A DNA stretch of 64,000 nt. Source: Gillisia lutea (GTDB taxonomy: Bacteria; Bacteroidota; Bacteroidia; Flavobacteriales; Flavobacteriaceae). Under the pieces are notes generated by a model. It was not told the DNA's origin. It did no database searches and saw nothing but the letters and a program-made list of their open reading frames with translations. A program made the position numbers and the translations under genes. The stretch is taken from assembly GCF_021568705.1 (NCBI RefSeq), contig NZ_JAKGTH010000007.1, positions 310,001-374,000 of the forward strand. The letters run 5' to 3'. This document shows positions 1 through 64,000 of this stretch, piece by piece; within the stretch, counting starts at the first letter, position 1; each line of letters opens with the position of its first letter.

Positions 1-1
1 T

Positions 2-841
2 GCTAAAATATTGAACGATCTTAAAAAATATGACGAAGCAACCAATGTGCTCAATACATTACTTGCTGTTAATCCTAATCATGCAGATGCACGTGCTTAT
101 AGAGAAAAGATCAAAAATGTGTCTTCTAAGAATCAGGTAGGAGTTAGCTATGACTTTGTTTATTTCGACAAGCGATTCGATGATCCTTGGCATCTGGCAA
201 GTGTGGACTACGGGAGACAAACCAAGTTTGGTTCTATATCGGCACGTTTTAATTATGCCAATAGGTTTACCACCAATGGAGCTCAATTTGAGCTAGATGC
301 GTATCCCAGAATTTCAGATGTATTCTATGCGTATGTAAGCGGGGGAATTGCCGAAAAGGATGGGATATTTCCTCGATATAGAGCGGGATTTTCCTTGTAT
401 GCTAACCTGCCTTTGGCTTTCGAAGGTGAAGCCGGATTCAGGATGTTGAGTTTCGATGATGAAACCTGGATATACACTGCATCAGTTGGAAAATACTATA
501 AGAATTATTGGTTCAATTTACGCACATATCTTACCCCTTCAAATAACGCTGTTTCCCAATCGTTTTCCTTAAATGTTCGGTATTATCTAGCAGGGGCTGA
601 TGATTTTCTAAGTTTCGGGATTGGTACCGGGTTGTCTCCAGATAATGAAGCTAATAATATCCTTTATAATAATGGAGACACTTATAAACTTAAATCGAAT
701 AATATTTCGATAGGGTATAGAAAATCCATTAATCTTACCAACATTCTTATTTTTTCAGCAGGTTTGGAAAATCAGGAATATGCTCAAGGTACAAAAGGAA
801 ATCAAGTGACTGTGAGTGTAGGGTATAATAAAAGATTTTAA
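2..841 (+). CDS. YaiO-family outer membrane beta-barrel protein, 5' end missing
   Basis: The reading frame is open to the left edge (the codons before the TTG at 11 continue as A-K-I), so the true start lies outside the window. The first ~35 visible residues read as the end of a TPR-like helical hairpin (NDLKKYDEATNVLNTLLAVN). After that come alternating aromatic and polar beta-strands and a C-terminal aromatic residue (GYNKRF), typical of an outer membrane barrel. This TPR-plus-barrel arrangement is that of the YaiO family, often found with exopolysaccharide or glycosyltransferase genes. It ends 2 bp before the next gene, so the two are probably co-transcribed. The family call is from pattern, and the exact role (glycan export or modification) is inference. 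Confidence 0.7.
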   Translation, partial: AKILNDLKKYDEATNVLNTLLAVNPNHADARAYREKIKNVSSKNQVGVSYDFVYFDKRFDDPWHLASVDYGRQTKFGSISARFNYANRFTTNGAQFELDAYPRISDVFYAYVSGGIAEKDGIFPRYRAGFSLYANLPLAFEGEAGFRMLSFDDETWIYTASVGKYYKNYWFNLRTYLTPSNNAVSQSFSLNVRYYLAGADDFLSFGIGTGLSPDNEANNILYNNGDTYKLKSNNISIGYRKSINLTNILIFSAGLENQEYAQGTKGNQVTVSVGYNKRF

Positions 842-843
842 AC

Positions 844-1998
844 ATGCGAAAGAAGATCTTTCTCGGGGTACTTATAGCAATATTATTACTGCCCCTATGG
901 ATGTGGCTAGCCTGGTTGCTTACGCCAAACACTAAAATGGTGGCTGCTATTGTAGATAAAACAGCAATCACCAGAGAAGGGCAGGAGCATATTTCCCTAA
1001 ACTGGATTCTCAACCATGAGCGCTACTCTAAGACTTCTAATAAACCGTATCAAATTAGTGAAGATTATTTTGGATTTCACCCTCTTGAGGATGAAAAATT
1101 CAAACTAAAAGGCTTAGAGCGTTTTTCATCCCCCCAGTTAAATCAACTAAGTGAAGATGCCGATATGGTATATTTTACTGACACTTATGGAATCTATAAT
1201 AACGAATGGTATTTGAAAGGGAAGGAGCAAAAGTACGGGATGTTATACGGCGGTTTGAGCGATAGAGATCTGGAATTGCTGAGTTTGATGAAACAGAAGA
1301 ATAAATTGATCATCACCGAATTTAATACCATTGGCTCTCCTACAAATATTCAGAATAGGAAGCGTTTCGAGGAAATGTTCGGATTGGAATGGTCTGGGTG
1401 GACAGCCAGATATTTCGATAATTTTGATCTTGATGTAAATAAAGAATTACCAGCCTGGCTTATAGAAAGCTATAAGAATGCACATGACGGGAAATGGCCT
1501 TTTAAAAAGGCAGGTATTGCTTTTGTGCACATTAGTGGGCAAGTGGTTATTCTGGAAGATGAAACCCATTTGGATAATCCCATGCCATTTATACACAGCA
1601 CTTCTTATGGACAAGAAAACCTTGGTTTACCCACACAGATAAAATACCCTTTTTGGTTTGATATAATGGTGCTGGATAGAACTATTAATAATGAAGTTGC
1701 AAGCTATAAGATAAGTACTAATAAGAATGGAGTTGAAGAATTAAAGAAGAATGGAATCCCAACTGAATTTCCTGCGGTTACCAAAAATAAAGGGGATAAG
1801 TATAAGTTCTATTATTTTTCAGGTGATTTTTGCGATAACCCTATAGGTATCACTTCATCCTATTTTAAAGGAATAAGCTTCTTCAAAGGGTTTTTCTATA
1901 ATGAAGATAACCCCATTGAGAGAGCCAGCTTCTTTTGGAAGTTCTATCGCCCTATGCTCACCAATATTTTGGAGAATTATAGCAATGGAGAAAAATAA
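844..1998 (+). CDS. membrane-anchored protein of unknown function (384 aa)
   Basis: I do not recognise a family. The protein begins with one hydrophobic segment (about residues 5-27, FLGVLIAILLLPLWMWLAWL) that anchors a large hydrophilic domain, presumably periplasmic. Two segments, around DADMVYFTDTYGIY and KNKLIITEFNTIGSP, look like parallel beta-strands followed by turns, as in Rossmann-like or amidotransferase-like folds, but no catalytic triad is evident. The start follows the YaiO stop after 2 bp, so it belongs to that operon. Its stop abuts the stop of the convergent sulfatase-family gene with no intervening base. A role in envelope glycan synthesis is suggested only by its neighbours. 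Confidence 0.6.
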   Translation: MRKKIFLGVLIAILLLPLWMWLAWLLTPNTKMVAAIVDKTAITREGQEHISLNWILNHERYSKTSNKPYQISEDYFGFHPLEDEKFKLKGLERFSSPQLNQLSEDADMVYFTDTYGIYNNEWYLKGKEQKYGMLYGGLSDRDLELLSLMKQKNKLIITEFNTIGSPTNIQNRKRFEEMFGLEWSGWTARYFDNFDLDVNKELPAWLIESYKNAHDGKWPFKKAGIAFVHISGQVVILEDETHLDNPMPFIHSTSYGQENLGLPTQIKYPFWFDIMVLDRTINNEVASYKISTNKNGVEELKKNGIPTEFPAVTKNKGDKYKFYYFSGDFCDNPIGITSSYFKGISFFKGFFYNEDNPIERASFFWKFYRPMLTNILENYSNGEK

Positions 1999-4044
1999 CT
2001 ATTTCTGAAGCGTATAGGAAGTAAATAAAGAGTCAGGAATCATTTTTTTCTCTTTAATAAATTGACTGTTTCTTATCTTGAATTTATTAAACTCACTTAA
2101 CAGCTGATTCTTTTTGTCTTCATCCTGTAGAGGTTCTTCTCCCATTCCTTCGGTTATCTTAAATAAAGCATCACCATTTAAATGATATTCCCCGGAAATG
2201 AAATCGATCATATCTGTTTTTGTTTGCATAAGCGGGGCATGATGTAAATTTTGAAACGCTGTGGTAGTATCTAAACCCTGTCCCATCCAGGTAGTTAGTT
2301 CAGGTGATTTTATATCATAATTGTTTTTAAGATAGCTAATCAAACTGGGAGCAATATCAAAATGTGTAGAAATAGAAGCTATTTCAGCTGTGCGCTTTAG
2401 TAAAGGAGAATATACTATTAATGGCACATGGTATCTGTCTATTTTGGTGCTCATAGGGATTTCGGGAATTCTATGGTCTCCGGTAATAACAAAAATCGTA
2501 TTGTTGAAATCTGCTCTTTTTTTGTAATCATCAAAGAAACCTTTTAAAGCATCATCGGTATATAAAATACTGGAATAGATGTTTTGGTATTTTCGGTAAG
2601 CATCCTTTTTTTCTTCACTAAAGCCCAGAACACTCATGCGCTCTTCAAATTTAGCCGCATATTTTGGAGCATCATCAATAAGAAACGGACTGTGGGAAGC
2701 CACTGTAAGTAGCACACTTAGTTGAGGTTTTTTATTTACAGGGCGTGAAGCCATATAATACCTGTACATTTCCTTATCGCCATATCCCCAGGTGAATCCG
2801 TTATTAGCAGGTAGTTTTTTGTAACCTTGTGGAAAGGCCCCTCCATCATTAAGCTCGTTAATATTATTGTTCTTTAAATACAAAGCCATATTATCAAAAC
2901 TCGCATCTCCACCGTAATAATAGGAAGTGTGATATCCATTTTTTTGAAGGATGTTGAGAAGGGAAAGCTGTTGTGGCATTTCCTGTCCCATACCTAGAAA
3001 ACCATTCTGGGCAAAAGGAAGCGAACCTAAAAGGGAAGGCAATACTGCAAAGGTTCTACCTCCTTGGCTTAAAAAGTTTTTCCAGTACAAACTTTCGGCG
3101 GATAGCGTATCTAAAAATGGTGTGAAATTCCCTAAATAAGCTCCCTCGTTTGTAAAAGCCCGTCCCAATCCCTCTACTAAAATGATCACGATATTTGGAG
3201 GGGTTTCGGCCTGATTTAAAAAAGGAGTAAGTACATCTCCTGTAACTTCTTTATGGAGGAAAGGGTAATTGGTCTCATCTACATATTCAAAAGCAATAGT
3301 GTTGGTGTTATTAGCTCCGTAATTTCCAATGTAACTATCGGCATAGATATCGGTTTCATATATTTCAGGGAAATAGTGATTATAGGAAGCCTGATAAAAG
3401 TGATCTGACTTATTAACTACCAAATTATTAGCAAAATCTGACTGCAGACTGCCTAACCTGAGACTGGGTGAAATCCCAAAAATGAAAATTAGAAAGGAAA
3501 TAGATGGTAGTATAGCCGAAGTATAGATTGAAAGGTTCAATTTCTTGGGTAAGAATTTCAGGATAAGAACTGTTAGTGCTATTAAAATACTGAAAACCAG
3601 TACAGACATAAGACTTACTCCTCCCGAAGCTCCAACGGTTTGTTGTATTTCTTGTAATGAATATCCAAAAATATCGGCTCCTAAAAGCACCAAGGCAGTA
3701 TTGAAGTAATTGATAAGGCCAATTTGGACTATAAAAAAGAAAACTATAAAACTTTTAAAAGCAACTTTTGCAATAACAGAGGAAAGGATATAAAGAGGTA
3801 TATAGATTATAAATAATAAGAATAACCATTTCCACCAAAAAAGGATGTCAGAAAACCAGCTCCAGATGGTCAGAGTGAAAAAACCTGAGGGCAACCCATG
3901 TGTGTATCCAGATAATCCAATTTCCAGGAGACTAAATAATAATATCAATACCAACCAAACAATCGCTATTCCCGCAAATGAAGTAGTAGCCGCTCTTAAT
4001 TTTTGAGAAAACGTGAGGTAATTTGGAGTTTCGTGGTTTGTCAT
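1999..4044 (-). CDS. LTA-synthase-like membrane sulfatase-superfamily protein
   Basis: This is a 681-residue protein with about five N-terminal transmembrane helices (residues ~15-195) followed by an extracytoplasmic alkaline phosphatase/sulfatase fold. Visible active-site elements are E291 in VEGLGRA (metal ligand), T331 in QGGRTFAVLPS (the usual catalytic Thr) and D523-H524 in TGDHRIPE (metal ligands). Members transfer or hydrolyse phosphoglycerol or phosphoethanolamine head groups. In Gram-negatives they resemble OpgB-type phosphoglycerol transferases rather than true lipoteichoic acid synthases. The gene is monocistronic and convergent with the 384-aa gene, with zero spacing. The superfamily is clear; the substrate cannot be read from sequence. 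Confidence 0.85.
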   Translation of the reverse strand: MTNHETPNYLTFSQKLRAATTSFAGIAIVWLVLILLFSLLEIGLSGYTHGLPSGFFTLTIWSWFSDILFWWKWLFLLFIIYIPLYILSSVIAKVAFKSFIVFFFIVQIGLINYFNTALVLLGADIFGYSLQEIQQTVGASGGVSLMSVLVFSILIALTVLILKFLPKKLNLSIYTSAILPSISFLIFIFGISPSLRLGSLQSDFANNLVVNKSDHFYQASYNHYFPEIYETDIYADSYIGNYGANNTNTIAFEYVDETNYPFLHKEVTGDVLTPFLNQAETPPNIVIILVEGLGRAFTNEGAYLGNFTPFLDTLSAESLYWKNFLSQGGRTFAVLPSLLGSLPFAQNGFLGMGQEMPQQLSLLNILQKNGYHTSYYYGGDASFDNMALYLKNNNINELNDGGAFPQGYKKLPANNGFTWGYGDKEMYRYYMASRPVNKKPQLSVLLTVASHSPFLIDDAPKYAAKFEERMSVLGFSEEKKDAYRKYQNIYSSILYTDDALKGFFDDYKKRADFNNTIFVITGDHRIPEIPMSTKIDRYHVPLIVYSPLLKRTAEIASISTHFDIAPSLISYLKNNYDIKSPELTTWMGQGLDTTTAFQNLHHAPLMQTKTDMIDFISGEYHLNGDALFKITEGMGEEPLQDEDKKNQLLSEFNKFKIRNSQFIKEKKMIPDSLFTSYTLQK

Positions 4045-4191
4045 AGATCAAGCTGTTAACTTAGTAGTAGGTATGTTCGCGCTAATTATATTAAGGGCGA
4101 TTTTTGCATGCTAATATCGTAAATTTAGGAGGAGTTCTTAAACTAACTTTCTGTTTTTTAGACGATACTATGTATTTTTTGATTTAAAGGA

Positions 4192-4764
4192 TCACTTAAT
4201 TATCAACTTATACTTATCCAAAAGTCCTTTGATGTTCTCACCGGAAAATTTTGATTTTTGCAACTGATTTCTTTCTGGATCTATAGAAAAATTATAGGCG
4301 GTTTGCATATCGGCGTTTGCTAAATTGGTATTGTCAAATATTGCCCCGCCCAGATCAGAATTATGAAAATTGGCCCTCATTAAATTAGCCTCAGAAAAAT
4401 CTACTTCCTGTAATTTACAATTGATAAACCGAATTCCTTTTAATTTTAATTTATAGAAAAACGAAAAGTTTAGGATGCAATCGTCAAAATTGAAAGAAAG
4501 TAAAAATGGATCACATTCATCAAATCGCAAACCTAAGAGTTTGCAATTATGAAAGGAAACTTCCCGGAAGGTAGTGCCCTTAAGCTGCACGTTGCTAAGG
4601 TCACAATTTCTAAATTCACATTCTGCAAAGGTAATTCCCGATAGACTTGCACCTGTAAATGTGCAATCTTCAAAATGGCAGGTGTCATATTCAGCTTTTG
4701 GCAAAGCGCTTTCCGTAAAATTTTCAGTTTTAAAAACCTTACTTTCTATATATTCTAAATCCAT
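4192..4764 (-). CDS. pentapeptide-repeat protein (190 aa)
   Basis: The central part is built of tandem A(D/N)LXX-like pentapeptides, for example FEDCTFTGASLSGITFAECE and ANFHNSDLGGAIFDNTNLAN, which fold into a right-handed quadrilateral beta-helix. A non-repetitive break near residues 85-110 separates two coils and a helical tail (ENIKGLLDKYKLIIK) closes the protein. Length and two-coil layout resemble the McbG/Qnr branch, whose members mimic DNA and protect gyrase, but such a function is not demonstrated by sequence alone. It starts 19 bp after the DUF3037 gene and is probably the last gene of the HipA-like operon. Confidence 0.85.
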   Translation of the reverse strand: MDLEYIESKVFKTENFTESALPKAEYDTCHFEDCTFTGASLSGITFAECEFRNCDLSNVQLKGTTFREVSFHNCKLLGLRFDECDPFLLSFNFDDCILNFSFFYKLKLKGIRFINCKLQEVDFSEANLMRANFHNSDLGGAIFDNTNLANADMQTAYNFSIDPERNQLQKSKFSGENIKGLLDKYKLIIK

Positions 4765-4783
4765 TTATTAAGAGTATGTGACA

Positions 4784-5167
4784 TTAAAGTACTAATTCTT
4801 TGAACAAGCGCTGCAAGGTAACTTCTATATCTTCACATAAGCCCGGGTGGGGTCTGGAAGTTTGAATAGAAGAACTTCTTACCGCGGTTAGCCATCTAAA
4901 TCTAGATGCAACATCCAATTGTGCAATAGGTCCGCCGTTTTTAGCTCCGGCACATATCTTTTCAAAAGATTCTAAATTATTTCTTACAGGTTCAAGATCA
5001 AAATCATCACAAAGGCACTTTAATCTTTCTTCATCAAGTTGAAATAAGACTTTCAGAAATTTTTGTCTTTTACAGAATAATACAATCCCCACGTTTAAGA
5101 ATTCTTCTCTTTCAACTCGTGGCAGGACACGAATCACGGCATATTCATATAAGTGCTTTTCTTGCAT
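4784..5167 (-). CDS. DUF3037 family protein (127 aa)
   Basis: The N-terminal signature YEYAVIRVLPRVEREEFLNVGIVLFC is characteristic of DUF3037, an uncharacterised small cytoplasmic family. The start codon lies inside the preceding HipA-like kinase gene (23 bp overlap in another frame), implying translational coupling. DUF3037 genes are commonly found beside HipA-like kinases, so the two products probably act together. No enzymatic motif is visible. Family assignment is firm; function is unknown. Confidence 0.85.
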   Translation of the reverse strand: MQEKHLYEYAVIRVLPRVEREEFLNVGIVLFCKRQKFLKVLFQLDEERLKCLCDDFDLEPVRNNLESFEKICAGAKNGGPIAQLDVASRFRWLTAVRSSSIQTSRPHPGLCEDIEVTLQRLFKELVL

Positions 5168-5939
5168 CTTGGGCTTCTTTTATAAAGATTTCTGAATGTT
5201 CCAATCGTATCAATAAAAATTGAATATAAGCTTCCTTGATTTCCTCGGGAGTTTCATCGATATCTTCCCACGTTAACCATTCTTGCGGTAAAAGATTTAC
5301 AATTTCCCTTATTTTCTCTTCTGTTAGTAGTGCCTTACACTCGGCATCCACCTCTTGCAAGAGAGTAGCCTGTGGTAAGAGAACATGATCTTTTATTAAC
5401 GTGAACGGACTTTTAGCATGTTTCTCTCTATTTACCCATGAATGATGAAAATAAAAAGCAGCACCATGATCTATTAGCCATAACTCTTTATGCCATATAA
5501 GCATATTGGTGTTTCTAAAGGTTCTGTCAACATTAATAATTAACGCATCTAACCATACTATTTTGGAAGCGGTACGTTCATCCACGGTAGTAACAACAGG
5601 GTCAAAGGTAATGGCGCCAGATAGGAAATGCAAAGCTAAATTCAATCCCTTACTTCCTTGCAAAAGATCTTGTATTTCTTCATCGGCTTCAGTCCTTCCA
5701 AAGGCTTCATCTAAATTGGCAAATACCACTTCAGGTACTTTTAATCCAAGTGCTCTTGCTATCTCACAGCCAATAAGTTCGGCTATAAGCGCTTTTACAC
5801 CATGGCCGGCTCCTTTAAACTTAAGCACATATTTAAAATCATCATCAGCTTCGGCTAAGGCAGGCAAGGAGCCTCCTTCCCGTAAGGCAGTAATATATCT
5901 GGTAACCGTAACGGTACGCAGTTCAAGCTTTTTTAACAT
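5145..5939 (-). CDS. HipA-like kinase family protein (264 aa)
   Basis: This is a short HipA-fold kinase. Visible elements are a Lys-bearing strand (KYVLKFKGAG, K40/K42), the catalytic segment DALIINVDRTFRNTN with D138 and Asn 143/145 in the places of the HipA catalytic Asp and Asn, and LIDHGAAF with D157 as the Mg-binding DFG-like Asp. It is much shorter than E. coli HipA (440 aa) and lacks the N-terminal HipA_N/couple_HipA region. No HipB-type HTH antitoxin gene is adjacent. Instead it overlaps a DUF3037 gene by 23 bp. Known HipA proteins phosphorylate aminoacyl-tRNA synthetases; the target here is unknown, and a toxin role is only a possibility. Confidence 0.8.
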   Translation of the reverse strand: MLKKLELRTVTVTRYITALREGGSLPALAEADDDFKYVLKFKGAGHGVKALIAELIGCEIARALGLKVPEVVFANLDEAFGRTEADEEIQDLLQGSKGLNLALHFLSGAITFDPVVTTVDERTASKIVWLDALIINVDRTFRNTNMLIWHKELWLIDHGAAFYFHHSWVNREKHAKSPFTLIKDHVLLPQATLLQEVDAECKALLTEEKIREIVNLLPQEWLTWEDIDETPEEIKEAYIQFLLIRLEHSEIFIKEAQDARKALI

Positions 5940-5956
5940 AGTTCTTTAATGGATGA

Positions 5957-5985
5957 CAAATTTAGGTATTAATGTAAGAAGTAAA
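5957..5985 (-). promoter_or_regulatory. candidate promoter of the HipA-like/DUF3037/pentapeptide operon
   Basis: Read on the minus strand, TAAATTTG (5964-5957) matches the Bacteroidetes -7 consensus TAnnTTTG exactly and lies 18 bp before the ATG at 5939. A TTAC at about 5984-5981 is a weak -33 box at roughly the right distance. It is the only match I noticed just upstream of this gene. Confidence 0.4.
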
Positions 5986-6515
5986 TAATTTAAGTAATAG
6001 CTATCAAATAGCGTAATAATATAAGCTATACCGTTAATAGTTTTTTTAGTTTTTGATATGCTTTTAGAAAGGTTAAATACATTTAGTATTCACAACTTGG
6101 AAATTACTGATTTCGTGATAAAACAACTGAAAACAGGCATCTTTTATGACGATATTATTTTTTGAATATTTATTTACTAATTTTTTTATAAAACAGTTAA
6201 GATTTGTTAGCTTCGATATTTCTGAGGAAAAGCTCAGAACACTCTGGAATTATTCATGTCTTATCCCTACAAGAGACGTAGTTTATAGTCTAAATTGCTA
6301 TAAATGTGAGTTCTAGAAATGTATATAGTATTATAATGAATTTGATTCGCATGGAAAACAATTTTTCTAAATGCGATATTTTGATTTTAAAACAGGTGTG
6401 TTATATCTATTTGCGACGCTTTTAATGAAAAGCGGGCTGGCAACTGGAAACTTTATAGTACTATATATACAAATATTGATGCCCCAACTATCAATTAACC
6501 TATAAAGCATACGCA
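5986..6515. other. AT-rich non-coding stretch with no recognised feature
   Basis: About 530 bp between the HipA-like operon and the 132-aa gene. Short frames are interrupted throughout, and I recognise no gene remnant, RNA gene or strong hairpin. It presumably holds the promoter of the downstream gene. The length is unusual for this compact window and may reflect a deleted or decayed gene, but I cannot identify one. Confidence 0.5.
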
Positions 6516-6914
6516 TTGAATATAAATACCATTAAGGAACATATTACTGAAATTCATAAGGATTGGGAAGTTTTGGGAGATAGTTCAGAAGACCTCAAAA
6601 TGGCCGAGATTTATGAAACTGCAGTAATTGAAATAATTTCTGATTATTGCCAGGCAAAAAATTACCAGGTACACGGCTTTCCTTTTAAAACTAGAAAAAC
6701 CGATGGGGGCGTTGAGGTTTTCGATCAGAAATATTATTGTATAGAACGCTACCAGAAATATTTGGATATCCTTCTAACCAAATACAGAGATGTGTTAGAT
6801 CTTATGCATCATTATAACTATACCTTCTGGCCCGATCAAACAGGGAATAAGAAGGAATATAAAGCTACAGTGAAACACCTGTTGAAGATCAATTTTCACG
6901 ATATAGAATTTTAA
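6516..6914 (+). CDS. small hypothetical protein (132 aa), TTG start
   Basis: I do not recognise this protein. It is mainly alpha-helical by eye, has no signal peptide or membrane segment, and is rich in Tyr, Lys and Asp/Glu. The only start that keeps the plausible N-terminal helix (NTIKEHITEIHKDWE) is TTG at 6516; the frame upstream has no ATG before an in-frame stop at 6477-6479. An internal ATG at 6600 would remove 28 residues. Codon use looks like that of the neighbouring real genes. It stands alone and is followed by a hairpin shared with the convergent sbcC gene. Confidence 0.6.
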   Translation: MNINTIKEHITEIHKDWEVLGDSSEDLKMAEIYETAVIEIISDYCQAKNYQVHGFPFKTRKTDGGVEVFDQKYYCIERYQKYLDILLTKYRDVLDLMHHYNYTFWPDQTGNKKEYKATVKHLLKINFHDIEF

Positions 6915-6944
6915 TTTTTTTAGTTTAAGTGTTGTTAAGAAGAG

Positions 6945-6973
6945 GCGGAGAAACCATGCTATGTTTTCTCCGC
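6945..6973. terminator. bidirectional hairpin terminator between the 132-aa gene and sbcC
   Basis: A 9-bp perfect stem, GCGGAGAAA (6945-6953) with TTTCTCCGC (6965-6973), and an 11-nt loop, located between two convergent stops. The flanks are only moderately T-rich on either strand, so termination strength is uncertain. Confidence 0.55.
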
Positions 6974-7026
6974 TATCTTATTTTGATGTTTTAAATTGCC
7001 GTTGGTTTCTATAATTCATTTCCACT

Positions 7027-10000
7027 TTAATTGGGAACGATATCTAATGAACTATAGCCTTGCCCGTTTCGTTTTAATTGAATTTGTGTTGCAATACGTT
7101 CTTTTAAAGAATCTACATGACTTATAATTCCAATGGTCTTGGAGGATTCTGACTGGAGTTTTTCCAAGGTATCCAGTGTTTGATCTAAGGTTTCAGGATC
7201 CAGCGTTCCAAAACCTTCATCTATAAAGAGACTATTGATCTCTACGTTTCTGGATGCAAGATCAGATAATGCCAGTGCTAGCGATAAACTTAAAATAAAG
7301 GTTTCTCCCCCGGAAAGTGTTTTTACAGATCGGCGTTGGCCACCCATATGTTCGTCAATAGCAATAAGTGCATTATCTTCTTCATTTTCAGGTTTGTCGA
7401 GCTTGTACCTGTCACTAAGGTCCTTCAAACGGATATTTGCTAAATACAAGAGTTGAGAAAGTGTGAGGTCTTGAGCAAACTCATTGAATTTCTTGCCTTG
7501 AGCATCACCAATAAGCTCATTCAACAAGCGCCAGCGTTTAGTAAACTCTTCCTTTTGCTGGATTTCTTCATCTATCTTTTTTATCCGTTCCTTCAGTTGA
7601 TTGTTATTAAATAAGCTGCGTCTTAAATTTTCACATGCTGTAGAGTTGGTTTTATAATTAAAGGTTTGTGAATCTAGCAGTGTATTAAGTTGCTCGATAT
7701 TTTCTGGCACATCGCTTTCACTGGTTTCCTGCAACTGCTTGGTTAATACTTGCAAAGAAGTTTGAATGTTTTGGGCATTTTTAAGTATCTCCTCTCGTTG
7801 ATTCCGCAATTTTAAATAATCGGTTTCTAGCATAAGGGCGTTCTGTGCCGAGGCGATATCCTTGAAATTGATTTCAAGTAATAGAGGTTGCAGGCTTAGT
7901 TCCAGCTCTTTATTCTGAGTTTGAGCAACGGCTATTTTTTTCTCCAAGAGAGCCTTATTTTCCAAGAGATTTTTGGCTTGCGCCTTTAGTTGGGTCCAGC
8001 CTTTTTGTAACCTTTGGAAATCATTGTTGATATTATCACCTGAATAAATAGCATCTAATTCTTTTTTTAGATTCTTCCCTTGTTCCAGAACATCTATGAT
8101 CTTTTCCAGGATAGGAATTCCATTAGAAACACGGCTGTAAATCCTTAGCTCTTTTTGATAACTCTCCAACTCCTGAATTTGCCGTTTTTGTTTATCAAAA
8201 AGAACTTCCCAATCTTCTTCGCTTTTTTCAAAAGAAATATCTTTAAAATGGGTTTCAAAATGAAGTTTCAAATCTGATAAGTCATTTTGCAGTAATTCTT
8301 TTTCTGAACGAATCTCGCTGATTCTTTTTTGTAATTGTTTAAAATGGGTATTCTCTTCGGTATTTTGCTGAGACCAACTTTCTAATTCTTTTGTAGTCGC
8401 ACTTATTTTTTCGTCTAGCTCACCATTTTTTTGCGGTAAATTATCAGCAAAAGGGTGATGGGTCGCTCCGCATAAGGGACAAGGATTTCCGTCTATTAGG
8501 GTGGAGCGGTGCTCTTTTAAACTGGCCGTTAATAATTGATTCTGCTTTTCTAAATTTAGGTTTTTCAGGTGTTCCTTGAAAAAGGAGATCTTGGTGTTGC
8601 TCAGGTCTATTTTCTGAGGGAGCGCTGCTAAATCAGGAGTATTCTTTTCCTCTTCTGAAGTTAGCTTTTTAAATTCTTTAGATAACTGCTGAATTTTTTG
8701 TGCTTGATTTCCTGCTTTTCGTGTGTTTTCAAGCTGTTGCTCCAAACGGGATTTTTCGGCATCCGGATTTTTAAGATCAATGGAAGCTAATTCATTTTCA
8801 TAATACCTAAGTTGATTTGATGATGTAGATTTTAATTGGTTGAAAATTTCAAGATCTTTGGGAAGATCTCTTTCATTAATTTTAATATCCAGCTCCTTAA
8901 TCTCGGCTTTCAATTGAGTTATCAAAAAGTTGTATTCGGTTAACTTATCCGATTTTTGTTTGTCTAAATCTCGAACTTTTTCGGTGAAACTATGTAGTTC
9001 ATTCTCCAAAGAAGCATCTTCCAAGATTTTACCGGTTAGGGATTCTACTTCCTTTAAACAATTGTAAGTCTGCTGTTTATTTGTTTGTATTGCAGCATCT
9101 ATACTTTGTAGTTCTTTGGTGTGTTCCTTCAGATTATTTTGAACTAAAGCCCATTTTCTAATCTCCTCTCCAAAAGGTTGCACCTTTTCATGGGCTTCCA
9201 GAATTGCTCCATTTTCTTCAATAAAGCTATTTAAGCGGTCTGTTGTTGTTTGCTTTTGTTTATTTAAAATATCAATTTCTTCCCGCTGCTTCTTAAGAGT
9301 GTTTTTTAAGCTGATGTTGGCCTCGGTTGCTTTTATACTTGCATCTAAAAGTTTACACTCCGCATCTTTTTCTTGCAGTTCTTGCGTAATTTTAAACAAC
9401 TCTTCCTCCTCAAGAAGCTCAATTTTAAAATTCTCTCTGGCTTGTTGCTGTAAACTAATCTCCTGACTTACCGCTTTGTGTTTTTGAAAAGCCTTCATTC
9501 CTAACTGGCGGTAAATTCCTGTACCGGTGATCTTTTCTAATAATTCTCCACGCTCATCTTTTTTGGCTCGTAGAAATTGTGCAAAATCTCCCTGTGCAAG
9601 CACTACCGATTTTATGAACTGATTGTAATTAAGTCCTATTAGTTCTTCATTCTTAGCCGGCACGTCTGATTTCTTAAGATCGAATGCTTTATTGCTTGCA
9701 AGATCAAAAAGACTCATGTGGTAATCCTTGAGATTTCCAGTTCTTGCGGTTTCAATATTCCATGTAGAAGTGTAAATACCAGAATTACACTGGTAAGTGA
9801 TACTGGCCCCGGCATGATCTTGATTTCGGGTTAAAATGGCTCCAGTTGCGAGGATCTCATTTTTTGAGATCTTTCCTAATCTTGGTACATGGTTGAACAA
9901 AGCCAGGGAGATAACATCCAAAATAGTGCTTTTACCACTACCGGTAGGTCCTGTTATTGCAAATAACGAACTTCCTGTAAAAGGAGCTTTTTCAAAATCT

Positions 10001-10059
10001 ATACTGTGTTTCCCACGAAGGGAATTAATGTTCTCGAATTCTATTTTTAGGATCTTCAT
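7027..10059 (-). CDS. sbcC: exonuclease subunit SbcC (Rad50-like ATPase)
   Basis: This is a 1010-residue SMC-like ATPase. In order it has Walker A GPTGSGKST (37-45), a Q-loop region VLAQGDFAQFL near residue 155, long coiled-coil arms, a zinc hook CPLC at about residue 525 (NPCPLCGATHHPF), the ABC signature LSGGETF at ~916, Walker B LFIDEGFGTLD at ~945, and the H-loop ISHVDS at ~980. With SbcD it forms the nuclease that opens hairpins and processes blocked double-strand ends. Its start codon overlaps the sbcD stop by 4 bp, so the pair is translationally coupled. Length and all motifs are complete. Confidence 0.97.
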   Translation of the reverse strand: MKILKIEFENINSLRGKHSIDFEKAPFTGSSLFAITGPTGSGKSTILDVISLALFNHVPRLGKISKNEILATGAILTRNQDHAGASITYQCNSGIYTSTWNIETARTGNLKDYHMSLFDLASNKAFDLKKSDVPAKNEELIGLNYNQFIKSVVLAQGDFAQFLRAKKDERGELLEKITGTGIYRQLGMKAFQKHKAVSQEISLQQQARENFKIELLEEEELFKITQELQEKDAECKLLDASIKATEANISLKNTLKKQREEIDILNKQKQTTTDRLNSFIEENGAILEAHEKVQPFGEEIRKWALVQNNLKEHTKELQSIDAAIQTNKQQTYNCLKEVESLTGKILEDASLENELHSFTEKVRDLDKQKSDKLTEYNFLITQLKAEIKELDIKINERDLPKDLEIFNQLKSTSSNQLRYYENELASIDLKNPDAEKSRLEQQLENTRKAGNQAQKIQQLSKEFKKLTSEEEKNTPDLAALPQKIDLSNTKISFFKEHLKNLNLEKQNQLLTASLKEHRSTLIDGNPCPLCGATHHPFADNLPQKNGELDEKISATTKELESWSQQNTEENTHFKQLQKRISEIRSEKELLQNDLSDLKLHFETHFKDISFEKSEEDWEVLFDKQKRQIQELESYQKELRIYSRVSNGIPILEKIIDVLEQGKNLKKELDAIYSGDNINNDFQRLQKGWTQLKAQAKNLLENKALLEKKIAVAQTQNKELELSLQPLLLEINFKDIASAQNALMLETDYLKLRNQREEILKNAQNIQTSLQVLTKQLQETSESDVPENIEQLNTLLDSQTFNYKTNSTACENLRRSLFNNNQLKERIKKIDEEIQQKEEFTKRWRLLNELIGDAQGKKFNEFAQDLTLSQLLYLANIRLKDLSDRYKLDKPENEEDNALIAIDEHMGGQRRSVKTLSGGETFILSLSLALALSDLASRNVEINSLFIDEGFGTLDPETLDQTLDTLEKLQSESSKTIGIISHVDSLKERIATQIQLKRNGQGYSSLDIVPN

Positions 10060-11288
10060 AAACTGTCTGGTAAAACGGAGGTGTCATGTTGAACTTCCTC
10101 TAAAATCTCATCAAAGGCGCTTACTATTTCTTTTTGCACCACTTCTTCATATTCATGATTTTCTATCAGTTTCAGAAATACTTCTTTTGGTTTTAGGTCT
10201 TCTAATTGTTTCGCATTTTTAAAAACCTCGCTAGCTCCTTTTAATTTATTGGCGAATGTGGCTCGATGTTTTACGATCTCGAATCCCGGCTTTTCAAAAT
10301 TCTGAATCAGCGCATCCAGCTCATATATTTTCGTGGCATCGTATTGCTCTTCTTGAAGCTCCACTTCAATTAAGCTATTTAATTGGGTATGTTCCTGCAG
10401 AGTTTCCAATCTACTTCGAAGTTCTTCCAAAGTCCCATTCAGTTTCAATAATCTTCTAAAAATAGGAATAGAAATACTTTCCGGAAGCCAGGATTTGTTA
10501 CTATCTATTATTAATATTCGCTTTTCGTCTTTACGTTCGCTAAAAGATAATGGAATTGGAGAACCGCTGTAAAATGTAGGAACAGCAGTATTTACCCGTT
10601 GCGGTTTGTGTATATGCCCTAAAGCGATATATTTGAAATAATCTCCAAATTGAGAGGCTTGGAATGCTGCCTGATTTCCAATTTGAATATCCCGCTCACT
10701 CTCTGAGGTTTCCATACCGGCAGCGAATAAATGGCCCATAGCAATTACAGGAACCTCAGGATAGCGTTCTTCACAAATGGTAGCTGCTTTCAAAAAGGTA
10801 TCCTGAATTCCCTGACGAATGGCTTCCAGCCTAGCTTCAAATGTATTGGCTTCTCCTGCAGTTCTAAGATCTGAGTCTCTTAAAAATGGGATAGCGGCTA
10901 TTATTAATTCGGGTTTTCCTGTTTTATCGAGAATAGGAATGATCACATCATCGAGGTTTTCAGGTAAACCTCCAATAATATGCATCTCCAACTCTCGTAA
11001 TATCTCTTTTGGGGCATCTAACATTGCTGGAGAATCATGATTTCCTCCGGTAACAATGATCTTGCAATTATAGCGTTTCAACTTCATGAGTGCCCGATAA
11101 TATTGTTTTCGAGCTTCCGAAGAAGGATTGGCAAGATCGAAAACATCACCGGAAATAAGCAATAATTCTATTTCTTCTTTTTCTACGGTTTGACATAACC
11201 ATTCTATAAAAAGGTCAAAATCTTGAATAAGATCATTTTTATGTAATTTCTTACCAATATGCCAGTCGGCAGTATGTAGAATTTTCAT
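10056..11288 (-). CDS. sbcD: exonuclease subunit SbcD (Mre11-like nuclease)
   Basis: A calcineurin-like metallophosphoesterase of 410 residues. The five metal-site motifs are visible in order: HTADWHIGK (5-13), ISGDVFD, TGGNHDSPAM, AMGHLFAAG and ALGHIHKPQ. The C-terminal part (after ~residue 290) is the capping domain that contacts SbcC. It is the first gene of the sbcDC operon and its stop overlaps the sbcC start. The family typically has 380-420 residues, so it appears intact. Confidence 0.97.
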   Translation of the reverse strand: MKILHTADWHIGKKLHKNDLIQDFDLFIEWLCQTVEKEEIELLLISGDVFDLANPSSEARKQYYRALMKLKRYNCKIIVTGGNHDSPAMLDAPKEILRELEMHIIGGLPENLDDVIIPILDKTGKPELIIAAIPFLRDSDLRTAGEANTFEARLEAIRQGIQDTFLKAATICEERYPEVPVIAMGHLFAAGMETSESERDIQIGNQAAFQASQFGDYFKYIALGHIHKPQRVNTAVPTFYSGSPIPLSFSERKDEKRILIIDSNKSWLPESISIPIFRRLLKLNGTLEELRSRLETLQEHTQLNSLIEVELQEEQYDATKIYELDALIQNFEKPGFEIVKHRATFANKLKGASEVFKNAKQLEDLKPKEVFLKLIENHEYEEVVQKEIVSAFDEILEEVQHDTSVLPDSL

Positions 11289-11660
11289 TTTAGTTGAGAT
11301 TTATAGCAGGTGAAGTCCCTGAATATAACAGGATAATTTCATCTTTCGAAATTAAGAAAATGCTATTTAATACGCGCTTCTTTTAAGGTAGGATTCTGCC
11401 AGGTTTGCTCTTGTTTTTTATTTACAAATTATAAGCCAGGCTATTAAAAACGAATATTAATTCTAGCTCTATTGTCTGCTGCTTATTTAACTTATCAATT
11501 CCATTATAGAAATAACGGAAATGTATGAATTGTTCAAATTATACATAAAATTTTGTTGCTTTCTTGAATAGTTTCAAATTAACATTTTTATTGAATATTC
11601 AGAGTTATTTTTCGTCAGCAGATATCTGTAAAAATGTATTTTTAAGTAAAATAAATCATA
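11289..11660. other. divergent intergenic region between sbcD and the GapN-like gene
   Basis: About 370 bp of AT-rich sequence that must hold the promoters for sbcD (minus) and the dehydrogenase (plus). I found no exact TAnnTTTG box at a convincing distance from either gene, and no gene remnant, RNA gene or strong hairpin. Confidence 0.5.
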
Positions 11661-13238
11661 ATGAATAATCCGTCAGAATTAAGAAGTATTGAGCAGTTGC
11701 ATCAAAAAACCTATTTAGCAAATGGAGAATTGATAGCATGGACGGGTAAGACCGATAATGTTTATTCCACCATTTCATCTACACCCGAATATAAACCAAC
11801 TTTATTGGGGAGCATTCCGCATATGGATGAAGCAGCAGCCATGAATGTCCTGGATGTGGCATGCAAGGCATATGGAAAAGGCCAAGGAAGTTGGCCAACC
11901 ATGAAAGTGTCTGACAGGGTTGCATGTATGGATAAATTTGTCGCAAAAATGAGCACCAAACGCGAAGAGGTTGTGGAATTGCTTATGTGGGAGATTGGAA
12001 AATCATTAGGCGATTCTCAAAAGGAATTTGACCGTACGGTGGAATATATAAACGATACTATTGAAGATTATAAACAACTGGACCGGAATAGCGCCAAATT
12101 CTCTAAAAGAGATGGCGTGAATGCTCATATAAGAAGAGGTCCGCTTGGGGTGGTGTTGTGTTTAGGTCCATATAATTATCCTTTAAATGAGACCTTTGCA
12201 CTGTTAATTCCAGCTCTTATCATGGGAAATACAGTAATCTTTAAGCCTGCTAAGCATGGAGTATTGCTTATTTCTCCATTATTAGAAGCCTTTAGGGATA
12301 GTTTTCCAAAGGGCGCAGTGAATATTATTTATGGTAGAGGTAGAGAAGTCGCTGCACCTATAATGGCCTCTGGAAGAATAGATGTTTTGGCATTAATAGG
12401 AAATAGCAAGTCGGCCATTGCTTTGCAAGATCAACATCCACATAAGAACCGGTTGCGTTTGGTGCTTGGTTTGGAAGCTAAGAATCCAGCCATTATTCTT
12501 CCTGATGCCGATTTGGATCTAACTATTGAAGAATGTCTTTCGGGGACTTTGTCTTTTAATGGGCAACGTTGTACTGCGTTAAAGATTGTATATGTTCATG
12601 AAGCCGTTCGGGAAGAATTTAGTAAGCGCTTTGCAAAACGAGTAGATGAATTAAAATTTGGAAATCCCTGGGAAACAGGAGTGAAACTTACTCCGTTACC
12701 GGAAGCAGATAAACCCCAATATATTCAGGAGCTTATTGATGATGCTCAGGAAAAAGGGGCTAAGATCTTAAATGAAAAAGGAGGGAACACCACCGATAAT
12801 TTTATATTTCCGGCAGTGATGTTCCCGGTTACTCAAGAAATGAGAATTTATAAAGAAGAACAGTTTGGGCCTGTAATACCGGTAAAGGAATTTACCGATA
12901 TACAAGAACTGTTAAATGAGATTGCCGATTCTAATTACGGACAACAAGTGAGTTTATTTGGAAGTGATATTAAAGAACTCGCGCCACTTATAGATACCTT
13001 GGTGAACCTGGTATGTCGAGTAAATCTTAATTCAGCTTGTCAACGCGGGCCAGATGTGTTTCCTTTTACCGGCCGAAAAGATTCTGCAGTTGGAACGTTA
13101 AGTGTACATGATGCGCTGCGTTCTTTCTCTATAAGAACTTTCGTAGCTTCAAAGGATAACGCCTACAATAATGAGATCCTTAAGAAATTATTGGAAACAA
13201 AAACCTCAAATTTTGTAAGTACCGATTACATTTTATAG
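11661..13238 (+). CDS. gapN: NADP-dependent glyceraldehyde-3-phosphate dehydrogenase-like aldehyde dehydrogenase
   Basis: A 525-residue aldehyde dehydrogenase superfamily protein. The catalytic Cys is C304 in NGQRCTALK, the activating Glu is E272 in LGLEAKN, and the cofactor-binding region has GPYNYPLNE and KPAKHG. Overall pattern resembles the non-phosphorylating GAPDH branch (GapN/ALDH11), which oxidises glyceraldehyde-3-phosphate to 3-phosphoglycerate with NADP+ and yields NADPH without ATP. It stands alone and is followed by its own terminator. Substrate specificity rests on family resemblance; another aldehyde cannot be excluded. Confidence 0.8.
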
Positions 13239-13260
13239 AAGAAGTATTTCTTTATTTTAA

Positions 13261-13291
13261 AAACGGCAGTAGCAATACCTGTCGTTTTTTT
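13261..13291 (+). terminator. rho-independent terminator of the GapN-like gene
   Basis: Stem AAACGGCAG (13261-13269) with CTGTCGTTT (13279-13287), one mismatch, immediately followed by a T run (TTTTTTT). It begins 22 bp after the stop codon. Confidence 0.8.
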
Positions 13292-13324
13292 GCTTTATAT
13301 CCAAGCTAGTAATATTTTTAAAAC

Positions 13325-13777
13325 TCTAATTTAGAATTCCTTGTTACATTTACTGGGTTTATTGACTCCAATATACAAACCGATCCTGAAAACTTGTTGT
13401 TGGAACACATAGGAGAGTACGATCTTGTAACCGGGATTAGATCCAATCGAAAAGATCCATTTCTAAAGAACATGTCTTCTCTAATTGCAAACACCATTCG
13501 AAGAGTTTTTACCAATGAGGGGATGGACGATACAGAATGCCCTTTAAAAATAGTAAAGACAAATCCCTATGTTTAAAGGTTGCACAGGTTTCTCCCTGCA
13601 ATGGTCTTATTGCAAAATGAGAAAATTAAGCAATTTCCGGTAAAACATTTTTCGAGAATAGCAGGAGCTTCAAAGTTTTGATTATCCAATCGTTTGATAG
13701 GGCCTTTGTTAGATTGTTTCGCTTATGTATGGATGCGTAAGAAATACCTTAATTATAAAGTTGAAAGTAGGGGGTAA
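13325..13777 (+). pseudogene. decayed GT2 (dolichyl/undecaprenyl-phosphate sugar transferase-type) glycosyltransferase
   Basis: One continuous frame from about 13325 to 13777 encodes the middle and C-terminus of a DPM1/DPG-type GT2 enzyme. It contains TGFIDSNIQTDPEN (the D-x-D/QTDP region), DLVTGIRSNRKDPFLKN, SSLIANTIRRVF, LHRFLPAMVLLQN and NRLIGPLLDCFAYVWMRKKY. The N-terminal nucleotide-binding part is missing and two in-frame nonsense codons interrupt it: TAA at 13574-13576 and TGA at 13679-13681. There is no frameshift, so decay appears fairly recent. It lies directly upstream of a GT39/ArnT-like gene, the usual operon partner that uses the lipid-linked sugar made by such GT2 enzymes. Confidence 0.85.
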
Positions 13778-13901
13778 GATACATTTGTGTAGAAAGACTT
13801 TCCTTTAAAAAATATTGATTTAAATTAGATGGTGTATTTGGAAATAAGAGACTAGAACTTAAGATGCACCTTCCAATACCTTTCATTTTTTCCTGAAATA
13901 G

Positions 13902-15530
13902 ATGAAAACTAAGTTTTACGTAGTTCTTTTAATCATTTTTATATCCTTAAACATTGGTTTAGGAAGTTGGGGGCTTACAGAAAGCAGTGAAGCTCGGTAC
14001 GCCGAAATTAGCCGTGAAATGGTTTTGAGCGGTGATTATCTTCATCCACAACTTTTGGGAATAGAACATTATCATAAACCCCCAATGACTTATTATATTA
14101 CGGCTGCGGGATATAAAATTTTTGGAATAAATGAATTCGGAGCTCGATTTTTTCTATCGTTGGCGCTTACGTTACAAATTTTATTGATCTTTAAAATAGC
14201 GAAACTCTTTTTCAAAGATGAGAAGATAGCTTTTGCCAGTGGCCTGATCTATTTTTCCTTCCCCCTTGCTCTTATAGCTGCAAGAAACTTAACGACCGAT
14301 TCTTATCTCACCACCTTCATATTATGGAGCATTTATTTCTGGTTGCAACTTAAACAGGGGAATTCGGTATGGTATTTCTACGGTTTCTATTTCATGCTGG
14401 GCTTAGCATTTTTAACAAAAGGACCGGTTGTAATACTGCCTGTTCTAGTATTTATAGGGTGTTGGAAATTAATGAATAGGGTGAAATTCCAATTTTCAAT
14501 ACATAGTGTGTTAGGCCTGCTATTATTTATAGGTATTTCCGCTTCCTGGTTTATAGCAATCATAATAGATCAACCCCAATTATGGAATTACTTTATTGAA
14601 GACCAGATAGTGAACCGAAGTATGAATGCAGAGCAATTCCATAGAAGTGAACCTTTTTGGTATTATCTGGCATTTGCTCCTGCTTTAGGAATGCCTTGGA
14701 TCGTTTTTCTGAGTATTGGATATGTAAAAAAATATAAACTGAAATTAGAGAGGGTTAAGGAAGAGCGTATTTTGCTTTATACAATAGGCACATTATTGGT
14801 GTTGTTTTCAGTATTCTCATCAAAGCTCATTCTATATATACTTCCAATTTATCCATTTATTGCTCTTCTGGGTGGATATGTCCTGGTGCGGTTCCCGGAA
14901 TCACATAAAAATCTTTATATAAAAATATACGGTGTATTATTCGGAATACTATTGTTAGGACTAATAGTTATAGGCTTTTTAGATACAATTGCTATCGATT
15001 TAAGATTAGCAATTCCTTTGATATTCTTAATTGTAGGTTCCGGCTTCTACTTTATGGAATATTCCAATTTAAATACATTTTTCCGCTTGCTATATCTAGG
15101 AATATTTTTTAGTATTAGTTTGTTGCTTACTTATGCGCTATTTGGTGCAGAAAACCCAGATAAAATTAATTCAATTAAAGAGGTTGTCCAATACCTAAAA
15201 GATGAAAAAGGCGAGCAACTCGATAAATTTGTGGTGTACGATTACTTGTTACCCTCTGCTTCTTTTTATTTAAATGAGGATATTATTACGGTATACAACA
15301 CTAATTTCAATGCTAAAAGAGAAACTAAATTTCAAAGAGATACGCTCTATAAATCAAATTATCTCGAATATAATAGACCAAAAGATTTAGATAGATTCAA
15401 AAACTTATTGAAGAACGAGAATAACGTTCTTATTTATCGAAAAAAGACTCCTTTAAATGATTCACTTCAGTATCTGCTAAACAATTTTAAAAATGTAAAA
15501 GAAATGGGGAAGTGGGTAATTCACTATTAA
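13902..15530 (+). CDS. ArnT/PMT-like integral membrane glycosyltransferase (GT39/GT83 type)
   Basis: This is a 542-residue polytopic protein with about ten or more hydrophobic helices and a C-terminal soluble tail. The N-terminal loop WGLTESSEARYAEISREM followed by SGDYLHPQLLGIEHYHKPPM is the signature of the ArnT/PMT clan, where the acidic residues of the first periplasmic loop are catalytic. Such enzymes transfer a sugar from a polyprenyl phosphate to lipid A, protein or another acceptor on the periplasmic side. The gene itself looks intact. Both flanking genes that would supply or recycle the lipid carrier (GT2 upstream, PAP2 downstream) are pseudogenes. Donor and acceptor are unknown. Confidence 0.85.
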   Translation: MKTKFYVVLLIIFISLNIGLGSWGLTESSEARYAEISREMVLSGDYLHPQLLGIEHYHKPPMTYYITAAGYKIFGINEFGARFFLSLALTLQILLIFKIAKLFFKDEKIAFASGLIYFSFPLALIAARNLTTDSYLTTFILWSIYFWLQLKQGNSVWYFYGFYFMLGLAFLTKGPVVILPVLVFIGCWKLMNRVKFQFSIHSVLGLLLFIGISASWFIAIIIDQPQLWNYFIEDQIVNRSMNAEQFHRSEPFWYYLAFAPALGMPWIVFLSIGYVKKYKLKLERVKEERILLYTIGTLLVLFSVFSSKLILYILPIYPFIALLGGYVLVRFPESHKNLYIKIYGVLFGILLLGLIVIGFLDTIAIDLRLAIPLIFLIVGSGFYFMEYSNLNTFFRLLYLGIFFSISLLLTYALFGAENPDKINSIKEVVQYLKDEKGEQLDKFVVYDYLLPSASFYLNEDIITVYNTNFNAKRETKFQRDTLYKSNYLEYNRPKDLDRFKNLLKNENNVLIYRKKTPLNDSLQYLLNNFKNVKEMGKWVIHY

Positions 15531-15643
15531 TGTATATTCCACTTAAGTTTTACTTGAGAATTAATTTCTATTATAGCTTTTAATAGACTGTAAAAGATTT
15601 GTGAAGCTTATATATCCCGTAGAAAATATCCAATTACTAAGGA

Positions 15644-16195
15644 TCTCGTTTTTTGTTATTCTCTTTAAATTTTACCGTAGGATATTCTCAACTGGCTGAA
15701 AATAACAACGAGACAATAGAAACGTCAGGAGATATTTTGTTATTTGCAATGCCCGCCTCAGCACTTACAACCATGCTATTATTAAAAGATAAAAAAGGGA
15801 CCTGGCAGTTCACAAAAGGTTTTAATTTAAATCGGGCTGTAACGTTTGGCTTAAGTGGCTCTCAATAAACACCGACCAAAAAATAATGTAGATAATGCTT
15901 TTCCATCAAGGTACACTTCAACCACCTTCCAAAGTGCCTCGTTCATTCATAAGCGTTATGGTTTTAAATATAGTATACTTGCATATTTCTTGGCGGGATA
16001 TACTGCTTTCAGCCTAATAAATGCTGAAAAGCATTATGGTTAGGATATATTAGCTGGGGCTGTGGTAGGGATAGGTAGCATTCTTATATTTATAATTCCA
16101 TATCAAGAATAGCATGGAACTAACCTTTACAGATGAGAATAGGGGAGAGCCTTACTGGAATTTCGGTATAGATTTTAAAGATAGCTCCGCATTAA
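15644..16195 (+). pseudogene. decayed PAP2-family lipid phosphatase
   Basis: Pieces in successive frames reconstruct a PAP2 phosphatase. First come a signal-peptide-like start and LFAMPASALTTMLLLKDKKG...AVTFGL (to ~15850), then after a frameshift LNKHRPKNNVDNAFPSRYTS, SASFIHKRYGFKYSILAYFL and NAEKHYG, then an in-frame TAG (16042-16044), then DILAGAVVGIGSILIFIIPY, a second stop at 16110-16112, and a further frame change into MELTFTDENRGEPYWNFGID. The family motif PSGHTS is degraded to PSRYTS, losing the catalytic His, and the Arg of SRxxxxxxH is lost (SLINAEKH). No clean start codon remains. It is non-functional by several independent lesions. Confidence 0.85.
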
Positions 16196-16221
16196 AATGG
16201 CCTTTCTTGAATGCGGAGCTA
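16182..16221. terminator. strong inverted repeat downstream of the GH27 gene
   Basis: A perfect 12-bp stem, TAGCTCCGCATT (16182-16193) with AATGCGGAGCTA (16210-16221), and a 16-nt loop. It lies 20 bp past the GH27 stop on the minus strand, where it is followed by a T-rich stretch (TCTTTAAAATC). It probably ends the minus-strand susC-GH27 operon. Confidence 0.6.
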
Positions 16222-16241
16222 TTATTCATGTGCTATTGAAA

Positions 16242-17453
16242 TTACTTGTTGATATTGGTCAATCTTAAGCTCAACACATCATGAGGGTTCAGCTTATTCT
16301 TCAAGGTTTTGTCTGTATTCTTTTCCTTTTTATCATCCCACAAGTTTTTAACCTTATAAGTGATATTCTCAAAATCTGTTTTATAATCAAAATCAGGATC
16401 GATAACTAGGTGTTCTTTCCAGTTAAATTCAATATCATGAACATCATCTGAACGATTCAAAAAAGTTACTGCCCAGTCTCCATTTTCTAAGGGCTTAAAC
16501 CAAGTTTCCAAACCATCTTCAGCACTGTACTTAAAGGCCTGTACTCCCAATGGATCTTGATCTATAGCGATCATTTCTTTATTAGTAAGAATCTCTATGG
16601 TTTCAGCGCTCATTTTATCAAGATCGTTCCCGGCCATAAGAGGAGCTGCAAGCATACACCACATGGTAAAATGCGCACGATCCTCGCTTACGCTCATCCC
16701 ATTACCAACCTCCATCATATCAGGATCGTTCCAATGGCCAGGTCCGGCATACTTTCTTAAACCATCCTGCATATCAAGAATTCTTAACACTCCCCATGAA
16801 GACCAATCGCCATGATCTTCTTCGCAATCCCAACAATGGTAGATATCTCCGGTAGTTCTCCACAAATGCCCAATATCTCTGGCCCATTCCCAAGGCTTGT
16901 TGTCTCCCCACTCACAAATACTAAGAACAACAGGTCGGCCAGCTTCATAAAGTGCATTCCGCATGGTGGTATAAGCACCTTCGGCTTTTATTCCATCGGT
17001 ATTACACCAGTCATATTTTAGGTAATCTACACCCCATTCTGCATAAGTAAGTGCATCTTGATATTCTCTCCCGCGACTTCCCGGTTTGCCCCCGCAAGTT
17101 TTATCTCCTGCATCAGAGTATATTCCGAATTTTAAACCTTTTGAGTGCACATAATCTACCAAAGCTTTCATGCCAGATGGGAAATGTTCTTTATTAGCTT
17201 GAATAAAGCCTTTTGCATCTCTTTCCCCATGCCAGCAATCGTCTATAACAATATACTCGTAGCCTGCATCTTTCATCCCACTAGATACCATTGCATCTGC
17301 AGCACTTTTAATAACTTCTTCATTTATATTGCAGGCAAACTTGTTCCAAGTATTCCATCCCATAGGAGGAGTTTGGGCAAGATTTTCAAATTTTTGCGAA
17401 TAGACTATAGAGCAAGTTAAGAGTAGTAATATAAGCAGTGGGTTATTTTTCAT
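16242..17453 (-). CDS. GH27 alpha-galactosidase, secreted
   Basis: A 403-residue GH27 enzyme with a type I signal peptide (residues 1-19, cleavage near VYSQ). The family landmarks are PPMGWNTWNKF (29-39), IVIDDCWH (68-75), the nucleophile D148 in YLKYDWC and the acid/base D203 in WRTTGDI. It removes alpha-1,6-galactosyl side groups, matching galactomannan or galacto-glucomannan as the PUL substrate, and probably acts in the periplasm. It follows the SusC/SusD/TIG genes on the same strand but is separated from them by a strong hairpin, suggesting lower or read-through expression. Confidence 0.95.
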   Translation of the reverse strand: MKNNPLLILLLLTCSIVYSQKFENLAQTPPMGWNTWNKFACNINEEVIKSAADAMVSSGMKDAGYEYIVIDDCWHGERDAKGFIQANKEHFPSGMKALVDYVHSKGLKFGIYSDAGDKTCGGKPGSRGREYQDALTYAEWGVDYLKYDWCNTDGIKAEGAYTTMRNALYEAGRPVVLSICEWGDNKPWEWARDIGHLWRTTGDIYHCWDCEEDHGDWSSWGVLRILDMQDGLRKYAGPGHWNDPDMMEVGNGMSVSEDRAHFTMWCMLAAPLMAGNDLDKMSAETIEILTNKEMIAIDQDPLGVQAFKYSAEDGLETWFKPLENGDWAVTFLNRSDDVHDIEFNWKEHLVIDPDFDYKTDFENITYKVKNLWDDKKEKNTDKTLKNKLNPHDVLSLRLTNINK

Positions 17454-17509
17454 CTTTTTAAATTTTAGTGAAGTTAAGTTTATTGTTAAACCAATAGATC
17501 TTTAAAATT

Positions 17510-17547
17510 AAAACATACCTTAAGAAAATATTCTTGAGGTATGTTTT
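17510..17547 (-). terminator. hairpin between the TIG lipoprotein and GH27 genes
   Basis: A 17-bp stem with one G-T wobble (arms 17510-17526 and 17531-17547, core ACATACCT/AGGTATGT) and a 4-nt loop. On the minus strand it is followed by TTTTAATTTTAAAG. It lies 25 bp after the TIG lipoprotein gene and may partly terminate the susC-susD-TIG message or stabilise its 3' end. Confidence 0.65.
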
Positions 17548-17572
17548 AAGAATTTAGGCTAATTCAAACTTT

Positions 17573-18643
17573 TTAATTGAATCCAAAATCATCTATATAA
17601 ATTACAATTGGAGAAAGACCATTTCCACTGGATTCCTGAAATACGATCTCGGTTAGGCTTGCTGGAGATCCAAATGCTGATAAGGGAATTACAAAATTTG
17701 TCCACGCTCCTTCAACTAGATCTAATGCATATGCTGAGTCCCAGCCTCCGTTAAGAACAAGGTTCACTTTTGCTGAATTTTCTCCACCGTAAATAGAAAC
17801 GTTGATTACTTCATATTCAGAAAGATCTAAGCTTCCGCCTCCATATTGAATACCTTCCCAGTTTCCGCCAAAAGTTGCTTTATGAGAAAAATCTCCCGAT
17901 TTTACTACTTCGGTATTCATCCAGTCATTTGCGTTGTTCCATCCCCAATAATCAAAACCATTTGTAACATCAAACTCTTCTGAAAGTCCTTCTCCGTAAA
18001 TAGTATATTTAAATCCGTAGGCGGCTTCAGACTGCACGATTCCTCCAGGTGTTTCTACAAAAATATAGGCTTGTGAAATTCCATCCGGCAAATAAACTTG
18101 TATTTGAGACTCTGTTGCTGAAATAATTTCGGCATCTACATCTCCAAATCTAACTGCAGTAAGATTTTGAAATAGATCTCCGTTAATGGTTACAATAACC
18201 CTTCCGTCTACAGTTTCTGCATTAAAGCTGTCCAATTCCGGTTTAGGTTGAGAGATTGAAAAGCCATATACATCTTCACCACCTAAGGTCACTACCTTTA
18301 AAGTATTAGGAACTTCAAACCAAGGTGCATCTTTGGGGATTGTAACAATTATGTTATCATCTCTTACTAAAGTTGGGTTGAAATATGTTTCATATTCATT
18401 GAAATAAATACGAGTTGTTGTAGCAAGATTTACCCCTCTTATTATGTACATATTCTCACGAATACCTACTGTTGTAAGCGAATCATTTTCGGCTTTGCTT
18501 ACATTTATAATTTCTGGCGGCCCTGAAGCTACCGGCATAGGATCACTCACATCTGTACAAGATGTTATCGTAATTAAAGATAACAGGACTATACAAAACG
18601 ATGCTGTTTTAAATAGCGCTTTGTTTTTAAATATGTTTTCCAT
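17573..18643 (-). CDS. surface glycan-binding lipoprotein with IPT/TIG domains
   Basis: A 356-residue lipoprotein (signal peptide with TITSC, lipidated C29). Two IPT/TIG-like immunoglobulin modules span about residues 42-132 and 133-215 (GPPEIINVSK..., KPELDSFNAETVDGRVIVTINGD...). The C-terminal ~130 residues (from EFDVTNGFDYWGWNN) form a jelly-roll-like module ending in IYIDDFGFN, typical of carbohydrate-binding modules. It occupies the SusE/SusF position, 12 bp after susD, and should bind mannan at the outer surface and pass it to SusC/SusD. The exact ligand is inferred from the neighbouring hydrolases. Confidence 0.85.
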   Translation of the reverse strand: MENIFKNKALFKTASFCIVLLSLITITSCTDVSDPMPVASGPPEIINVSKAENDSLTTVGIRENMYIIRGVNLATTTRIYFNEYETYFNPTLVRDDNIIVTIPKDAPWFEVPNTLKVVTLGGEDVYGFSISQPKPELDSFNAETVDGRVIVTINGDLFQNLTAVRFGDVDAEIISATESQIQVYLPDGISQAYIFVETPGGIVQSEAAYGFKYTIYGEGLSEEFDVTNGFDYWGWNNANDWMNTEVVKSGDFSHKATFGGNWEGIQYGGGSLDLSEYEVINVSIYGGENSAKVNLVLNGGWDSAYALDLVEGAWTNFVIPLSAFGSPASLTEIVFQESSGNGLSPIVIYIDDFGFN

Positions 18644-18655
18644 TATTCAATTTTT

Positions 18656-20218
18656 TTAATTAAAATTATATGGTACTGGATCTGCTTCTAATAATGGGTT
18701 CTTTTGAACTTCAACAGGAGGATAGGCAAAAGTAAAATCATCTGCAGAAGGGGTGAAGTTCTCAGAGTAAATTACTGGTGGATCATCGTTGCTATATGTT
18801 CCTCTTTCTTGTGCGCTAATAATTGCGATAGCTTCACTTCGGTCTAGCCTTCCAAGATCATAGAAGTATTCTCCTTCAAATGCCAGTTCTACACGTCGTT
18901 CATGTAATAGTTGCTCTTTTGTAAGAACTTCCAATGGTTCTAATCCAGCTCGTTCTCTTACTTTATTAACAGAAGCTAATGCAGCGCCATCAGTCGTGCT
19001 TTCTGCTCCAGCCATAATTGCTTCGGCATGAATTAGTAATAAATCTGCATATCTTAGTAAATAAGTGTTGTTTGCTGCATTCTGGCTTGATCCTCCACCG
19101 TTGTATTCCGGTTTTCCTACAACATATTTTTTAATAGCAACATTGGTTCCTTGTGTTCCAGGGTTTTCTGGTACCACATAACCTCCATTTAAGTTAGGAT
19201 ATTCATTCCCTTCTTCCATTATGGTTCCATATCTTCTTAAATCCCCATCTTCATATGACTGGGTAAGGTCTATAGATGGAGATACGGCTCCCCAGCCATC
19301 TCCCGTTCCTGTTAATGCTGTTGTGAAAGCAAACATTGCCTGTAGAGGATTACCTTGTCCGTATTCTCCGGTGTTCGACCATTGTATAGCTGCTATGGAT
19401 TCTTCATTGTTATTGTTTTTAGTATCAAACAAGTCGTTGTAAGATCCTGGAACCTCTAATCCAAATAATTTGAATTCACCACTATTAATTACTTCTTCAG
19501 CATAGGCTCTTGCCTGAGAGTAGTCCCTTTGATAAAGATATATTTTGGCAAGTAAAGCTTTAGCCGATCCGCTGGAAATATGACCGTTATCTGAATAATT
19601 GCTACCTCTATTCTTTGAGTAACAATTATCTATAGCAAACATCAAATCATTTTCCATAAAGGTATAGATGTCATCTACAGGGTTTGTATTTATTTGCGGA
19701 TTATATACATAATCTAAATTATTCTCAATAATAGGCACAGGTCCCCAAATTCTTACAAGATAAAAATATGCCATTGCTCTCATAAATTTAGCTTCACCAA
19801 TGGCATTATCAATTACCGGTTGACTAACAGATGCATCAACTCGATCTGGTAAGAAATTGATAACTGCGTTTGCTTGTGCTACTACAGACCAAAGTGAAGA
19901 CCAGCCGTTCGCAAGGTGATTTTTTCTGTTTGTAACGGTAAACTTCATGAAATCGGCAGAATTGTCATCCCAAGTTCTGGCATTACCAGAGGATAATTCA
20001 CCTATAGCCCACATAGGAGTGTTGGCAAATTGAAACCACGGAGCATTATATAAAATGTTAGTACTTGCATTTACTTGAGCTTCTGAAGAGTAGAATTCAT
20101 CTAAACTATAAGCATCTTCTGGTGGTCTATCTAAAAATTCCTTTTCACAAGAAGTAATGAATAGCAACAGGAAAGTAAATGCTGATGCGCGATAAAATGT
20201 TTTAGAAAATCTTTTCAT
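18656..20218 (-). CDS. susD: SusD/RagB-family glycan-binding lipoprotein
   Basis: A SusD homologue of about 520 residues. I place the start at the ATG at 20218 because it gives a standard lipoprotein signal (MKRFSKTFYRASAF...FITSC, C24). The frame also has an earlier start at 20251 that would add 11 residues in front. The mature part begins EKEFLDRPPEDAYSLDEFYSS and shows the TPR-like SusD core, including RAMAYFYLVRIWGPVPI and KALLAKIYLYQRDYSQA. The C-terminus carries RERAGLEPL and HERRVELAFEGEYFYDLGRL, all SusD hallmarks. It sits as the lid on the SusC channel at the cell surface. Confidence 0.95.
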   Translation of the reverse strand: MKRFSKTFYRASAFTFLLLFITSCEKEFLDRPPEDAYSLDEFYSSEAQVNASTNILYNAPWFQFANTPMWAIGELSSGNARTWDDNSADFMKFTVTNRKNHLANGWSSLWSVVAQANAVINFLPDRVDASVSQPVIDNAIGEAKFMRAMAYFYLVRIWGPVPIIENNLDYVYNPQINTNPVDDIYTFMENDLMFAIDNCYSKNRGSNYSDNGHISSGSAKALLAKIYLYQRDYSQARAYAEEVINSGEFKLFGLEVPGSYNDLFDTKNNNNEESIAAIQWSNTGEYGQGNPLQAMFAFTTALTGTGDGWGAVSPSIDLTQSYEDGDLRRYGTIMEEGNEYPNLNGGYVVPENPGTQGTNVAIKKYVVGKPEYNGGGSSQNAANNTYLLRYADLLLIHAEAIMAGAESTTDGAALASVNKVRERAGLEPLEVLTKEQLLHERRVELAFEGEYFYDLGRLDRSEAIAIISAQERGTYSNDDPPVIYSENFTPSADDFTFAYPPVEVQKNPLLEADPVPYNFN

Positions 20219-20254
20219 AACCATTATTCTATATGTTATTTCTTTTTTCATTTT

Positions 20255-23200
20255 TTATAAATCCACATTTAAACCGAATGTAAATGTTCTAGGAGTTGGA
20301 TAACGCCCGTTGTCAATTCCCATAAGTAAAGCATCTTGGTTAAAGGAACCAATTTCAGGATCGTAACCTCTATAGTTTGTGAACGTGTAAAGATTTTGAA
20401 CACTACCGTAAACTTTGATGTTATTTATGTTCAATTTATCCATCAAGCTGCTAGGCAGGCTATAACCAAATGTCAGGTTTTGAATTCTTAAATAGGAACC
20501 ATCTTCAACAACTCTACTTGAAATTTCATTGTTGAAAGTGTCACCGGCTACCGGTCTTGGAATATCTGTATCGGTATTTTCAGGAGTCCAGTAGTCTGCA
20601 GATTCCTGCGTCTGATTTCTATAGCGTGCATTTAATGATGAAGTATTCAACCATGTTAAGTTCATCACATCATTTCCATAAGATCCTTGTAAGAATAGGG
20701 ATAGGTCGAATGATTTATATTTGAAAGAGTTGCTGAAACCGTAAGTGAAATCAGGATGAGGATTCCCTATGATGGTTTTGTCATTTGCATTTACAACACC
20801 ATCTCCATTAACATCGGCATACTGAATATCTCCAAGCCACGTATCACCGTCTTCCGCAGAAAATGCAGTTCCAAATTGCACTGGCTGATCGGTAATAGTA
20901 TTTGCATCATTGAATATGCCAATTACCTTATACCCGTAATACATTCCTATTGGCTGCCCAACATTTGTAATTGTGGGAGCAATTGGAGAGTTTCCATTTA
21001 GGTTTGTTTCTCCTGTTATTACCAATCCGCTTGGAAGGTCAATTACTTCATTTTTATAATGAGAAAGGGTTAAGGTAGAGTTCCAAGAGAAGTCGTTTAC
21101 CCCAGTATTGTAAGATAATGTCAAGTCGGCACCTCTGTTTCTCATCTCTCCTAAATTAACAAAAGGAGCTCCAACACCGCCATTGTAAGGATCTACACCT
21201 ACTAAATAATCGGGAAGTGGTAACTGATAAAGGAAATCTTTTGATGTTTTCTCATACAATTCTATGGTTGTTTGAAGTTTGTTTTTAAAAGCTCCAAACT
21301 CTAAACCTATATTTGTTTGTATGGCCGATTCCCATTTTAGATCTGGATTGGCGATGTTAGATAAACCAAATCCGGTTCCTAAGCCTGTATTAAAGGTTGT
21401 TAAGGTAGCACCATATCGGTAATTTGGTATATTTTGATTTCCTGTTTCCCCGTAACCAACTTTAAGTCGGATATCCTGAAGAGCATTAAAATTGCTCATG
21501 AAGTCTTCGTTAGATACTTTCCAAGAAGCAGATACTGATGGAAAATAACCCCATTGATTATCTCCAAGCGGATCGAATTTAGACGATCCATCGGCTCTAA
21601 ATGAAGCTGTTATGCCGTATTTGTTATCAAAACTATATAATACCCTTGCAAAGAAGGATTGCAGTGCCTGACTCCCTTTGTATGCATCATTAGCTGCAAA
21701 TTCAGCATCCCCTAAGTTCAAGGTCTGAATATCGTTGGTCAGGAAACCTCTAGCAGTTGCAATTGTACCTTCCCAAGTAGATTCCTGTGCTTCATGTCCT
21801 AACAAAAGGGTAAGATCATGCTTGTTGTTAAAATTCTTGTGATAATTAATAAAGTTCTTAATAATCCAGAAAACACTGTTTTCCTCTCTTATGTTCAAAA
21901 CATTTTGCTCGTTAACATAACGTCCCCAGGCATAAGTTGGAGTAAATCTGTGATTTTTATTGAAATTGAAGTCCCCTCCAAATTCAGTTCTATAACTTAA
22001 TCCTTCAGCCAGATCAAATTCTACAAACACATTTCCTAAAAGCTTATTTCTTGTCAATTTGTTTTTGATGCTTAAAGCCAATGCCACCGGATTTAAAGAT
22101 CCTAAACCATCATCATCAATAGGTCCTGCAAAAGAGCCATCAGGGTTATAAACAGCCACATCTGGTGTTTGAAGTAAACCTAAACTTACTACCCCGTCGC
22201 GATTTCCGTTTATGGTAACATCATCTTTAGTTCTACTGCCTGTTAAGCTAATTCCAACTTTCACCCAATCTTTAACCTGTGCGTTTACGTTGGTTCTTAA
22301 ACTTATCCTGTCAAATCCGGAGCCAATTACTGTACCTTCTTGATCCAGATATCCTCCAGAAATGAAATAATCTACATTTTCTTTCCCACCGGAAAAAGAC
22401 AACTGATGGTTTTGCATGATAGCACGATCAAATATTTCTTTTTGCCAGTTTGTTCCAGAACCTAACAGTTCAATATTTGCGAACTCTATTCTAGGTTCAG
22501 TTCCTGTAAGGTCAGAGAATAGATTTTGGAGCCTTGCATAAGTTGGCAAGTCCATCATTTTTATAAGTTCTGTTGGCTCTTGAATTGCCAGATAAGAATT
22601 ATAAGATAGTTTACCTTCTCCTTTTCTACCTTTTTTAGTAGTAATTATTACAACCCCGTTGGCTCCACGTGAACCATATATTGCAGTAGCAGAGGCATCT
22701 TTTAAGATATCTACTGAAGCTATATCATTAGGGTTTAATGCTGCCAAAGGGCTCACTCCTGTATCTTGTTGTCCCCCAGAACCTACAGGGCTTCTCCCAC
22801 TGGTACTGGTGTTATTGGCATCTCCAGAAACAGGCACACCATCAATTACATACAGGGGTTCGTTGGAACCTGTAATTGAAGTTACACCTCGTATTTTTAC
22901 GGAAACCGAACTTCCGGGTTGTCCAGAATTTTGGGTTATAGTAACCCCAGCCGCACGCCCTTGCATTAACTGATCGATACTCACCTGCGGAATATCTTCA
23001 ATTTCTTTTGCATCAATACTGGAGACCGAGCCATTTACATCTTGCCTAGATTGGGTTCCATAACCAATTAATACAATTTCATCGAGATTCTCAGTGTTCT
23101 CCTCTAATTGAATATTCAGTGTTTTTAAGCCTTTTACGCTTACTTCTTTTGTTATAAAACCTACAAAACTGAAAACAATTACGGCATCATTGCCCGTTCG

Positions 23201-23419
23201 GATTTCAAAATTCCCATCGAAATCTGTAGTGGTTCCGTTAGTAGTATTTTTTTCGATTACATTGACTCCTAACAACGGAAGTCCACTAACATCGGAAACC
23301 TTTCCAGTAACTACTTTCTGTCCATAGCTCATCTGAGCTATACAACCAAAGATCAGTAGAAAGAAGATCTTGTTGTAGCGGTAAATACCGGATTTGCTTT
23401 TACCTAGAATTTTGTGCAT
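20255..23419 (-). CDS. susC: SusC/RagA-family TonB-dependent glycan transporter
   Basis: An outer membrane TonB-dependent transporter of about 1054 residues. I prefer the ATG at 23419, which yields a compact signal peptide ending MSYGQ; the frame extends to 23476. In order it has a carboxypeptidase-like regulatory domain (VVTGKVSDVSGLPLLGVNV), a TonB-box-like stretch, a plug (IDQLMQGRAAGVTI, PLYVIDGVPV, ATAIYGSRGANGVVIITTKK), a ~22-strand barrel and a C-terminal FTFGLNVDL. With SusD it imports mannan oligosaccharides into the periplasm. A shared PUL promoter element lies about 100-170 bp upstream. Confidence 0.95.
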   Translation of the reverse strand: MHKILGKSKSGIYRYNKIFFLLIFGCIAQMSYGQKVVTGKVSDVSGLPLLGVNVIEKNTTNGTTTDFDGNFEIRTGNDAVIVFSFVGFITKEVSVKGLKTLNIQLEENTENLDEIVLIGYGTQSRQDVNGSVSSIDAKEIEDIPQVSIDQLMQGRAAGVTITQNSGQPGSSVSVKIRGVTSITGSNEPLYVIDGVPVSGDANNTSTSGRSPVGSGGQQDTGVSPLAALNPNDIASVDILKDASATAIYGSRGANGVVIITTKKGRKGEGKLSYNSYLAIQEPTELIKMMDLPTYARLQNLFSDLTGTEPRIEFANIELLGSGTNWQKEIFDRAIMQNHQLSFSGGKENVDYFISGGYLDQEGTVIGSGFDRISLRTNVNAQVKDWVKVGISLTGSRTKDDVTINGNRDGVVSLGLLQTPDVAVYNPDGSFAGPIDDDGLGSLNPVALALSIKNKLTRNKLLGNVFVEFDLAEGLSYRTEFGGDFNFNKNHRFTPTYAWGRYVNEQNVLNIREENSVFWIIKNFINYHKNFNNKHDLTLLLGHEAQESTWEGTIATARGFLTNDIQTLNLGDAEFAANDAYKGSQALQSFFARVLYSFDNKYGITASFRADGSSKFDPLGDNQWGYFPSVSASWKVSNEDFMSNFNALQDIRLKVGYGETGNQNIPNYRYGATLTTFNTGLGTGFGLSNIANPDLKWESAIQTNIGLEFGAFKNKLQTTIELYEKTSKDFLYQLPLPDYLVGVDPYNGGVGAPFVNLGEMRNRGADLTLSYNTGVNDFSWNSTLTLSHYKNEVIDLPSGLVITGETNLNGNSPIAPTITNVGQPIGMYYGYKVIGIFNDANTITDQPVQFGTAFSAEDGDTWLGDIQYADVNGDGVVNANDKTIIGNPHPDFTYGFSNSFKYKSFDLSLFLQGSYGNDVMNLTWLNTSSLNARYRNQTQESADYWTPENTDTDIPRPVAGDTFNNEISSRVVEDGSYLRIQNLTFGYSLPSSLMDKLNINNIKVYGSVQNLYTFTNYRGYDPEIGSFNQDALLMGIDNGRYPTPRTFTFGLNVDL

Positions 23420-23520
23420 AATAAATGAATGTTTTAGAGATTGGTCAAAACAATTATGAATTGTGAGATTCATCAATAACTTCTTGTTTATAGTAAATAT
23501 GAGAGTAAGTTATTGTTATA

Positions 23521-23587
23521 TCCAAAAATATTAATAAGGTTAAGTTTTTGTTAATCTTATTTTATCATTTATTAATGATATTTTTTC
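23521..23587 (-). promoter_or_regulatory. susC promoter with conserved upstream PUL element
   Basis: On the minus strand, TATTTTTGGA (23530-23521) is an exact TAnnTTTG -7 box, about 100 bp before the susC ATG. Exactly 28 bp upstream ends a 29-bp element (23587-23559) that matches the GH26-operon element at 24 of 29 positions without gaps, including 12 identical bases AAATGATAAAAT. The element contains a dyad TATCATT-N4-AATGATA (23563-23580). Probably the binding site of the PUL activator. Confidence 0.7.
23533..23561. repeat. inverted repeat inside the susC promoter spacer
   Basis: Arms AATAAGGTTAA (23533-23543) and TTAATCTTATT (23551-23561) pair with one wobble around a 7-nt loop. The repeat fills the region between the -7 box and the upstream conserved element. 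It is absent from the GH26 promoter, so it would be a susC-specific operator or chance symmetry in AT-rich DNA. Confidence 0.45.
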
Positions 23588-23715
23588 GAACTCGATGTTA
23601 TTTTGAAAAAAAAGGGGTGTTTAATTTAATTTATACCTAAAATGAATAGGATTGTAATAATCATTATTGCCAATTTCATAAATAATGAGCAATATTAAAA
23701 TCTTTACACTTACTA

Positions 23716-24714
23716 TTAATTATTCATTTTACAGACTTCGAATAACTTGGTTTTTACTAGTCTTCCTGAATTTGATAAATGGCTGTCTTTTGAGATTTGA
23801 CAAGGTTTAGTACCAGGAAGAAATGCGGCTGAAGATTCATTTTTTGATGCGAGAGACCAATTGCACCAGGAGAGTTTATTTTTATCCAGAAAATCCCACC
23901 ATTTGTTTGATTCCTCTTTGTCAATCATTCCGTCGCCAGATGCAGGTGAGGTACCAAATTCGGTTACAAATAAAGCGAGATCCTTATCAATTGCAATTTG
24001 CGCAATATCTCTTAGTTCCTGTTTATGAGTAGCTGCATAATAATGCAAGGTATATGCTATATTAGTTCCACTAATAGGATCCAAAGCGGCTAGGTCTACT
24101 CTTTGGGACCAATTTGGAGTACCACAAACAATGATATTATCGGGATCGTATTTGCGAATGGTGGCAATAAGCTCTTCGTGATACGGCTTCAGCGTTTCTG
24201 TCCAAGATACCTGTAAAGGTTCATTGTAAATTTCATAGATAATATTAGGATAGCCGGCATATTGCTGAGCAATTTCGCTAAAAAAGAGCTTGGCTTGCTC
24301 TGTATGATCTTCAGCGTGATGATCATGCCAGTCTACAATCACATAAAGACCCAACTCGATGGCTGCATCGATCACTCTTGTTATTTTTTGTTTTTCTAGA
24401 TCAGGATTTATTAAATACCCGTTATTTTCAACAGCCATTGCAGCCCTAACTACATCTATATTCCATGTATTTTTTAAAAGTGCTAAAGTCTTGTAGTTGT
24501 AGAATTGCGGTTGCCACTGACTCCAGAAGAGAGACATCCCTCTTAGTTGGGTCTGTTCTCCTTTTTCATTTAGCAAATACCTTCCTTCTATATTTAGCTG
24601 ACCGTTGATGGTTACCGGAGAAGGTGTCTTCGTGATGATTTCCTGAGCGCTTATTTTTAGAGTTGACAAAAAACTTAAAATGATGATAAAGAGAAAAGAA
24701 GAGGATTTTTTCAT
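23716..24714 (-). CDS. GH5 endoglucanase/glucomannanase (GH5_2-like)
   Basis: A 332-residue secreted clan GH-A enzyme with signal peptide cleaved near ISAQ (23). GH5 landmarks are RGMSLFWSQWQP (58-69), VDWHDHHAEDH (127-137), acid/base E165 in IYEIYNEP, HYYAATHK (224-231) and nucleophile E252 in FVTEFGTS. The pattern is nearest subfamily GH5_2, mostly beta-1,4-endoglucanases with some glucomannanases, so it likely cuts glucosyl-containing segments of glucomannan. It is encoded 11 bp after the AraC gene and 240 bp before susC on the same strand. Subfamily placement is by eye. Confidence 0.85.
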   Translation of the reverse strand: MKKSSSFLFIIILSFLSTLKISAQEIITKTPSPVTINGQLNIEGRYLLNEKGEQTQLRGMSLFWSQWQPQFYNYKTLALLKNTWNIDVVRAAMAVENNGYLINPDLEKQKITRVIDAAIELGLYVIVDWHDHHAEDHTEQAKLFFSEIAQQYAGYPNIIYEIYNEPLQVSWTETLKPYHEELIATIRKYDPDNIIVCGTPNWSQRVDLAALDPISGTNIAYTLHYYAATHKQELRDIAQIAIDKDLALFVTEFGTSPASGDGMIDKEESNKWWDFLDKNKLSWCNWSLASKNESSAAFLPGTKPCQISKDSHLSNSGRLVKTKLFEVCKMNN

Positions 24715-24725
24715 TCTGTCAATAT

Positions 24726-25598
24726 TTAAAGTACTCTCTTAATTCCGCTGAACTCATCACGGTACTGACTAGGAGTGCAGTTCTTATTCTTTTTAAATAC
24801 CCTGTTGAAATTGGCGATATTGTTAAAGCCACATTTAAAGGCAATTTCAGCAATGCTGAATTCTTTTTCAATTAACCATCTTGCGGCATATCCAATACGA
24901 GTGTCATTTACATATTCTATAAATGTTTTACCGGTCCGTTTTTTTATAAAGCGGTTAAAAGATACAGGACTCATATTCACAAGATTTGAAATTTCAGAAA
25001 GTGAAATTTTGTTCTGGTAATTTTCCTGAATATACTCGTAGATGATTTTTATTTTATCGCTATTCTCAAAATTCTTGTTATTAGAGGTGTAGGTGGAGAG
25101 CAGGCGTTGGTTTCTTGAATTTGCAAGATCATGAAGGATAGAGATTAATTCCATAAAATAATCGATGCTGTCAATCTTTGAAAGTCTCAATATTTTTGGT
25201 TTTATCTCTTCTGATATTTTTCGGGAGAATAAAATTCCATGAGTAGATCTTTCAAACATGTCCTTTATAGGTTTCATAATTCTCCTCCCTAATAATTTTG
25301 CGTCGAATAGATCATTATGAAACTGAATGGTTACTTCGTGAATTTTAGTTTGCGTACAATTATGTAACTCCCAACCATGTTGCAAATTTGGCCCTACTAA
25401 TACTAGTTCTATATCGCCTATTTCTTCCATGCTATCTCCAATCACTCTTCGTACCCCTTTTCCATTTAAAACAAAATTTAGTTCGAATTCAGGGTGAAAA
25501 TGAATAGGGAAGTCAAAATCGTCCTTCATCCTGTCGAAAACTAAAAAGCTATCTTCCGGGGCTAATGGGGTGATTTCTCGATGAATATCTTTGTACAT
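24726..25598 (-). CDS. AraC-family transcriptional regulator with N-terminal cupin
   Basis: A 290-residue regulator. Residues ~20-90 form a cupin sugar-sensing domain (FPIHFHPEFELNFVLNGKG). Residues ~185-285 hold two helix-turn-helix motifs of the AraC/XylS type (ISLSEISNLVNMSPVSFNRF and FSIAEIAFKCGFNNIANFNR, then KKNKNCTPSQYR). It is transcribed with GH5 and sits between the two main PUL operons, and is the only transcription factor in the locus. It is therefore the prime candidate to bind the shared element at 23559-23587 and 25621-25649, the latter only 23 bp upstream of its own start, suggesting autoregulation. Confidence 0.92.
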   Translation of the reverse strand: MYKDIHREITPLAPEDSFLVFDRMKDDFDFPIHFHPEFELNFVLNGKGVRRVIGDSMEEIGDIELVLVGPNLQHGWELHNCTQTKIHEVTIQFHNDLFDAKLLGRRIMKPIKDMFERSTHGILFSRKISEEIKPKILRLSKIDSIDYFMELISILHDLANSRNQRLLSTYTSNNKNFENSDKIKIIYEYIQENYQNKISLSEISNLVNMSPVSFNRFIKKRTGKTFIEYVNDTRIGYAARWLIEKEFSIAEIAFKCGFNNIANFNRVFKKNKNCTPSQYRDEFSGIKRVL

Positions 25599-25620
25599 GG
25601 TAATAATAAATTAGTGTTTA

Positions 25621-25687
25621 GAAAATATCTTATCAACAAATGATAAAATCATATTAATTTAATAAAATGCAGCGTGGTATTTTTGGA
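25621..25687 (+). promoter_or_regulatory. GH26-operon promoter with conserved upstream PUL element
   Basis: TATTTTTGGA (25678-25687) is an exact -7 box, identical over 10 bp to that of susC, and gives a leader of about 115 nt before the ATG at 25808. The 29-bp element at 25621-25649 precedes it by exactly 28 bp. It contains TTATCA-N5-TGATAA (25630-25646). A TTTAAT near 25658 could serve as a weak -33 box. Confidence 0.7.
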
Positions 25688-25807
25688 ATTCTTTAAATTT
25701 TCACACTCAAAAAAATGTATTTAACAAATTTCATAGGTTAAATATAAAATAAGATTTAGTTAATATTAAAATATTTTATCAACGATGTGCAAATTTTGTC
25801 TTTTTAT

Positions 25808-26935
25808 ATGAAGTATTTTATCAAAATATCGGCAATTTTATCAATATTATTTCTAATGCAGGCTTGTAAATCGCTCTCGACAGCTAATTTTAAAGACATT
25901 AAGCTTGCTGATGATAATGCAAGTAATCAAACAAAAGCTTTATACCTTCGAATACAAAATATCGCAAAAAAAGGTATTGCCTTTGGTCATCAAGATGCCA
26001 CGGCTTACGGAATTGGGTGGAAGCATAACGAAAATTCTAAGAAATTAAGAAGTGATATTAAGGAGGTTTCGGGTAGGTTTCCAGCTGTTCAAGGTTTTGA
26101 TTTAGGCCATATAGAGTTAGGGAATTCCACCAATTTGGATACTGTCTCTTTTTCGCTGATGAAAGATCATATTGTTAAAATGCATAAAAAAGGTGCGATT
26201 ATTACCTTCAGTTGGCATTTAGATAATCCTGTAACTAATAAAGATTCTTGGGATAGTACGCCTGCGGTTGCAGAGATTTTAAAAGGAGGAAGTGAACGAG
26301 AAAAATACGAGTTATGGATACGTAGATTATCTCAGTTTTTAAATTCTTTAAAGGATAAAAATAACAATGCTATTCCTGTGGTTTTTAGACCTTATCATGA
26401 AATGAATGGAGGTTGGTTTTGGTGGGGTGCAGGAAATTGTACTCCGGAGGAATACAAAGAGTTATGGCGACAAACCTTAAGCTTGTTAAAATCTAATAAT
26501 GTGCATAACGTACTTTATGCATTTTCTCCTAATACCTTAAATTCTGAACAAGACTTCGATTTATACTATCCCGGGGATGAGTATGTAGATATTTTAGGTG
26601 TTGATATTTACAATCACAGTGGTGATGAAGCATTCACTAATACCCTTAAAAATAATCTTGAAATTATAAAACGAAAAGCTCAACTGGCTAAAAAACCCTA
26701 TGCTCTTACCGAAAGTGGGAATGTAAAGGCAGGCTCAAATCCTAAATGGTGGTCGGAAGGCTTATATCCTGGAATAAAGGATAGCGGTATTGCCTGGGTT
26801 CTCCTTTGGAGAAACGCCCGAGTATCTCATTATTTTTCTACTTACAAACAGGAGGCTAGTGCCAATGATTTTAAAGAATTTGAACAGCTAGAAGAAATTT
26901 TATTTTTAAATGAGGTTAAAAAGATCTCTTACTAA
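25808..26935 (+). CDS. GH26 beta-mannanase/mannosidase, lipoprotein
   Basis: A 375-residue GH26 enzyme. The ATG at 25808 is chosen because it gives a lipoprotein signal (MKYFIKISAILSILFLMQAC, C20); a GTG at 25787 is the upstream alternative. The acid/base is E198 in FRPYHEMNGGWFWWG and the nucleophile E302 in ALTESGN. GH26 enzymes cut beta-1,4-mannan internally or release mannobiose from chain ends. The residues after the lipid Cys (KSLSTAN) have no acidic surface-export signal, so it probably faces the periplasm and trims imported oligosaccharides. It opens the eight-gene plus-strand operon. Confidence 0.93.
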   Translation: MKYFIKISAILSILFLMQACKSLSTANFKDIKLADDNASNQTKALYLRIQNIAKKGIAFGHQDATAYGIGWKHNENSKKLRSDIKEVSGRFPAVQGFDLGHIELGNSTNLDTVSFSLMKDHIVKMHKKGAIITFSWHLDNPVTNKDSWDSTPAVAEILKGGSEREKYELWIRRLSQFLNSLKDKNNNAIPVVFRPYHEMNGGWFWWGAGNCTPEEYKELWRQTLSLLKSNNVHNVLYAFSPNTLNSEQDFDLYYPGDEYVDILGVDIYNHSGDEAFTNTLKNNLEIIKRKAQLAKKPYALTESGNVKAGSNPKWWSEGLYPGIKDSGIAWVLLWRNARVSHYFSTYKQEASANDFKEFEQLEEILFLNEVKKISY

Positions 26936-26950
26936 AATCCTAACCATAAT

Positions 26951-28789
26951 ATGCTACAAGGCTTAGACATTGCAATTGTTTTACTTTATTTAATTGGGAC
27001 CATTATAATTGGTCTTGCTCTAAGGAAAAAAGCTCAGAAAAGTAAGGATGATTATTTGATGGGAGGGAAGGATCTGCCATGGTACATGCTAGGCTTGTCA
27101 AATGCTTCAGGGATGTTTGATATTTCAGGAACCATGTGGTTGGTTACGCTTACTTTCGTTTATGGGTTTAAAAGTATCTGGATCCCATGGTTATGGCCGG
27201 TTTTTAATCAGGTATTCTTAATGGTGTATTTGTCTACTTGGCTTAGACGTTCCAATGTAACTACGGGAGCAGAATGGATATTATTCCGTTTTGATAATGG
27301 TAAAGGAGGGAAATGGTCTCATACCATTATCGTAGTTTTTGCAATTTTAAGTTGCTTAGGATTTTTGGCGTATGGTTTTATTGGTTTAGGGAAGTTTGTT
27401 GAAATCTTCATTCCTTGGGAAATAGTAGGAGCCTATATTCCTTTTGATATTCCGGTTGCCTATATTCCGCACTTCTATGGTATTATTTTTACATTATTTG
27501 CTGTCTTTTATTCCGTTTTAGGAGGGATGTCTGGGATTGTATGGACAGATTTGCTGCAATATACCATCATGACTGTGTCATCTATTGCTATTGCGGTCAT
27601 CGCTTGGCAAGCCATGGGTGAAAACACGCTAAATATACCGGAAGGCTGGCTCAATCCATTTTTTGATTGGAACTTGAATATGGATTGGACGGGAATCGTT
27701 GATGAAGTCAATTCTAAAATTGCCTCTGATGGATATTCCTTATTTGGTATATTTTTCATGCTGATGGTTTTTAAAGGAATCTTATCAAGTATTGCGGGTC
27801 CTGCGCCTAATTATGATATGCAAAAGATACTTTCCACAAAATCTCCTATTGAAGCAGCTAAAATGAGTGCATTCTCTATAGCAGCTTTAATTCCTACAAG
27901 ATATTTAATGGTTGGTGGCTTTTCTGTATTAGCCATCCTATTTTATGATAAATTGAATTTGAGCACCGGAGGGATAATAGATTTTGAGAAGATTCTTCCC
28001 GCTGCAATAGAGCAGTTTGTTCCTGCTGGATTATTAGGATTGTTATTAGCTGGGCTTTTAGCCGCATTTATGTCCACGTTTGCAGGTACTTTAAACGCTG
28101 CCCAAGCATATTTAGTGAACGATATTTACCTTAAACATTACAATCCGGAAGCTACATCTTCAAAAATTAAGAGGATGAATTATGCAAGTGGAATTACCGT
28201 AGTGCTAATAAGTATAGTATTAGGATTCTTTGTAATGGATGTTAATTCAATATTACAGTGGATAGTGTCAGCATTATACGGAAGCTACGTAGTATCTAAT
28301 GTATTAAAATGGCACTGGTGGAGGTTTAATGGGGAAGGATATTTCTGGGGTATGCTCTCGGGGATAATACCTGCGCTAATTTTTCCGCTTTTCATAGACA
28401 CTTTAGATCTGTACTATTTCCCAATCATCTTATTGATCTCAATAGTAGGAAGTATTGTAGGAACTTATTCTGCACCGCCCACAAACGAAAAGGTACTTAT
28501 GGATTTCTATAAGAACACTAGACCATGGGGTTTTTGGAAGCCAATACATAAAAGGCTTTTACAAGAAGATCCAGATTTCAAGAAGAATGATGCTTTTACC
28601 CGAGATATGTTCAACGTAGTTATTGGTGTTTTGGCTCAGACTTTATTAGTGGTGATACCGCTTTACCTCATTTTACATCAAAATATCCCGGTTATGATTT
28701 CAACAGTGATACTTATTATTTGTTTGGTCATTTTAAAGAAGAACTGGTGGGATAAGATTAAAAAAGAATCACAATACGACAATCATTAA
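26951..28789 (+). CDS. sodium:solute symporter (SSS family), predicted mannobiose importer
   Basis: A 612-residue polytopic inner-membrane protein with about 13-15 hydrophobic helices. SSS landmarks include LRKKAQKSKDDYLMGGKDLP near the N-terminus, SNASGMFDISG in the core, and GLLLAGLLAAFMSTFAGTLN around residue 365. It lies between a GH26 gene and a GH130 phosphorylase, the same order as the mannan catabolic genes described in Bacteroides fragilis, where an SSS-type transporter feeds cytoplasmic epimerase and phosphorylase. The likely substrate is therefore beta-1,4-mannobiose or a short manno-oligosaccharide (inference from context). Confidence 0.9.
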   Translation: MLQGLDIAIVLLYLIGTIIIGLALRKKAQKSKDDYLMGGKDLPWYMLGLSNASGMFDISGTMWLVTLTFVYGFKSIWIPWLWPVFNQVFLMVYLSTWLRRSNVTTGAEWILFRFDNGKGGKWSHTIIVVFAILSCLGFLAYGFIGLGKFVEIFIPWEIVGAYIPFDIPVAYIPHFYGIIFTLFAVFYSVLGGMSGIVWTDLLQYTIMTVSSIAIAVIAWQAMGENTLNIPEGWLNPFFDWNLNMDWTGIVDEVNSKIASDGYSLFGIFFMLMVFKGILSSIAGPAPNYDMQKILSTKSPIEAAKMSAFSIAALIPTRYLMVGGFSVLAILFYDKLNLSTGGIIDFEKILPAAIEQFVPAGLLGLLLAGLLAAFMSTFAGTLNAAQAYLVNDIYLKHYNPEATSSKIKRMNYASGITVVLISIVLGFFVMDVNSILQWIVSALYGSYVVSNVLKWHWWRFNGEGYFWGMLSGIIPALIFPLFIDTLDLYYFPIILLISIVGSIVGTYSAPPTNEKVLMDFYKNTRPWGFWKPIHKRLLQEDPDFKKNDAFTRDMFNVVIGVLAQTLLVVIPLYLILHQNIPVMISTVILIICLVILKKNWWDKIKKESQYDNH

Positions 28790-28800
28790 TTCATTACAAT

Positions 28801-29988
28801 ATGGACTTTAAAGAAAAGAACACATTGCATAGTATCCCTAATTACGACTGCCTTGCAAAGAATCATAGGGAATTACTAAAAAGAACTAACAAGCCTCTTG
28901 AATATTCAAATGGAGTGTATAACCGATATGAAAATCCGGTAGTTACTGCGGCTCATGTGCCTTTAAACTGGCGGTATGATCTAAACCCAAAGACAAATCC
29001 CTTAGGTTTGGAACGTATTGGGATTAATGCCACATTTAATCCAGGATCAATTAAATGGAAAGGGAAATATGTGCTTGCCGTAAGAGTAGAAGGGAATGAT
29101 AGAAAGTCATTTTTTGCAATGGCGGAGAGTCCTAACGGAGTAGATAATTTTCAATTTTGGGAAAAGCCTATACAATTACCTCAAACCGAAGTGCCTGATA
29201 CCAATGTGTATGATATGAGGCTTACCGTGCACGAGGATGGTTGGATATATGGTATTTTTTGTACGGAAAGAAAGGACATGAACAATCCTCATGATACCAC
29301 CGCAGCGGTAGCAAATGCGGGAATAGTAAGAACTAAGGACCTTCTGAATTGGGAGCGCTTACCAGATCTTATTTCAACTTCCGGGCAGCAGCGTAACGTT
29401 GTGCTTCATGAAGAATTTGTAAATGGTAAATATGCCTTATATACAAGACCACAGGATGGATTTATTGAAGTAGGGCAAGGTGGAGGAATTGGTTTAGGAT
29501 ATGTTAAGGATATGACCAATCCTGTTTTGGAAGATGAAAAGATAATCAATGAAAAAGTATATCACACTATCTATGAAATGAAGAATGGCCTTGGACCGGC
29601 TCCTATTAAAACGGAAGAAGGATGGTTGCATCTTGCTCACGGGGTTAGAAACACCGCGGGCGGATTAAGATATACCCTTTATCTGTTTATGACCGATCTA
29701 AATGATATTTCAAAAGTGATCTATCAACCGGCAGGGTATTTTATGGCTCCTAATTATGAAGAAACTGTGGGGGATGTTCCAAACGTGCTTTTCTGTAGTG
29801 CATGGATAAAGGATGATGATGGTAAAGTATATATCTATTATGCTTCATCAGATACTAGAACACATGTAGCTGTGTCTACTGTTGAAAAGCTTTTGGATTA
29901 CACTAAGAATACTCCCAAAGATCAGTTCACATCAAGGGGTTCTGTTGATACAATTATTAAGCAAATCGAAAAAAATAACAGCTTATAA
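28801..29988 (+). CDS. GH130 beta-mannoside phosphorylase (likely 4-O-beta-mannosyl-glucose phosphorylase)
   Basis: A 395-residue cytoplasmic protein (no signal peptide) with the five-bladed propeller pattern of GH130. Conserved parts include ERIGINATFNPGSIKWKGKY, TNVYDMRLTVHEDGW with D138 in the place of the family's general acid, and RNTAGGLRYTLYLFM. The length and its pairing with an AGE epimerase point to subfamily 1, which converts mannosyl-glucose and phosphate to mannose-1-phosphate and glucose. A mannobiose phosphorylase (subfamily 2) is the alternative. Its stop overlaps the next start by one base (TAATG), so the two are coupled. Confidence 0.92.
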   Translation: MDFKEKNTLHSIPNYDCLAKNHRELLKRTNKPLEYSNGVYNRYENPVVTAAHVPLNWRYDLNPKTNPLGLERIGINATFNPGSIKWKGKYVLAVRVEGNDRKSFFAMAESPNGVDNFQFWEKPIQLPQTEVPDTNVYDMRLTVHEDGWIYGIFCTERKDMNNPHDTTAAVANAGIVRTKDLLNWERLPDLISTSGQQRNVVLHEEFVNGKYALYTRPQDGFIEVGQGGGIGLGYVKDMTNPVLEDEKIINEKVYHTIYEMKNGLGPAPIKTEEGWLHLAHGVRNTAGGLRYTLYLFMTDLNDISKVIYQPAGYFMAPNYEETVGDVPNVLFCSAWIKDDDGKVYIYYASSDTRTHVAVSTVEKLLDYTKNTPKDQFTSRGSVDTIIKQIEKNNSL

Positions 29989-31181
29989 TGAGCAAAGTAA
30001 TTCCCACAATTTTCTATAAAGAACTGGAGCAAGAACTCAGTGTGATCACCCAGTACTGGGAACTAAACGCAGTAGATTCAGAAAATGGAGGCTTTGTGGG
30101 ACAAAGGGATCATTACAATAATCTTGTAGTAAATGCTAATAAGGGAATAATTTTGAATTCCAGGATTCTATGGTCGTTTTCTGCAATAGCCAATTATTCA
30201 GAAAATTTCAATTTAGTACCCATGCTGGAACGGTCCTATACCTATTTAAAAGATAATTTCAGAGACAAAAGATACGGAGGGGTTTATTGGGAATTGGATT
30301 TTAAAGGACAACCGGTAAATAAAAAGAAGCAAGTATATGCTCAGGCATTTACTATTTATAGTCTTTCAGAATACTATTTGTATTCTAAAAATGAAGAGGC
30401 TAAAAAATGGGCTATTTCCCTTTTTGAACTGATTGAAAAATATGCGCTTGATAAGCAAAAGGGAGGATATATTGAGGCCTTTCAAGAAGATTGGTCGCCA
30501 ATTAACGATATGCGCCTTAGCAATAAAGATAAGAATGCTTCTAAAACTATGAATACACATTTACATGTATTGGAAGCTTATACCACACTTTATAAGATCT
30601 ATCCTGAAGTGAGACTTAAAGCAGCTTTAGAAAATCTTGTGGAGTTATTTCTTGAGAAATTCCTGAACTCCGATTATAATTTTGAATTGTTCTTTGATGA
30701 CGATTGGAACTTACAAAGTGATATCATTTCTTTCGGACATGATATAGAAGCGTTATGGCTAATTATAGAGGCAGCTAAAGTTACAGGGAATCAAGAACTT
30801 TTAAAGCAAACTGAAGCTGTGGCTATTCCCATAGCTGATAGTTTTTTGGCCAAAGCTTATATCAAAGGAAAAGGAGTTCTAAACGAGGAGGATCGCCTTT
30901 CAGGAGAGGTAGATACCGATAGGCACTGGTGGCCGCAGGCAGAAGCCATGGTGGGACTTTTTTATGCTTATAAACTTTCCAAAAACAATAAATACGCAAA
31001 CGCTTTACTGGATATTTGGGAATTTACCACAGAGCATATTATAGATCATAAAAATGGAGAATGGTTCTTTAGAGTTGATGAGAATTATATTCCCTACAAA
31101 AATGAAAATAAATTAGGAATGTGGAAATGCCCTTACCATAATTCACGTGCATGCATTGTATTACTTAAATCACAATTATGA
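29988..31181 (+). CDS. cytoplasmic AGE-family cellobiose/mannobiose 2-epimerase
   Basis: A 397-residue (alpha/alpha)6-barrel protein without signal peptide. AGE-family motifs are NTHLHVLEAYTTLYK (~186-200), ISFGHDIEALWL, and RHWWPQAEAMVG (~310) with the active-site histidines. Length fits cellobiose 2-epimerases, which turn beta-1,4-mannobiose into mannosyl-glucose, exactly the substrate of the preceding GH130 enzyme. One-base overlap with GH130 and four-base overlap with the following GH26 show tight coupling. Confidence 0.93.
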   Translation: MSKVIPTIFYKELEQELSVITQYWELNAVDSENGGFVGQRDHYNNLVVNANKGIILNSRILWSFSAIANYSENFNLVPMLERSYTYLKDNFRDKRYGGVYWELDFKGQPVNKKKQVYAQAFTIYSLSEYYLYSKNEEAKKWAISLFELIEKYALDKQKGGYIEAFQEDWSPINDMRLSNKDKNASKTMNTHLHVLEAYTTLYKIYPEVRLKAALENLVELFLEKFLNSDYNFELFFDDDWNLQSDIISFGHDIEALWLIIEAAKVTGNQELLKQTEAVAIPIADSFLAKAYIKGKGVLNEEDRLSGEVDTDRHWWPQAEAMVGLFYAYKLSKNNKYANALLDIWEFTTEHIIDHKNGEWFFRVDENYIPYKNENKLGMWKCPYHNSRACIVLLKSQL

Positions 31182-32431
31182 AAAAAATTACCTTCCTCTC
31201 TGTTTTAATGAGCCTTAGTCTTCTAATTGGTTGTAGTAAAGATGAAGAAGGTTTTAATCCGGAAACACCTCCAAAAGAAGAAACTCCTACTGAAACTCCG
31301 GAAGAAACTCCACAAGGTTTTATTCTACAACCGGAAGAAGCCAGAAGTTATATGGTGGATGCTGCCGCTACAGATGAAACAGTGGCGCTTTTCTATAATT
31401 TAAAGACCTTATCTGATTCTCATTTTGTAGTGGGGCAGCAAGATGCTTTTTCGGCTTTTTATAATGATATAGCAGGAGATTCTGATATGAAAAAGACAAC
31501 CGGCAGTGATCCAGGAATGTTAGGATCGGACTTTATGTTCATTACCGACGACCAAAATGATGGTTCTTCAAATAATTGGTTCTACCAACAAGAGAGCGGT
31601 ATTCGTAATAATGCTATTAAGGCGTATAATAATGGAATGCTTAACATCTTCTGTTGGCATTTTCGTGAGCCTTTTGAAGGGAATTCATTTTATACTTCAG
31701 AAATGACAGAGTTTCAAAAAGGGAATGCTTTCAAAAGTATTTTACCAGGAGGAGAAAATCATGAGTATTACAAGGAGAAACTTCAAAAAGTAGCAGAAAT
31801 AGCGAAAGGTCTTATAGGGCAGGATGGAAGTCTTTCTCCTCTTATTTTTCGTCCTTTTCATGAGTTCGACAAAGATTTCTTCTGGTGGGGAGCTCCCTAC
31901 AGTACTCCAGAAGAGTTTAAAACCGTGTGGAGGTTTACAGTTGAATATTTACGAGATGAATTAAATGTACACAATATCTTATATGCCTTTTCTCCAGATA
32001 ACAGCTATACAACAGAGGCCGGATACCTTGAAAGGTATCCCGGTGATGAATATGTAGACATAGTAGGTATGGATAATTATGGCGATCTGGCTAGTCAGGA
32101 TGGGGCACGTTTGAATCTTGCCAATCAGAAATTAAAAGTAGTGTCAGATATAGCTATAGAAAAGGTGAAAATAGCAGCTTTAAGTGAAACTGGATATTTT
32201 GTAACTCCTTCATCAAGTACCTTGCCTCCAAATTTCTATTCAAAAAATCTTTATAATGTTTTAACCGATAGTGATGTTCAGGTTGGGTTTATGATGTTCT
32301 GGCAGAATTATTCAGATTCCTATACCGTACCCACTCCAGGAATGCCTGGAGAATCAGACTTTCTGAACTTTGTAGAAAAAGAGGAAACCTATTTATTAAA
32401 TGATATGCCTTCAATGTATAGCATTCAGTAA
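31178..32431 (+). CDS. GH26 beta-mannanase, predicted surface-exposed lipoprotein
   Basis: A 417-residue GH26 enzyme with a lipoprotein signal (SLLIGC, C19). The Cys is followed by SKDEEG, which matches the acidic lipoprotein export signal that sends proteins to the cell surface in Bacteroidetes, and then by a Pro/Glu/Thr-rich linker (~27-47). The acid/base is E229 in FRPFHEFDKDFFWWG and the nucleophile is E337 in ALSETGYF. These features fit the endo-acting mannanase that makes the first cuts outside the cell. The ATG overlaps the epimerase stop (ATGA). Confidence 0.93.
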   Translation: MKKITFLSVLMSLSLLIGCSKDEEGFNPETPPKEETPTETPEETPQGFILQPEEARSYMVDAAATDETVALFYNLKTLSDSHFVVGQQDAFSAFYNDIAGDSDMKKTTGSDPGMLGSDFMFITDDQNDGSSNNWFYQQESGIRNNAIKAYNNGMLNIFCWHFREPFEGNSFYTSEMTEFQKGNAFKSILPGGENHEYYKEKLQKVAEIAKGLIGQDGSLSPLIFRPFHEFDKDFFWWGAPYSTPEEFKTVWRFTVEYLRDELNVHNILYAFSPDNSYTTEAGYLERYPGDEYVDIVGMDNYGDLASQDGARLNLANQKLKVVSDIAIEKVKIAALSETGYFVTPSSSTLPPNFYSKNLYNVLTDSDVQVGFMMFWQNYSDSYTVPTPGMPGESDFLNFVEKEETYLLNDMPSMYSIQ

Positions 32432-32452
32432 AACATTAAAAACTATAAACCC

Positions 32453-33745
32453 ATGCGATACCTAAAAAAAATACACTTTATAAAAATTGTCTTATTGCTG
32501 TTATTTGCTTCTTGTAGTACTGTAAAGCCAATAACGGTAAAGGAGGGGAAATTTTATAAAGGAGATCGACCTTATTACTTTGTAGGAGCAAATTATTGGT
32601 ACGGGCCTTTAATAGCCGCAAAGAATATTGGAGATCGCTCCCGTTTAATTCAGGAATTGGATGAAATGAAAGCTTTGGGAATTGATAACCTGCGGATTTT
32701 GGTGGGAGCTGAGGGAGGAAATGAGGATTTTCAAGTAAAACCGGCTTTACAGCCTAGACAAGGGGAATATAATCAGGATCTTTTAGATGGTCTGGATTTT
32801 TTACTTGCTGAAATGGCAAAGAGAGATATGTATGCGGTTCTTTATTTAAATAATAACTGGATCTGGTCTGGTGGAATGTCTGCTTATCTGAACTGGAACG
32901 GATATGGAGAAGTTGCAAATCCTTTTTTAGAGAAATATAGCTGGGAAGATTATTTCAATTATACCCAGCAATTCCATACCTGTACTCCTTGTCGTGAAGC
33001 TTTTAAAGATCACGTGAAATTTATTGTAGGGAGAACAAATTCATATAATGGAAAAAAATACATCAAGGATAATACTATTATGTCTTGGCAGGTTGCAAAT
33101 GAGCCCCGAATTTTCACAGAAGACGACCGTGAACCTTTTAAAGATTGGTTAGATGAAGTAGTAGATCTGTTAGAAACACTAGATCCAAATACTCTAATTT
33201 CTACAGGAGCAGAAGGGAAAGCCAGTTATCTGCAGGAAATTGAGACCTATAAAATGTTGCATGCAAACCCTAATATCGATTATTTAACCATGCACATGTG
33301 GCCTAAGAACTGGCAGTGGTATTCTATTGATGATGAAGCGGGTTCTACAAAAACATCCATAGAGAAAGCATATCAATATATAGATGAACATATTGAAGTT
33401 GCTGAAAGCCTTAAAAAACCAATAGTGCTCTCTGAATTTGGTTTCCCGCGGGAAAAAGAAAGTTTATCTTTAAATGCCTCTGTAGAAAACAGAAATACAT
33501 TCTATAAGGCCTTATTTCAACGATTGGAAGATAGCTACAAGCAGCAAGGTGTACTGGCTGGAGTTAACTTTTGGGGGTATGCTGGAATTGCTAAAACCGA
33601 TGAAGTAAAAGGAAAGTGGGAAACTGGAGACGATTTTACGGCAGATCCTCCACAAGAACCTCAAGGTTTAAATTCAGTGTTTTCAAAAGATACGTCAACT
33701 TTGAAGCTTATTAAAGAGTATAACGATATTGTAAATAAAAGATAG
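32453..33745 (+). CDS. GH5 subfamily 7 beta-mannanase, lipoprotein
   Basis: A 430-residue GH5_7-type enzyme. The lipoprotein signal ends LFASC (C21). Landmarks are FVGANYWYGPLIAA, LRILVGAEGG, acid/base E217 in SWQVANEPRIF, MHMWPKNWQW, nucleophile E328 in VLSEFGFPRE, and NFWGYAG. GH5_7 contains nearly exclusively endo-beta-1,4-mannanases and mannosidases. No acidic export signal follows the lipid Cys (STVKPIT), so a periplasm-facing location is likely. It is separated from the preceding GH26 by 21 bp and from GH3 by 1 bp. Confidence 0.92.
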   Translation: MRYLKKIHFIKIVLLLLFASCSTVKPITVKEGKFYKGDRPYYFVGANYWYGPLIAAKNIGDRSRLIQELDEMKALGIDNLRILVGAEGGNEDFQVKPALQPRQGEYNQDLLDGLDFLLAEMAKRDMYAVLYLNNNWIWSGGMSAYLNWNGYGEVANPFLEKYSWEDYFNYTQQFHTCTPCREAFKDHVKFIVGRTNSYNGKKYIKDNTIMSWQVANEPRIFTEDDREPFKDWLDEVVDLLETLDPNTLISTGAEGKASYLQEIETYKMLHANPNIDYLTMHMWPKNWQWYSIDDEAGSTKTSIEKAYQYIDEHIEVAESLKKPIVLSEFGFPREKESLSLNASVENRNTFYKALFQRLEDSYKQQGVLAGVNFWGYAGIAKTDEVKGKWETGDDFTADPPQEPQGLNSVFSKDTSTLKLIKEYNDIVNKR

Positions 33746-33746
33746 A

Positions 33747-36065
33747 ATGAAAAAATATATTTTTCTTCCCGTTTTAGTTGTGTCTATTTTCACAATTACT
33801 GGTTTCAATATAAATACCAACAGGAATATGTCAGTTAAAAATACAGGAAATGATACCATTACAGCAAAAGTAGATTCATTACTGCAGTTAATGACTCTTG
33901 AAGAAAAGGTTGGCCAAATGAATCAATATAATGGTTCGTGGGATGTAACGGGACCAACTCCAAAAGGAGGTGATGCTGAAACTAAAATGGAACATCTACG
34001 AAAAGGTTGGGTGGGTTCTATGCTTACGGTTCGCGGCGCCAAAGAAGTTAGGGCAGTACAAAAAATTGCTGTAGAAGAGAGCCGACTGGGAATTCCGTTA
34101 ATTATTGGTTTTGATGTTATTCATGGGTATAAAACCTTAAGTCCTATTCCCTTGGCTGAATCTGCCAGCTGGGATATGGAAGCTATAAAACGATCGGCTG
34201 AGGTTGGAGCAGCAGAGGCGTCCGCATCCGGAATTAACTGGACATTTGCTCCTATGGTGGATGTATCTAGAGACCCAAGATGGGGTCGTGTTATGGAAGG
34301 TGGAGGGGAAGATCCATTTTTAGGAAGCAAAATTGCCATGGCAAGAGTGCAAGGTTTTCAAGGGGATGATCTTTCAAAAATAAATACCATTGCTGCCACT
34401 GCCAAGCACTTTGCCGCTTATGGGTTTGCAGAAGCAGGTAGGGAATATAATAAAGTAGATATTGGTACAGCTACCCTTTATAATATTGTTTTACCACCTT
34501 TTAAGGCTGCTAAAGAAGCTGGGGTAAGATCGTTTATGAATGGTTTCAACGAGCTTAATGGAGTGCCGGTAACTGGCAGTAAACTTTTACTAAGAGACAT
34601 ATTAAAGGATAAATGGGACTTTAAAGGTTTTGTGATCTCCGATTGGGCTTCTATAGCAGAGTTGACCATTCATGGATACGCTAAAGATGATAATCAGGCC
34701 GCAGAATTAGCTGCAAAAGCAGGTGTGGATATGGATATGGAATCTGGTGTTTATATTAAGCATTTAGTAGGTTTGGTAAAAGACGGAACTGTTAGCGAAG
34801 AGGTAATAGATGATGCAGTTAGAAGGATCTTGCGAGTTAAATTTGAGCTAGGTTTATTTGATGATCCTTATAAATATTGTGACAAAGCTAGAGAGAAAGT
34901 AGTAGTTGGAAGTAAAGAAAATCATGAAGCAGTGCTGGATATGGCAAAAAAATCTATCGTACTTCTTAAAAATGAAAACAGTTTATTGCCTTTAAAGAAA
35001 AAGGGGCAAACGATAGCATTAATTGGTGCCTTGGCTTCCGATGATAATAGTCCTTTAGGGAGCTGGAGAATTGCTTCTGATGATAATACAGCAGTTTCTG
35101 TTCTTGAAGGAATGAAAAAATATACAGATAATAAGTTGATTTTTGAAAAAGGTGCCGATCTATTAACACAGGCTCCCACATTTATAAATGAGCTTAATTT
35201 CAATACTTCAGATAAAAGCGGATTTCCAGCAGCCATAGAAGCAGCTAAAAAAGCAGATGTAGTGGTGTTGGTTCTGGGAGAACACGGTTTCCAGAGTGGA
35301 GAGGGGAGAAGTCGAACAAATTTGGATCTTCCGGGTGTACAGCAAGAGCTAATGGAAAAAATGTATGAAGTTAATCCTAATGTGGTATTGGTTTTAAACA
35401 ATGGTAGACCATTAGCAATAGAATGGGCAGCCAATCATATTCCGGCTATAGTTGAAGCTTGGCAATTGGGAACTGAAAGTGGGAATGCTATTGCACAGGT
35501 TTTATATGGAGATTATAACCCTAGCGGGAAACTTCCTATGTCCTTTCCTCGTAATGTTGGTCAGATTCCTGTTTATTATAATCATAAAAATACCGGGAGA
35601 CCGATAGATCCAGAGCCGGGAGCAAATATGGTGTTTTGGTCTCATTATTCAGATGTAAAAAGCACTCCTTTGTATCCTTTCGGATATGGATTGAGCTATA
35701 CAAATTTCAGTTATAGCAATTTGAAACTGGATAAAAAAAACTATGGAGTTTCTGAAGAGGTTAAAGTTTCAGTAAATGTTACTAATACTGGTAATTATGA
35801 TGGGAAAGAGGTTGTGCAACTTTATATTAGAGACCTTTATGGAAGTCTGGTAAGACCGGTAAGAGAACTGAAGGGCTTTGAACTTGCTGCCCTGAAAAAA
35901 GGAGAAACAAAAACTATTCAATTTATTCTGAATAAGGAAACCTTAGGTTTTTATAATGCTGAAGGCGAGTATGTTGTTGAGCCTGGTGATTTTAAGGTTT
36001 TTGTTGGTGGAAGCTCTGATGCACAATTACAAGATTCATTTACGTTGTTAGATTCAAAATTATAA
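33747..36065 (+). CDS. GH3 beta-glucosidase-like exo-hydrolase (BglX-like), periplasmic
   Basis: A 772-residue GH3 enzyme with an N-terminal signal sequence. The (beta/alpha)8 domain has IGFDVIHGYKTLSPIPLAES, the metal/substrate His segment TAKHFAAYG, and nucleophile D299 in VISDWAS. The alpha/beta sandwich follows (KSIVLLKNENSLLPL, VLVLGEHGFQSGEGRSRTN) and a fibronectin type III-like domain ends the protein. It would release terminal beta-linked glucose (or mannose) from glucomannan oligosaccharides in the periplasm. It resembles BglX over its full length; preference for gluco- or manno-linkages is not readable. Confidence 0.92.
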   Translation: MKKYIFLPVLVVSIFTITGFNINTNRNMSVKNTGNDTITAKVDSLLQLMTLEEKVGQMNQYNGSWDVTGPTPKGGDAETKMEHLRKGWVGSMLTVRGAKEVRAVQKIAVEESRLGIPLIIGFDVIHGYKTLSPIPLAESASWDMEAIKRSAEVGAAEASASGINWTFAPMVDVSRDPRWGRVMEGGGEDPFLGSKIAMARVQGFQGDDLSKINTIAATAKHFAAYGFAEAGREYNKVDIGTATLYNIVLPPFKAAKEAGVRSFMNGFNELNGVPVTGSKLLLRDILKDKWDFKGFVISDWASIAELTIHGYAKDDNQAAELAAKAGVDMDMESGVYIKHLVGLVKDGTVSEEVIDDAVRRILRVKFELGLFDDPYKYCDKAREKVVVGSKENHEAVLDMAKKSIVLLKNENSLLPLKKKGQTIALIGALASDDNSPLGSWRIASDDNTAVSVLEGMKKYTDNKLIFEKGADLLTQAPTFINELNFNTSDKSGFPAAIEAAKKADVVVLVLGEHGFQSGEGRSRTNLDLPGVQQELMEKMYEVNPNVVLVLNNGRPLAIEWAANHIPAIVEAWQLGTESGNAIAQVLYGDYNPSGKLPMSFPRNVGQIPVYYNHKNTGRPIDPEPGANMVFWSHYSDVKSTPLYPFGYGLSYTNFSYSNLKLDKKNYGVSEEVKVSVNVTNTGNYDGKEVVQLYIRDLYGSLVRPVRELKGFELAALKKGETKTIQFILNKETLGFYNAEGEYVVEPGDFKVFVGGSSDAQLQDSFTLLDSKL

Positions 36066-36108
36066 CTATAAATGTTTAATTTTATGAGCTAATTTAAAAA
36101 TCAACGCA

Positions 36109-37080
36109 ATGCTTAACTACCCATTAAAATTCACTCCTATCTTAAAAGAAAAAATATGGGGTGGTAATAAATTAAGGGAAATACTCAATAAAGATTCTAA
36201 TCAGGAAAATCTTGGGGAGAGCTGGGAAATATCTGGAGTGAGTGGAGATATTTCGGTAGTTGAAAACGGTTCATTAAAAGGAACTAATTTAAACGAACTT
36301 ATTGCTACATATAAGGGCAAATTTTTAGGAGAAAAGATCTATAAAAAGTTTGGAAAAGATTTCCCTTTGTTAATCAAATATATCGATGCTAAAACTGCCT
36401 TGTCTGTACAATTACATCCTGGAGATGAGCTGGCTAAAAAGCGCCATAATTCTTTTGGGAAAACCGAAATGTGGTATATAATGCAGGCTGATGAAAATGC
36501 TAATATCAACGTTGGTTTTAAAGAGACAATTAGCAAAGAAGATTATATAAAGCATCTTGAAGAGAACAAGATCACTGAAGTTCTTAATTTTGAAGATGTA
36601 AATAAAGGTGATAGTTTTTTCATAAATACCGGAAAAGTACATGCCATAGGTGCCGGTGTGCTCTTGGCAGAAATTCAGCAAACTTCTGATATTACCTATA
36701 GAATATATGACTGGGATAGAACAGATAATGATGGAAATGCGCGTGAATTACATACCGATCTTGCACTGGATGCAATAGATTTTGAGAAGAAAGATGATTT
36801 TAAGTTGAACTATGATAAAGTTGAAAATGAGTCTTCCAATATTGCAAGTTGTGAGTATTTCACAACTAATTACTTGCCTGTAAAAGGAAATCTAAAAAAG
36901 GATTATAGCAATACCGATTCTTTTATAATTTATATGTGTGTGGATGGGAATGCGGCAATTACAGTAAACGGACATGCTGAAGCTATAAAGCAAGGACAGA
37001 GCATACTTATTCCTGCTGAAAATAAAGAAGTGTTAATCTCTTCTCCTGGTTGTGAGCTTTTAGAAGTGTATGTGAAATAA
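36109..37080 (+). CDS. manA: mannose-6-phosphate isomerase, class I
   Basis: A 323-residue type I phosphomannose isomerase with cupin fold. The zinc-binding residues lie in VQLHPGDELA, GKTEMWYI and GKVHAIGAGVLLAE, and the N-terminus FTPILKEKIWGGNKL is typical of the short bacterial form. It interconverts mannose-6-phosphate and fructose-6-phosphate in the cytoplasm, the last step that brings mannan-derived mannose into glycolysis. A phosphomannomutase for mannose-1-phosphate from GH130 is not in the window. It is the last gene of the plus-strand operon, followed by a strong terminator. Confidence 0.95.
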   Translation: MLNYPLKFTPILKEKIWGGNKLREILNKDSNQENLGESWEISGVSGDISVVENGSLKGTNLNELIATYKGKFLGEKIYKKFGKDFPLLIKYIDAKTALSVQLHPGDELAKKRHNSFGKTEMWYIMQADENANINVGFKETISKEDYIKHLEENKITEVLNFEDVNKGDSFFINTGKVHAIGAGVLLAEIQQTSDITYRIYDWDRTDNDGNARELHTDLALDAIDFEKKDDFKLNYDKVENESSNIASCEYFTTNYLPVKGNLKKDYSNTDSFIIYMCVDGNAAITVNGHAEAIKQGQSILIPAENKEVLISSPGCELLEVYVK

Positions 37081-37107
37081 TTTATAGAACATTGTATTCA
37101 TAACAAA

Positions 37108-37137
37108 AAACTCCTGTGGAGAGCACAGGAGTTTTTT
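37108..37137. terminator. bidirectional terminator between manA and the esterase operon
   Basis: A perfect 11-bp stem AAACTCCTGTG (37108-37118) with CACAGGAGTTT (37124-37134) and a 5-nt loop, flanked by A runs on the left and T runs on the right. It therefore works for both convergent operons. Confidence 0.9.
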
Positions 37138-37153
37138 TGGAAACAAAGTAAAA

Positions 37154-38533
37154 TTAATATTCTGTAGTAAAACTGGAAGCAGGTAGCCCCACGTGGTTAA
37201 ATATGTTGGAAGTGCTGGTGTTTCCCCATGAATATCTCACATACATTGGCTTTTTCACTTTAGAAGATCTTAAGACCACCACATCATTTTTAATAGAAAC
37301 TTTTGCCGGATAGAATTTTCTGTCGGTTCCCGCTATCTCAAATTGAGAATTAGTATTTTGCTTATCTAGATATAATCTTTCATTATATTTAAAATAGATC
37401 TTCAGGTTTTTACCATCCGCTTCTGCTCGCTCAAAAAGTGGAGCATATGGATGCAATTTCTTTCCGTAGCTTTCAGTTAAAGCAAGGTTCGCAAACCTAA
37501 GGCCCACATCTATTTTATTGCTTGGGTGAATGTTCTTGATATTTCCAATATCACTAGTCATTACCATTCCGGTATTAGGTAGTTTTAATACGCGTCGCTG
37601 TGCATCTCTCACTTTTACTCCTGAAAATCCTTCACCATAATCATAAGGTGCTATTTGAGCATAATAGAATGGTAAATCTTCATTCCATTTTTCTCTCCAA
37701 CTGTTTATAAGAGAAGAAAATATGGTTTCATAATAATCGGCATTGTCGGTATTGCTCTCTCCCTGATACCACAGGATTCCTTTTATTTTAAATGGGATAA
37801 TAGGAGCTATCATAGCGTTATAAATGCTGGCGGGTTTTCGAGGTCCCCATTCTACATCTGGAATAAGTTTAGCAGCCTTACTTAAGGTTTCATTATTTTT
37901 GATGATCTCTTCCGGCATCCAAACTTCAGCAGGGGTTCCTCCCCAAGTCGAATTAATTAGCCCGATGGGAACATTTAATTCTTCATTCATTTTTCTTCCG
38001 AAGAAATAAGCGATCGCGCTGAAATATTTCATCGTTTGAGGGGTGCTGGCTTCCCAGTTTCCATCTAAATCCTGTTGCGGACACTCAGCTGTTTTATTAG
38101 CAACGGTATAAAACCTTATCTGGTTGTTACGTGCATTGGCAATTTCTTCTTCCGCATTATCAATTCCTGAATTAGCACTCCATTCCATGTTGGATTGCCC
38201 GGAAACCAGCCAAACTTCACCTAATAACACATTCTTAAGCTTGACTTCGTTGTAACCGGAAATCGTAATTTCTTGAGCCCCTCGAATATCAGGAGTGCTT
38301 AAAATGATTTCCCAGTAAGAAGTTTTTAATGGTTTGGTAGTTAACTCTTTTTCATCCCAACTCACTTTTATTTTTATTTCTTCCCCGGGTTTTGCCCATC
38401 CCCAAATCTTTACATCAGCATTGCGTTGTAAAACCATGTTATCTGAAAAGATGGATGGGAGACTAACATTTGAAAAACATTGTGTAGTAAGCATAAGAAA
38501 TAGTAAAAGCGTAAGTGAGCGGAATAATTTCAT
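37154..38533 (-). CDS. sialate O-acetylesterase-like SGNH esterase, secreted
   Basis: A 459-residue protein with signal peptide, of the SIAE/DUF303 family. The nucleophile S114 is in VSGQSNMEWS. Other family blocks are INSTWGGTPAEVWMP, LWYQGESNTDNADYY, and NIHPSNKIDVGLRFA with the probable catalytic His. Despite the name, many relatives in hemicellulose PULs remove acetyl groups from xylan or mannan. Here, with CE2 in the same operon, deacetylation of mannan is the likely role. It is the last gene of the GH9 operon and begins 1 bp after the aldo/keto reductase stop. Confidence 0.85.
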   Translation of the reverse strand: MKLFRSLTLLLFLMLTTQCFSNVSLPSIFSDNMVLQRNADVKIWGWAKPGEEIKIKVSWDEKELTTKPLKTSYWEIILSTPDIRGAQEITISGYNEVKLKNVLLGEVWLVSGQSNMEWSANSGIDNAEEEIANARNNQIRFYTVANKTAECPQQDLDGNWEASTPQTMKYFSAIAYFFGRKMNEELNVPIGLINSTWGGTPAEVWMPEEIIKNNETLSKAAKLIPDVEWGPRKPASIYNAMIAPIIPFKIKGILWYQGESNTDNADYYETIFSSLINSWREKWNEDLPFYYAQIAPYDYGEGFSGVKVRDAQRRVLKLPNTGMVMTSDIGNIKNIHPSNKIDVGLRFANLALTESYGKKLHPYAPLFERAEADGKNLKIYFKYNERLYLDKQNTNSQFEIAGTDRKFYPAKVSIKNDVVVLRSSKVKKPMYVRYSWGNTSTSNIFNHVGLPASSFTTEY

Positions 38534-38534
38534 A

Positions 38535-39533
38535 TTAGTCTGATTTAAGTATTTCTTCTATTTTTTTAAGTTCGTCTTCAGAGAAATCTAAATTCTTTAA
38601 AGAGGCAACATTATCCTCTAACTGTGAGACCTTACTAACTCCCACTAGCACAGAAGTAACTCTACTGTCCTTTAGCAGCCATGCTACAGCCATTTGTGCT
38701 AAGCTCTGATTTCTTTTTTGAGCTATTTCATTGAGTTCTTTTACTTGTTTTATAATCTGTGGGGTGATTTGAGATTCATTTAAATAACTTCCTTCAGTAG
38801 CAGCCCTCGAGTCTTTTGGAATTCCATTTAAATACTTATATGTTAAGATTCCCTGTTGAAGAGGGGAGAAGACAATGCTTCCAACTCCCACCTGCTCCAA
38901 AGTGTCGAGAAGACCGTTTTCCACCCAGCGGTCCATCATGTTGTATCGAGGCTGATGTATCAAGAATGGTGTGCCTAAACTCTTTAGTATATCGGCAGCC
39001 AAAGCAGTGTCTTCTGCTGAATATTGGGAGATACCAACATATAAGGCTTTTCCCTGACGTACAATGTGGTCCAATGCTCTCATGGTTTCTTCCAAGGGAG
39101 TATCGGGATCTGGTCTATGGTGATAAAAAATATCAACATATTCAAGCCCCATTCTTTTTAATGACTGATCTAAACTTGCAATAAGATATTTTCTAGATCC
39201 AAAGTTTCCGTAAGGTCCGGGCCACATATCCCATCCTGCTTTTGTGGATATTATAAGCTCATCTCTATAGTTTTTAAAATCTTCTTTGAATATCTTCCCG
39301 AAATTCTCTTCAGCAGAACCATATGGAGGGCCGTAATTATTGGCCAGATCAAAATGAGTGATCCCATTATTAAAGGCGGTTCTTAAAATATTTCTTGCAT
39401 TTTCGAAATCATCTTGATGTCCGAAATTATGCCATAGCCCAAGGGAAATAAGTGGAAGCATGATTCCGCTTTTTCCGCAACGGCGGTATTGCATAGTTTG
39501 ATATCTATCTTGTGAGGCTGTATATTCTTTCAT
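38535..39533 (-). CDS. aldo/keto reductase (YghZ-like)
   Basis: A 332-residue cytoplasmic NADPH-dependent reductase. AKR landmarks are GLWHNFG, FDLANNYGPPYGSAE (Asp and Tyr of the catalytic tetrad), IISTKAGWDMWPGPYG (Lys), FYHHRPDPDTP (His) and SPLQQGILT. The closest recognisable branch is YghZ/L-glyceraldehyde-3-phosphate reductase-like. Its presence within a mannan operon, coupled to two esterases by gaps of 1 and 8 bp, suggests it reduces a sugar or aldehyde released during mannan use. The actual substrate is unknown. Confidence 0.9.
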   Translation of the reverse strand: MKEYTASQDRYQTMQYRRCGKSGIMLPLISLGLWHNFGHQDDFENARNILRTAFNNGITHFDLANNYGPPYGSAEENFGKIFKEDFKNYRDELIISTKAGWDMWPGPYGNFGSRKYLIASLDQSLKRMGLEYVDIFYHHRPDPDTPLEETMRALDHIVRQGKALYVGISQYSAEDTALAADILKSLGTPFLIHQPRYNMMDRWVENGLLDTLEQVGVGSIVFSPLQQGILTYKYLNGIPKDSRAATEGSYLNESQITPQIIKQVKELNEIAQKRNQSLAQMAVAWLLKDSRVTSVLVGVSKVSQLEDNVASLKNLDFSEDELKKIEEILKSD

Positions 39534-39541
39534 TCTCGTAA

Positions 39542-40621
39542 TTACTTTGTCATTAATTTTTTAAAAAAGGGAATAAGTTGATCGGCCATTTTTTGATGAT
39601 CATCAACATCGGGATGTCCGGTACAACCATGTGCTGTCATGGCTTCAAATTCAAATATCGAGATATTTTTTTCATTAAAATGGGTCTGCACATCTTTTAA
39701 ACATTCCAATAATGTCATATTATTCTCACCACCAATCATAGGACTAGTTAATAGCACTATTTTAGTATCTGGATAACGTTTAAATATTCCTTCTACAAAG
39801 CCAATATAATTTTGTGTGAATTTCTCTTTGCTGAAACTACTTCGCTCTTTTTCGCCATCTCCTAAGGATAGATCGTTTGTGCCTAATGCAATGCTTACAA
39901 TATCAGGAACATCTTTAAAATCTGCTTTTTTAATGCTATCAATATTTAAATATAAATTCTCGTATACATCCGGCATCACCGGCATATCTTCATCATTCCA
40001 ATTACGATACATTCCCATTCCGGAGACACAGTTAAGTTCAAAATCGGTATTTAAAGCTCTTGCTACTCTTGGCCCGTAAGCTAGATAGGCGTTATGTTGG
40101 TCATACCATTCTCCTTCTCCACACGGAATGTCTTTTATTTCGGCACCCATTCCACAAGTAATACTATTTCCAATAAACTCAATTTTGGGCTTGTTTTCTT
40201 CTGTTGGTTTTGAAATATTTTCAGCAGTAATCCCTTTAAAGAATATAGGGCCATTAGAAGCTTCGGTTATTTTATAGATTGCTAAGGCATTGTTCTCCAT
40301 GCTATCAACTAGATCGAACTTAAGCGGGATGCTATCAATTTTATATCTCCCTAAGTATTTTCCATTTAATTCCACTGCAGCATATAAATGTGCATCGGCT
40401 CCACTTTGAATATCTATAATACAACTGTCTCCCTTTACTAAGGCTTTAACCGCTGCTGCAGAGTTGATCAAGGCCACTGCAGAATCTCCCATTTTTTCAA
40501 TCCTTCCCGAATAAACGTAGGAAGAATCTCCAGCAGTGAACTTCTTAGTTTGTTTTGTTTCAGCATTTTTGCATCCGAAGATTAACGTGAGCGCAAATAA
40601 GACAAGGAGTTTATATGACAT
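39542..40621 (-). CDS. CE2-family acetyl esterase, lipoprotein
   Basis: A 359-residue lipoprotein (LIFGC, C17) with the two-domain layout of CE2: an N-terminal beta-sandwich (~30-140, VYSGRIEKMGDSAVAL...) and a C-terminal SGNH hydrolase domain. The nucleophile S153 is in EFIGNSITCGMG, the oxyanion Asn in ALGTNDLS, and the His in GHPDVDDHQK near the C-terminus. CE2 enzymes deacetylate xylo-, manno- and gluco-configured polysaccharides. It probably strips acetyl groups from acetylated glucomannan so that the mannanases can act. An 81-bp gap with a hairpin separates it from the upstream gene. Confidence 0.88.
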   Translation of the reverse strand: MSYKLLVLFALTLIFGCKNAETKQTKKFTAGDSSYVYSGRIEKMGDSAVALINSAAAVKALVKGDSCIIDIQSGADAHLYAAVELNGKYLGRYKIDSIPLKFDLVDSMENNALAIYKITEASNGPIFFKGITAENISKPTEENKPKIEFIGNSITCGMGAEIKDIPCGEGEWYDQHNAYLAYGPRVARALNTDFELNCVSGMGMYRNWNDEDMPVMPDVYENLYLNIDSIKKADFKDVPDIVSIALGTNDLSLGDGEKERSSFSKEKFTQNYIGFVEGIFKRYPDTKIVLLTSPMIGGENNMTLLECLKDVQTHFNEKNISIFEFEAMTAHGCTGHPDVDDHQKMADQLIPFFKKLMTK

Positions 40622-40651
40622 TTTGTATTATTTTTTAATATGGATGATATG

Positions 40652-40691
40652 AAATAAAAAACGAGAAGCATAAAGTTATGAATCTCGTTTT
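40652..40691 (-). terminator. intra-operon terminator/attenuator hairpin
   Basis: A perfect 9-bp stem, AAAACGAGA (40658-40666) with TCTCGTTTT (40683-40691), and a 16-nt loop. On the minus strand it is followed by a T run (TTTTTTATTTC). It lies between the unassigned hydrolase and CE2, 11 bp past the stop, and may reduce expression of the esterase and reductase genes. Confidence 0.65.
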
Positions 40692-40702
40692 AATTTCTAG
40701 AT

Positions 40703-42706
40703 TTATTTTGTTGTTAAGCTAACATAACTGGCGCCTTCCAGTTGAAAACTCAATTGACCATTTGTCACATTAAGGGTTTTGATCTTTTTATATGAATTTT
40801 CCTGATTGGTTAGAAACACCTCCATTGTGTTTATATTCTTAGGCAAACCACTTAACTCCACTTTTCTGGTAGCACCTTTATTTACTATATGAATGGCATA
40901 ACTTCCTTTTTTAGAATCTCCAAATGCAGCGCAGGTAAGCCCTTCTTTATTGGAGGTAATTGGAATTGCAAATAAGCCTTTCTCAGTTTCTCCCAGTTGT
41001 TTTAAATTGAAAAAACGTTGGGTTGGGTGTAACTTCTCTTTTGTGTTACCAAAAACTCCCCCTCCCGAAAGAACCGAATAATCTGAAGTTAGTTGCCACT
41101 GTAAAATGGTAAGAGGTTGTGCAACGTTTAGGATTTTAATGTAAACTTCAATTTCATCTAATGCATAGGTGGGTTCTTCAAATATTTGCGGATATCCCCA
41201 AGCTTGTGCATCTATGCTTCCTTCTCCAATAAAAAGGGGAGCTTTCACCCGATTGGTGATAGCCGCCCATTCTAACAGATTTTCATCTGTCCATGCTCGC
41301 CAGGAATGAAAAGAAACCCCTCCAATATATGCTTTACTCTCAGGATCTCTGGACCCCGGAGTGGCAAAAGGCCAGCCATTCGCATCGGCAGTATCACCTA
41401 ATAAAAATTTGGTATCTAAACCTTGAGATTTAAAATAAGCACCTAATTCTTTTATGAATTCATTGTGCTCTTCAGGGGTCTGCCTTATATCGATACCCAG
41501 ATCGGCTTCATTAAAAGAGAACATAGCCACTTTCACTCCATAGTTTTCTTCTAAATATTTAATGTAAGATGTAATGGAACTGTAAATTTCTTTCTTCTTG
41601 CTAAGGTCTAAAGGGTTTCCTCTCGAGCCATCTAGATTAACACCTCTTGCACGTTCCCCTATAATGGCCCAATCTGGTCCAAACCAACCTGCTAGTATAA
41701 CGGGAATTCCCATTTTATCAAGTCGCTGTGCCATTTCCATAGCTGCTTTAACTTTTGGATCTAAATTTCCTTTTTTTGCTTCTAAAGCAGGATCTTTCTC
41801 TAGATCTGGATGCCATTGTCGCCAGGGCATTTCAACCCTAGACCAGGCAACTCTTAAGTTCTTTAAGCTGTAATCTATTACTTGTGGATCGGCATTCGGA
41901 TTTTGTAAGCGAAAATTTCCTCCAATGCCATCAAAGGGATTCCCTTCTTGTTCTGGGAAAATTTTTAGATTCGCTGGAGATTTATCAATTTCTCCTGAAG
42001 CTTTTATACTGAATTTATTACTGAATGTTTTACCGGCAGGAATATTTTCTGCAGCCATCAAAAAGTTAATTTCAAATTGAGGGTTCAAGGAATCCAAAGC
42101 TTTAATAAAGATCTCTGTAGGGTGTTCAAATGTAATATCCAATTGTCTGGTTGGAGTTTCAATTCGAATAGCCGTTGCAGGAGCTTTGTATGCAATATCC
42201 TTTACTTTGGCAGCTATATCTTTAAAGGAAAGCTCTTCAGGGGTGGTGATCTTAAATTTTGTAGCCGCATTATAAATTTCCGGTAAACTAATTCTAAAAT
42301 ATGCGCCATTTATAAGCGTGTCGACCTCCGAAGAAAATTCAATGGATATTTCAGATCTTCCATTCTCAAAAGACTGAATGCTATTTTTCCAGTCCAATTT
42401 TCCCATTTCATAGCTAAAGATCTTTTTGGAATCTTGCCGTTGAAAGTCGTTTTTCTGGCCTTCTCTTCGGGTCTTCCTTTCTTTATTCTCTTTATCTATA
42501 ACCACTAAATTGGTGTTGAACTCCATCAATTGGTTGTCTACTCGTATCCCTGTAATATTTCCCCAGGTTGAAAATTCTGTCTGAGCATAATTAGTCAATG
42601 GACACAAAAGGCAGAGAAGGAAAAAAGAAAGGCCAAACTTTAGCTGTCTTCTAGGATTATTTTTTAATGTCAAGCTCATCTCTTGTAATTGTGTTTTTAT
42701 ATTCAT
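40703..42706 (-). CDS. unassigned clan GH-A-like glycoside hydrolase (GH30-like), secreted
   Basis: A 667-residue secreted protein (signal ending NYAQ, ~42). Residues ~43-255 form an N-terminal beta-rich domain I do not recognise. From ~262 a (beta/alpha)8 barrel starts with FDGIGGNFRLQNP, reminiscent of the GH30 opening DGFGG. E400 in MFSFNEADLG fits the acid/base and E495 in LFIGEGSIDA the nucleophile of clan GH-A. A C-terminal beta-sandwich (~580-667) resembles that of GH30. The family is uncertain. Context suggests a mannan- or glucomannan-directed exo- or endo-enzyme. Its start overlaps the GH26 gene by 50 bp (or 23 bp from the ATG at 42679). Confidence 0.75.
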   Translation of the reverse strand: MNIKTQLQEMSLTLKNNPRRQLKFGLSFFLLCLLCPLTNYAQTEFSTWGNITGIRVDNQLMEFNTNLVVIDKENKERKTRREGQKNDFQRQDSKKIFSYEMGKLDWKNSIQSFENGRSEISIEFSSEVDTLINGAYFRISLPEIYNAATKFKITTPEELSFKDIAAKVKDIAYKAPATAIRIETPTRQLDITFEHPTEIFIKALDSLNPQFEINFLMAAENIPAGKTFSNKFSIKASGEIDKSPANLKIFPEQEGNPFDGIGGNFRLQNPNADPQVIDYSLKNLRVAWSRVEMPWRQWHPDLEKDPALEAKKGNLDPKVKAAMEMAQRLDKMGIPVILAGWFGPDWAIIGERARGVNLDGSRGNPLDLSKKKEIYSSITSYIKYLEENYGVKVAMFSFNEADLGIDIRQTPEEHNEFIKELGAYFKSQGLDTKFLLGDTADANGWPFATPGSRDPESKAYIGGVSFHSWRAWTDENLLEWAAITNRVKAPLFIGEGSIDAQAWGYPQIFEEPTYALDEIEVYIKILNVAQPLTILQWQLTSDYSVLSGGGVFGNTKEKLHPTQRFFNLKQLGETEKGLFAIPITSNKEGLTCAAFGDSKKGSYAIHIVNKGATRKVELSGLPKNINTMEVFLTNQENSYKKIKTLNVTNGQLSFQLEGASYVSLTTK

Positions 42707-43649
42707 AAACTTCTTTAACTCTTTCTGGGGTATTAGCGGTATGAAGCCAATTAGACCATACCATGAACCAAGACCATTTTGGTTGTACTTCTAAGATGTT
42801 GGTTTTAGGAAGTTGTCCTACTTCTCCAAGGGCAATTGCTTTTCCATTGGCGAGTTCCAGTAATTGCTCATAATCCTTTTGTTCGTAATCATAATGATAC
42901 ACATCTGTAGCTAGAATATCTACGCATTCACTACCCGGGTAGAAATCCTTATAATCGAAAGCTTCATCTTCCGGAATATCTCTTGGTGCATTGGCATTCC
43001 AAACCCAAATCAGGTTATTGAGTTTATGATGGTTTACGTACCTTTGGTACATCATTTTCCAAAGTTTGATATATCCCTCTTCGCCTTTTTTGTTTCCCCA
43101 CCAAAACCAAACTCCATTCATTTCATGATAAGGTCTCCAAAGTACAGGGACGTTTGCTGCTTGTAATTTTTTAAGATGCTCTGCAACTTGATCTATTTGT
43201 GAAATCCATCTTATATTGATCTCGGTGCCAGGAGTGACCAATTCTTTCCATTCCTCATCGGTTAAATCGTCTTGGACACTAGTCTTCCAATCAAATGGAG
43301 CATCGTCAGTAGGTTTTCCTACATGCCACATTAATGTGATAATACTACCTTCTTTATGTTTTTCTATAGCAGCATTTACAATTCGATCTCCGGGATCATT
43401 TTCACCATTCCAGTAAAAATCGGTTCCCCAAACAGCAGGGTATTTACCGCCTAATTCCTGAGCTTCATTATAGAATTGACTGGGATGCTCGTTATAACTA
43501 TGTTGTCCGGACAGAATGTCCTTACCTAGAGATGATATATAACTTAATAGTGCTGCTGCCTCTGGACTTGCGTTCTTGTTTACCGGAAGCTGCTGACTAA
43601 AGCCCGAAGTTGTTGTAAAGCCTATAAATAGTAAGAGTAAATATTTCAT
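42657..43649 (-). CDS. GH26 beta-mannanase, secreted (third copy)
   Basis: A 330-residue GH26 enzyme with a type I signal peptide (cleavage near GFSQ, 19). The acid/base is E176 in LWRPYHEMNGVWFWWG and the nucleophile E276 in IALGEVGQLP. It is a compact single-domain form, shorter than the two lipoprotein GH26 proteins in the window, and presumably soluble in the periplasm or exported. It sits 15 bp after GH9, and its 3' end overlaps the next gene by up to 50 bp, indicating strong coupling with the unassigned hydrolase. Confidence 0.93.
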   Translation of the reverse strand: MKYLLLLFIGFTTTSGFSQQLPVNKNASPEAAALLSYISSLGKDILSGQHSYNEHPSQFYNEAQELGGKYPAVWGTDFYWNGENDPGDRIVNAAIEKHKEGSIITLMWHVGKPTDDAPFDWKTSVQDDLTDEEWKELVTPGTEINIRWISQIDQVAEHLKKLQAANVPVLWRPYHEMNGVWFWWGNKKGEEGYIKLWKMMYQRYVNHHKLNNLIWVWNANAPRDIPEDEAFDYKDFYPGSECVDILATDVYHYDYEQKDYEQLLELANGKAIALGEVGQLPKTNILEVQPKWSWFMVWSNWLHTANTPERVKEVYEYKNTITRDELDIKK

Positions 43650-43664
43650 TTAAGAAGTTGATTT

Positions 43665-46145
43665 TTATTGATTTAATAATTTATCGGCTGCTAATACTAA
43701 GAATAGATAGTCTGTGGTTCCTCCTCCCAAAACGTACTCGGTTTGTTGCCATAAATAAGGCCATTCCAAAAGTTCAGGAAAATCCGGGCGAATTAATGCA
43801 GTTCCAGAACCTATTCCCCCGGGAATGAAAGAAGCTTCTCCACGATTAACACCATAAGCTTGAATTAATGATCTGGATCCTACTCCTGAAGCAAATGAAG
43901 AAGTATTAACTCCAGGATGTACTCCTAAAATGAAGTTCATTGCACTTAGCATATACTTCTTTGGAAAAATATCTGGATAGCTGGTATGGAAATAATACTG
44001 ACGGACCCCAAAATTTTGAATACCCCATCCTGCTCCCCAAATGTCCGGTTCATAAGGCATTCCATAAGGAGTTTTCTTTTCTAGCTCGTTTACCTTGGCT
44101 AAATATCCTTTGACAGCTGCGCGTATTTTTGAATTAAATTTAGAGTCCTTTATTAAAGGAAGGGCAGGACCAACTACCCAACCGGTTTCATCAATTTTTG
44201 AAGCTATTTGATCGGTGTTCTTTACTAGGAAATCGGCATACTTCTTTTCTTTGGTAGTTCTTAAAAGTTCTACCGCAAGACTGATTTTTTGAAGAGGGGA
44301 CTCGGTTTGAGTAATATTCCAAATTTCTTCGGCAATTTTCAAGCACTCATCGGCTAATGAGCTATTATAAGTTTTTAAACTTCTAGCGGCTGCAGCGAGC
44401 GCGGCTGCGGTATTTACTTCTCTATAAGGGTTGTTCTCAGTAAAAACCCATCGATCATCGGGAGCTCCAGGTTGGCCCATTGCAATGTTTTCGTCTTCTA
44501 ACTTATTGGAGAAAATTTCGTTATCACTGTGATTTACCGGATCTCCAAGAAGAACATATTGCCTTTTGGTAGGTACTATAATTCCTCGATAGAATCTCCC
44601 CATAGATTTATATGCTCCAACAATTGATAAGGCACCATGCTCAATTTGTTGTAAGATATCAGGTTTTCCATCTGGTTGAAGTATTTCTACCACTCTTGTA
44701 TCTTGATTAATACTAGTATTATCATACTGTATATCAAATATTTCGTAAATATGGGAAAGACCTTCTACAGTTGAAGCTTGAGATTCTACCCTAAGATCAT
44801 AATCTCCGGCGTCATGCCAACCTCCAATATTAATTCCGGGGACATGCTCTCCGGGTTTGAATTGAGTTAAGGTTTCAGCTCCTTGTAAATAACCATCAAA
44901 GTGATTGTAATTTACGGGAGCCATTCTTGCGTCGTCCATATGGCATAGGCCATGCCACACCTTATAACGATCATTTATTCGCATGTGGCACATTTGAACG
45001 GGTAAGAAATATTCTAAAGTTGGTTGCCAAACATCTCTCTTATAAACATCTTTGTTAATTTGAAATGGTCGGGTACTGAATGCCCCATATTTAACGATAT
45101 ACATTCCCGGAGTCTTAACTTCAGAAAAGTCAAATTGATAATATTTATACCTAAGGAAATCTCCCCAATCTTTAGGGGTTTGAGAAAGTACTTCGGTGAA
45201 GCCACCTTTATTATTAATACGTAGCAGTACTGCTGATTGTAAATCATTATCATTCTTATCAGTTTCAATTACTGCTATTTTTTCTTGGTGTGGATGATAC
45301 CCTACCTGAGAAACCTGCACTACTGGGCTGTATGTGAAATTCTCTACTGTGTGAGGAGTAACAAGCCATTCAATGGCATTTTTAGTGGCACTAGCAGGAA
45401 CAAGCGACCTTACTACAAACCAGCCATTGCTGTGTTTTGCACGACCATCAATTAGTTCTAGATTATTGTTTTGAAGGTTTTTAATGCTTAAGGTTTGTTT
45501 TTCATTTTCAGGTACAATCACTAACTCTTTTCCTGAAGCCATTGGAGTTAGTTGAAATTCATCATCTTGATCGTAAAACCCGGGCCCATTGGCCTGATTG
45601 TTAAAAATTCCAAAGGAATTGTCCATATAATAGGACTTGCCAAATAGATCCCCAGGAAATAATTCAATGTTCATTCCTATTTTACCCACCCACTCTTCGG
45701 GAAGAGGTTGGTCTAGATCTACAATAATTTTGAAAGATTTTCCTTGGGGAACAACTTTAAGCGTGTACGAAAGTTCCAAATCTGGATATATAATTGGATT
45801 AAACCCAGTTTTTTTTGAAATATCTGGGTAGGCCATTTTAACGCTAATTTCTTGAGTGTCCCAGTCTACTTGGCGTTCGCCTACTTTTGGAACAGGCTGC
45901 CATTGTCCTGGTGTTGGTTCCAATCTTAGGTCGCCATTGGTGGCTACTCGAATACCATTCTGTATTATTCCTACTCCTCCTTGATGACTTTCAGGATAGA
46001 AATCGTGAGCAAGCATCACATTTGCACCTCGCATTTCTAAATATTCTTGATCGTTAATAGTGAAAACTTCGGTGGAATCTTTTCTGTTTTGTCCTTGTAT
46101 GTTTAAAACTAAGAGAAAAAACAGCAGATATAAATATGACTTCAT
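43665..46145 (-). CDS. GH9 glycoside hydrolase with N-terminal accessory domains, secreted
   Basis: An 826-residue secreted protein (signal ending IQGQ). Residues ~25-270 form an unfamiliar beta-rich domain. An Ig-like CelD_N domain starts near residue 276 (VVQVSQVGYHPHQEKIAVIE). The (alpha/alpha)6 GH9 catalytic domain runs from ~375 to the end, with the catalytic Asp block GGWHDAGDYDLRVESQ near 435 and the general acid E803 in QQTEYVLGGGTTDY. GH9 enzymes are mainly beta-1,4-glucanases, including exo-acting ones, and some use glucomannan. As first gene of the third PUL operon it supports a glucose-containing mannan as substrate. Confidence 0.9.
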   Translation of the reverse strand: MKSYLYLLFFLLVLNIQGQNRKDSTEVFTINDQEYLEMRGANVMLAHDFYPESHQGGVGIIQNGIRVATNGDLRLEPTPGQWQPVPKVGERQVDWDTQEISVKMAYPDISKKTGFNPIIYPDLELSYTLKVVPQGKSFKIIVDLDQPLPEEWVGKIGMNIELFPGDLFGKSYYMDNSFGIFNNQANGPGFYDQDDEFQLTPMASGKELVIVPENEKQTLSIKNLQNNNLELIDGRAKHSNGWFVVRSLVPASATKNAIEWLVTPHTVENFTYSPVVQVSQVGYHPHQEKIAVIETDKNDNDLQSAVLLRINNKGGFTEVLSQTPKDWGDFLRYKYYQFDFSEVKTPGMYIVKYGAFSTRPFQINKDVYKRDVWQPTLEYFLPVQMCHMRINDRYKVWHGLCHMDDARMAPVNYNHFDGYLQGAETLTQFKPGEHVPGINIGGWHDAGDYDLRVESQASTVEGLSHIYEIFDIQYDNTSINQDTRVVEILQPDGKPDILQQIEHGALSIVGAYKSMGRFYRGIIVPTKRQYVLLGDPVNHSDNEIFSNKLEDENIAMGQPGAPDDRWVFTENNPYREVNTAAALAAAARSLKTYNSSLADECLKIAEEIWNITQTESPLQKISLAVELLRTTKEKKYADFLVKNTDQIASKIDETGWVVGPALPLIKDSKFNSKIRAAVKGYLAKVNELEKKTPYGMPYEPDIWGAGWGIQNFGVRQYYFHTSYPDIFPKKYMLSAMNFILGVHPGVNTSSFASGVGSRSLIQAYGVNRGEASFIPGGIGSGTALIRPDFPELLEWPYLWQQTEYVLGGGTTDYLFLVLAADKLLNQ

Positions 46146-46163
46146 ATGGTAGAAATTAACTAA

Positions 46164-46229
46164 TAAAATTATGCTAATGCCTCAAACAAGGCTTAATACT
46201 ATTTTATCTATTTACTATATCATTTTTTC
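46164..46229 (-). promoter_or_regulatory. GH9-operon promoter with weaker PUL element
   Basis: On the minus strand a 29-bp element (46229-46201) matches the susC and GH26 elements at 20 of 29 positions, with the two ends (GAAAA and GATAAAAT) best conserved. After 29 bp follows TAATTTTA (46171-46164), a one-mismatch -7 box, 18 bp before the GH9 ATG. On the plus strand TATATTTA (46258-46265) lies 28 bp from the other edge of the same element and could drive the divergent epimerase gene. Confidence 0.5.
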
Positions 46230-46276
46230 AACATCATTTAAAATCAGGCTATTATTATATATTTATTCTATTAAAT

Positions 46277-47638
46277 ATGAAATTTATGCAACGTAAATCA
46301 ATTGTATGGGCATTCTTGTTTTTAGTGTCGTACGCATTTTCACAACCGTCATTACAGATTAAAAATGAGAAGATTATAGCTGAAATGGAAACAGCCGCAA
46401 CAGATGATCTCATGGATAAATGGTATCCTTTAGCTTTAGATAATGAAGATGGTGGTTATTATAGTGATATCACCTATAATTTTAAAGTAGGAGAGCGACA
46501 TGATAAAATGATTGTAACTCAGGCAAGGCATATTTGGGCTAATGCAAAGGCAGCACAATTATATCCGGAAAAAGCAAAACTTTATTTACAGTATGCCAAT
46601 CACGGATTTGTGTTTCTTAGAGATGTAATGTGGGACAAAGAGAATGGCGGATTTTATAATTTGGTCACTAAACAAGGAGCACCTATTCATAAAAAAGGAG
46701 AAGAAAAAACAGCTTACGGTAATTCATTTGCTATTTATGGTTTAGCAGCTTATGCTGCAGCATCGGGAAATGAAGAAGCTCTTGATCTCGCCAAAAAAAC
46801 GTTTTACTGGCTGGAAGAACACAGTCATGATCCAGAGTATAAAGGCTATTTCCAATCTTTGGAACTAGATGGGACTCCAATAGTTAGAAGCCCAGAATTT
46901 TCATCTGCTTCAGAAGTAGGTTATAAAGATCAAAATAGCTCTATTCATTTATTGGAAGCATTTACAACTTTATATGAAGTATGGCCGGACGAATTACTAG
47001 CTCAGCGTTTGGAAGAACTATTACTTATTATTAGAGATACCATTGTAACCGATAAAGGATATATGACTTTATTCTTTGAAAGAGACTGGACTCCCGTTTC
47101 CTTTAAAGATTCCTCAAAGGAAAAAATTAAAGGACAATATTACTTAGATCATGTTTCTTTTGGGCACGATGTAGAAACTGCGTATTTAATGTTAGAGGCG
47201 TCTCATGCACTTGGCTGGGAAAACGATACCACAACACTGCATGTAGGTAAGAAAATGGTAGATCATGCTTTAAAAACAGGATGGGATACTAAATTAGGTG
47301 GATTTTATGATGGTGGATATTACTTCAGTGGAGAAGAGGAAATAAGTATTGTTAATGATGAGAAGAACTGGTGGGCGCAGGCAGAAGGCTTGAACAGTTT
47401 GTTAATTATGGATCATTATTTTCCTCAAGACAGTATAAGATACAGATCTTATTTTGATAAGCTTTGGGTGTACACTAAAACCTATTTTATGGATGATGTT
47501 AATGGTGGATGGTATGAATGGGGATTAGATAAACAACCGGAAATTAAAACAGCTTTAAAAGGGCATATATGGAAAGCCGCTTATCATAATTTTAGAGCAT
47601 TGACCAACTGTATAAATCAACTAAAACAACAAATTTAA
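46277..47638 (+). CDS. exported AGE-family epimerase-like protein
   Basis: A 453-residue (alpha/alpha)6-barrel protein of the N-acylglucosamine/cellobiose 2-epimerase family, but with a clear signal peptide (IVWAFLFLVSYAFSQ, cleavage near residue 23). Family motifs are QARHIWANAKAAQLY, SIHLLEAFTTLYEVW, VSFGHDVETAYLML, NWWAQAEGLNSLL and GHIWKAAYHNFRAL, so the active-site His and Arg positions appear present. It lies divergent from GH9 and would act in the periplasm, where it could epimerise the reducing-end mannose of manno-oligosaccharides. It is clearly distinct from the cytoplasmic copy at 29988-31181. Confidence 0.88.
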   Translation: MKFMQRKSIVWAFLFLVSYAFSQPSLQIKNEKIIAEMETAATDDLMDKWYPLALDNEDGGYYSDITYNFKVGERHDKMIVTQARHIWANAKAAQLYPEKAKLYLQYANHGFVFLRDVMWDKENGGFYNLVTKQGAPIHKKGEEKTAYGNSFAIYGLAAYAAASGNEEALDLAKKTFYWLEEHSHDPEYKGYFQSLELDGTPIVRSPEFSSASEVGYKDQNSSIHLLEAFTTLYEVWPDELLAQRLEELLLIIRDTIVTDKGYMTLFFERDWTPVSFKDSSKEKIKGQYYLDHVSFGHDVETAYLMLEASHALGWENDTTTLHVGKKMVDHALKTGWDTKLGGFYDGGYYFSGEEEISIVNDEKNWWAQAEGLNSLLIMDHYFPQDSIRYRSYFDKLWVYTKTYFMDDVNGGWYEWGLDKQPEIKTALKGHIWKAAYHNFRALTNCINQLKQQI

Positions 47639-47762
47639 AAACAAGATTGCGATTTAGTTGATGAAGACCTTATGGGTTTAAGGTTGATGTTGCTATTTGA
47701 TAATTGAATATTAAGGGTTAAGCCTCTATAATTAAGCCTTTAAGGAGAAGTAGACTTTCATA

Positions 47763-47792
47763 CTGTTATTAATGTAAAAAGCACTAATTTTG
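47763..47792 (+). promoter_or_regulatory. candidate promoter of der
   Basis: TAATTTTG (47785-47792) is an exact TAnnTTTG -7 box, 26 bp before the der ATG. A TTATT at about 47766 lies about 17 bp upstream in the -33 position. Confidence 0.5.
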
Positions 47793-47818
47793 CAACTTAA
47801 TAAAAGATTGAAGTTAAT

Positions 47819-49123
47819 ATGGGCAATATTGTAGCCATCGTGGGAAGGCCAAATGTAGGGAAATCCACTTTTTTTAATAGACTAATCCAACGCCGGGAGG
47901 CAATTGTTGATTCAGTTAGTGGGGTAACTCGTGACAGACACTACGGAAAATCGGAATGGAATGGGAAGAATTTTTCTCTTATTGATACCGGTGGGTATGT
48001 TCTGGGAAGCGATGATGTGTTCGAATCTGAGATCGATAAGCAGGTAGAATTGGCAATTGATGAAGCAGATGCTATCATTTTCATGGTAGATGTGGAAGCT
48101 GGTATTACAGGGATGGATGAGGATGTAGCTAATTTACTGCGTAAACAAAAGAAACCCGTTCTCTTAGTTGTGAATAAAGTTGATAATTCTAAGCGTTTGG
48201 AAAATGCTGTAGAATTCTATAATCTTGGTTTAGGTAATTATTTTCCAATTGCCAGTACCAACGGTAGTGGAACAGGAGAGTTATTAGATAAGCTGGTTGA
48301 AATTCTTCCTGAAGTAGAATATGAAGAAGAAACTGAATTGCCTCGTTTTGCAGTAGTAGGACGTCCAAACGCAGGAAAATCTTCTTTTATCAATGCATTA
48401 ATTGGAGAAGATAGATATATAGTTACAGATGTAGCCGGGACCACTCGTGATTCTATAGATACTAAATATAACCGATTTGGATTTGAATTTAACCTTGTAG
48501 ATACTGCGGGGATTAGAAGAAAATCTAAGGTAAAAGAAGATCTTGAATTTTATTCAGTAATGAGATCGGTACGTGCTATTGAGAATTGTGATGTGTGTCT
48601 AATTGTTTTAGATGCTACTCGTGGGTTCGATGGGCAGGTTCAAAATATCTTCTGGCTGGCGCAACGTAACAGAAAAGGGATAGTTATTCTTGTGAACAAA
48701 TGGGATCTCGTAGATAAAGAGACCAACACTCTAAAAGAGTATGAACAAAAAATAAGAAGAGAAATAGAGCCGTTTACAGATGTGCCAATGGTATTTATTT
48801 CTGTGCTTAATAAGCAACGTATTTTTAAGGCTATTGAAACTGCTGTTGAGGTTTTTAAGAACCGAAGCAAGAAGATCAAAACAAGCGAACTGAATGATGT
48901 TATGCTGCCAATTATTGAGAGCTATCCTCCACCTGCCTGGAAAGGGAAGTATGTGAAAATCAAGTTTTGTATGCAGTTGCCAACACCGCAACCTCAATTC
49001 GCATTTTTCTGTAACCTTCCGCAATATGTTAGGGAGCCTTATAAGCGGTATTTAGAAAATAAACTTAGAGAGGAATTTGACTTTACAGGAGTTCCAATTT
49101 CGGTATATTTCAGAAAGAAATAA
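47819..49123 (+). CDS. der: ribosome biogenesis GTPase Der
   Basis: A 434-residue protein with two tandem GTPase domains and a C-terminal KH-like domain. The first domain has [10 protein letters not shown] (9-18), DTGGY and NKVD. The second has [10 protein letters not shown] (~180), [11 protein letters not shown] and NKWDLVDK. Der acts in late assembly of the 50S ribosomal subunit. It stands alone with its own promoter and a strong terminator. Length matches the family. Confidence 0.98.
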
Positions 49124-49166
49124 AAATAGATAAGAGAGTAAGTAGTTTACTCAATTTTTAGAATAA

Positions 49167-49206
49167 AAAAAGATCCCATCAAGTTTAATATTGATGGGAT
49201 CTTTTT
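49167..49206. terminator. bidirectional terminator between der and the TPM operon
   Basis: A perfect 16-bp stem (arms 49167-49182 and 49191-49206, core GATCCCATC/GATGGGATC) with an 8-nt loop. The arms end in A and T runs, so it can stop transcription from both convergent genes. Confidence 0.92.
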
Positions 49207-49243
49207 GATTTTTTCATTTTAGCAATGGAAATAAAAAGAGGTG

Positions 49244-50044
49244 TTACCAACTTCCTCCGGCACCTCCACCGCCAAAGCCACCGCCACCGAAGCCGCCGCC
49301 AAATCCGCCTCCGCCACCGAAGCCACCGCCAGAGCTTCCGCCACCGCCAAAGCCTCCACGACCTAAGCTACTCAAAATAATTACATCTAAGAGAGAAGGA
49401 GTGCTGCCTTTACCACGACCACCATTGTTGCCATGCCTATTTTTCTTACTCAGGGAGATCATGAATATTATAAATATGATTCCCAAGATAATAAGCTGAA
49501 TAGGAATTCCTCCCGACCCGTTAGATTTCGGTCTGGAGCCGCTAAAGGTTCCATTTAATACTTCAAAAATGGCTGAAGTACCCTTATCCAAGCCGGCGTA
49601 ATAATCATTATTTCTGAATTCCGGTAGAATAATATTTTCAATAATATCTTTGGTAGTAGCATCGGTCAAGTATTCTTCTAAACCATAACCGGTAGTGATC
49701 CATATTTTTCTATCCGATTTAGAAATGAGGATTAGTAGACCATTATCTTCTTTGGCTTGACCAATACCCCATTCGTGTGCCCATTTTGGAGCATATAAGC
49801 CAATATATTCTCCATTTAAGGATTCTATGGTGGCTATTACTATTTGAGTGGAAGTAGTATCGGCGTAATTAATCAGTTTTCTTTCTAACATTTGTTCTTC
49901 AGAAGACGAAAGTATATCGGCTTCATCATATACACTGGTAGCTAAACTGGGTTTTTCGGGAATATCCCGTTGTGCATAACCTGTTAGACAGAAGGCTAAG
50001 ATGAAAATTAATGTAATTGAAAAACGTGGTCTTAATTTTAGCAT
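49244..50044 (-). CDS. TPM-domain membrane protein with Gly-rich tail (YgcG-like)
   Basis: A 266-residue protein with a signal peptide (ending TGYAQ), a TPM domain (~30-165; ASVYDEADILSS-type start, GLLILISKSDRKIWITTGYGLEEYLTD), one transmembrane helix (~183-200) and a C-terminal tail of some 35 Gly/Phe/Ser residues ending GGSW. The TPM domain is named after photosystem II assembly and membrane phosphatase-like proteins; in bacteria its role is unclear. It is the last gene of the M23-MerR-LemA-TPM-TPM operon and abuts the preceding TPM gene without a gap. Confidence 0.9.
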   Translation of the reverse strand: MLKLRPRFSITLIFILAFCLTGYAQRDIPEKPSLATSVYDEADILSSSEEQMLERKLINYADTTSTQIVIATIESLNGEYIGLYAPKWAHEWGIGQAKEDNGLLILISKSDRKIWITTGYGLEEYLTDATTKDIIENIILPEFRNNDYYAGLDKGTSAIFEVLNGTFSGSRPKSNGSGGIPIQLIILGIIFIIFMISLSKKNRHGNNGGRGKGSTPSLLDVIILSSLGRGGFGGGGSSGGGFGGGGGFGGGFGGGGFGGGGAGGSW

Positions 50045-50485
50045 TTATCCTTTTGATATATTATTGGAAAGTTCATCTACATCGTCCTCGCTCCATGGAA
50101 AATGTTTTCGTAGTTCAGTTCCGGCTCGAAGAATCCCATCTATTAATCCCTGTTTAAAATTGCCATTTTTGAATTGGGCAACAATTGCATCTTTGGTGCT
50201 TTCCCAAAAATCGGAAGGAACTACATCGTTTATACCTTTGTCCCCATAGATAACAAAGTCTCTATCGGCGACGGCAACATAGATAAGAACTCCGTTCTTT
50301 TGTTGCGTATTGTCCATTTTCAACAGGTGGAAAACTTCCATAGAACGTTCAAAGATATCTGTAGATCCATGTGAATTTTCTATATGTACTCTAATTTCTC
50401 CTGAAGTTTCTTTTTCAGCAATTCTTATAGCATCTACAACTTGTTCTTCTTCCTTTGCGGTAAGAAAATCTTCCACTTTACTCAT
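50045..50485 (-). CDS. cytoplasmic TPM-domain protein (146 aa)
   Basis: A single TPM domain without signal peptide or membrane helix. It shows AIRIAEKETSGEIRVHIENS near the start, GVLIYVAVADRDFVIYGDKG in the core, and a C-terminal GTELRKHFPW. It is a shorter partner of the following secreted TPM protein. Pairs of TPM proteins next to lemA are common in Bacteroidetes, hinting at a shared envelope function that remains undefined. Confidence 0.88.
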   Translation of the reverse strand: MSKVEDFLTAKEEEQVVDAIRIAEKETSGEIRVHIENSHGSTDIFERSMEVFHLLKMDNTQQKNGVLIYVAVADRDFVIYGDKGINDVVPSDFWESTKDAIVAQFKNGNFKQGLIDGILRAGTELRKHFPWSEDDVDELSNNISKG

Positions 50486-50494
50486 AATTGTTTT

Positions 50495-51091
50495 TTAAAA
50501 ATCAAAATCTACATCAGGAGCATTTTCCGATCCTGCATCTGCTTCATATCTCACCATTGGATCGAATCCAAACCAACCTGCAAAAATAGTATTAGGAAAT
50601 ATCCTTATGTATTTATTATAATCTGTAACCGACTCGTTATAACGATCTCTGGCAACATTAATCCTATTCTCAGTTCCTTCTAATTGAGATTGTAACTGAA
50701 GGAAGTTTTGATTAGCCTTTAAATCAGGATATCTTTCTACACTTACCAATAATCTGGATAAGGCTCCGGAAACTCCGCTTTGTGCTTGTTGAAATTGCGC
50801 CATTTGCTCCGGAGTGATATTTGCCGGATCTACAGTTACCTGGGTTGCTTTCGCTCTTGCTTCAATAACATCTGTTAGAGTTCCTCTTTCAAAATCTGCA
50901 GCTCCTTGCACAGTTTTAACTAAGTTTCCAATTAGATCATTCCTTCTCTGGTAGGAACTTTCGACGTTAGACCATGAGAGTTTTGCATCTTCTTGTTTAA
51001 CGACCGCTTTATTATTGAATCCTTTCAAACTGGAATAGGCAATAACACCTAATACAACAATTACAATTAACGGAATGAGCCACTTTTTCAT
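50495..51091 (-). CDS. lemA: LemA family protein
   Basis: A 198-residue protein with an N-terminal membrane anchor (WLIPLIVIVVLGVIAYSSL) and the LemA helical domain: SWSNVESSYQRRNDLIGNLVKTVQG, SRLLVSVERYPDLKANQNF, LQSQLEGTENRINVARDRYN and the end FAGWFGFDPM. The short cytoplasmic start followed by an extracytoplasmic helical bundle is standard. It is 1-2 bp after merR and 9 bp before the TPM gene. Function is unknown in bacteria. Confidence 0.95.
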   Translation of the reverse strand: MKKWLIPLIVIVVLGVIAYSSLKGFNNKAVVKQEDAKLSWSNVESSYQRRNDLIGNLVKTVQGAADFERGTLTDVIEARAKATQVTVDPANITPEQMAQFQQAQSGVSGALSRLLVSVERYPDLKANQNFLQLQSQLEGTENRINVARDRYNESVTDYNKYIRIFPNTIFAGWFGFDPMVRYEADAGSENAPDVDFDF

Positions 51092-51092
51092 A

Positions 51093-51422
51093 TTATAGTT
51101 GGTTTTTAATGTTAGTTAGTTCTGCTTTTACACTTTGCAGTTTTCGAATTATTTCAAAGTTAGTGAGAGTTTTCTTCTTTTCCTCTTTTAAATGGATTTT
51201 TGCTCCTTCAAGGGTGAAACCGCGTTCTTTTACAAGATGGAAGATTAGTTCCAAATTCTTGATATCCTGAGGGGTGAACAATCTATTTCCTTTTGCATTT
51301 TTTTTAGGTTGCAAAACGTCGAATTCCTTTTCCCAAAACCGGATCAGGGAGGTGTTAACCCCAAATGCTTCAGCTACTTCGCCTATTGCATAATATCGTT
51401 TCTCGGGTAGGTTGATATGCAT
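51093..51422 (-). CDS. MerR-family transcriptional regulator
   Basis: A 109-residue protein with one MerR HTH domain: YYAIGEVAEAFGVNTSLIRFWEKEF, then the wing LQPKKNAKGNRLFTPQDI and a short coiled helix. It lacks a C-terminal effector domain or Cys metal site, as in the small MerR proteins usual in Bacteroidetes next to M23 peptidases and LemA. Its start overlaps the M23 stop by one base. The targets are unknown. Confidence 0.92.
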   Translation of the reverse strand: MHINLPEKRYYAIGEVAEAFGVNTSLIRFWEKEFDVLQPKKNAKGNRLFTPQDIKNLELIFHLVKERGFTLEGAKIHLKEEKKKTLTNFEIIRKLQSVKAELTNIKNQL

Positions 51423-52399
51423 TAATCTAATGATTGGTTTTCTTGTTGTGCTTTGGTTAAGACAAGATCAAATTCCTCAGGAGAAAGATTTCCATAGTAG
51501 AAATTGATAGGGTTAATGCGCTCCCCATCCTTAAAAATTTCGTAATGTAAATGTGGTGCTTCCGATCTTCCGGTGCTTCCCACAAACCCAATAACATCTC
51601 CTCTTTTTACTTTCTGGCCTACACGAACATTGTATTTGTATAAATGGCCAAATAAACTTGTATAGCCATAGCCGTGATCTATTCTAATATGATTACCATA
51701 TCCTGTAGAACGGTTATCAGCTCTTTCAACACGGCCATCTCCCGTTGCATATACAGGAGTACCTCTAGGTGCTGTGAAATCCATTCCATAATGGAATTTT
51801 TTCACCTTGGTAAAAGGGTCACTCCTCCACCCGTAACCAGAGGCGATTCTCTTCAAATTTTCGTTTTTTACAGGTTGAATAGCTGGTATTGCTGCCAATA
51901 AACTTTCCTTTTCTTTTGCTAGATCGGTTATCTCGTCTAGTGATCTGGATTGTACAACAATTTGCTTACTCAAAATATCCATTCTTTTGTTGGTCTCAAC
52001 AATCAATTTAGAGTTATCATAACCTTCAAGATTCTTATAGCGGTTTATACCTCCAAAACCCGCTTTTCTTTGTTCTTCGGGAATAGGGTTTGATTCAAAG
52101 TATAATCTATATATGTTATTATCTCTATCTTCTACATTGGCAAGTACATTCTGGATTTGATCCATTTTTTTGTTGAGAATAGCATACTGCAACTGCATGT
52201 TCTGAAGTTCCCTTTTTAGGGCCATTTCCTTGGGAGTCTCTATTTGCGGCAGGTTCAAATAGATCAATAACAGGATGAATCCGGCAAGAAAAGCACCAAG
52301 TACACTTACAAAAGCAATACCTAATTTTCTACCTTTTTTACGCTCTATCTTTTTATAAGAAAGCGTGTCACTATCGTAATAATATTTAACCTTCGACAT
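51422..52399 (-). CDS. M23 (LytM-type) zinc metallopeptidase
   Basis: A 325-residue protein with a cytoplasmic N-terminus, one transmembrane helix (~28-48), a coiled-coil stalk (~60-100 and ~140-180) and a C-terminal M23 domain. The zinc/catalytic residues are visible in FHYGMDFTAPRGTPVYA (H and D) and EAPHLHYEIFKDG (HxH). It should cleave peptidoglycan cross-bridges or stems in the periplasm, as in cell separation. It is the first gene of the operon; a TATATTTG box (52476-52469, minus) may be its promoter. Confidence 0.93.
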   Translation of the reverse strand: MSKVKYYYDSDTLSYKKIERKKGRKLGIAFVSVLGAFLAGFILLLIYLNLPQIETPKEMALKRELQNMQLQYAILNKKMDQIQNVLANVEDRDNNIYRLYFESNPIPEEQRKAGFGGINRYKNLEGYDNSKLIVETNKRMDILSKQIVVQSRSLDEITDLAKEKESLLAAIPAIQPVKNENLKRIASGYGWRSDPFTKVKKFHYGMDFTAPRGTPVYATGDGRVERADNRSTGYGNHIRIDHGYGYTSLFGHLYKYNVRVGQKVKRGDVIGFVGSTGRSEAPHLHYEIFKDGERINPINFYYGNLSPEEFDLVLTKAQQENQSLD

Positions 52400-52422
52400 A
52401 AATTAAAAATATGCTATTTTTG
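52390..52422 (+). promoter_or_regulatory. candidate alaS promoter
   Basis: TATTTTTG (52415-52422) is an exact -7 box on the plus strand, giving a leader of about 100 nt before the alaS ATG at 52531. The -33 position falls inside the start of the divergent M23 gene and has no clear TTG. Confidence 0.4.
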
Positions 52423-52530
52423 CGGGTATAATGCTGCAAAAATCTTGCAACTGGTACTGAGAAACGAACAAATATAAAAATTGTTTTCTCACCCACATAA
52501 TTTAATAATTTTTAGACCTTTTTTGGCTAT

Positions 52531-55146
52531 ATGAAATCTCAAGAGATCCGTTCACAATTCCTAGAATTTTTCAAATCAAAATCACATACTATTGTTCCGT
52601 CTGCACCTATGGTGATAAAGGACGATCCAACCTTGATGTTTACCAATGCTGGAATGAACCAATTTAAGGAATATTTTCTTGGAAATACCGTGCCAAAATT
52701 TTCCCGAGCTACAGATACTCAAAAATGTTTGCGAGTAAGCGGAAAACATAACGATTTGGAAGAAGTGGGAATGGATACCTACCATCATACCATGTTCGAG
52801 ATGTTAGGGAATTGGAGCTTTGGAGATTATTTTAAAACTGAAGCTATTCACTGGGCATGGGAACTTCTAACAGAGGTTTTTAAGATAGATAAAGATATTC
52901 TTTACGTTTCGGTTTTTGAAGGAAGTACCGATAGCGATAAGTTGGGAATGGATCAGGAAGCTTATGATCTTTGGAAAAAGATTGTTCCTGAAAATAAGAT
53001 CATCTTCGGAAATAAGAAAGATAACTTCTGGGAAATGGGGGATCAAGGTCCGTGCGGACCAAGTTCTGAAATTCATGTGGATTTACGTACGGAAGAAGAA
53101 AAAGCAAAAATTTCGGGTAGAGATCTGGTAAATGCCGATCATCCTCAGGTAGTAGAAATATGGAATCTCGTATTTATGGAATACAACCGTAAAGCCGATG
53201 GTTCTTTAGAAAAACTTCCAGCGCAGCATGTAGATACAGGAATGGGCTTTGAGCGTCTTTGTATGGTGTTACAGGATAAAAAATCTAATTACGATACCGA
53301 TGTATTTACACCGCTTATCAGCCAAATTGAAAAAGTTACCAATTCAAAATATGGTGTTTCTGAAAAGACTGATATTGCCATTCGTGTAATTGCCGATCAT
53401 GTTAGAGCCGTTGCCTTTAGTATTGCCGATGGGCAATTGCCTTCGAATACGGGTGCAGGTTATGTTATTAGAAGGATCTTAAGGAGAGCTATTAGATACG
53501 GTTTTACATTTTTAGATACAAAAGAACCGTTTATTTATAAACTTGTTGCAACTCTTAGTCAGCAAATGGGAGAAGCTTTCCCGGAGCTAAAAGCTCAGCA
53601 AAACCTTTGCGAAAATGTTATCAAAGAAGAAGAACAGTCATTCTTACGTACTTTAGATCAAGGACTTGTTCTACTTGAAAATATTATTGAAAAAGCTCAG
53701 GGCAATACCATTTCAGGCCAAAAGGCTTTTGAGTTGTATGATACATTTGGGTTTCCTATAGATCTTACCGCTCTTATTTTACGGGAGCGCGGTTTAGATT
53801 TGAATGAAAAAGAATTCAATGCCGAACTTCAACAACAAAAAGACAGATCCAGAGCAGCTTCCGTAATTACTGCCGGAGACTGGCAAGTAATTGGGGAGGA
53901 AGAAGCTGAGAACTTTATAGGTTACGATCATTTAGAAGCCGCCGTTAAAATTACCAGATACAGAAAAGTTGAAGGTAAGAAAGAAGGTGAAATGTACCAG
54001 TTGGTATTAGATAAAACCCCATTTTACCCTGAAGGTGGTGGACAGGTAGGAGATAAAGGGGTGCTAATTTCTGAAAGTGGTGAAAAGATCAAAATCCTTA
54101 ATACCAAAAAGGAAAATAACCTTATCATACACTTTTCTAAAACTTTGCCGCAGGACCTGTCGGTAGCTTTCAAGGCTGTAGTAAATGCGGATAAACGCAA
54201 ACAAACACAAGCCAATCATTCGGCTACCCATTTATTACATCAGGCCCTAAGAAGTATCTTGGGCACTCATGTAGAACAAAAGGGGTCTATGGTAAATAGT
54301 GAGTACTTAAGATTTGATTTTTCCCATTTCAGCAAGCTTACATCCGAAGAGTTAAATCAAGTTGAAGCATTTGTTAATACTAAGATTGGAGATCAAATTG
54401 CTATAAATGAGCAACGTAGTTTGGCATTTCAGGATGCATTAGACCAGGGAGTAATGGCATTATTTGGAGAAAAATACGGAGATAAGGTACGCGCTATTCA
54501 ATTTGGAGACTCTAAGGAACTTTGCGGTGGAACACATGTAAAAAACACAGGAGAGATATGGTATTTTAAAATTGTCTCTGAAGGAGCTGTAGCCGCCGGA
54601 ATACGCCGTATAGAAGCGATTACCGGAGATGCTGTAAAGGCATTTTTTGATGACCAAATTACTACTCTGGATGCTGTTAAAGCTGAATTGAAAAACGCTA
54701 AAGATCCGGTTAGATCTATTCAAAACTTGCAAGATGAGAATGCTGGTCTAAAGAAGCAATTGGAAATTTTATTGAAAGATAAGGCTAAGAATCTAAAGGA
54801 AGAATTAAAGGCTGAGATCACGAGCATTAACGGGATTCAATTTCTAGCAAAGAAAGTAGATCTTGATGCTGGGGGTTTAAAGGATCTATCTTTTCAACTT
54901 GGGGAAACGGCTGATAATCTATTCTTATTATTTGCTACAGAGCAGGAAGGGAAAGCGATTTTATCTTGTTATATTTCTAAAGAACTTGTTGCTAATAAAG
55001 ACCTTAATGCCGGAAAAGTAGTAAGAGAACTTGGAAAATATATTCAAGGTGGAGGAGGCGGACAGGCTTTTTATGCCACAGCTGGTGGAAAGAATCCTGG
55101 CGGAATTGAAGAAGCCCTGGAAAATGCAAAACAATATATTCAATAA
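52531..55146 (+). CDS. alaS: alanine--tRNA ligase
   Basis: An 871-residue class II aminoacyl-tRNA synthetase. The N-terminal catalytic domain shows [15 protein letters not shown] and [18 protein letters not shown]. The editing domain has [11 protein letters not shown] (H563, H567) and [10 protein letters not shown] (C665). A coiled coil (~715-755) and a C-Ala domain ending in [18 protein letters not shown] complete it. It charges tRNA-Ala and clears mischarged Ser or Gly. Length and all domains are intact. Confidence 0.98.
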
Positions 55147-55200
55147 TAGAATAGGTAACTTCTCCAGATTTTAGCAGGAAATTTTAATCAGGTTTAAAAG

Positions 55201-56157
55201 ATGGAATTTAGAACTCAAATACCATTACAGGAAAAAAGCCCAAAAATAGGATATCAGTCAGATATCTTGCTTTTGGGTTCTTGCTTTGTGGAGAATATAG
55301 GGGAGAAACTGGATTATTATAAGTTGCGAAATCGTAGAAATCCCTTCGGTATTCTGTATCATCCTTTGGCTATTTCAAAGTTTATTCTGAAGGCTGTTAA
55401 TGAAGAAAGGTATACTGAAGATGATATCTTTTTTCATAACGAGCGATGGCACTGTTTTGACGCACATTCCGAGCTGAGCAATTCAGATAAGAACCAATTA
55501 TTAGAGTGTTTAAATGCCAATTTGGGAAACGCTTTAAAATATTTGAAAACTGCTTCTCATCTTATAATTACTTTAGGAACAGCCTGGTATTATGAGCTTA
55601 TTGAGAATAACGAATCTGTTGCGAATTGCCATAAGTTTCCGCAAAAACATTTTAACAAGAAGCTGTTGAAAATAGATCAAATCATCACTTCTTTAAATTT
55701 GTTACTAGAAGCAGTGCAGAAACTAAATCCTGAAATAACTGTTATTTTTACAGTCTCTCCCGTAAGACATCTCAAAGATGGGATAGTGGAAAACCAGTTA
55801 AGTAAAGCACATCTCATTGCAGCTATTCACCAAGTGGTAAATACCGAAGGAAATGTAAAGCACCTACATTATTTCCCATCTTATGAAATAATGATGGACG
55901 ATTTACGGGATTATAGATTTTATGCAGAAGATTTGCTTCATCCCAATGTTGTTGCCATTAATTACATATGGGAGAAATTTATTGAAATCTGGTTTTCTCA
56001 AACGGCCACCAATACTCTTAAAAAAGTTGAAACCATTCAACGTGGACTCTCACACAAAGCTTTCAATGAAACTTCTACAGCTCATCAAAAATTTTTAGAT
56101 GATCTTCAAATAAAAATTGAAAAACTCCAAAACGAATACTCTCATATTCAATTTTAA
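55201..56157 (+). CDS. GSCFA-domain protein
   Basis: A 318-residue cytoplasmic protein of the GSCFA family, named after its N-terminal motif, here LLLGSCFVENIGEKL (residues ~24-38). Other conserved parts are NPFGILYHPLAI, LIITLGTAWYYE and TVSPVRHLKDG. The fold resembles SGNH/GDSL hydrolases: GSC provides a possible Ser, and DLLHPNVVAINYIWEKF a C-terminal Asp-His pair. It follows alaS after 54 bp and could share its transcript. The physiological substrate is unknown. Confidence 0.93.
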   Translation: MEFRTQIPLQEKSPKIGYQSDILLLGSCFVENIGEKLDYYKLRNRRNPFGILYHPLAISKFILKAVNEERYTEDDIFFHNERWHCFDAHSELSNSDKNQLLECLNANLGNALKYLKTASHLIITLGTAWYYELIENNESVANCHKFPQKHFNKKLLKIDQIITSLNLLLEAVQKLNPEITVIFTVSPVRHLKDGIVENQLSKAHLIAAIHQVVNTEGNVKHLHYFPSYEIMMDDLRDYRFYAEDLLHPNVVAINYIWEKFIEIWFSQTATNTLKKVETIQRGLSHKAFNETSTAHQKFLDDLQIKIEKLQNEYSHIQF

Positions 56158-56324
56158 CTAAAAATCTTATATTTTCTATAATATAGGATTCGTATTAGAA
56201 TAGTTTTTTAATTGGTAAATCATACGTGAAAACGTTAATTTTATTTTGGTTATTGCATCTTAAATAATTGATTAACATTCTGGTAAGAATAAATTAATGT
56301 TCAAAATTCATATGTTGAAAACAT

Positions 56325-56475
56325 ATTTTTTGTACATTTATAATGGAATTGAAACTGAGATATTAAGGGTTTAATCGTTTATTATTTTAAGTCAATTACA
56401 AATTTCTAAAATTTGTTGGGGTAGATTTTAGAATTTAAGTAAATGGACGGGTGGGGCCGTCCATTTACATTTTTA
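56325..56475 (+). ncRNA. candidate small RNA or long leader upstream of DUF4230
   Basis: The 375-bp gap 56158-56532 has no ORF but holds two consecutive perfect hairpins near its 3' end: TTCTAAAAT/ATTTTAGAA (56404-56412, 56425-56433) and the 12-bp terminator stem at 56439-56468. Both loops are G-rich (TTGGGG, GTGGGG). The nearest upstream gene ends 280 bp earlier, too far for an ordinary terminator. TACATTTA near 56331 resembles a -7 box. The RNA boundaries are guesses. Confidence 0.3.
56439..56473 (+). terminator. rho-independent terminator in the GSCFA-DUF4230 gap
   Basis: A perfect 12-bp stem GTAAATGGACGG (56439-56450) with CCGTCCATTTAC (56457-56468), a 6-nt loop and a following ATTTTT. 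It could end a small RNA or a read-through alaS-GSCFA transcript. Confidence 0.75.
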
Positions 56476-56532
56476 AGATTTTCCTAACTCTCACTTCCTC
56501 TTCGCCTTTGTACCTTAGTTCAAAACTTTACG

Positions 56533-57147
56533 ATGAAAAGAGCCTTACTTTTAATAGCAGTACTTCTGCTGCTGTTTTTTGGTTATACCTATTATCAATC
56601 TCGGGAAAGTGAGCGTGACCAGTTAGAAGAAAGCACCCAGCTTATTGAAAAGCAGCTCAAAAATGTTGGTAAATTAGTGGTTATAGAAGGCACTTTTGCA
56701 CAGGTTTTTTCATACAAAGACTCTAAACGGTTTTATTTAGATATTTTTTCAGCCCGAAAAAAGGCCTTGATAGTGGTAAATGCGAAGGTTAGTGTAGCTT
56801 ACGACCTTAGTAAGCTGAAAACAGAGGTAGATGCTAAGAAAAAAACTGTTCGTATTACTTACATTCCTAAGGAAGAGATTTCAATTAATCCTAATATTCA
56901 ATATTATGATGTTACTCAGGATTATTTAAATCAATTCGAGGCCGAAGATTATAATAAAATTCAGAAACGTATTCAGGCTTCACTTAAAGAGAAAATTGAA
57001 AAGTCCTCATTAAAATCAAACGCTCAAAACAGGTTGGTAAGTGAACTTCAGAAAATCTATATCCTCACTAATTCTATGGGCTGGACTTTAGAGTATAATG
57101 GGAATACTATTGAGAGCAACTCAGCTATGGAAGCTATTAAGTTGTAA
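56533..57147 (+). CDS. DUF4230 family membrane-anchored protein
   Basis: A 204-residue protein with one N-terminal hydrophobic helix (ALLLIAVLLLLFFGYTYYQS) and an extracytoplasmic domain of the DUF4230 type (KLVVIEGTFAQVFSYKDS, KALIVVNAKVSVAYDLSKL, IQYYDVTQDYLNQFEAEDYN). Family members are widespread and uncharacterised. Its stop is directly adjacent to the stop of the convergent GNAT gene with no spacer. Confidence 0.85.
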   Translation: MKRALLLIAVLLLLFFGYTYYQSRESERDQLEESTQLIEKQLKNVGKLVVIEGTFAQVFSYKDSKRFYLDIFSARKKALIVVNAKVSVAYDLSKLKTEVDAKKKTVRITYIPKEEISINPNIQYYDVTQDYLNQFEAEDYNKIQKRIQASLKEKIEKSSLKSNAQNRLVSELQKIYILTNSMGWTLEYNGNTIESNSAMEAIKL

Positions 57148-57639
57148 TTAACTTTTATAAACGTACTTAATAACTGTTTCTTCTTTAGATGACAATACTT
57201 CAAAGAGTGTAAAGTTTAACTTCTCAAGAATCTTTTTGGAAGCTATGTTTTGTTTGTTGAATAAAGCGTAAATGGGATGGTAATCGGTACTGTTTACAGC
57301 GAAATTCATTATTTGCTGTGCAGCCTCCAAAGCAAATCCTTTTTTACGAAATTCACTTTTTATAACCCATCCAATTTGCATTTCACCGGTATCCATAATT
57401 GGAGTGAGGTTCACTGCGCCAATAAAGTCATTATTAAACTTGCTTCTTAAGGTCCAGTAAAAACCTGAACCATCAGAAATTTGCTTTTCTTTTAAGCTTA
57501 AAAAGTCCAAATACTCTTTATCTTTCTTATTGTTTAGATGTGGTATGTATTTAAAAATATCTTTCTCCCTGAACATTTGCAATGCTTCGAGTTCATCATT
57601 TTTTGTATATAGTTCTATATTTAATCGATCTGTTTTCAA
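57148..57639 (-). CDS. GNAT-family N-acetyltransferase (RimJ/RimL-like)
   Basis: A 163-residue acetyltransferase of the Acetyltransf_3 type. It shows TDRLNIELYT at the start, the core IGAVNLTPIMDTGEMQIGWV, the acetyl-CoA segment KSEFRKKGFALEAAQQIMNFA and a C-terminal NIASKKILEKLNF. Relatives acetylate N-termini of ribosomal proteins or small amines. It may be co-transcribed with the preceding two-TM protein gene (32 bp gap). The substrate is not predictable. Confidence 0.9.
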   Translation of the reverse strand: MKTDRLNIELYTKNDELEALQMFREKDIFKYIPHLNNKKDKEYLDFLSLKEKQISDGSGFYWTLRSKFNNDFIGAVNLTPIMDTGEMQIGWVIKSEFRKKGFALEAAQQIMNFAVNSTDYHPIYALFNKQNIASKKILEKLNFTLFEVLSSKEETVIKYVYKS

Positions 57640-57671
57640 TGGAATAGATTTAAATTCATTTTTTTTTAAAA

Positions 57672-58241
57672 TTAGTAACTGCTAAATTCAATGGTTGTAT
57701 CAGCCATTTTTGAATAAAAACTAAGTTCTTTTTTAGTCTTTCCGGAAGAATTAAGTACTCTTTCCAGTCCCATCCATAGCAAAAACCATCCTGCCGGTTC
57801 AAATAGTATAAGAATTAAATGAATATAGAAGCTATTAGGATTAAGGAAGGAAATGTACCCGGCAATTATCATTAAAATAATGCCTATTGAAGACAGCCTA
57901 ATCCCTTTGTTGATACTTCTTTTGCGTTGTTGTATTAAAAGGTTCTTATTCAGATTAAAAAAAGTTTGGAGGCGCTCAGCAATATTTTGTTCATCATTGT
58001 TATTTCGTAGCTTATCAGGAAAGAGAAAATTTAATCTAATAGATTCTTTTGTAGATGTTTTGGTAACCTTTTTTAATTGGAAAAGGAAATCATCAGAGAG
58101 TACTCGATTGGAATACGGATTAGGATCAAAATCAGAAAAAAGATCGTTATAAGAATCGAACCACATTTTTATTTCTCTTAGAGAATTATGGTCTTTAAGA
58201 TTAGAGGTAAAGGATCCTTTATTTTGATTGTTAGCATCCAT
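57672..58241 (-). CDS. two-helix membrane protein of unknown function (189 aa)
   Basis: I do not recognise the family. A hydrophilic N-terminal ~110 residues, rich in Asn, Asp and Lys, is followed by two closely spaced transmembrane helices (IRLSSIGIILMIIAGYISFL and YIHLILILFEPAGWFLLWMG) and a short charged tail. The topology suggests a cytoplasmic domain held at the inner membrane. It lies between the M20 hydrolase (106 bp gap) and the GNAT gene. Confidence 0.7.
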   Translation of the reverse strand: MDANNQNKGSFTSNLKDHNSLREIKMWFDSYNDLFSDFDPNPYSNRVLSDDFLFQLKKVTKTSTKESIRLNFLFPDKLRNNNDEQNIAERLQTFFNLNKNLLIQQRKRSINKGIRLSSIGIILMIIAGYISFLNPNSFYIHLILILFEPAGWFLLWMGLERVLNSSGKTKKELSFYSKMADTTIEFSSY

Positions 58242-58347
58242 GTTCTACTTTGCTATATACATGGAAAGTTAAGATAATTTGAAAGGATTTTTGGGAGAAT
58301 GTTGTTTAAATTAATGGATTAAATTAAGTTACTGAAGATCGACTTTG

Positions 58348-59478
58348 CTATTTAAGTAATTTGCTAATTATTGTTTCAAACATTTTCATTCCTGTATCGA
58401 TAATATCTTCGGGAAAATCATAGTTGGAATGATGCAGCGCCGGTGAATTTATTCCTGCGCCAATTCCAAACATAGCCGATTTGTATTTTTGGGAAAACCA
58501 ACCAAAATCTTCTCCAAATCTAAACGAAGTCGGTTTTTCAAGAAGAGTAAAATTATTCACTTTTGCAGCCTCTGTGATAAGTTTATTGCAGAAAGGGGAA
58601 TTTATCGTGGTTGGAAAATATTCGAGCGTTTCAAATTTATATTCTAAATAAAAATCTTTACATATTTTCCCAACGATTCTAGAAAGTTCATCATACAATT
58701 TATTCATGACAGGAACGCTCCAGGTTCTCAAAGTATAATGTAGTTCCCCTGTTCCGGGAGAAATGCCATAAAATTTCTGCCCCATATTTATATGAACTGG
58801 TGTTAGAACGGAAAAATTGGGATCATCGGTATTCATTACATTTAGCGATGTAATTTGCTTTACGAGTTCTGCTATTCCTAAAGCAGGATTAATTCCCTTT
58901 TCAGGTTCTGAAGCGTGGCATTCTTTTCCATTTAAAGAAATGATCAAACTTTGAACAGTGGCAGAAAAATTATTGGGTGTTGTTATAATTGAATGTAAAG
59001 GTTCCCCGGGAATATTGTGAAGGGCAAAGATATAGTCTGGCTTGAATGTTTTAAATTTTTCATCGTTGAGCACAGCCTGTGCGCCTTTACCATTTTCTTC
59101 AGCAGGCTGAAATAGAAGGATAAGTCTTCCTGTTTGAAAGTTTTGCTTTTTAACCCAGAATATCAACCCGGCAACTATAGCCATATGGCCGTCATGACCA
59201 CATTTATGTGATACTCCCGAAATCTTAGACCTGTGCTTAAAAATGTTTTCTTCTTGAATAGGCAAAGCATCCAACTCGCACCTAATTATAATGGTTAAAC
59301 CATTATTGGAAAAGTTATAAACTGCGGCAACACCATTTCCCCCAAGATTTTCAATAATTTGGGTGTTATGATTTTTTATGATGAAATCTTTTATTCGCTT
59401 TGCAGTATTCATTTCCTCTCCGGAAAGCTCCGGATATTGATGAAGTTCCTTTCTTAAATTTTGAATTTTTGAAAGCAT
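58348..59478 (-). CDS. M20-family amidohydrolase
   Basis: A 376-residue zinc amidohydrolase of peptidase family M20D. Metal-site motifs are GVSHKCGHDGHMAIVAGL (the conserved Cys and His pair), FQPAEENGKGAQ (Glu pair), ALHNIPGEP and the C-terminal ALHHSNYDFPED (His). Start LSKIQNLRKELHQYPELSGEE is canonical. Members cleave N-acyl amino acids, such as hippurate or IAA conjugates. It starts 26 bp after the aromatic amino acid hydroxylase gene, hinting at a link to amino acid degradation. Confidence 0.93.
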   Translation of the reverse strand: MLSKIQNLRKELHQYPELSGEEMNTAKRIKDFIIKNHNTQIIENLGGNGVAAVYNFSNNGLTIIIRCELDALPIQEENIFKHRSKISGVSHKCGHDGHMAIVAGLIFWVKKQNFQTGRLILLFQPAEENGKGAQAVLNDEKFKTFKPDYIFALHNIPGEPLHSIITTPNNFSATVQSLIISLNGKECHASEPEKGINPALGIAELVKQITSLNVMNTDDPNFSVLTPVHINMGQKFYGISPGTGELHYTLRTWSVPVMNKLYDELSRIVGKICKDFYLEYKFETLEYFPTTINSPFCNKLITEAAKVNNFTLLEKPTSFRFGEDFGWFSQKYKSAMFGIGAGINSPALHHSNYDFPEDIIDTGMKMFETIISKLLK

Positions 59479-59504
59479 AGAACCGTGTTGCTTAAAAAAA
59501 GAAT

Positions 59505-61265
59505 TTAATGGTTTTCAACAACGGGATGTTCTAAAAGTTGTAAGCCTCCATCTATTAAATGAGCTACATCTGGTCGGCGCAATTTTAATTCTTCTAAATG
59601 AGCTTTTACTTCCTTAGTTAAATTTTCGTCTGTATCTTTAACTAATTCATAGATCTCTATAGATAAAAGCCAGTCTTTAGAATGATATTTCTTAACAAGA
59701 TCAAAAGCTGCTTGTAAAGAAAATTTGGTGTCCTTACCCTCTCGGCTATTTCTAACCGATTTATATAAAGTTTCCAGTTCTAAGCGCTCCGGCGTCTTCT
59801 TGCTCTTAATGGTGGTACTAGAGGGAGTGTGAGTTATTAGATCGAAAGATAGTGGATCGGCCGGTCCTGCAAATGCAGAGATAATATTTTTTCCTACAGC
59901 AAGATCATAATTACCCCATTCTGGTTGGAATAGTATTTCATCGTTATAGGTTACTGTGCAATTTTTTAAGCTTATTAATATGATCTTTCCTTGAAGATTT
60001 CTTGTGCCTGTTATTATTTCTCCTTGAACAACGACACCACCCTCAAATTCAAAACGAATATTTTCACCTTCATAAATATCATAAGCTCTTAAATCACGCG
60101 GACTCATATCTTCAATAGCCAGATTGATTCCTTTTAATTTTCCTAAGGCAGAGCCAAATCCATTTGGATGGTTATGTGTCCCGTGTCCTACTAGTTCTTT
60201 CTCTCTATATGAAAGCGCTGTTTTTCCAGTAGTTTGAAAATATGCCGCTTTATTATTGTGTTCTATCACCTTGGTGAAATGTCCTGAAATTTGTATTCCG
60301 GTACTAAGCTCTATGGTACCAAGGCTTTTAGAATTAATTAGCTTTTGAATTCCTTCGAGCCCGCCCTTTCTAAGCGCCATAGTATTTGCGAATTCTTCCA
60401 AAACCTGACTTAGGTAAGCAAAATCTGGGGTTACATATAATTGCGGCTGGGGTTTTGTAATGTCAAATTCCTGCTTCGCAGCCTCTATAGAATACGAGAT
60501 CTTTTTAACGCTATCGGTCATGCACCAAGCGCTCTCACCAATTGATGAAAGCAAACCTGCACCATATATTTTAGGGTCTTCAAGAGTTCCTATAAGACCA
60601 TACTCTACGGTCCACCAGTGTAAATTTCTTATTTGTGCCATTTCACTAGGGGCTCCCATATTATTTTGAAGATACGCTACCTTTTCTTCTGCTTTTTTAA
60701 TTTCTTCTTCAGGGGTGTTTTCAGCCTCTTTTATGATAGATAGGTGTCTAATTGCTTCATACATTTCATAATCTTTGGCGCTGGAAATTGCTTTACAGCC
60801 AATTTCTCCAAATCTTCGTAAATATTCGGCATATTCGGGATTAGCAATAATAGGAGCATGACCTGCCCCTTCATGAATAATATCAGGCGCAGGTGTATAT
60901 TCAATATGTTCTAACTGACGGATATCACTTGCAATTACAAGTACGTTATAAGCTTGAAATTCCATGAAAGCTGCAGGAGGGATAAAACCATCTACAGCAA
61001 CTGCAGCCCAGCCAATCTCCTTCAGAATCCTATTCATTCCATACATGTTTGGAATACTTTCTATAGATATACCTGTTTGCTTTAAACCCTCTAAGTAAGA
61101 GCTATGTGCAACCTTGCTTAGGTAATCTACATTCTTGCGCATAACATAGCGCCATACTGCCTGATTGATGGCTGTGTACTCTGAATAATCTTGCGGTTTT
61201 ATAAATTGTTTTAAATGGGCCGGAAGCCTATCCAAAATTTCATTCGATTCTATTTTTTCCAACAT
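59505..61265 (-). CDS. aromatic amino acid hydroxylase family protein (phenylalanine 4-monooxygenase-like)
   Basis: A 586-residue protein whose N-terminal ~290 residues are a pterin-dependent, iron-containing aromatic amino acid hydroxylase. Iron ligands are H131 and H136 in IIHEGAGHAP and E221 in HWWTVEYGLIG. The spacing H136-E221 is 85 residues, against about 40 in classical enzymes, because of a charged helical insertion (~155-205). A further ~300-residue C-terminal region of unknown function follows. Ordinary bacterial PheH has ~260-300 residues. It likely oxidises phenylalanine to tyrosine, though the substrate may differ. It is upstream of, and probably co-transcribed with, the M20 gene. 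Confidence 0.85.
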   Translation of the reverse strand: MLEKIESNEILDRLPAHLKQFIKPQDYSEYTAINQAVWRYVMRKNVDYLSKVAHSSYLEGLKQTGISIESIPNMYGMNRILKEIGWAAVAVDGFIPPAAFMEFQAYNVLVIASDIRQLEHIEYTPAPDIIHEGAGHAPIIANPEYAEYLRRFGEIGCKAISSAKDYEMYEAIRHLSIIKEAENTPEEEIKKAEEKVAYLQNNMGAPSEMAQIRNLHWWTVEYGLIGTLEDPKIYGAGLLSSIGESAWCMTDSVKKISYSIEAAKQEFDITKPQPQLYVTPDFAYLSQVLEEFANTMALRKGGLEGIQKLINSKSLGTIELSTGIQISGHFTKVIEHNNKAAYFQTTGKTALSYREKELVGHGTHNHPNGFGSALGKLKGINLAIEDMSPRDLRAYDIYEGENIRFEFEGGVVVQGEIITGTRNLQGKIILISLKNCTVTYNDEILFQPEWGNYDLAVGKNIISAFAGPADPLSFDLITHTPSSTTIKSKKTPERLELETLYKSVRNSREGKDTKFSLQAAFDLVKKYHSKDWLLSIEIYELVKDTDENLTKEVKAHLEELKLRRPDVAHLIDGGLQLLEHPVVENH

Positions 61266-61375
61266 AGTGTAGCGGTATTAACAGGTTTATAAAGATACAA
61301 AATAGCAATCGAAATGTGGAAAACTGAAGAAAGGGTTTTAATGTGTTGTGCTAGTTTATTTTACTAATTAGATTT

Positions 61376-61404
61376 AAAAAAAAGCACCTTGTGGGGAAGG
61401 TGCT
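61376..61404 (-). terminator. rho-independent terminator of the hutU-DUF4136 unit
   Basis: A perfect 8-bp stem AGCACCTT/AAGGTGCT (61383-61390, 61397-61404), followed on the minus strand by eight T residues. It begins 8 bp after the DUF4136 stop codon. Confidence 0.85.
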
Positions 61405-61411
61405 CTTTTAA

Positions 61412-61957
61412 TTATTTCTTTTCTGCGCCGGGGGGGTATTTCTCTAAGATCTTTTTAACTATCTCGTTGATACGCTCCTGTTTGCGGTTCACTTCTTTTG
61501 CAAGGGCTGCTGTTCCCATACCTTGCCATACAAGTTCTTTTCCCTCTGCATCAATAAGATCTATGTATAAAGTACCTTCACTGGTAGTGCTTATAGTATT
61601 AGCACCCGCACCCCAATACCAAGGATACCATCCCCAACCATATCCATATCCAAATCGGTTATTCTGATAGATATTGATATTTTCATTGGTCTTGGTGAAA
61701 ATGCTTACTAAAAGATCCGGGTCTTCTGATTTTGTGAAGCCTTTGGCTAGCATCTCATTCTCTATAGCTCGTAAAATTCTTTTTTTATCAAGGTCGGATA
61801 TTTCTGCTTTATCTATTCCGGGTTTGAAGAAAGCAAAAGAACTGTATTTCGTGAAATCTGCTTGCTGATCGTAATCGGAAGCTACTCTCACCGTGCTGCA
61901 AGAGGTCATAACAGCAAGAAATAAAATCAGCGCACTGGTAATTTTTAGAAATTTCAT
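61412..61957 (-). CDS. DUF4136 lipoprotein
   Basis: A 181-residue lipoprotein (signal ending VMTSC, C20) of the DUF4136 family: STVRVASDYDQQADFTKYSSFAFF at the start of the mature part, then RAIENEMLAKGFTKSEDPDLLVS, a Tyr/Trp/Gly-rich turn (FGYGYGWGWYPWYWGAGA) and GTLYIDLIDAEGKELVWQGMG. Relatives are outer membrane lipoproteins of unknown function. It follows hutU after 26 bp, but a functional link is doubtful. Confidence 0.92.
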   Translation of the reverse strand: MKFLKITSALILFLAVMTSCSTVRVASDYDQQADFTKYSSFAFFKPGIDKAEISDLDKKRILRAIENEMLAKGFTKSEDPDLLVSIFTKTNENINIYQNNRFGYGYGWGWYPWYWGAGANTISTTSEGTLYIDLIDAEGKELVWQGMGTAALAKEVNRKQERINEIVKKILEKYPPGAEKK

Positions 61958-61983
61958 AGAATTAAAGTTTTAAGGTTTGTGGT

Positions 61984-64000
61984 CTATAGGTCTAAAAACA
62001 GCGAATCTTCAACTAAATTTGGTAGAGTGATCTTTAGTTTAGGCTCTTGTTCCATAGCGCGCTCAACAGAGAAAATAGCTTCTTTATTTCGAGCCCAGGA
62101 ACGTCTTGCTAAACCATTGTTCACATCCCAGTATAACATTGATTTTAAGCGAGTTTCCGACCCCTTAGAACCATCAAGAACCATACCAAATCCCCCATTT
62201 ATAACCTCTCCCCAGCCAACTCCACCACCGTTGTGAATGCTTACCCAGGTGGCTCCTCTAAAGCTATCTCCAATCACATTTTGAATAGCCATATCTGCAG
62301 TGAATTGACTACCATCATAAATATTGGAGGTCTCTCTAAAAGGGGAATCGGTTCCGGATACATCATGATGGTCACGACCTAAAACAACCGTGCCTAGTTC
62401 ACCTTTAGCAATGGCATCATTAAAGGCTTTTGCAATTTCTATTCTTCCGATAGCATCGGCATATAATATTCTTGCTTTAGATCCTACCACCAGTTTATTC
62501 TCCATGGCACTCTTTATCCATTGTATATTATCTTGAAGTTGAGATTGGATTTCTTCGGGAGCTTCAGCTTTCAGTTCTTCCAGTACTTTTGTGGCAATGG
62601 CATCGGTTTTCTTGAGATCTTCTTCTTTTCCGGATGCACACACCCATCTAAAAGGGCCAAAACCAAAGTCAAAACACATAGGGCCCATAATATCTTGTAC
62701 ATAAGAAGGGTAGGCAAAACACGCGTTTTTATCTTGCTCTTGGTCTAAGCTATTTGCCGATACAAACTCCTGTTTATTGTTTAAGTGAATTTTAGCTCCT
62801 GCCCGCGAGGCTTCTAAAAGAAAGGCATTGCCATAATCAAAGAAATAGGTTCCTTTTAGCGTATGTTTATTTATAGCATCTGTTTGTCGGCGTAAACTTT
62901 CCTGAACTTTGTCCTTAAATTTTTCTGGCTCTTTAGCCATCATTACATTGGCTTCTTCAAAACTAAGTCCTACAGGATAATAACCTCCTGCCCAGGGGTT
63001 GTGTAAAGATGTTTGATCGCTTCCTAAGTCTATGTAAATATTCTTTCTGTCAAAATATTCCCAAACCTCTACAATATTCCCATGAAAGGCTATAGAAACG
63101 GTTTCTTTGGATTCTTTGGCTTGTGTAACTCGTTCTGCCAGTTTCTCTAGATCACTTACTACTTCATCTACCCAGCCTTGAGAATGTCTGGTTTGAACTG
63201 CTTTCAAATTGACTTCAGCACATACTGTAATACATCCGGCGATATTTCCGGCTTTGGGTTGCGCACCACTCATGCCTCCAAGTCCGGAGGTTACAAAGAG
63301 TTTTCCTTCCAAACTTTCTTTATTGGACGCTATTTTTCTCCCTGCATTTAGGACAGTAATAGTGGTTCCGTGCACAATTCCTTGCGGACCGATGTACATA
63401 TAGCTACCTGCCGTCATTTGTCCATATTGGGTAACTCCTAAAGCATTGTATTTCTCCCAATCATCTGGTTTAGAATAATTAGGAATCATCATTCCGTTGG
63501 TCACGACCACACGGGGTGCATTGGTATTGGAAGGAAATAACCCCATAGGATGACCACTATATATTACCAATGTTTGGTCTTCTTCCATCATAGAAAGATA
63601 TTGCATCACCAAGAGGTATTGTGCCCAGTTCTGAAATACCGCTCCATTCCCGCCATAGGTAATTAGCTCATGTGGATGTTGTGCTACTGCTGGATCCAGA
63701 TTATTCTGAATCATGAGCATAATAGCTTTTGCTTGGGTACATTTCCCCGGATATTCTTCTACGGGTCTGGCATACATTTTATAATCAGGTCGAAATCTAT
63801 GCATATAGATCCTGCCAAACTTATCTAATTCTTCTTTAAATTCAGGAAGCAAAGATGCATGATGTTTCGCTTTAAAATAACGAAGCGCATTTCGTAGTGC
63901 TAGCTTTTTTTCTTCAGAATTTAGAATTTCTTTTCGCCTGGGAGCGTGATTGATTGATAGGTCGTAGGTTTTAACAGCTGGGAGTTTATCAGGAATCCCT
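61984..64000 (-). CDS. hutU: urocanate hydratase, 5' end outside window
   Basis: The frame is open to the right edge; residues upstream of the Leu at 63852 continue as GIPDKLPAVKTYDLSINHAP and LALRNALRYFKAKHHA, so the true start is beyond 64000. It is the NAD+-dependent urocanase of histidine degradation, converting urocanate to imidazolone propionate. Motifs are ELITYGGNGAVFQNWAQY, GQMTAGSYMYIGPQGIVHG, VTSGLGGMSGAQPKAG and the active-site block FDFGFGPFRWVC. The C-terminal SIHNGGGVGWGEVINGGFG is also typical. With at least ~672 residues it is the long form found in Bacteroidetes, larger than the ~555-residue enzymes of Pseudomonas. Confidence 0.95.
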   Translation of the reverse strand, partial: GIPDKLPAVKTYDLSINHAPRRKEILNSEEKKLALRNALRYFKAKHHASLLPEFKEELDKFGRIYMHRFRPDYKMYARPVEEYPGKCTQAKAIMLMIQNNLDPAVAQHPHELITYGGNGAVFQNWAQYLLVMQYLSMMEEDQTLVIYSGHPMGLFPSNTNAPRVVVTNGMMIPNYSKPDDWEKYNALGVTQYGQMTAGSYMYIGPQGIVHGTTITVLNAGRKIASNKESLEGKLFVTSGLGGMSGAQPKAGNIAGCITVCAEVNLKAVQTRHSQGWVDEVVSDLEKLAERVTQAKESKETVSIAFHGNIVEVWEYFDRKNIYIDLGSDQTSLHNPWAGGYYPVGLSFEEANVMMAKEPEKFKDKVQESLRRQTDAINKHTLKGTYFFDYGNAFLLEASRAGAKIHLNNKQEFVSANSLDQEQDKNACFAYPSYVQDIMGPMCFDFGFGPFRWVCASGKEEDLKKTDAIATKVLEELKAEAPEEIQSQLQDNIQWIKSAMENKLVVGSKARILYADAIGRIEIAKAFNDAIAKGELGTVVLGRDHHDVSGTDSPFRETSNIYDGSQFTADMAIQNVIGDSFRGATWVSIHNGGGVGWGEVINGGFGMVLDGSKGSETRLKSMLYWDVNNGLARRSWARNKEAIFSVERAMEQEPKLKITLPNLVEDSLFLDL

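Follow-up and report, generated by a model that had tools for sequence, protein, structure and literature searches.

The two divergent main operons of a β-mannan-type PUL in Gillisia lutea share a promoter element, and this element is very probably bound as an operator by the AraC-family regulator whose gene lies between the two; a dimer of this regulator would activate the β-mannan operons. By sequence comparison, the functional unit spans 37 bp and is a direct repeat: a strong proximal half-site (TGATAAAATaaTATyA) is preceded, across 5 bp, by a weak distal one, each 16 bp long. The proximal half-site is followed by 21-22 bp and then by the -7 box TAnnTTTG.

Promoters of the mannan locus

The window, i.e. 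the whole stretch of 64,000 nucleotides that was analysed, holds a β-mannan-type PUL, as judged from a Pfam scan of 27 window proteins and from the gene order (Table 1). The GH26-headed plus-strand cluster is read as a single operon because of its gene order, and its first GH26 gene probably starts at the ATG at 25808. The listed susC ORF reaches 23476 from a TTG; position 23419 is an in-frame ATG. The GH5 gene and araC probably share one transcript.

Table 1. Genes of the mannan locus and parts of its promoter elements, in window coordinates.
Feature	Position	Strand	Remarks
susC (TonB-dependent receptor)	20255..23419	minus	first gene of operon susC-susD-TIG-GH27
-7 box TATTTTTG, susC promoter	23523..23530	minus	predicted transcript start ~23518
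Proximal half-site TGATAAAATAAGATTA, susC promoter	23552..23567	minus	PWM 45.7 (matrix training site)
Distal half-site CGAAAAAATATCATTA, susC promoter	23573..23588	minus	direct repeat of the proximal half-site, offset 21
GH5 gene	23716..24714	minus	same strand as araC, 11 bp downstream of it
AraC-family regulator, 290 aa	24726..25598	minus	proposed reader of the element
Distal half-site AGAAAATATCTTATCA, GH26-operon promoter	25620..25635	plus	
Proximal half-site TGATAAAATCATATTA, GH26-operon promoter	25641..25656	plus	PWM 44.2 (matrix training site)
-7 box TATTTTTG, GH26 promoter	25678..25685	plus	predicted transcript start ~25690
GH26-SSF symporter-GH130-epimerase-GH26-unknown-GH3-mannose-6-P isomerase-like cluster	25787..37080	plus	
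GH9-GH26-unknown-CE2-aldo/keto reductase-SASA esterase cluster	37154..46145	minus	headed by the third copy
-7-like box TAATTTTA, third promoter	46164..46171	minus	spacing 29, 1 bp longer than at the main promoters
Third, weaker double half-site TGAAAAAATGATATAG-N5-AGATAAAATAGTATTA	46194..46230	minus	PWM 29.3, not a training site

A preliminary description of this DNA had reported an ungapped 29-bp element shared by the susC and GH26-operon promoters. Direct alignment found it at the same coordinates with 24 of 29 bases identical. Both copies end in the 12 bases AAATGATAAAAT, the distance of 28 bp from there to the -7 region is exact, and the same 10 bases TATTTTTGGA occur in both promoters, each with an exact -7 box. 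The 28 bp in between had been taken for unrelated spacer. They are indeed divergent (11 of 28 positions match), except that the first 7 bp complete the proximal half-site and are conserved in relatives. The 29-bp element lies upstream of the -7 box as described, but it covers the distal half-site and only the first part of the proximal one. Its sharing by the two operons is therefore confirmed, whereas the element is longer than had been described and probably controls three operons of the locus.

The pattern AAATGATAAAAT-N28-TAnnTTTG occurs twice in the window and in none of 100 dinucleotide shuffles. The genome-wide scan that had been proposed located it twice in 3,176,629 bases, at the two promoters only, with no match for the reversed pattern; the pair thus does not appear at many unrelated genes, an outcome that the preliminary description had held against its own reading. 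In a profile search of the same genome the two main sites came out on top (E 1.3e-9 and 4.4e-9), and the next match was partial (E 0.002) and lies inside an ORF on contig C11. The third copy (46209, minus strand) is absent from the preliminary description. It was also unlisted by the profile search and missed by stricter patterns. A pattern written to admit all three copies matches exactly three places in the genome, with none for the reversed control, and similar sites lie ahead of homologues of the GH9 gene in four other loci (L083, L087, L042 and L202).

The anatomy of the element was derived from 36 distinct sites, two of them from the window, which were picked solely by TGATAAAAT-N28-TAnnTTTG with the distal sequence unused; thinning at 75% identity left 25. 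In the 36 sites, conservation runs through the proximal half-site to position 15 and is also found upstream. For instance, a G at -20 is present in 29 of 36 sites and in 18 of 25 after thinning. When the proximal 16 bp of the 36 sites were compared with the sequence upstream, offset 21 alone stood out, with r of 0.58; elsewhere in the range of 4 to 40, r was 0.26 at most. The 16-bp half-site thus occurs twice in direct orientation, the copies being offset by two helical turns and separated by 5 bp. This arrangement agrees with an AraC-type direct-repeat operator, in which like-oriented half-sites lie ~21 bp apart and the proximal one adjoins the core promoter of the target gene, here with TAnnTTTG 21-22 bp downstream. 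An inverted-repeat (palindromic) reading of TGATAAAATAATATCA was rejected, with a best inverted correlation of 0.38 against 0.58 for the direct repeat over 73 sites. A rule common to PUL promoters at large was likewise rejected: in 18 motif-free TAnnTTTG promoters from the same loci, offset 21 gave 0.354 ± 0.034 and other offsets gave up to 0.361.

The available text of PMC9723704 places the -7 box at -12 to -5, which puts the distal half-site at about -70 to -55 and the proximal one at about -49 to -34. A TTG beginning 17-29 bp upstream of the -7 box was found in just 4 of 73 sites; hence the -33 element (TTTG/TTG) of a Bacteroidetes sigma-A (sigma-ABfr) promoter is missing, while its -7 box TAnnTTTG is present. 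A -33 motif was likewise not identifiable in F. johnsoniae, according to the accessible part of PMC7366714. In the mechanism that we propose, a mannan-derived sugar would be bound by the cupin-like N-terminal domain of the regulator. The AraC dimer would sit head-to-tail on both half-sites, from about -70 to -34, and its proximal subunit would occupy the place of the missing -33 element and recruit RNA polymerase, in a class II-like activation. The SusC/D import operon, the GH26/GH130/epimerase operon and the GH9/GH26/esterase operon would be switched on jointly, and we infer transcript starts near 23518, 25690 and 46160.

We consider it unlikely that repression is the main role of the regulator, or that it has a dual role with looping between sites, instead of simple activation. 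In favour of such a role, the GH26-side distal half-site has its edge 22 bp away from where the araC start codon begins. Of 56 divergent site-araC pairs with sites scoring at least 20, 48 have the site edge between -15 and +31 bp relative to the start of the araC ORF, a rough distance in that ORF starts were set at the first possible codon. Further copies of TTTTATCA are present downstream, at 25774, 25816 and 25836. However, the element stops 21-22 bp before the -7 box and covers neither the box nor the start, the -33 box is missing as expected for activation, and the araC-directed half-site signal is weak. Autoregulation via an araC-directed second site was tested and is not proposed here: 7 of 68 upstream regions exceed 99% of the background, and several of these are reflections of the partly self-complementary divergent site. 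Activation of the mannan operons remains our preferred reading, and the GH26-side site, given its place near the araC start codon, may also repress araC.

The AraC protein as candidate reader

The regulator belongs to the AraC family by its C-terminal double helix-turn-helix (PF12833, E 3.7e-22; PF00165, E 1.4e-17). Its predicted structure (mean pLDDT 82, pTM 0.59) consists of a cupin-like barrel, a helical linker and the double helix-turn-helix. In Foldseek searches the DNA-binding domain aligns closely with solved AraC-type domains. Over the whole length the matches were ToxT, Rns and CsvR with TM-scores below 0.45, along with weak matches to the AraC dimerisation domain and to cupins. The N-terminal part had no Pfam ligand-binding match at E ≤ 0.001. 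Residues in both predicted recognition-helix regions, e.g. V212, F214, R216 and F217, and N263, F264, N265, R266 and F268, are invariant among 26 aligned sequences, including one that is only 53% identical overall.

The search for AraC relatives covered 299 genomes of the family, with that of G. lutea among them, and 173 of these have a match at E ≤ 1e-40. Orthologues were defined by a chosen cut of E ≤ 1e-113, corresponding to ~58% identity or more, and are present in 46 genomes. The pattern TGATAAAATNNTAYNA-N(18-22)-TANNTTTG was found in 27 of the 299 genomes, 26 of the 46 with an orthologue and 1 of the 253 without (Fisher p 7e-24); this enrichment is partly built in, as pattern, matrix and profile were designed after the AraC loci had been seen, while the absence from the other genomes is not. 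Twenty of the 46 orthologue genomes lack this strict pattern, which in G. lutea itself matches the GH26-side site only, and its reversed control matched 3 genomes.

With the profile at E ≤ 1e-4, matches were obtained in 35 of 46 orthologue genomes and in 2 of 253 others (G199 and G033). The match in G199 adjoins a 53%-identical AraC gene; that in G033 precedes a peptidase gene, in a genome that has no AraC match at E ≤ 1e-40. The contrast is weaker at the limit of E ≤ 0.01, with 40 of 46 against 23 of 253 genomes (63 of 299 in all), and the matches in these 23 are mostly partial and near the limit. In another genome (G108), both mannan operons lie on contig C2 and carry sites (36.2 and 29.7), and the AraC orthologue is encoded on contig C1. 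The tie between regulator and site is therefore not mere linkage, and the arrangement argues for action in trans. Another AraC match in G108, of lower significance (E from about 1e-46 to 1e-40), has no listed position.

Another trans-acting factor might read the element, most plausibly a hybrid two-component regulator (HTCS) with an AraC-type DNA-binding domain, but we regard this as quite improbable. The HTCS_Man motifs in Bacteroides consist of two 16-bp sites with a 5-bp spacer (PMC3878776), and this shared geometry means that geometry alone cannot name the reader. In addition, a Muricauda β-mannan PUL carries genes for an AraC-type factor as well as for an HTCS, as described in the available text of PMC9860051. 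In G. lutea, however, no HTCS was found among the 27 Pfam-scanned window proteins. A search for Reg_prop-type sensors (PF07494 repeats) returned two ORFs, on contigs C6 and C8, and none on contig C7, which carries the PUL. Moreover, the element tracks the AraC orthologue across genomes. The preliminary description had proposed an activator site at about -40 to -70 with the local AraC protein as its reader, and this is the best-supported reading, in view of the direct-repeat geometry, the conservation and the near-confinement of the element to genomes with the AraC orthologue.

Conservation and target genes

AraC relatives were also sought in genome contigs of Salinimicrobium, Christiangramia, Leeuwenhoekiella, Salegentibacter, Zunongwangia, Winogradskyella, Gelidibacter, Aquimarina and others. 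Dropping 4 duplicates from 86 large loci around AraC relatives left 82, with the window excluded; this set extends to distant AraC paralogues of 45% identity and still includes some close relatives. When TGATAAAAT was paired with TAnnTTTG at any spacing from 0 to 79 in the 82 loci, 34 of 47 pairs had a spacing of 28 and 4 had 29. Every other spacing accounted for at most 2 pairs, and two control motif pairs had no peak at 28. The comparison of orthologous PULs that had been suggested earlier thus bears out the conservation of element and spacing at orthologous mannan operons, and the absence from related PULs that would have spoken against the element did not occur in these loci. Recent duplication, or chance in AT-rich intergenic DNA, agrees with the composition of the window (G+C 36%) and with the two promoters serving one locus, but its probability is negligible, as neither the shuffles nor the genome scan, with exactly two pairs, favours it, spacing and sequence are kept across many genera despite divergent spacers, and the spacing peak already contradicts it.

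A matrix built from the 36 sites scored no higher than 17.4 on background sequence (1.44 Mb, Markov-resampled). Applied to the 82 loci and the window, it found 109 sites scoring at least 17.5, in 66 of the 83 sources. These sites precede homologues of susC (48), GH26 (31), the symporter (8), the GH9 gene (4), GH3 (3), GH130 (2), GH27 (1) and the epimerase (1); 9 precede other genes and 2 are unassigned. The other targets, together with further matches, include MFS-type sugar transporters, a GH5, a GMC oxidoreductase, a Gfo/Idh/MocA oxidoreductase and a protein with carbohydrate-binding modules. With a matrix from 24 susC-promoter sites, 33 of 35 GH26-operon upstream regions exceeded the 99th percentile reached by 268 control genes. 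As the joint matrix had served to choose these susC sites, and most control genes lie inside operons, the test is supportive rather than clean.

Seventeen of the 83 sources are without a site scoring at least 17.5. Eleven of them lie around second-copy or more distant AraC genes (L107, L110, L114, L117-L123 and L060). L070 and L075 have sites elsewhere in the genome, and L085, L091, L095 and L096 contain AraC orthologues of 65-69% identity with no nearby site at this score. Among the 8 second-copy AraC paralogues listed, at 49-61% identity, 6 have loci without a match of at least 13 (L107, L114, L118, L119, L120 and L122), and the loci of the other two have one (L105 and L112).

In marine Bacteroidetes, the regulation of PULs is for the most part deduced from neighbouring genes. 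An operator that is conserved and exactly spaced provides a testable β-mannan regulon and predicts more distant members of it, such as MFS transporters, GH27 and GH9 operons. For organisms in which -33 elements are difficult to locate, it further supplies an inducible promoter whose activator site is defined. A more general proposal, which we put forward tentatively and with somewhat less than even confidence, is a promoter class found throughout the marine Flavobacteriaceae. In this class, a one-component cupin-AraC protein at a rigid 21-22 bp from TAnnTTTG would replace the -33 element through direct contact with the primary sigma factor, and would coordinate β-mannan import, depolymerisation and phosphorolysis as one regulon that includes unlinked operons (as in G108) and its own gene.

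Relation to known systems

E. coli AraC, which has a cupin-type sugar-binding domain, acts at araI1-I2 of pBAD on two direct-repeat half-sites ~21 bp apart that lie upstream of the core promoter and abut it. The present element differs from pBAD in its half-site sequence, in the Bacteroidetes -7 box TAnnTTTG in place of -35/-10 and in having no demonstrated looping site.

Predicted HTCS operators of Bacteroides are direct repeats that average 21 bp apart, upstream of SusC/D loci (PMC3878776). Our element resembles in particular the sites of HTCS_Man from Bacteroides thetaiotaomicron, which likewise has an AraC-type DNA-binding domain and the 16-5-16 arrangement (PMC3878776); the likeness is one of geometry, with the motif letters outside the comparison as the logos of that study are in a figure. 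HTCS_Man is a hybrid sensor kinase of an α-mannan system, whereas a one-component cupin-AraC protein is the reader proposed for the present β-mannan locus.

The Muricauda β-mannan PUL is induced by mannans and its AraC-type factor, FG28_RS02325, is expressed, according to the available text (PMC9860051). Our regulator is likened to it, as an AraC-type regulator in a flavobacterial β-mannan PUL, by description and not by sequence. As far as the accessible version of that paper extends, no operator is given and the word 'promoter' is absent from the main text (PMC9860051). CgrA (ZGAL_3159) of Zobellia is an AraC-family positive regulator of carrageenan genes, the deletion of which delays growth on the substrate, as stated in the part of PMC5698469 available. 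It is similarly a one-component AraC-family regulator at a marine flavobacterial polysaccharide locus, but it serves another substrate, and the same part of the paper gives no CgrA operator. In a marine xylan locus of Vibrio, XylRA regulates positively through AT-rich direct repeats at several operons, as reported in the available portion of PMC12125979. Both systems thus combine an AraC-type DNA-binding domain with AT-rich direct repeats that recur at more than one operon within a locus, whereas XylRA has a LacI-type ligand domain, comes from Gammaproteobacteria and has xylose as its ligand.

A description of the present motif was not found in the literature searched, which comprised published papers with RegPrecise outside its scope, and the literal string TGATAAAATAATAT matched three papers, all with unrelated titles. 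The operator geometry of AraC-type regulators and HTCS is already known, while the motif described here appears to be new. The element also suggests a common operator geometry for one-component AraC proteins and HTCS sensors.

Inner-membrane transporters and a distant site

The relatives' loci L100, L102 and L104 each carry the direct-repeat site, graded in strength by matrix score, ahead of a gene for an MFS-type sugar transporter that starts 68-71 bp after the proximal half-site. These sites suggest that some relatives have an inner-membrane transporter of a different kind. A very strong site in genome G113 lies on the same contig as that genome's AraC gene, ~2.5 Mb away. Downstream of it is a gene for a 602-aa protein with the carbohydrate-binding modules CBM60 and CBM10, and a divergent GH32 gene adjoins it. 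The site marks a possible unlinked member of the regulon.

Surroundings of the sites in the window

GH5 follows araC on the same strand after a gap of 11 bp, so its transcription may start at the araC promoter and not at an activated one. Three additional copies of TTTTATCA, the half-site core as read on the opposite strand and pointing towards araC, occur in the leader of GH26 and at the beginning of that gene, spaced 42 and 20 bp apart. At least one copy of TTTT[AG]TCA was found in 7 of 35 GH26 gene starts; in five other sets of genes, the count was 0-2 genes per set. The additional TTTTATCA copies could be extra operator half-sites, or else an accident of codon usage.

Features in the window and in relatives' loci
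Feature	Position	Strand	Score	Context
Site	L100:14564		31.1	Before MFS-type sugar transporter gene
Site	L102:5349		37.5	Before MFS-type sugar transporter gene
Site	L104:14389		17.8	Before MFS-type sugar transporter gene
Very strong site	L194:7985	-	48.3	Genome G113
GH5 and araC	window 23716-25598	-
TTTTATCA copies (3)	window 25774, 25816, 25836	opposite		Towards araC
Region with third site	window 46146-46276			Short; between divergent GH9 cluster and epimerase-like gene
Second epimerase-like gene	window 46277-47638	+		Divergent from GH9 cluster
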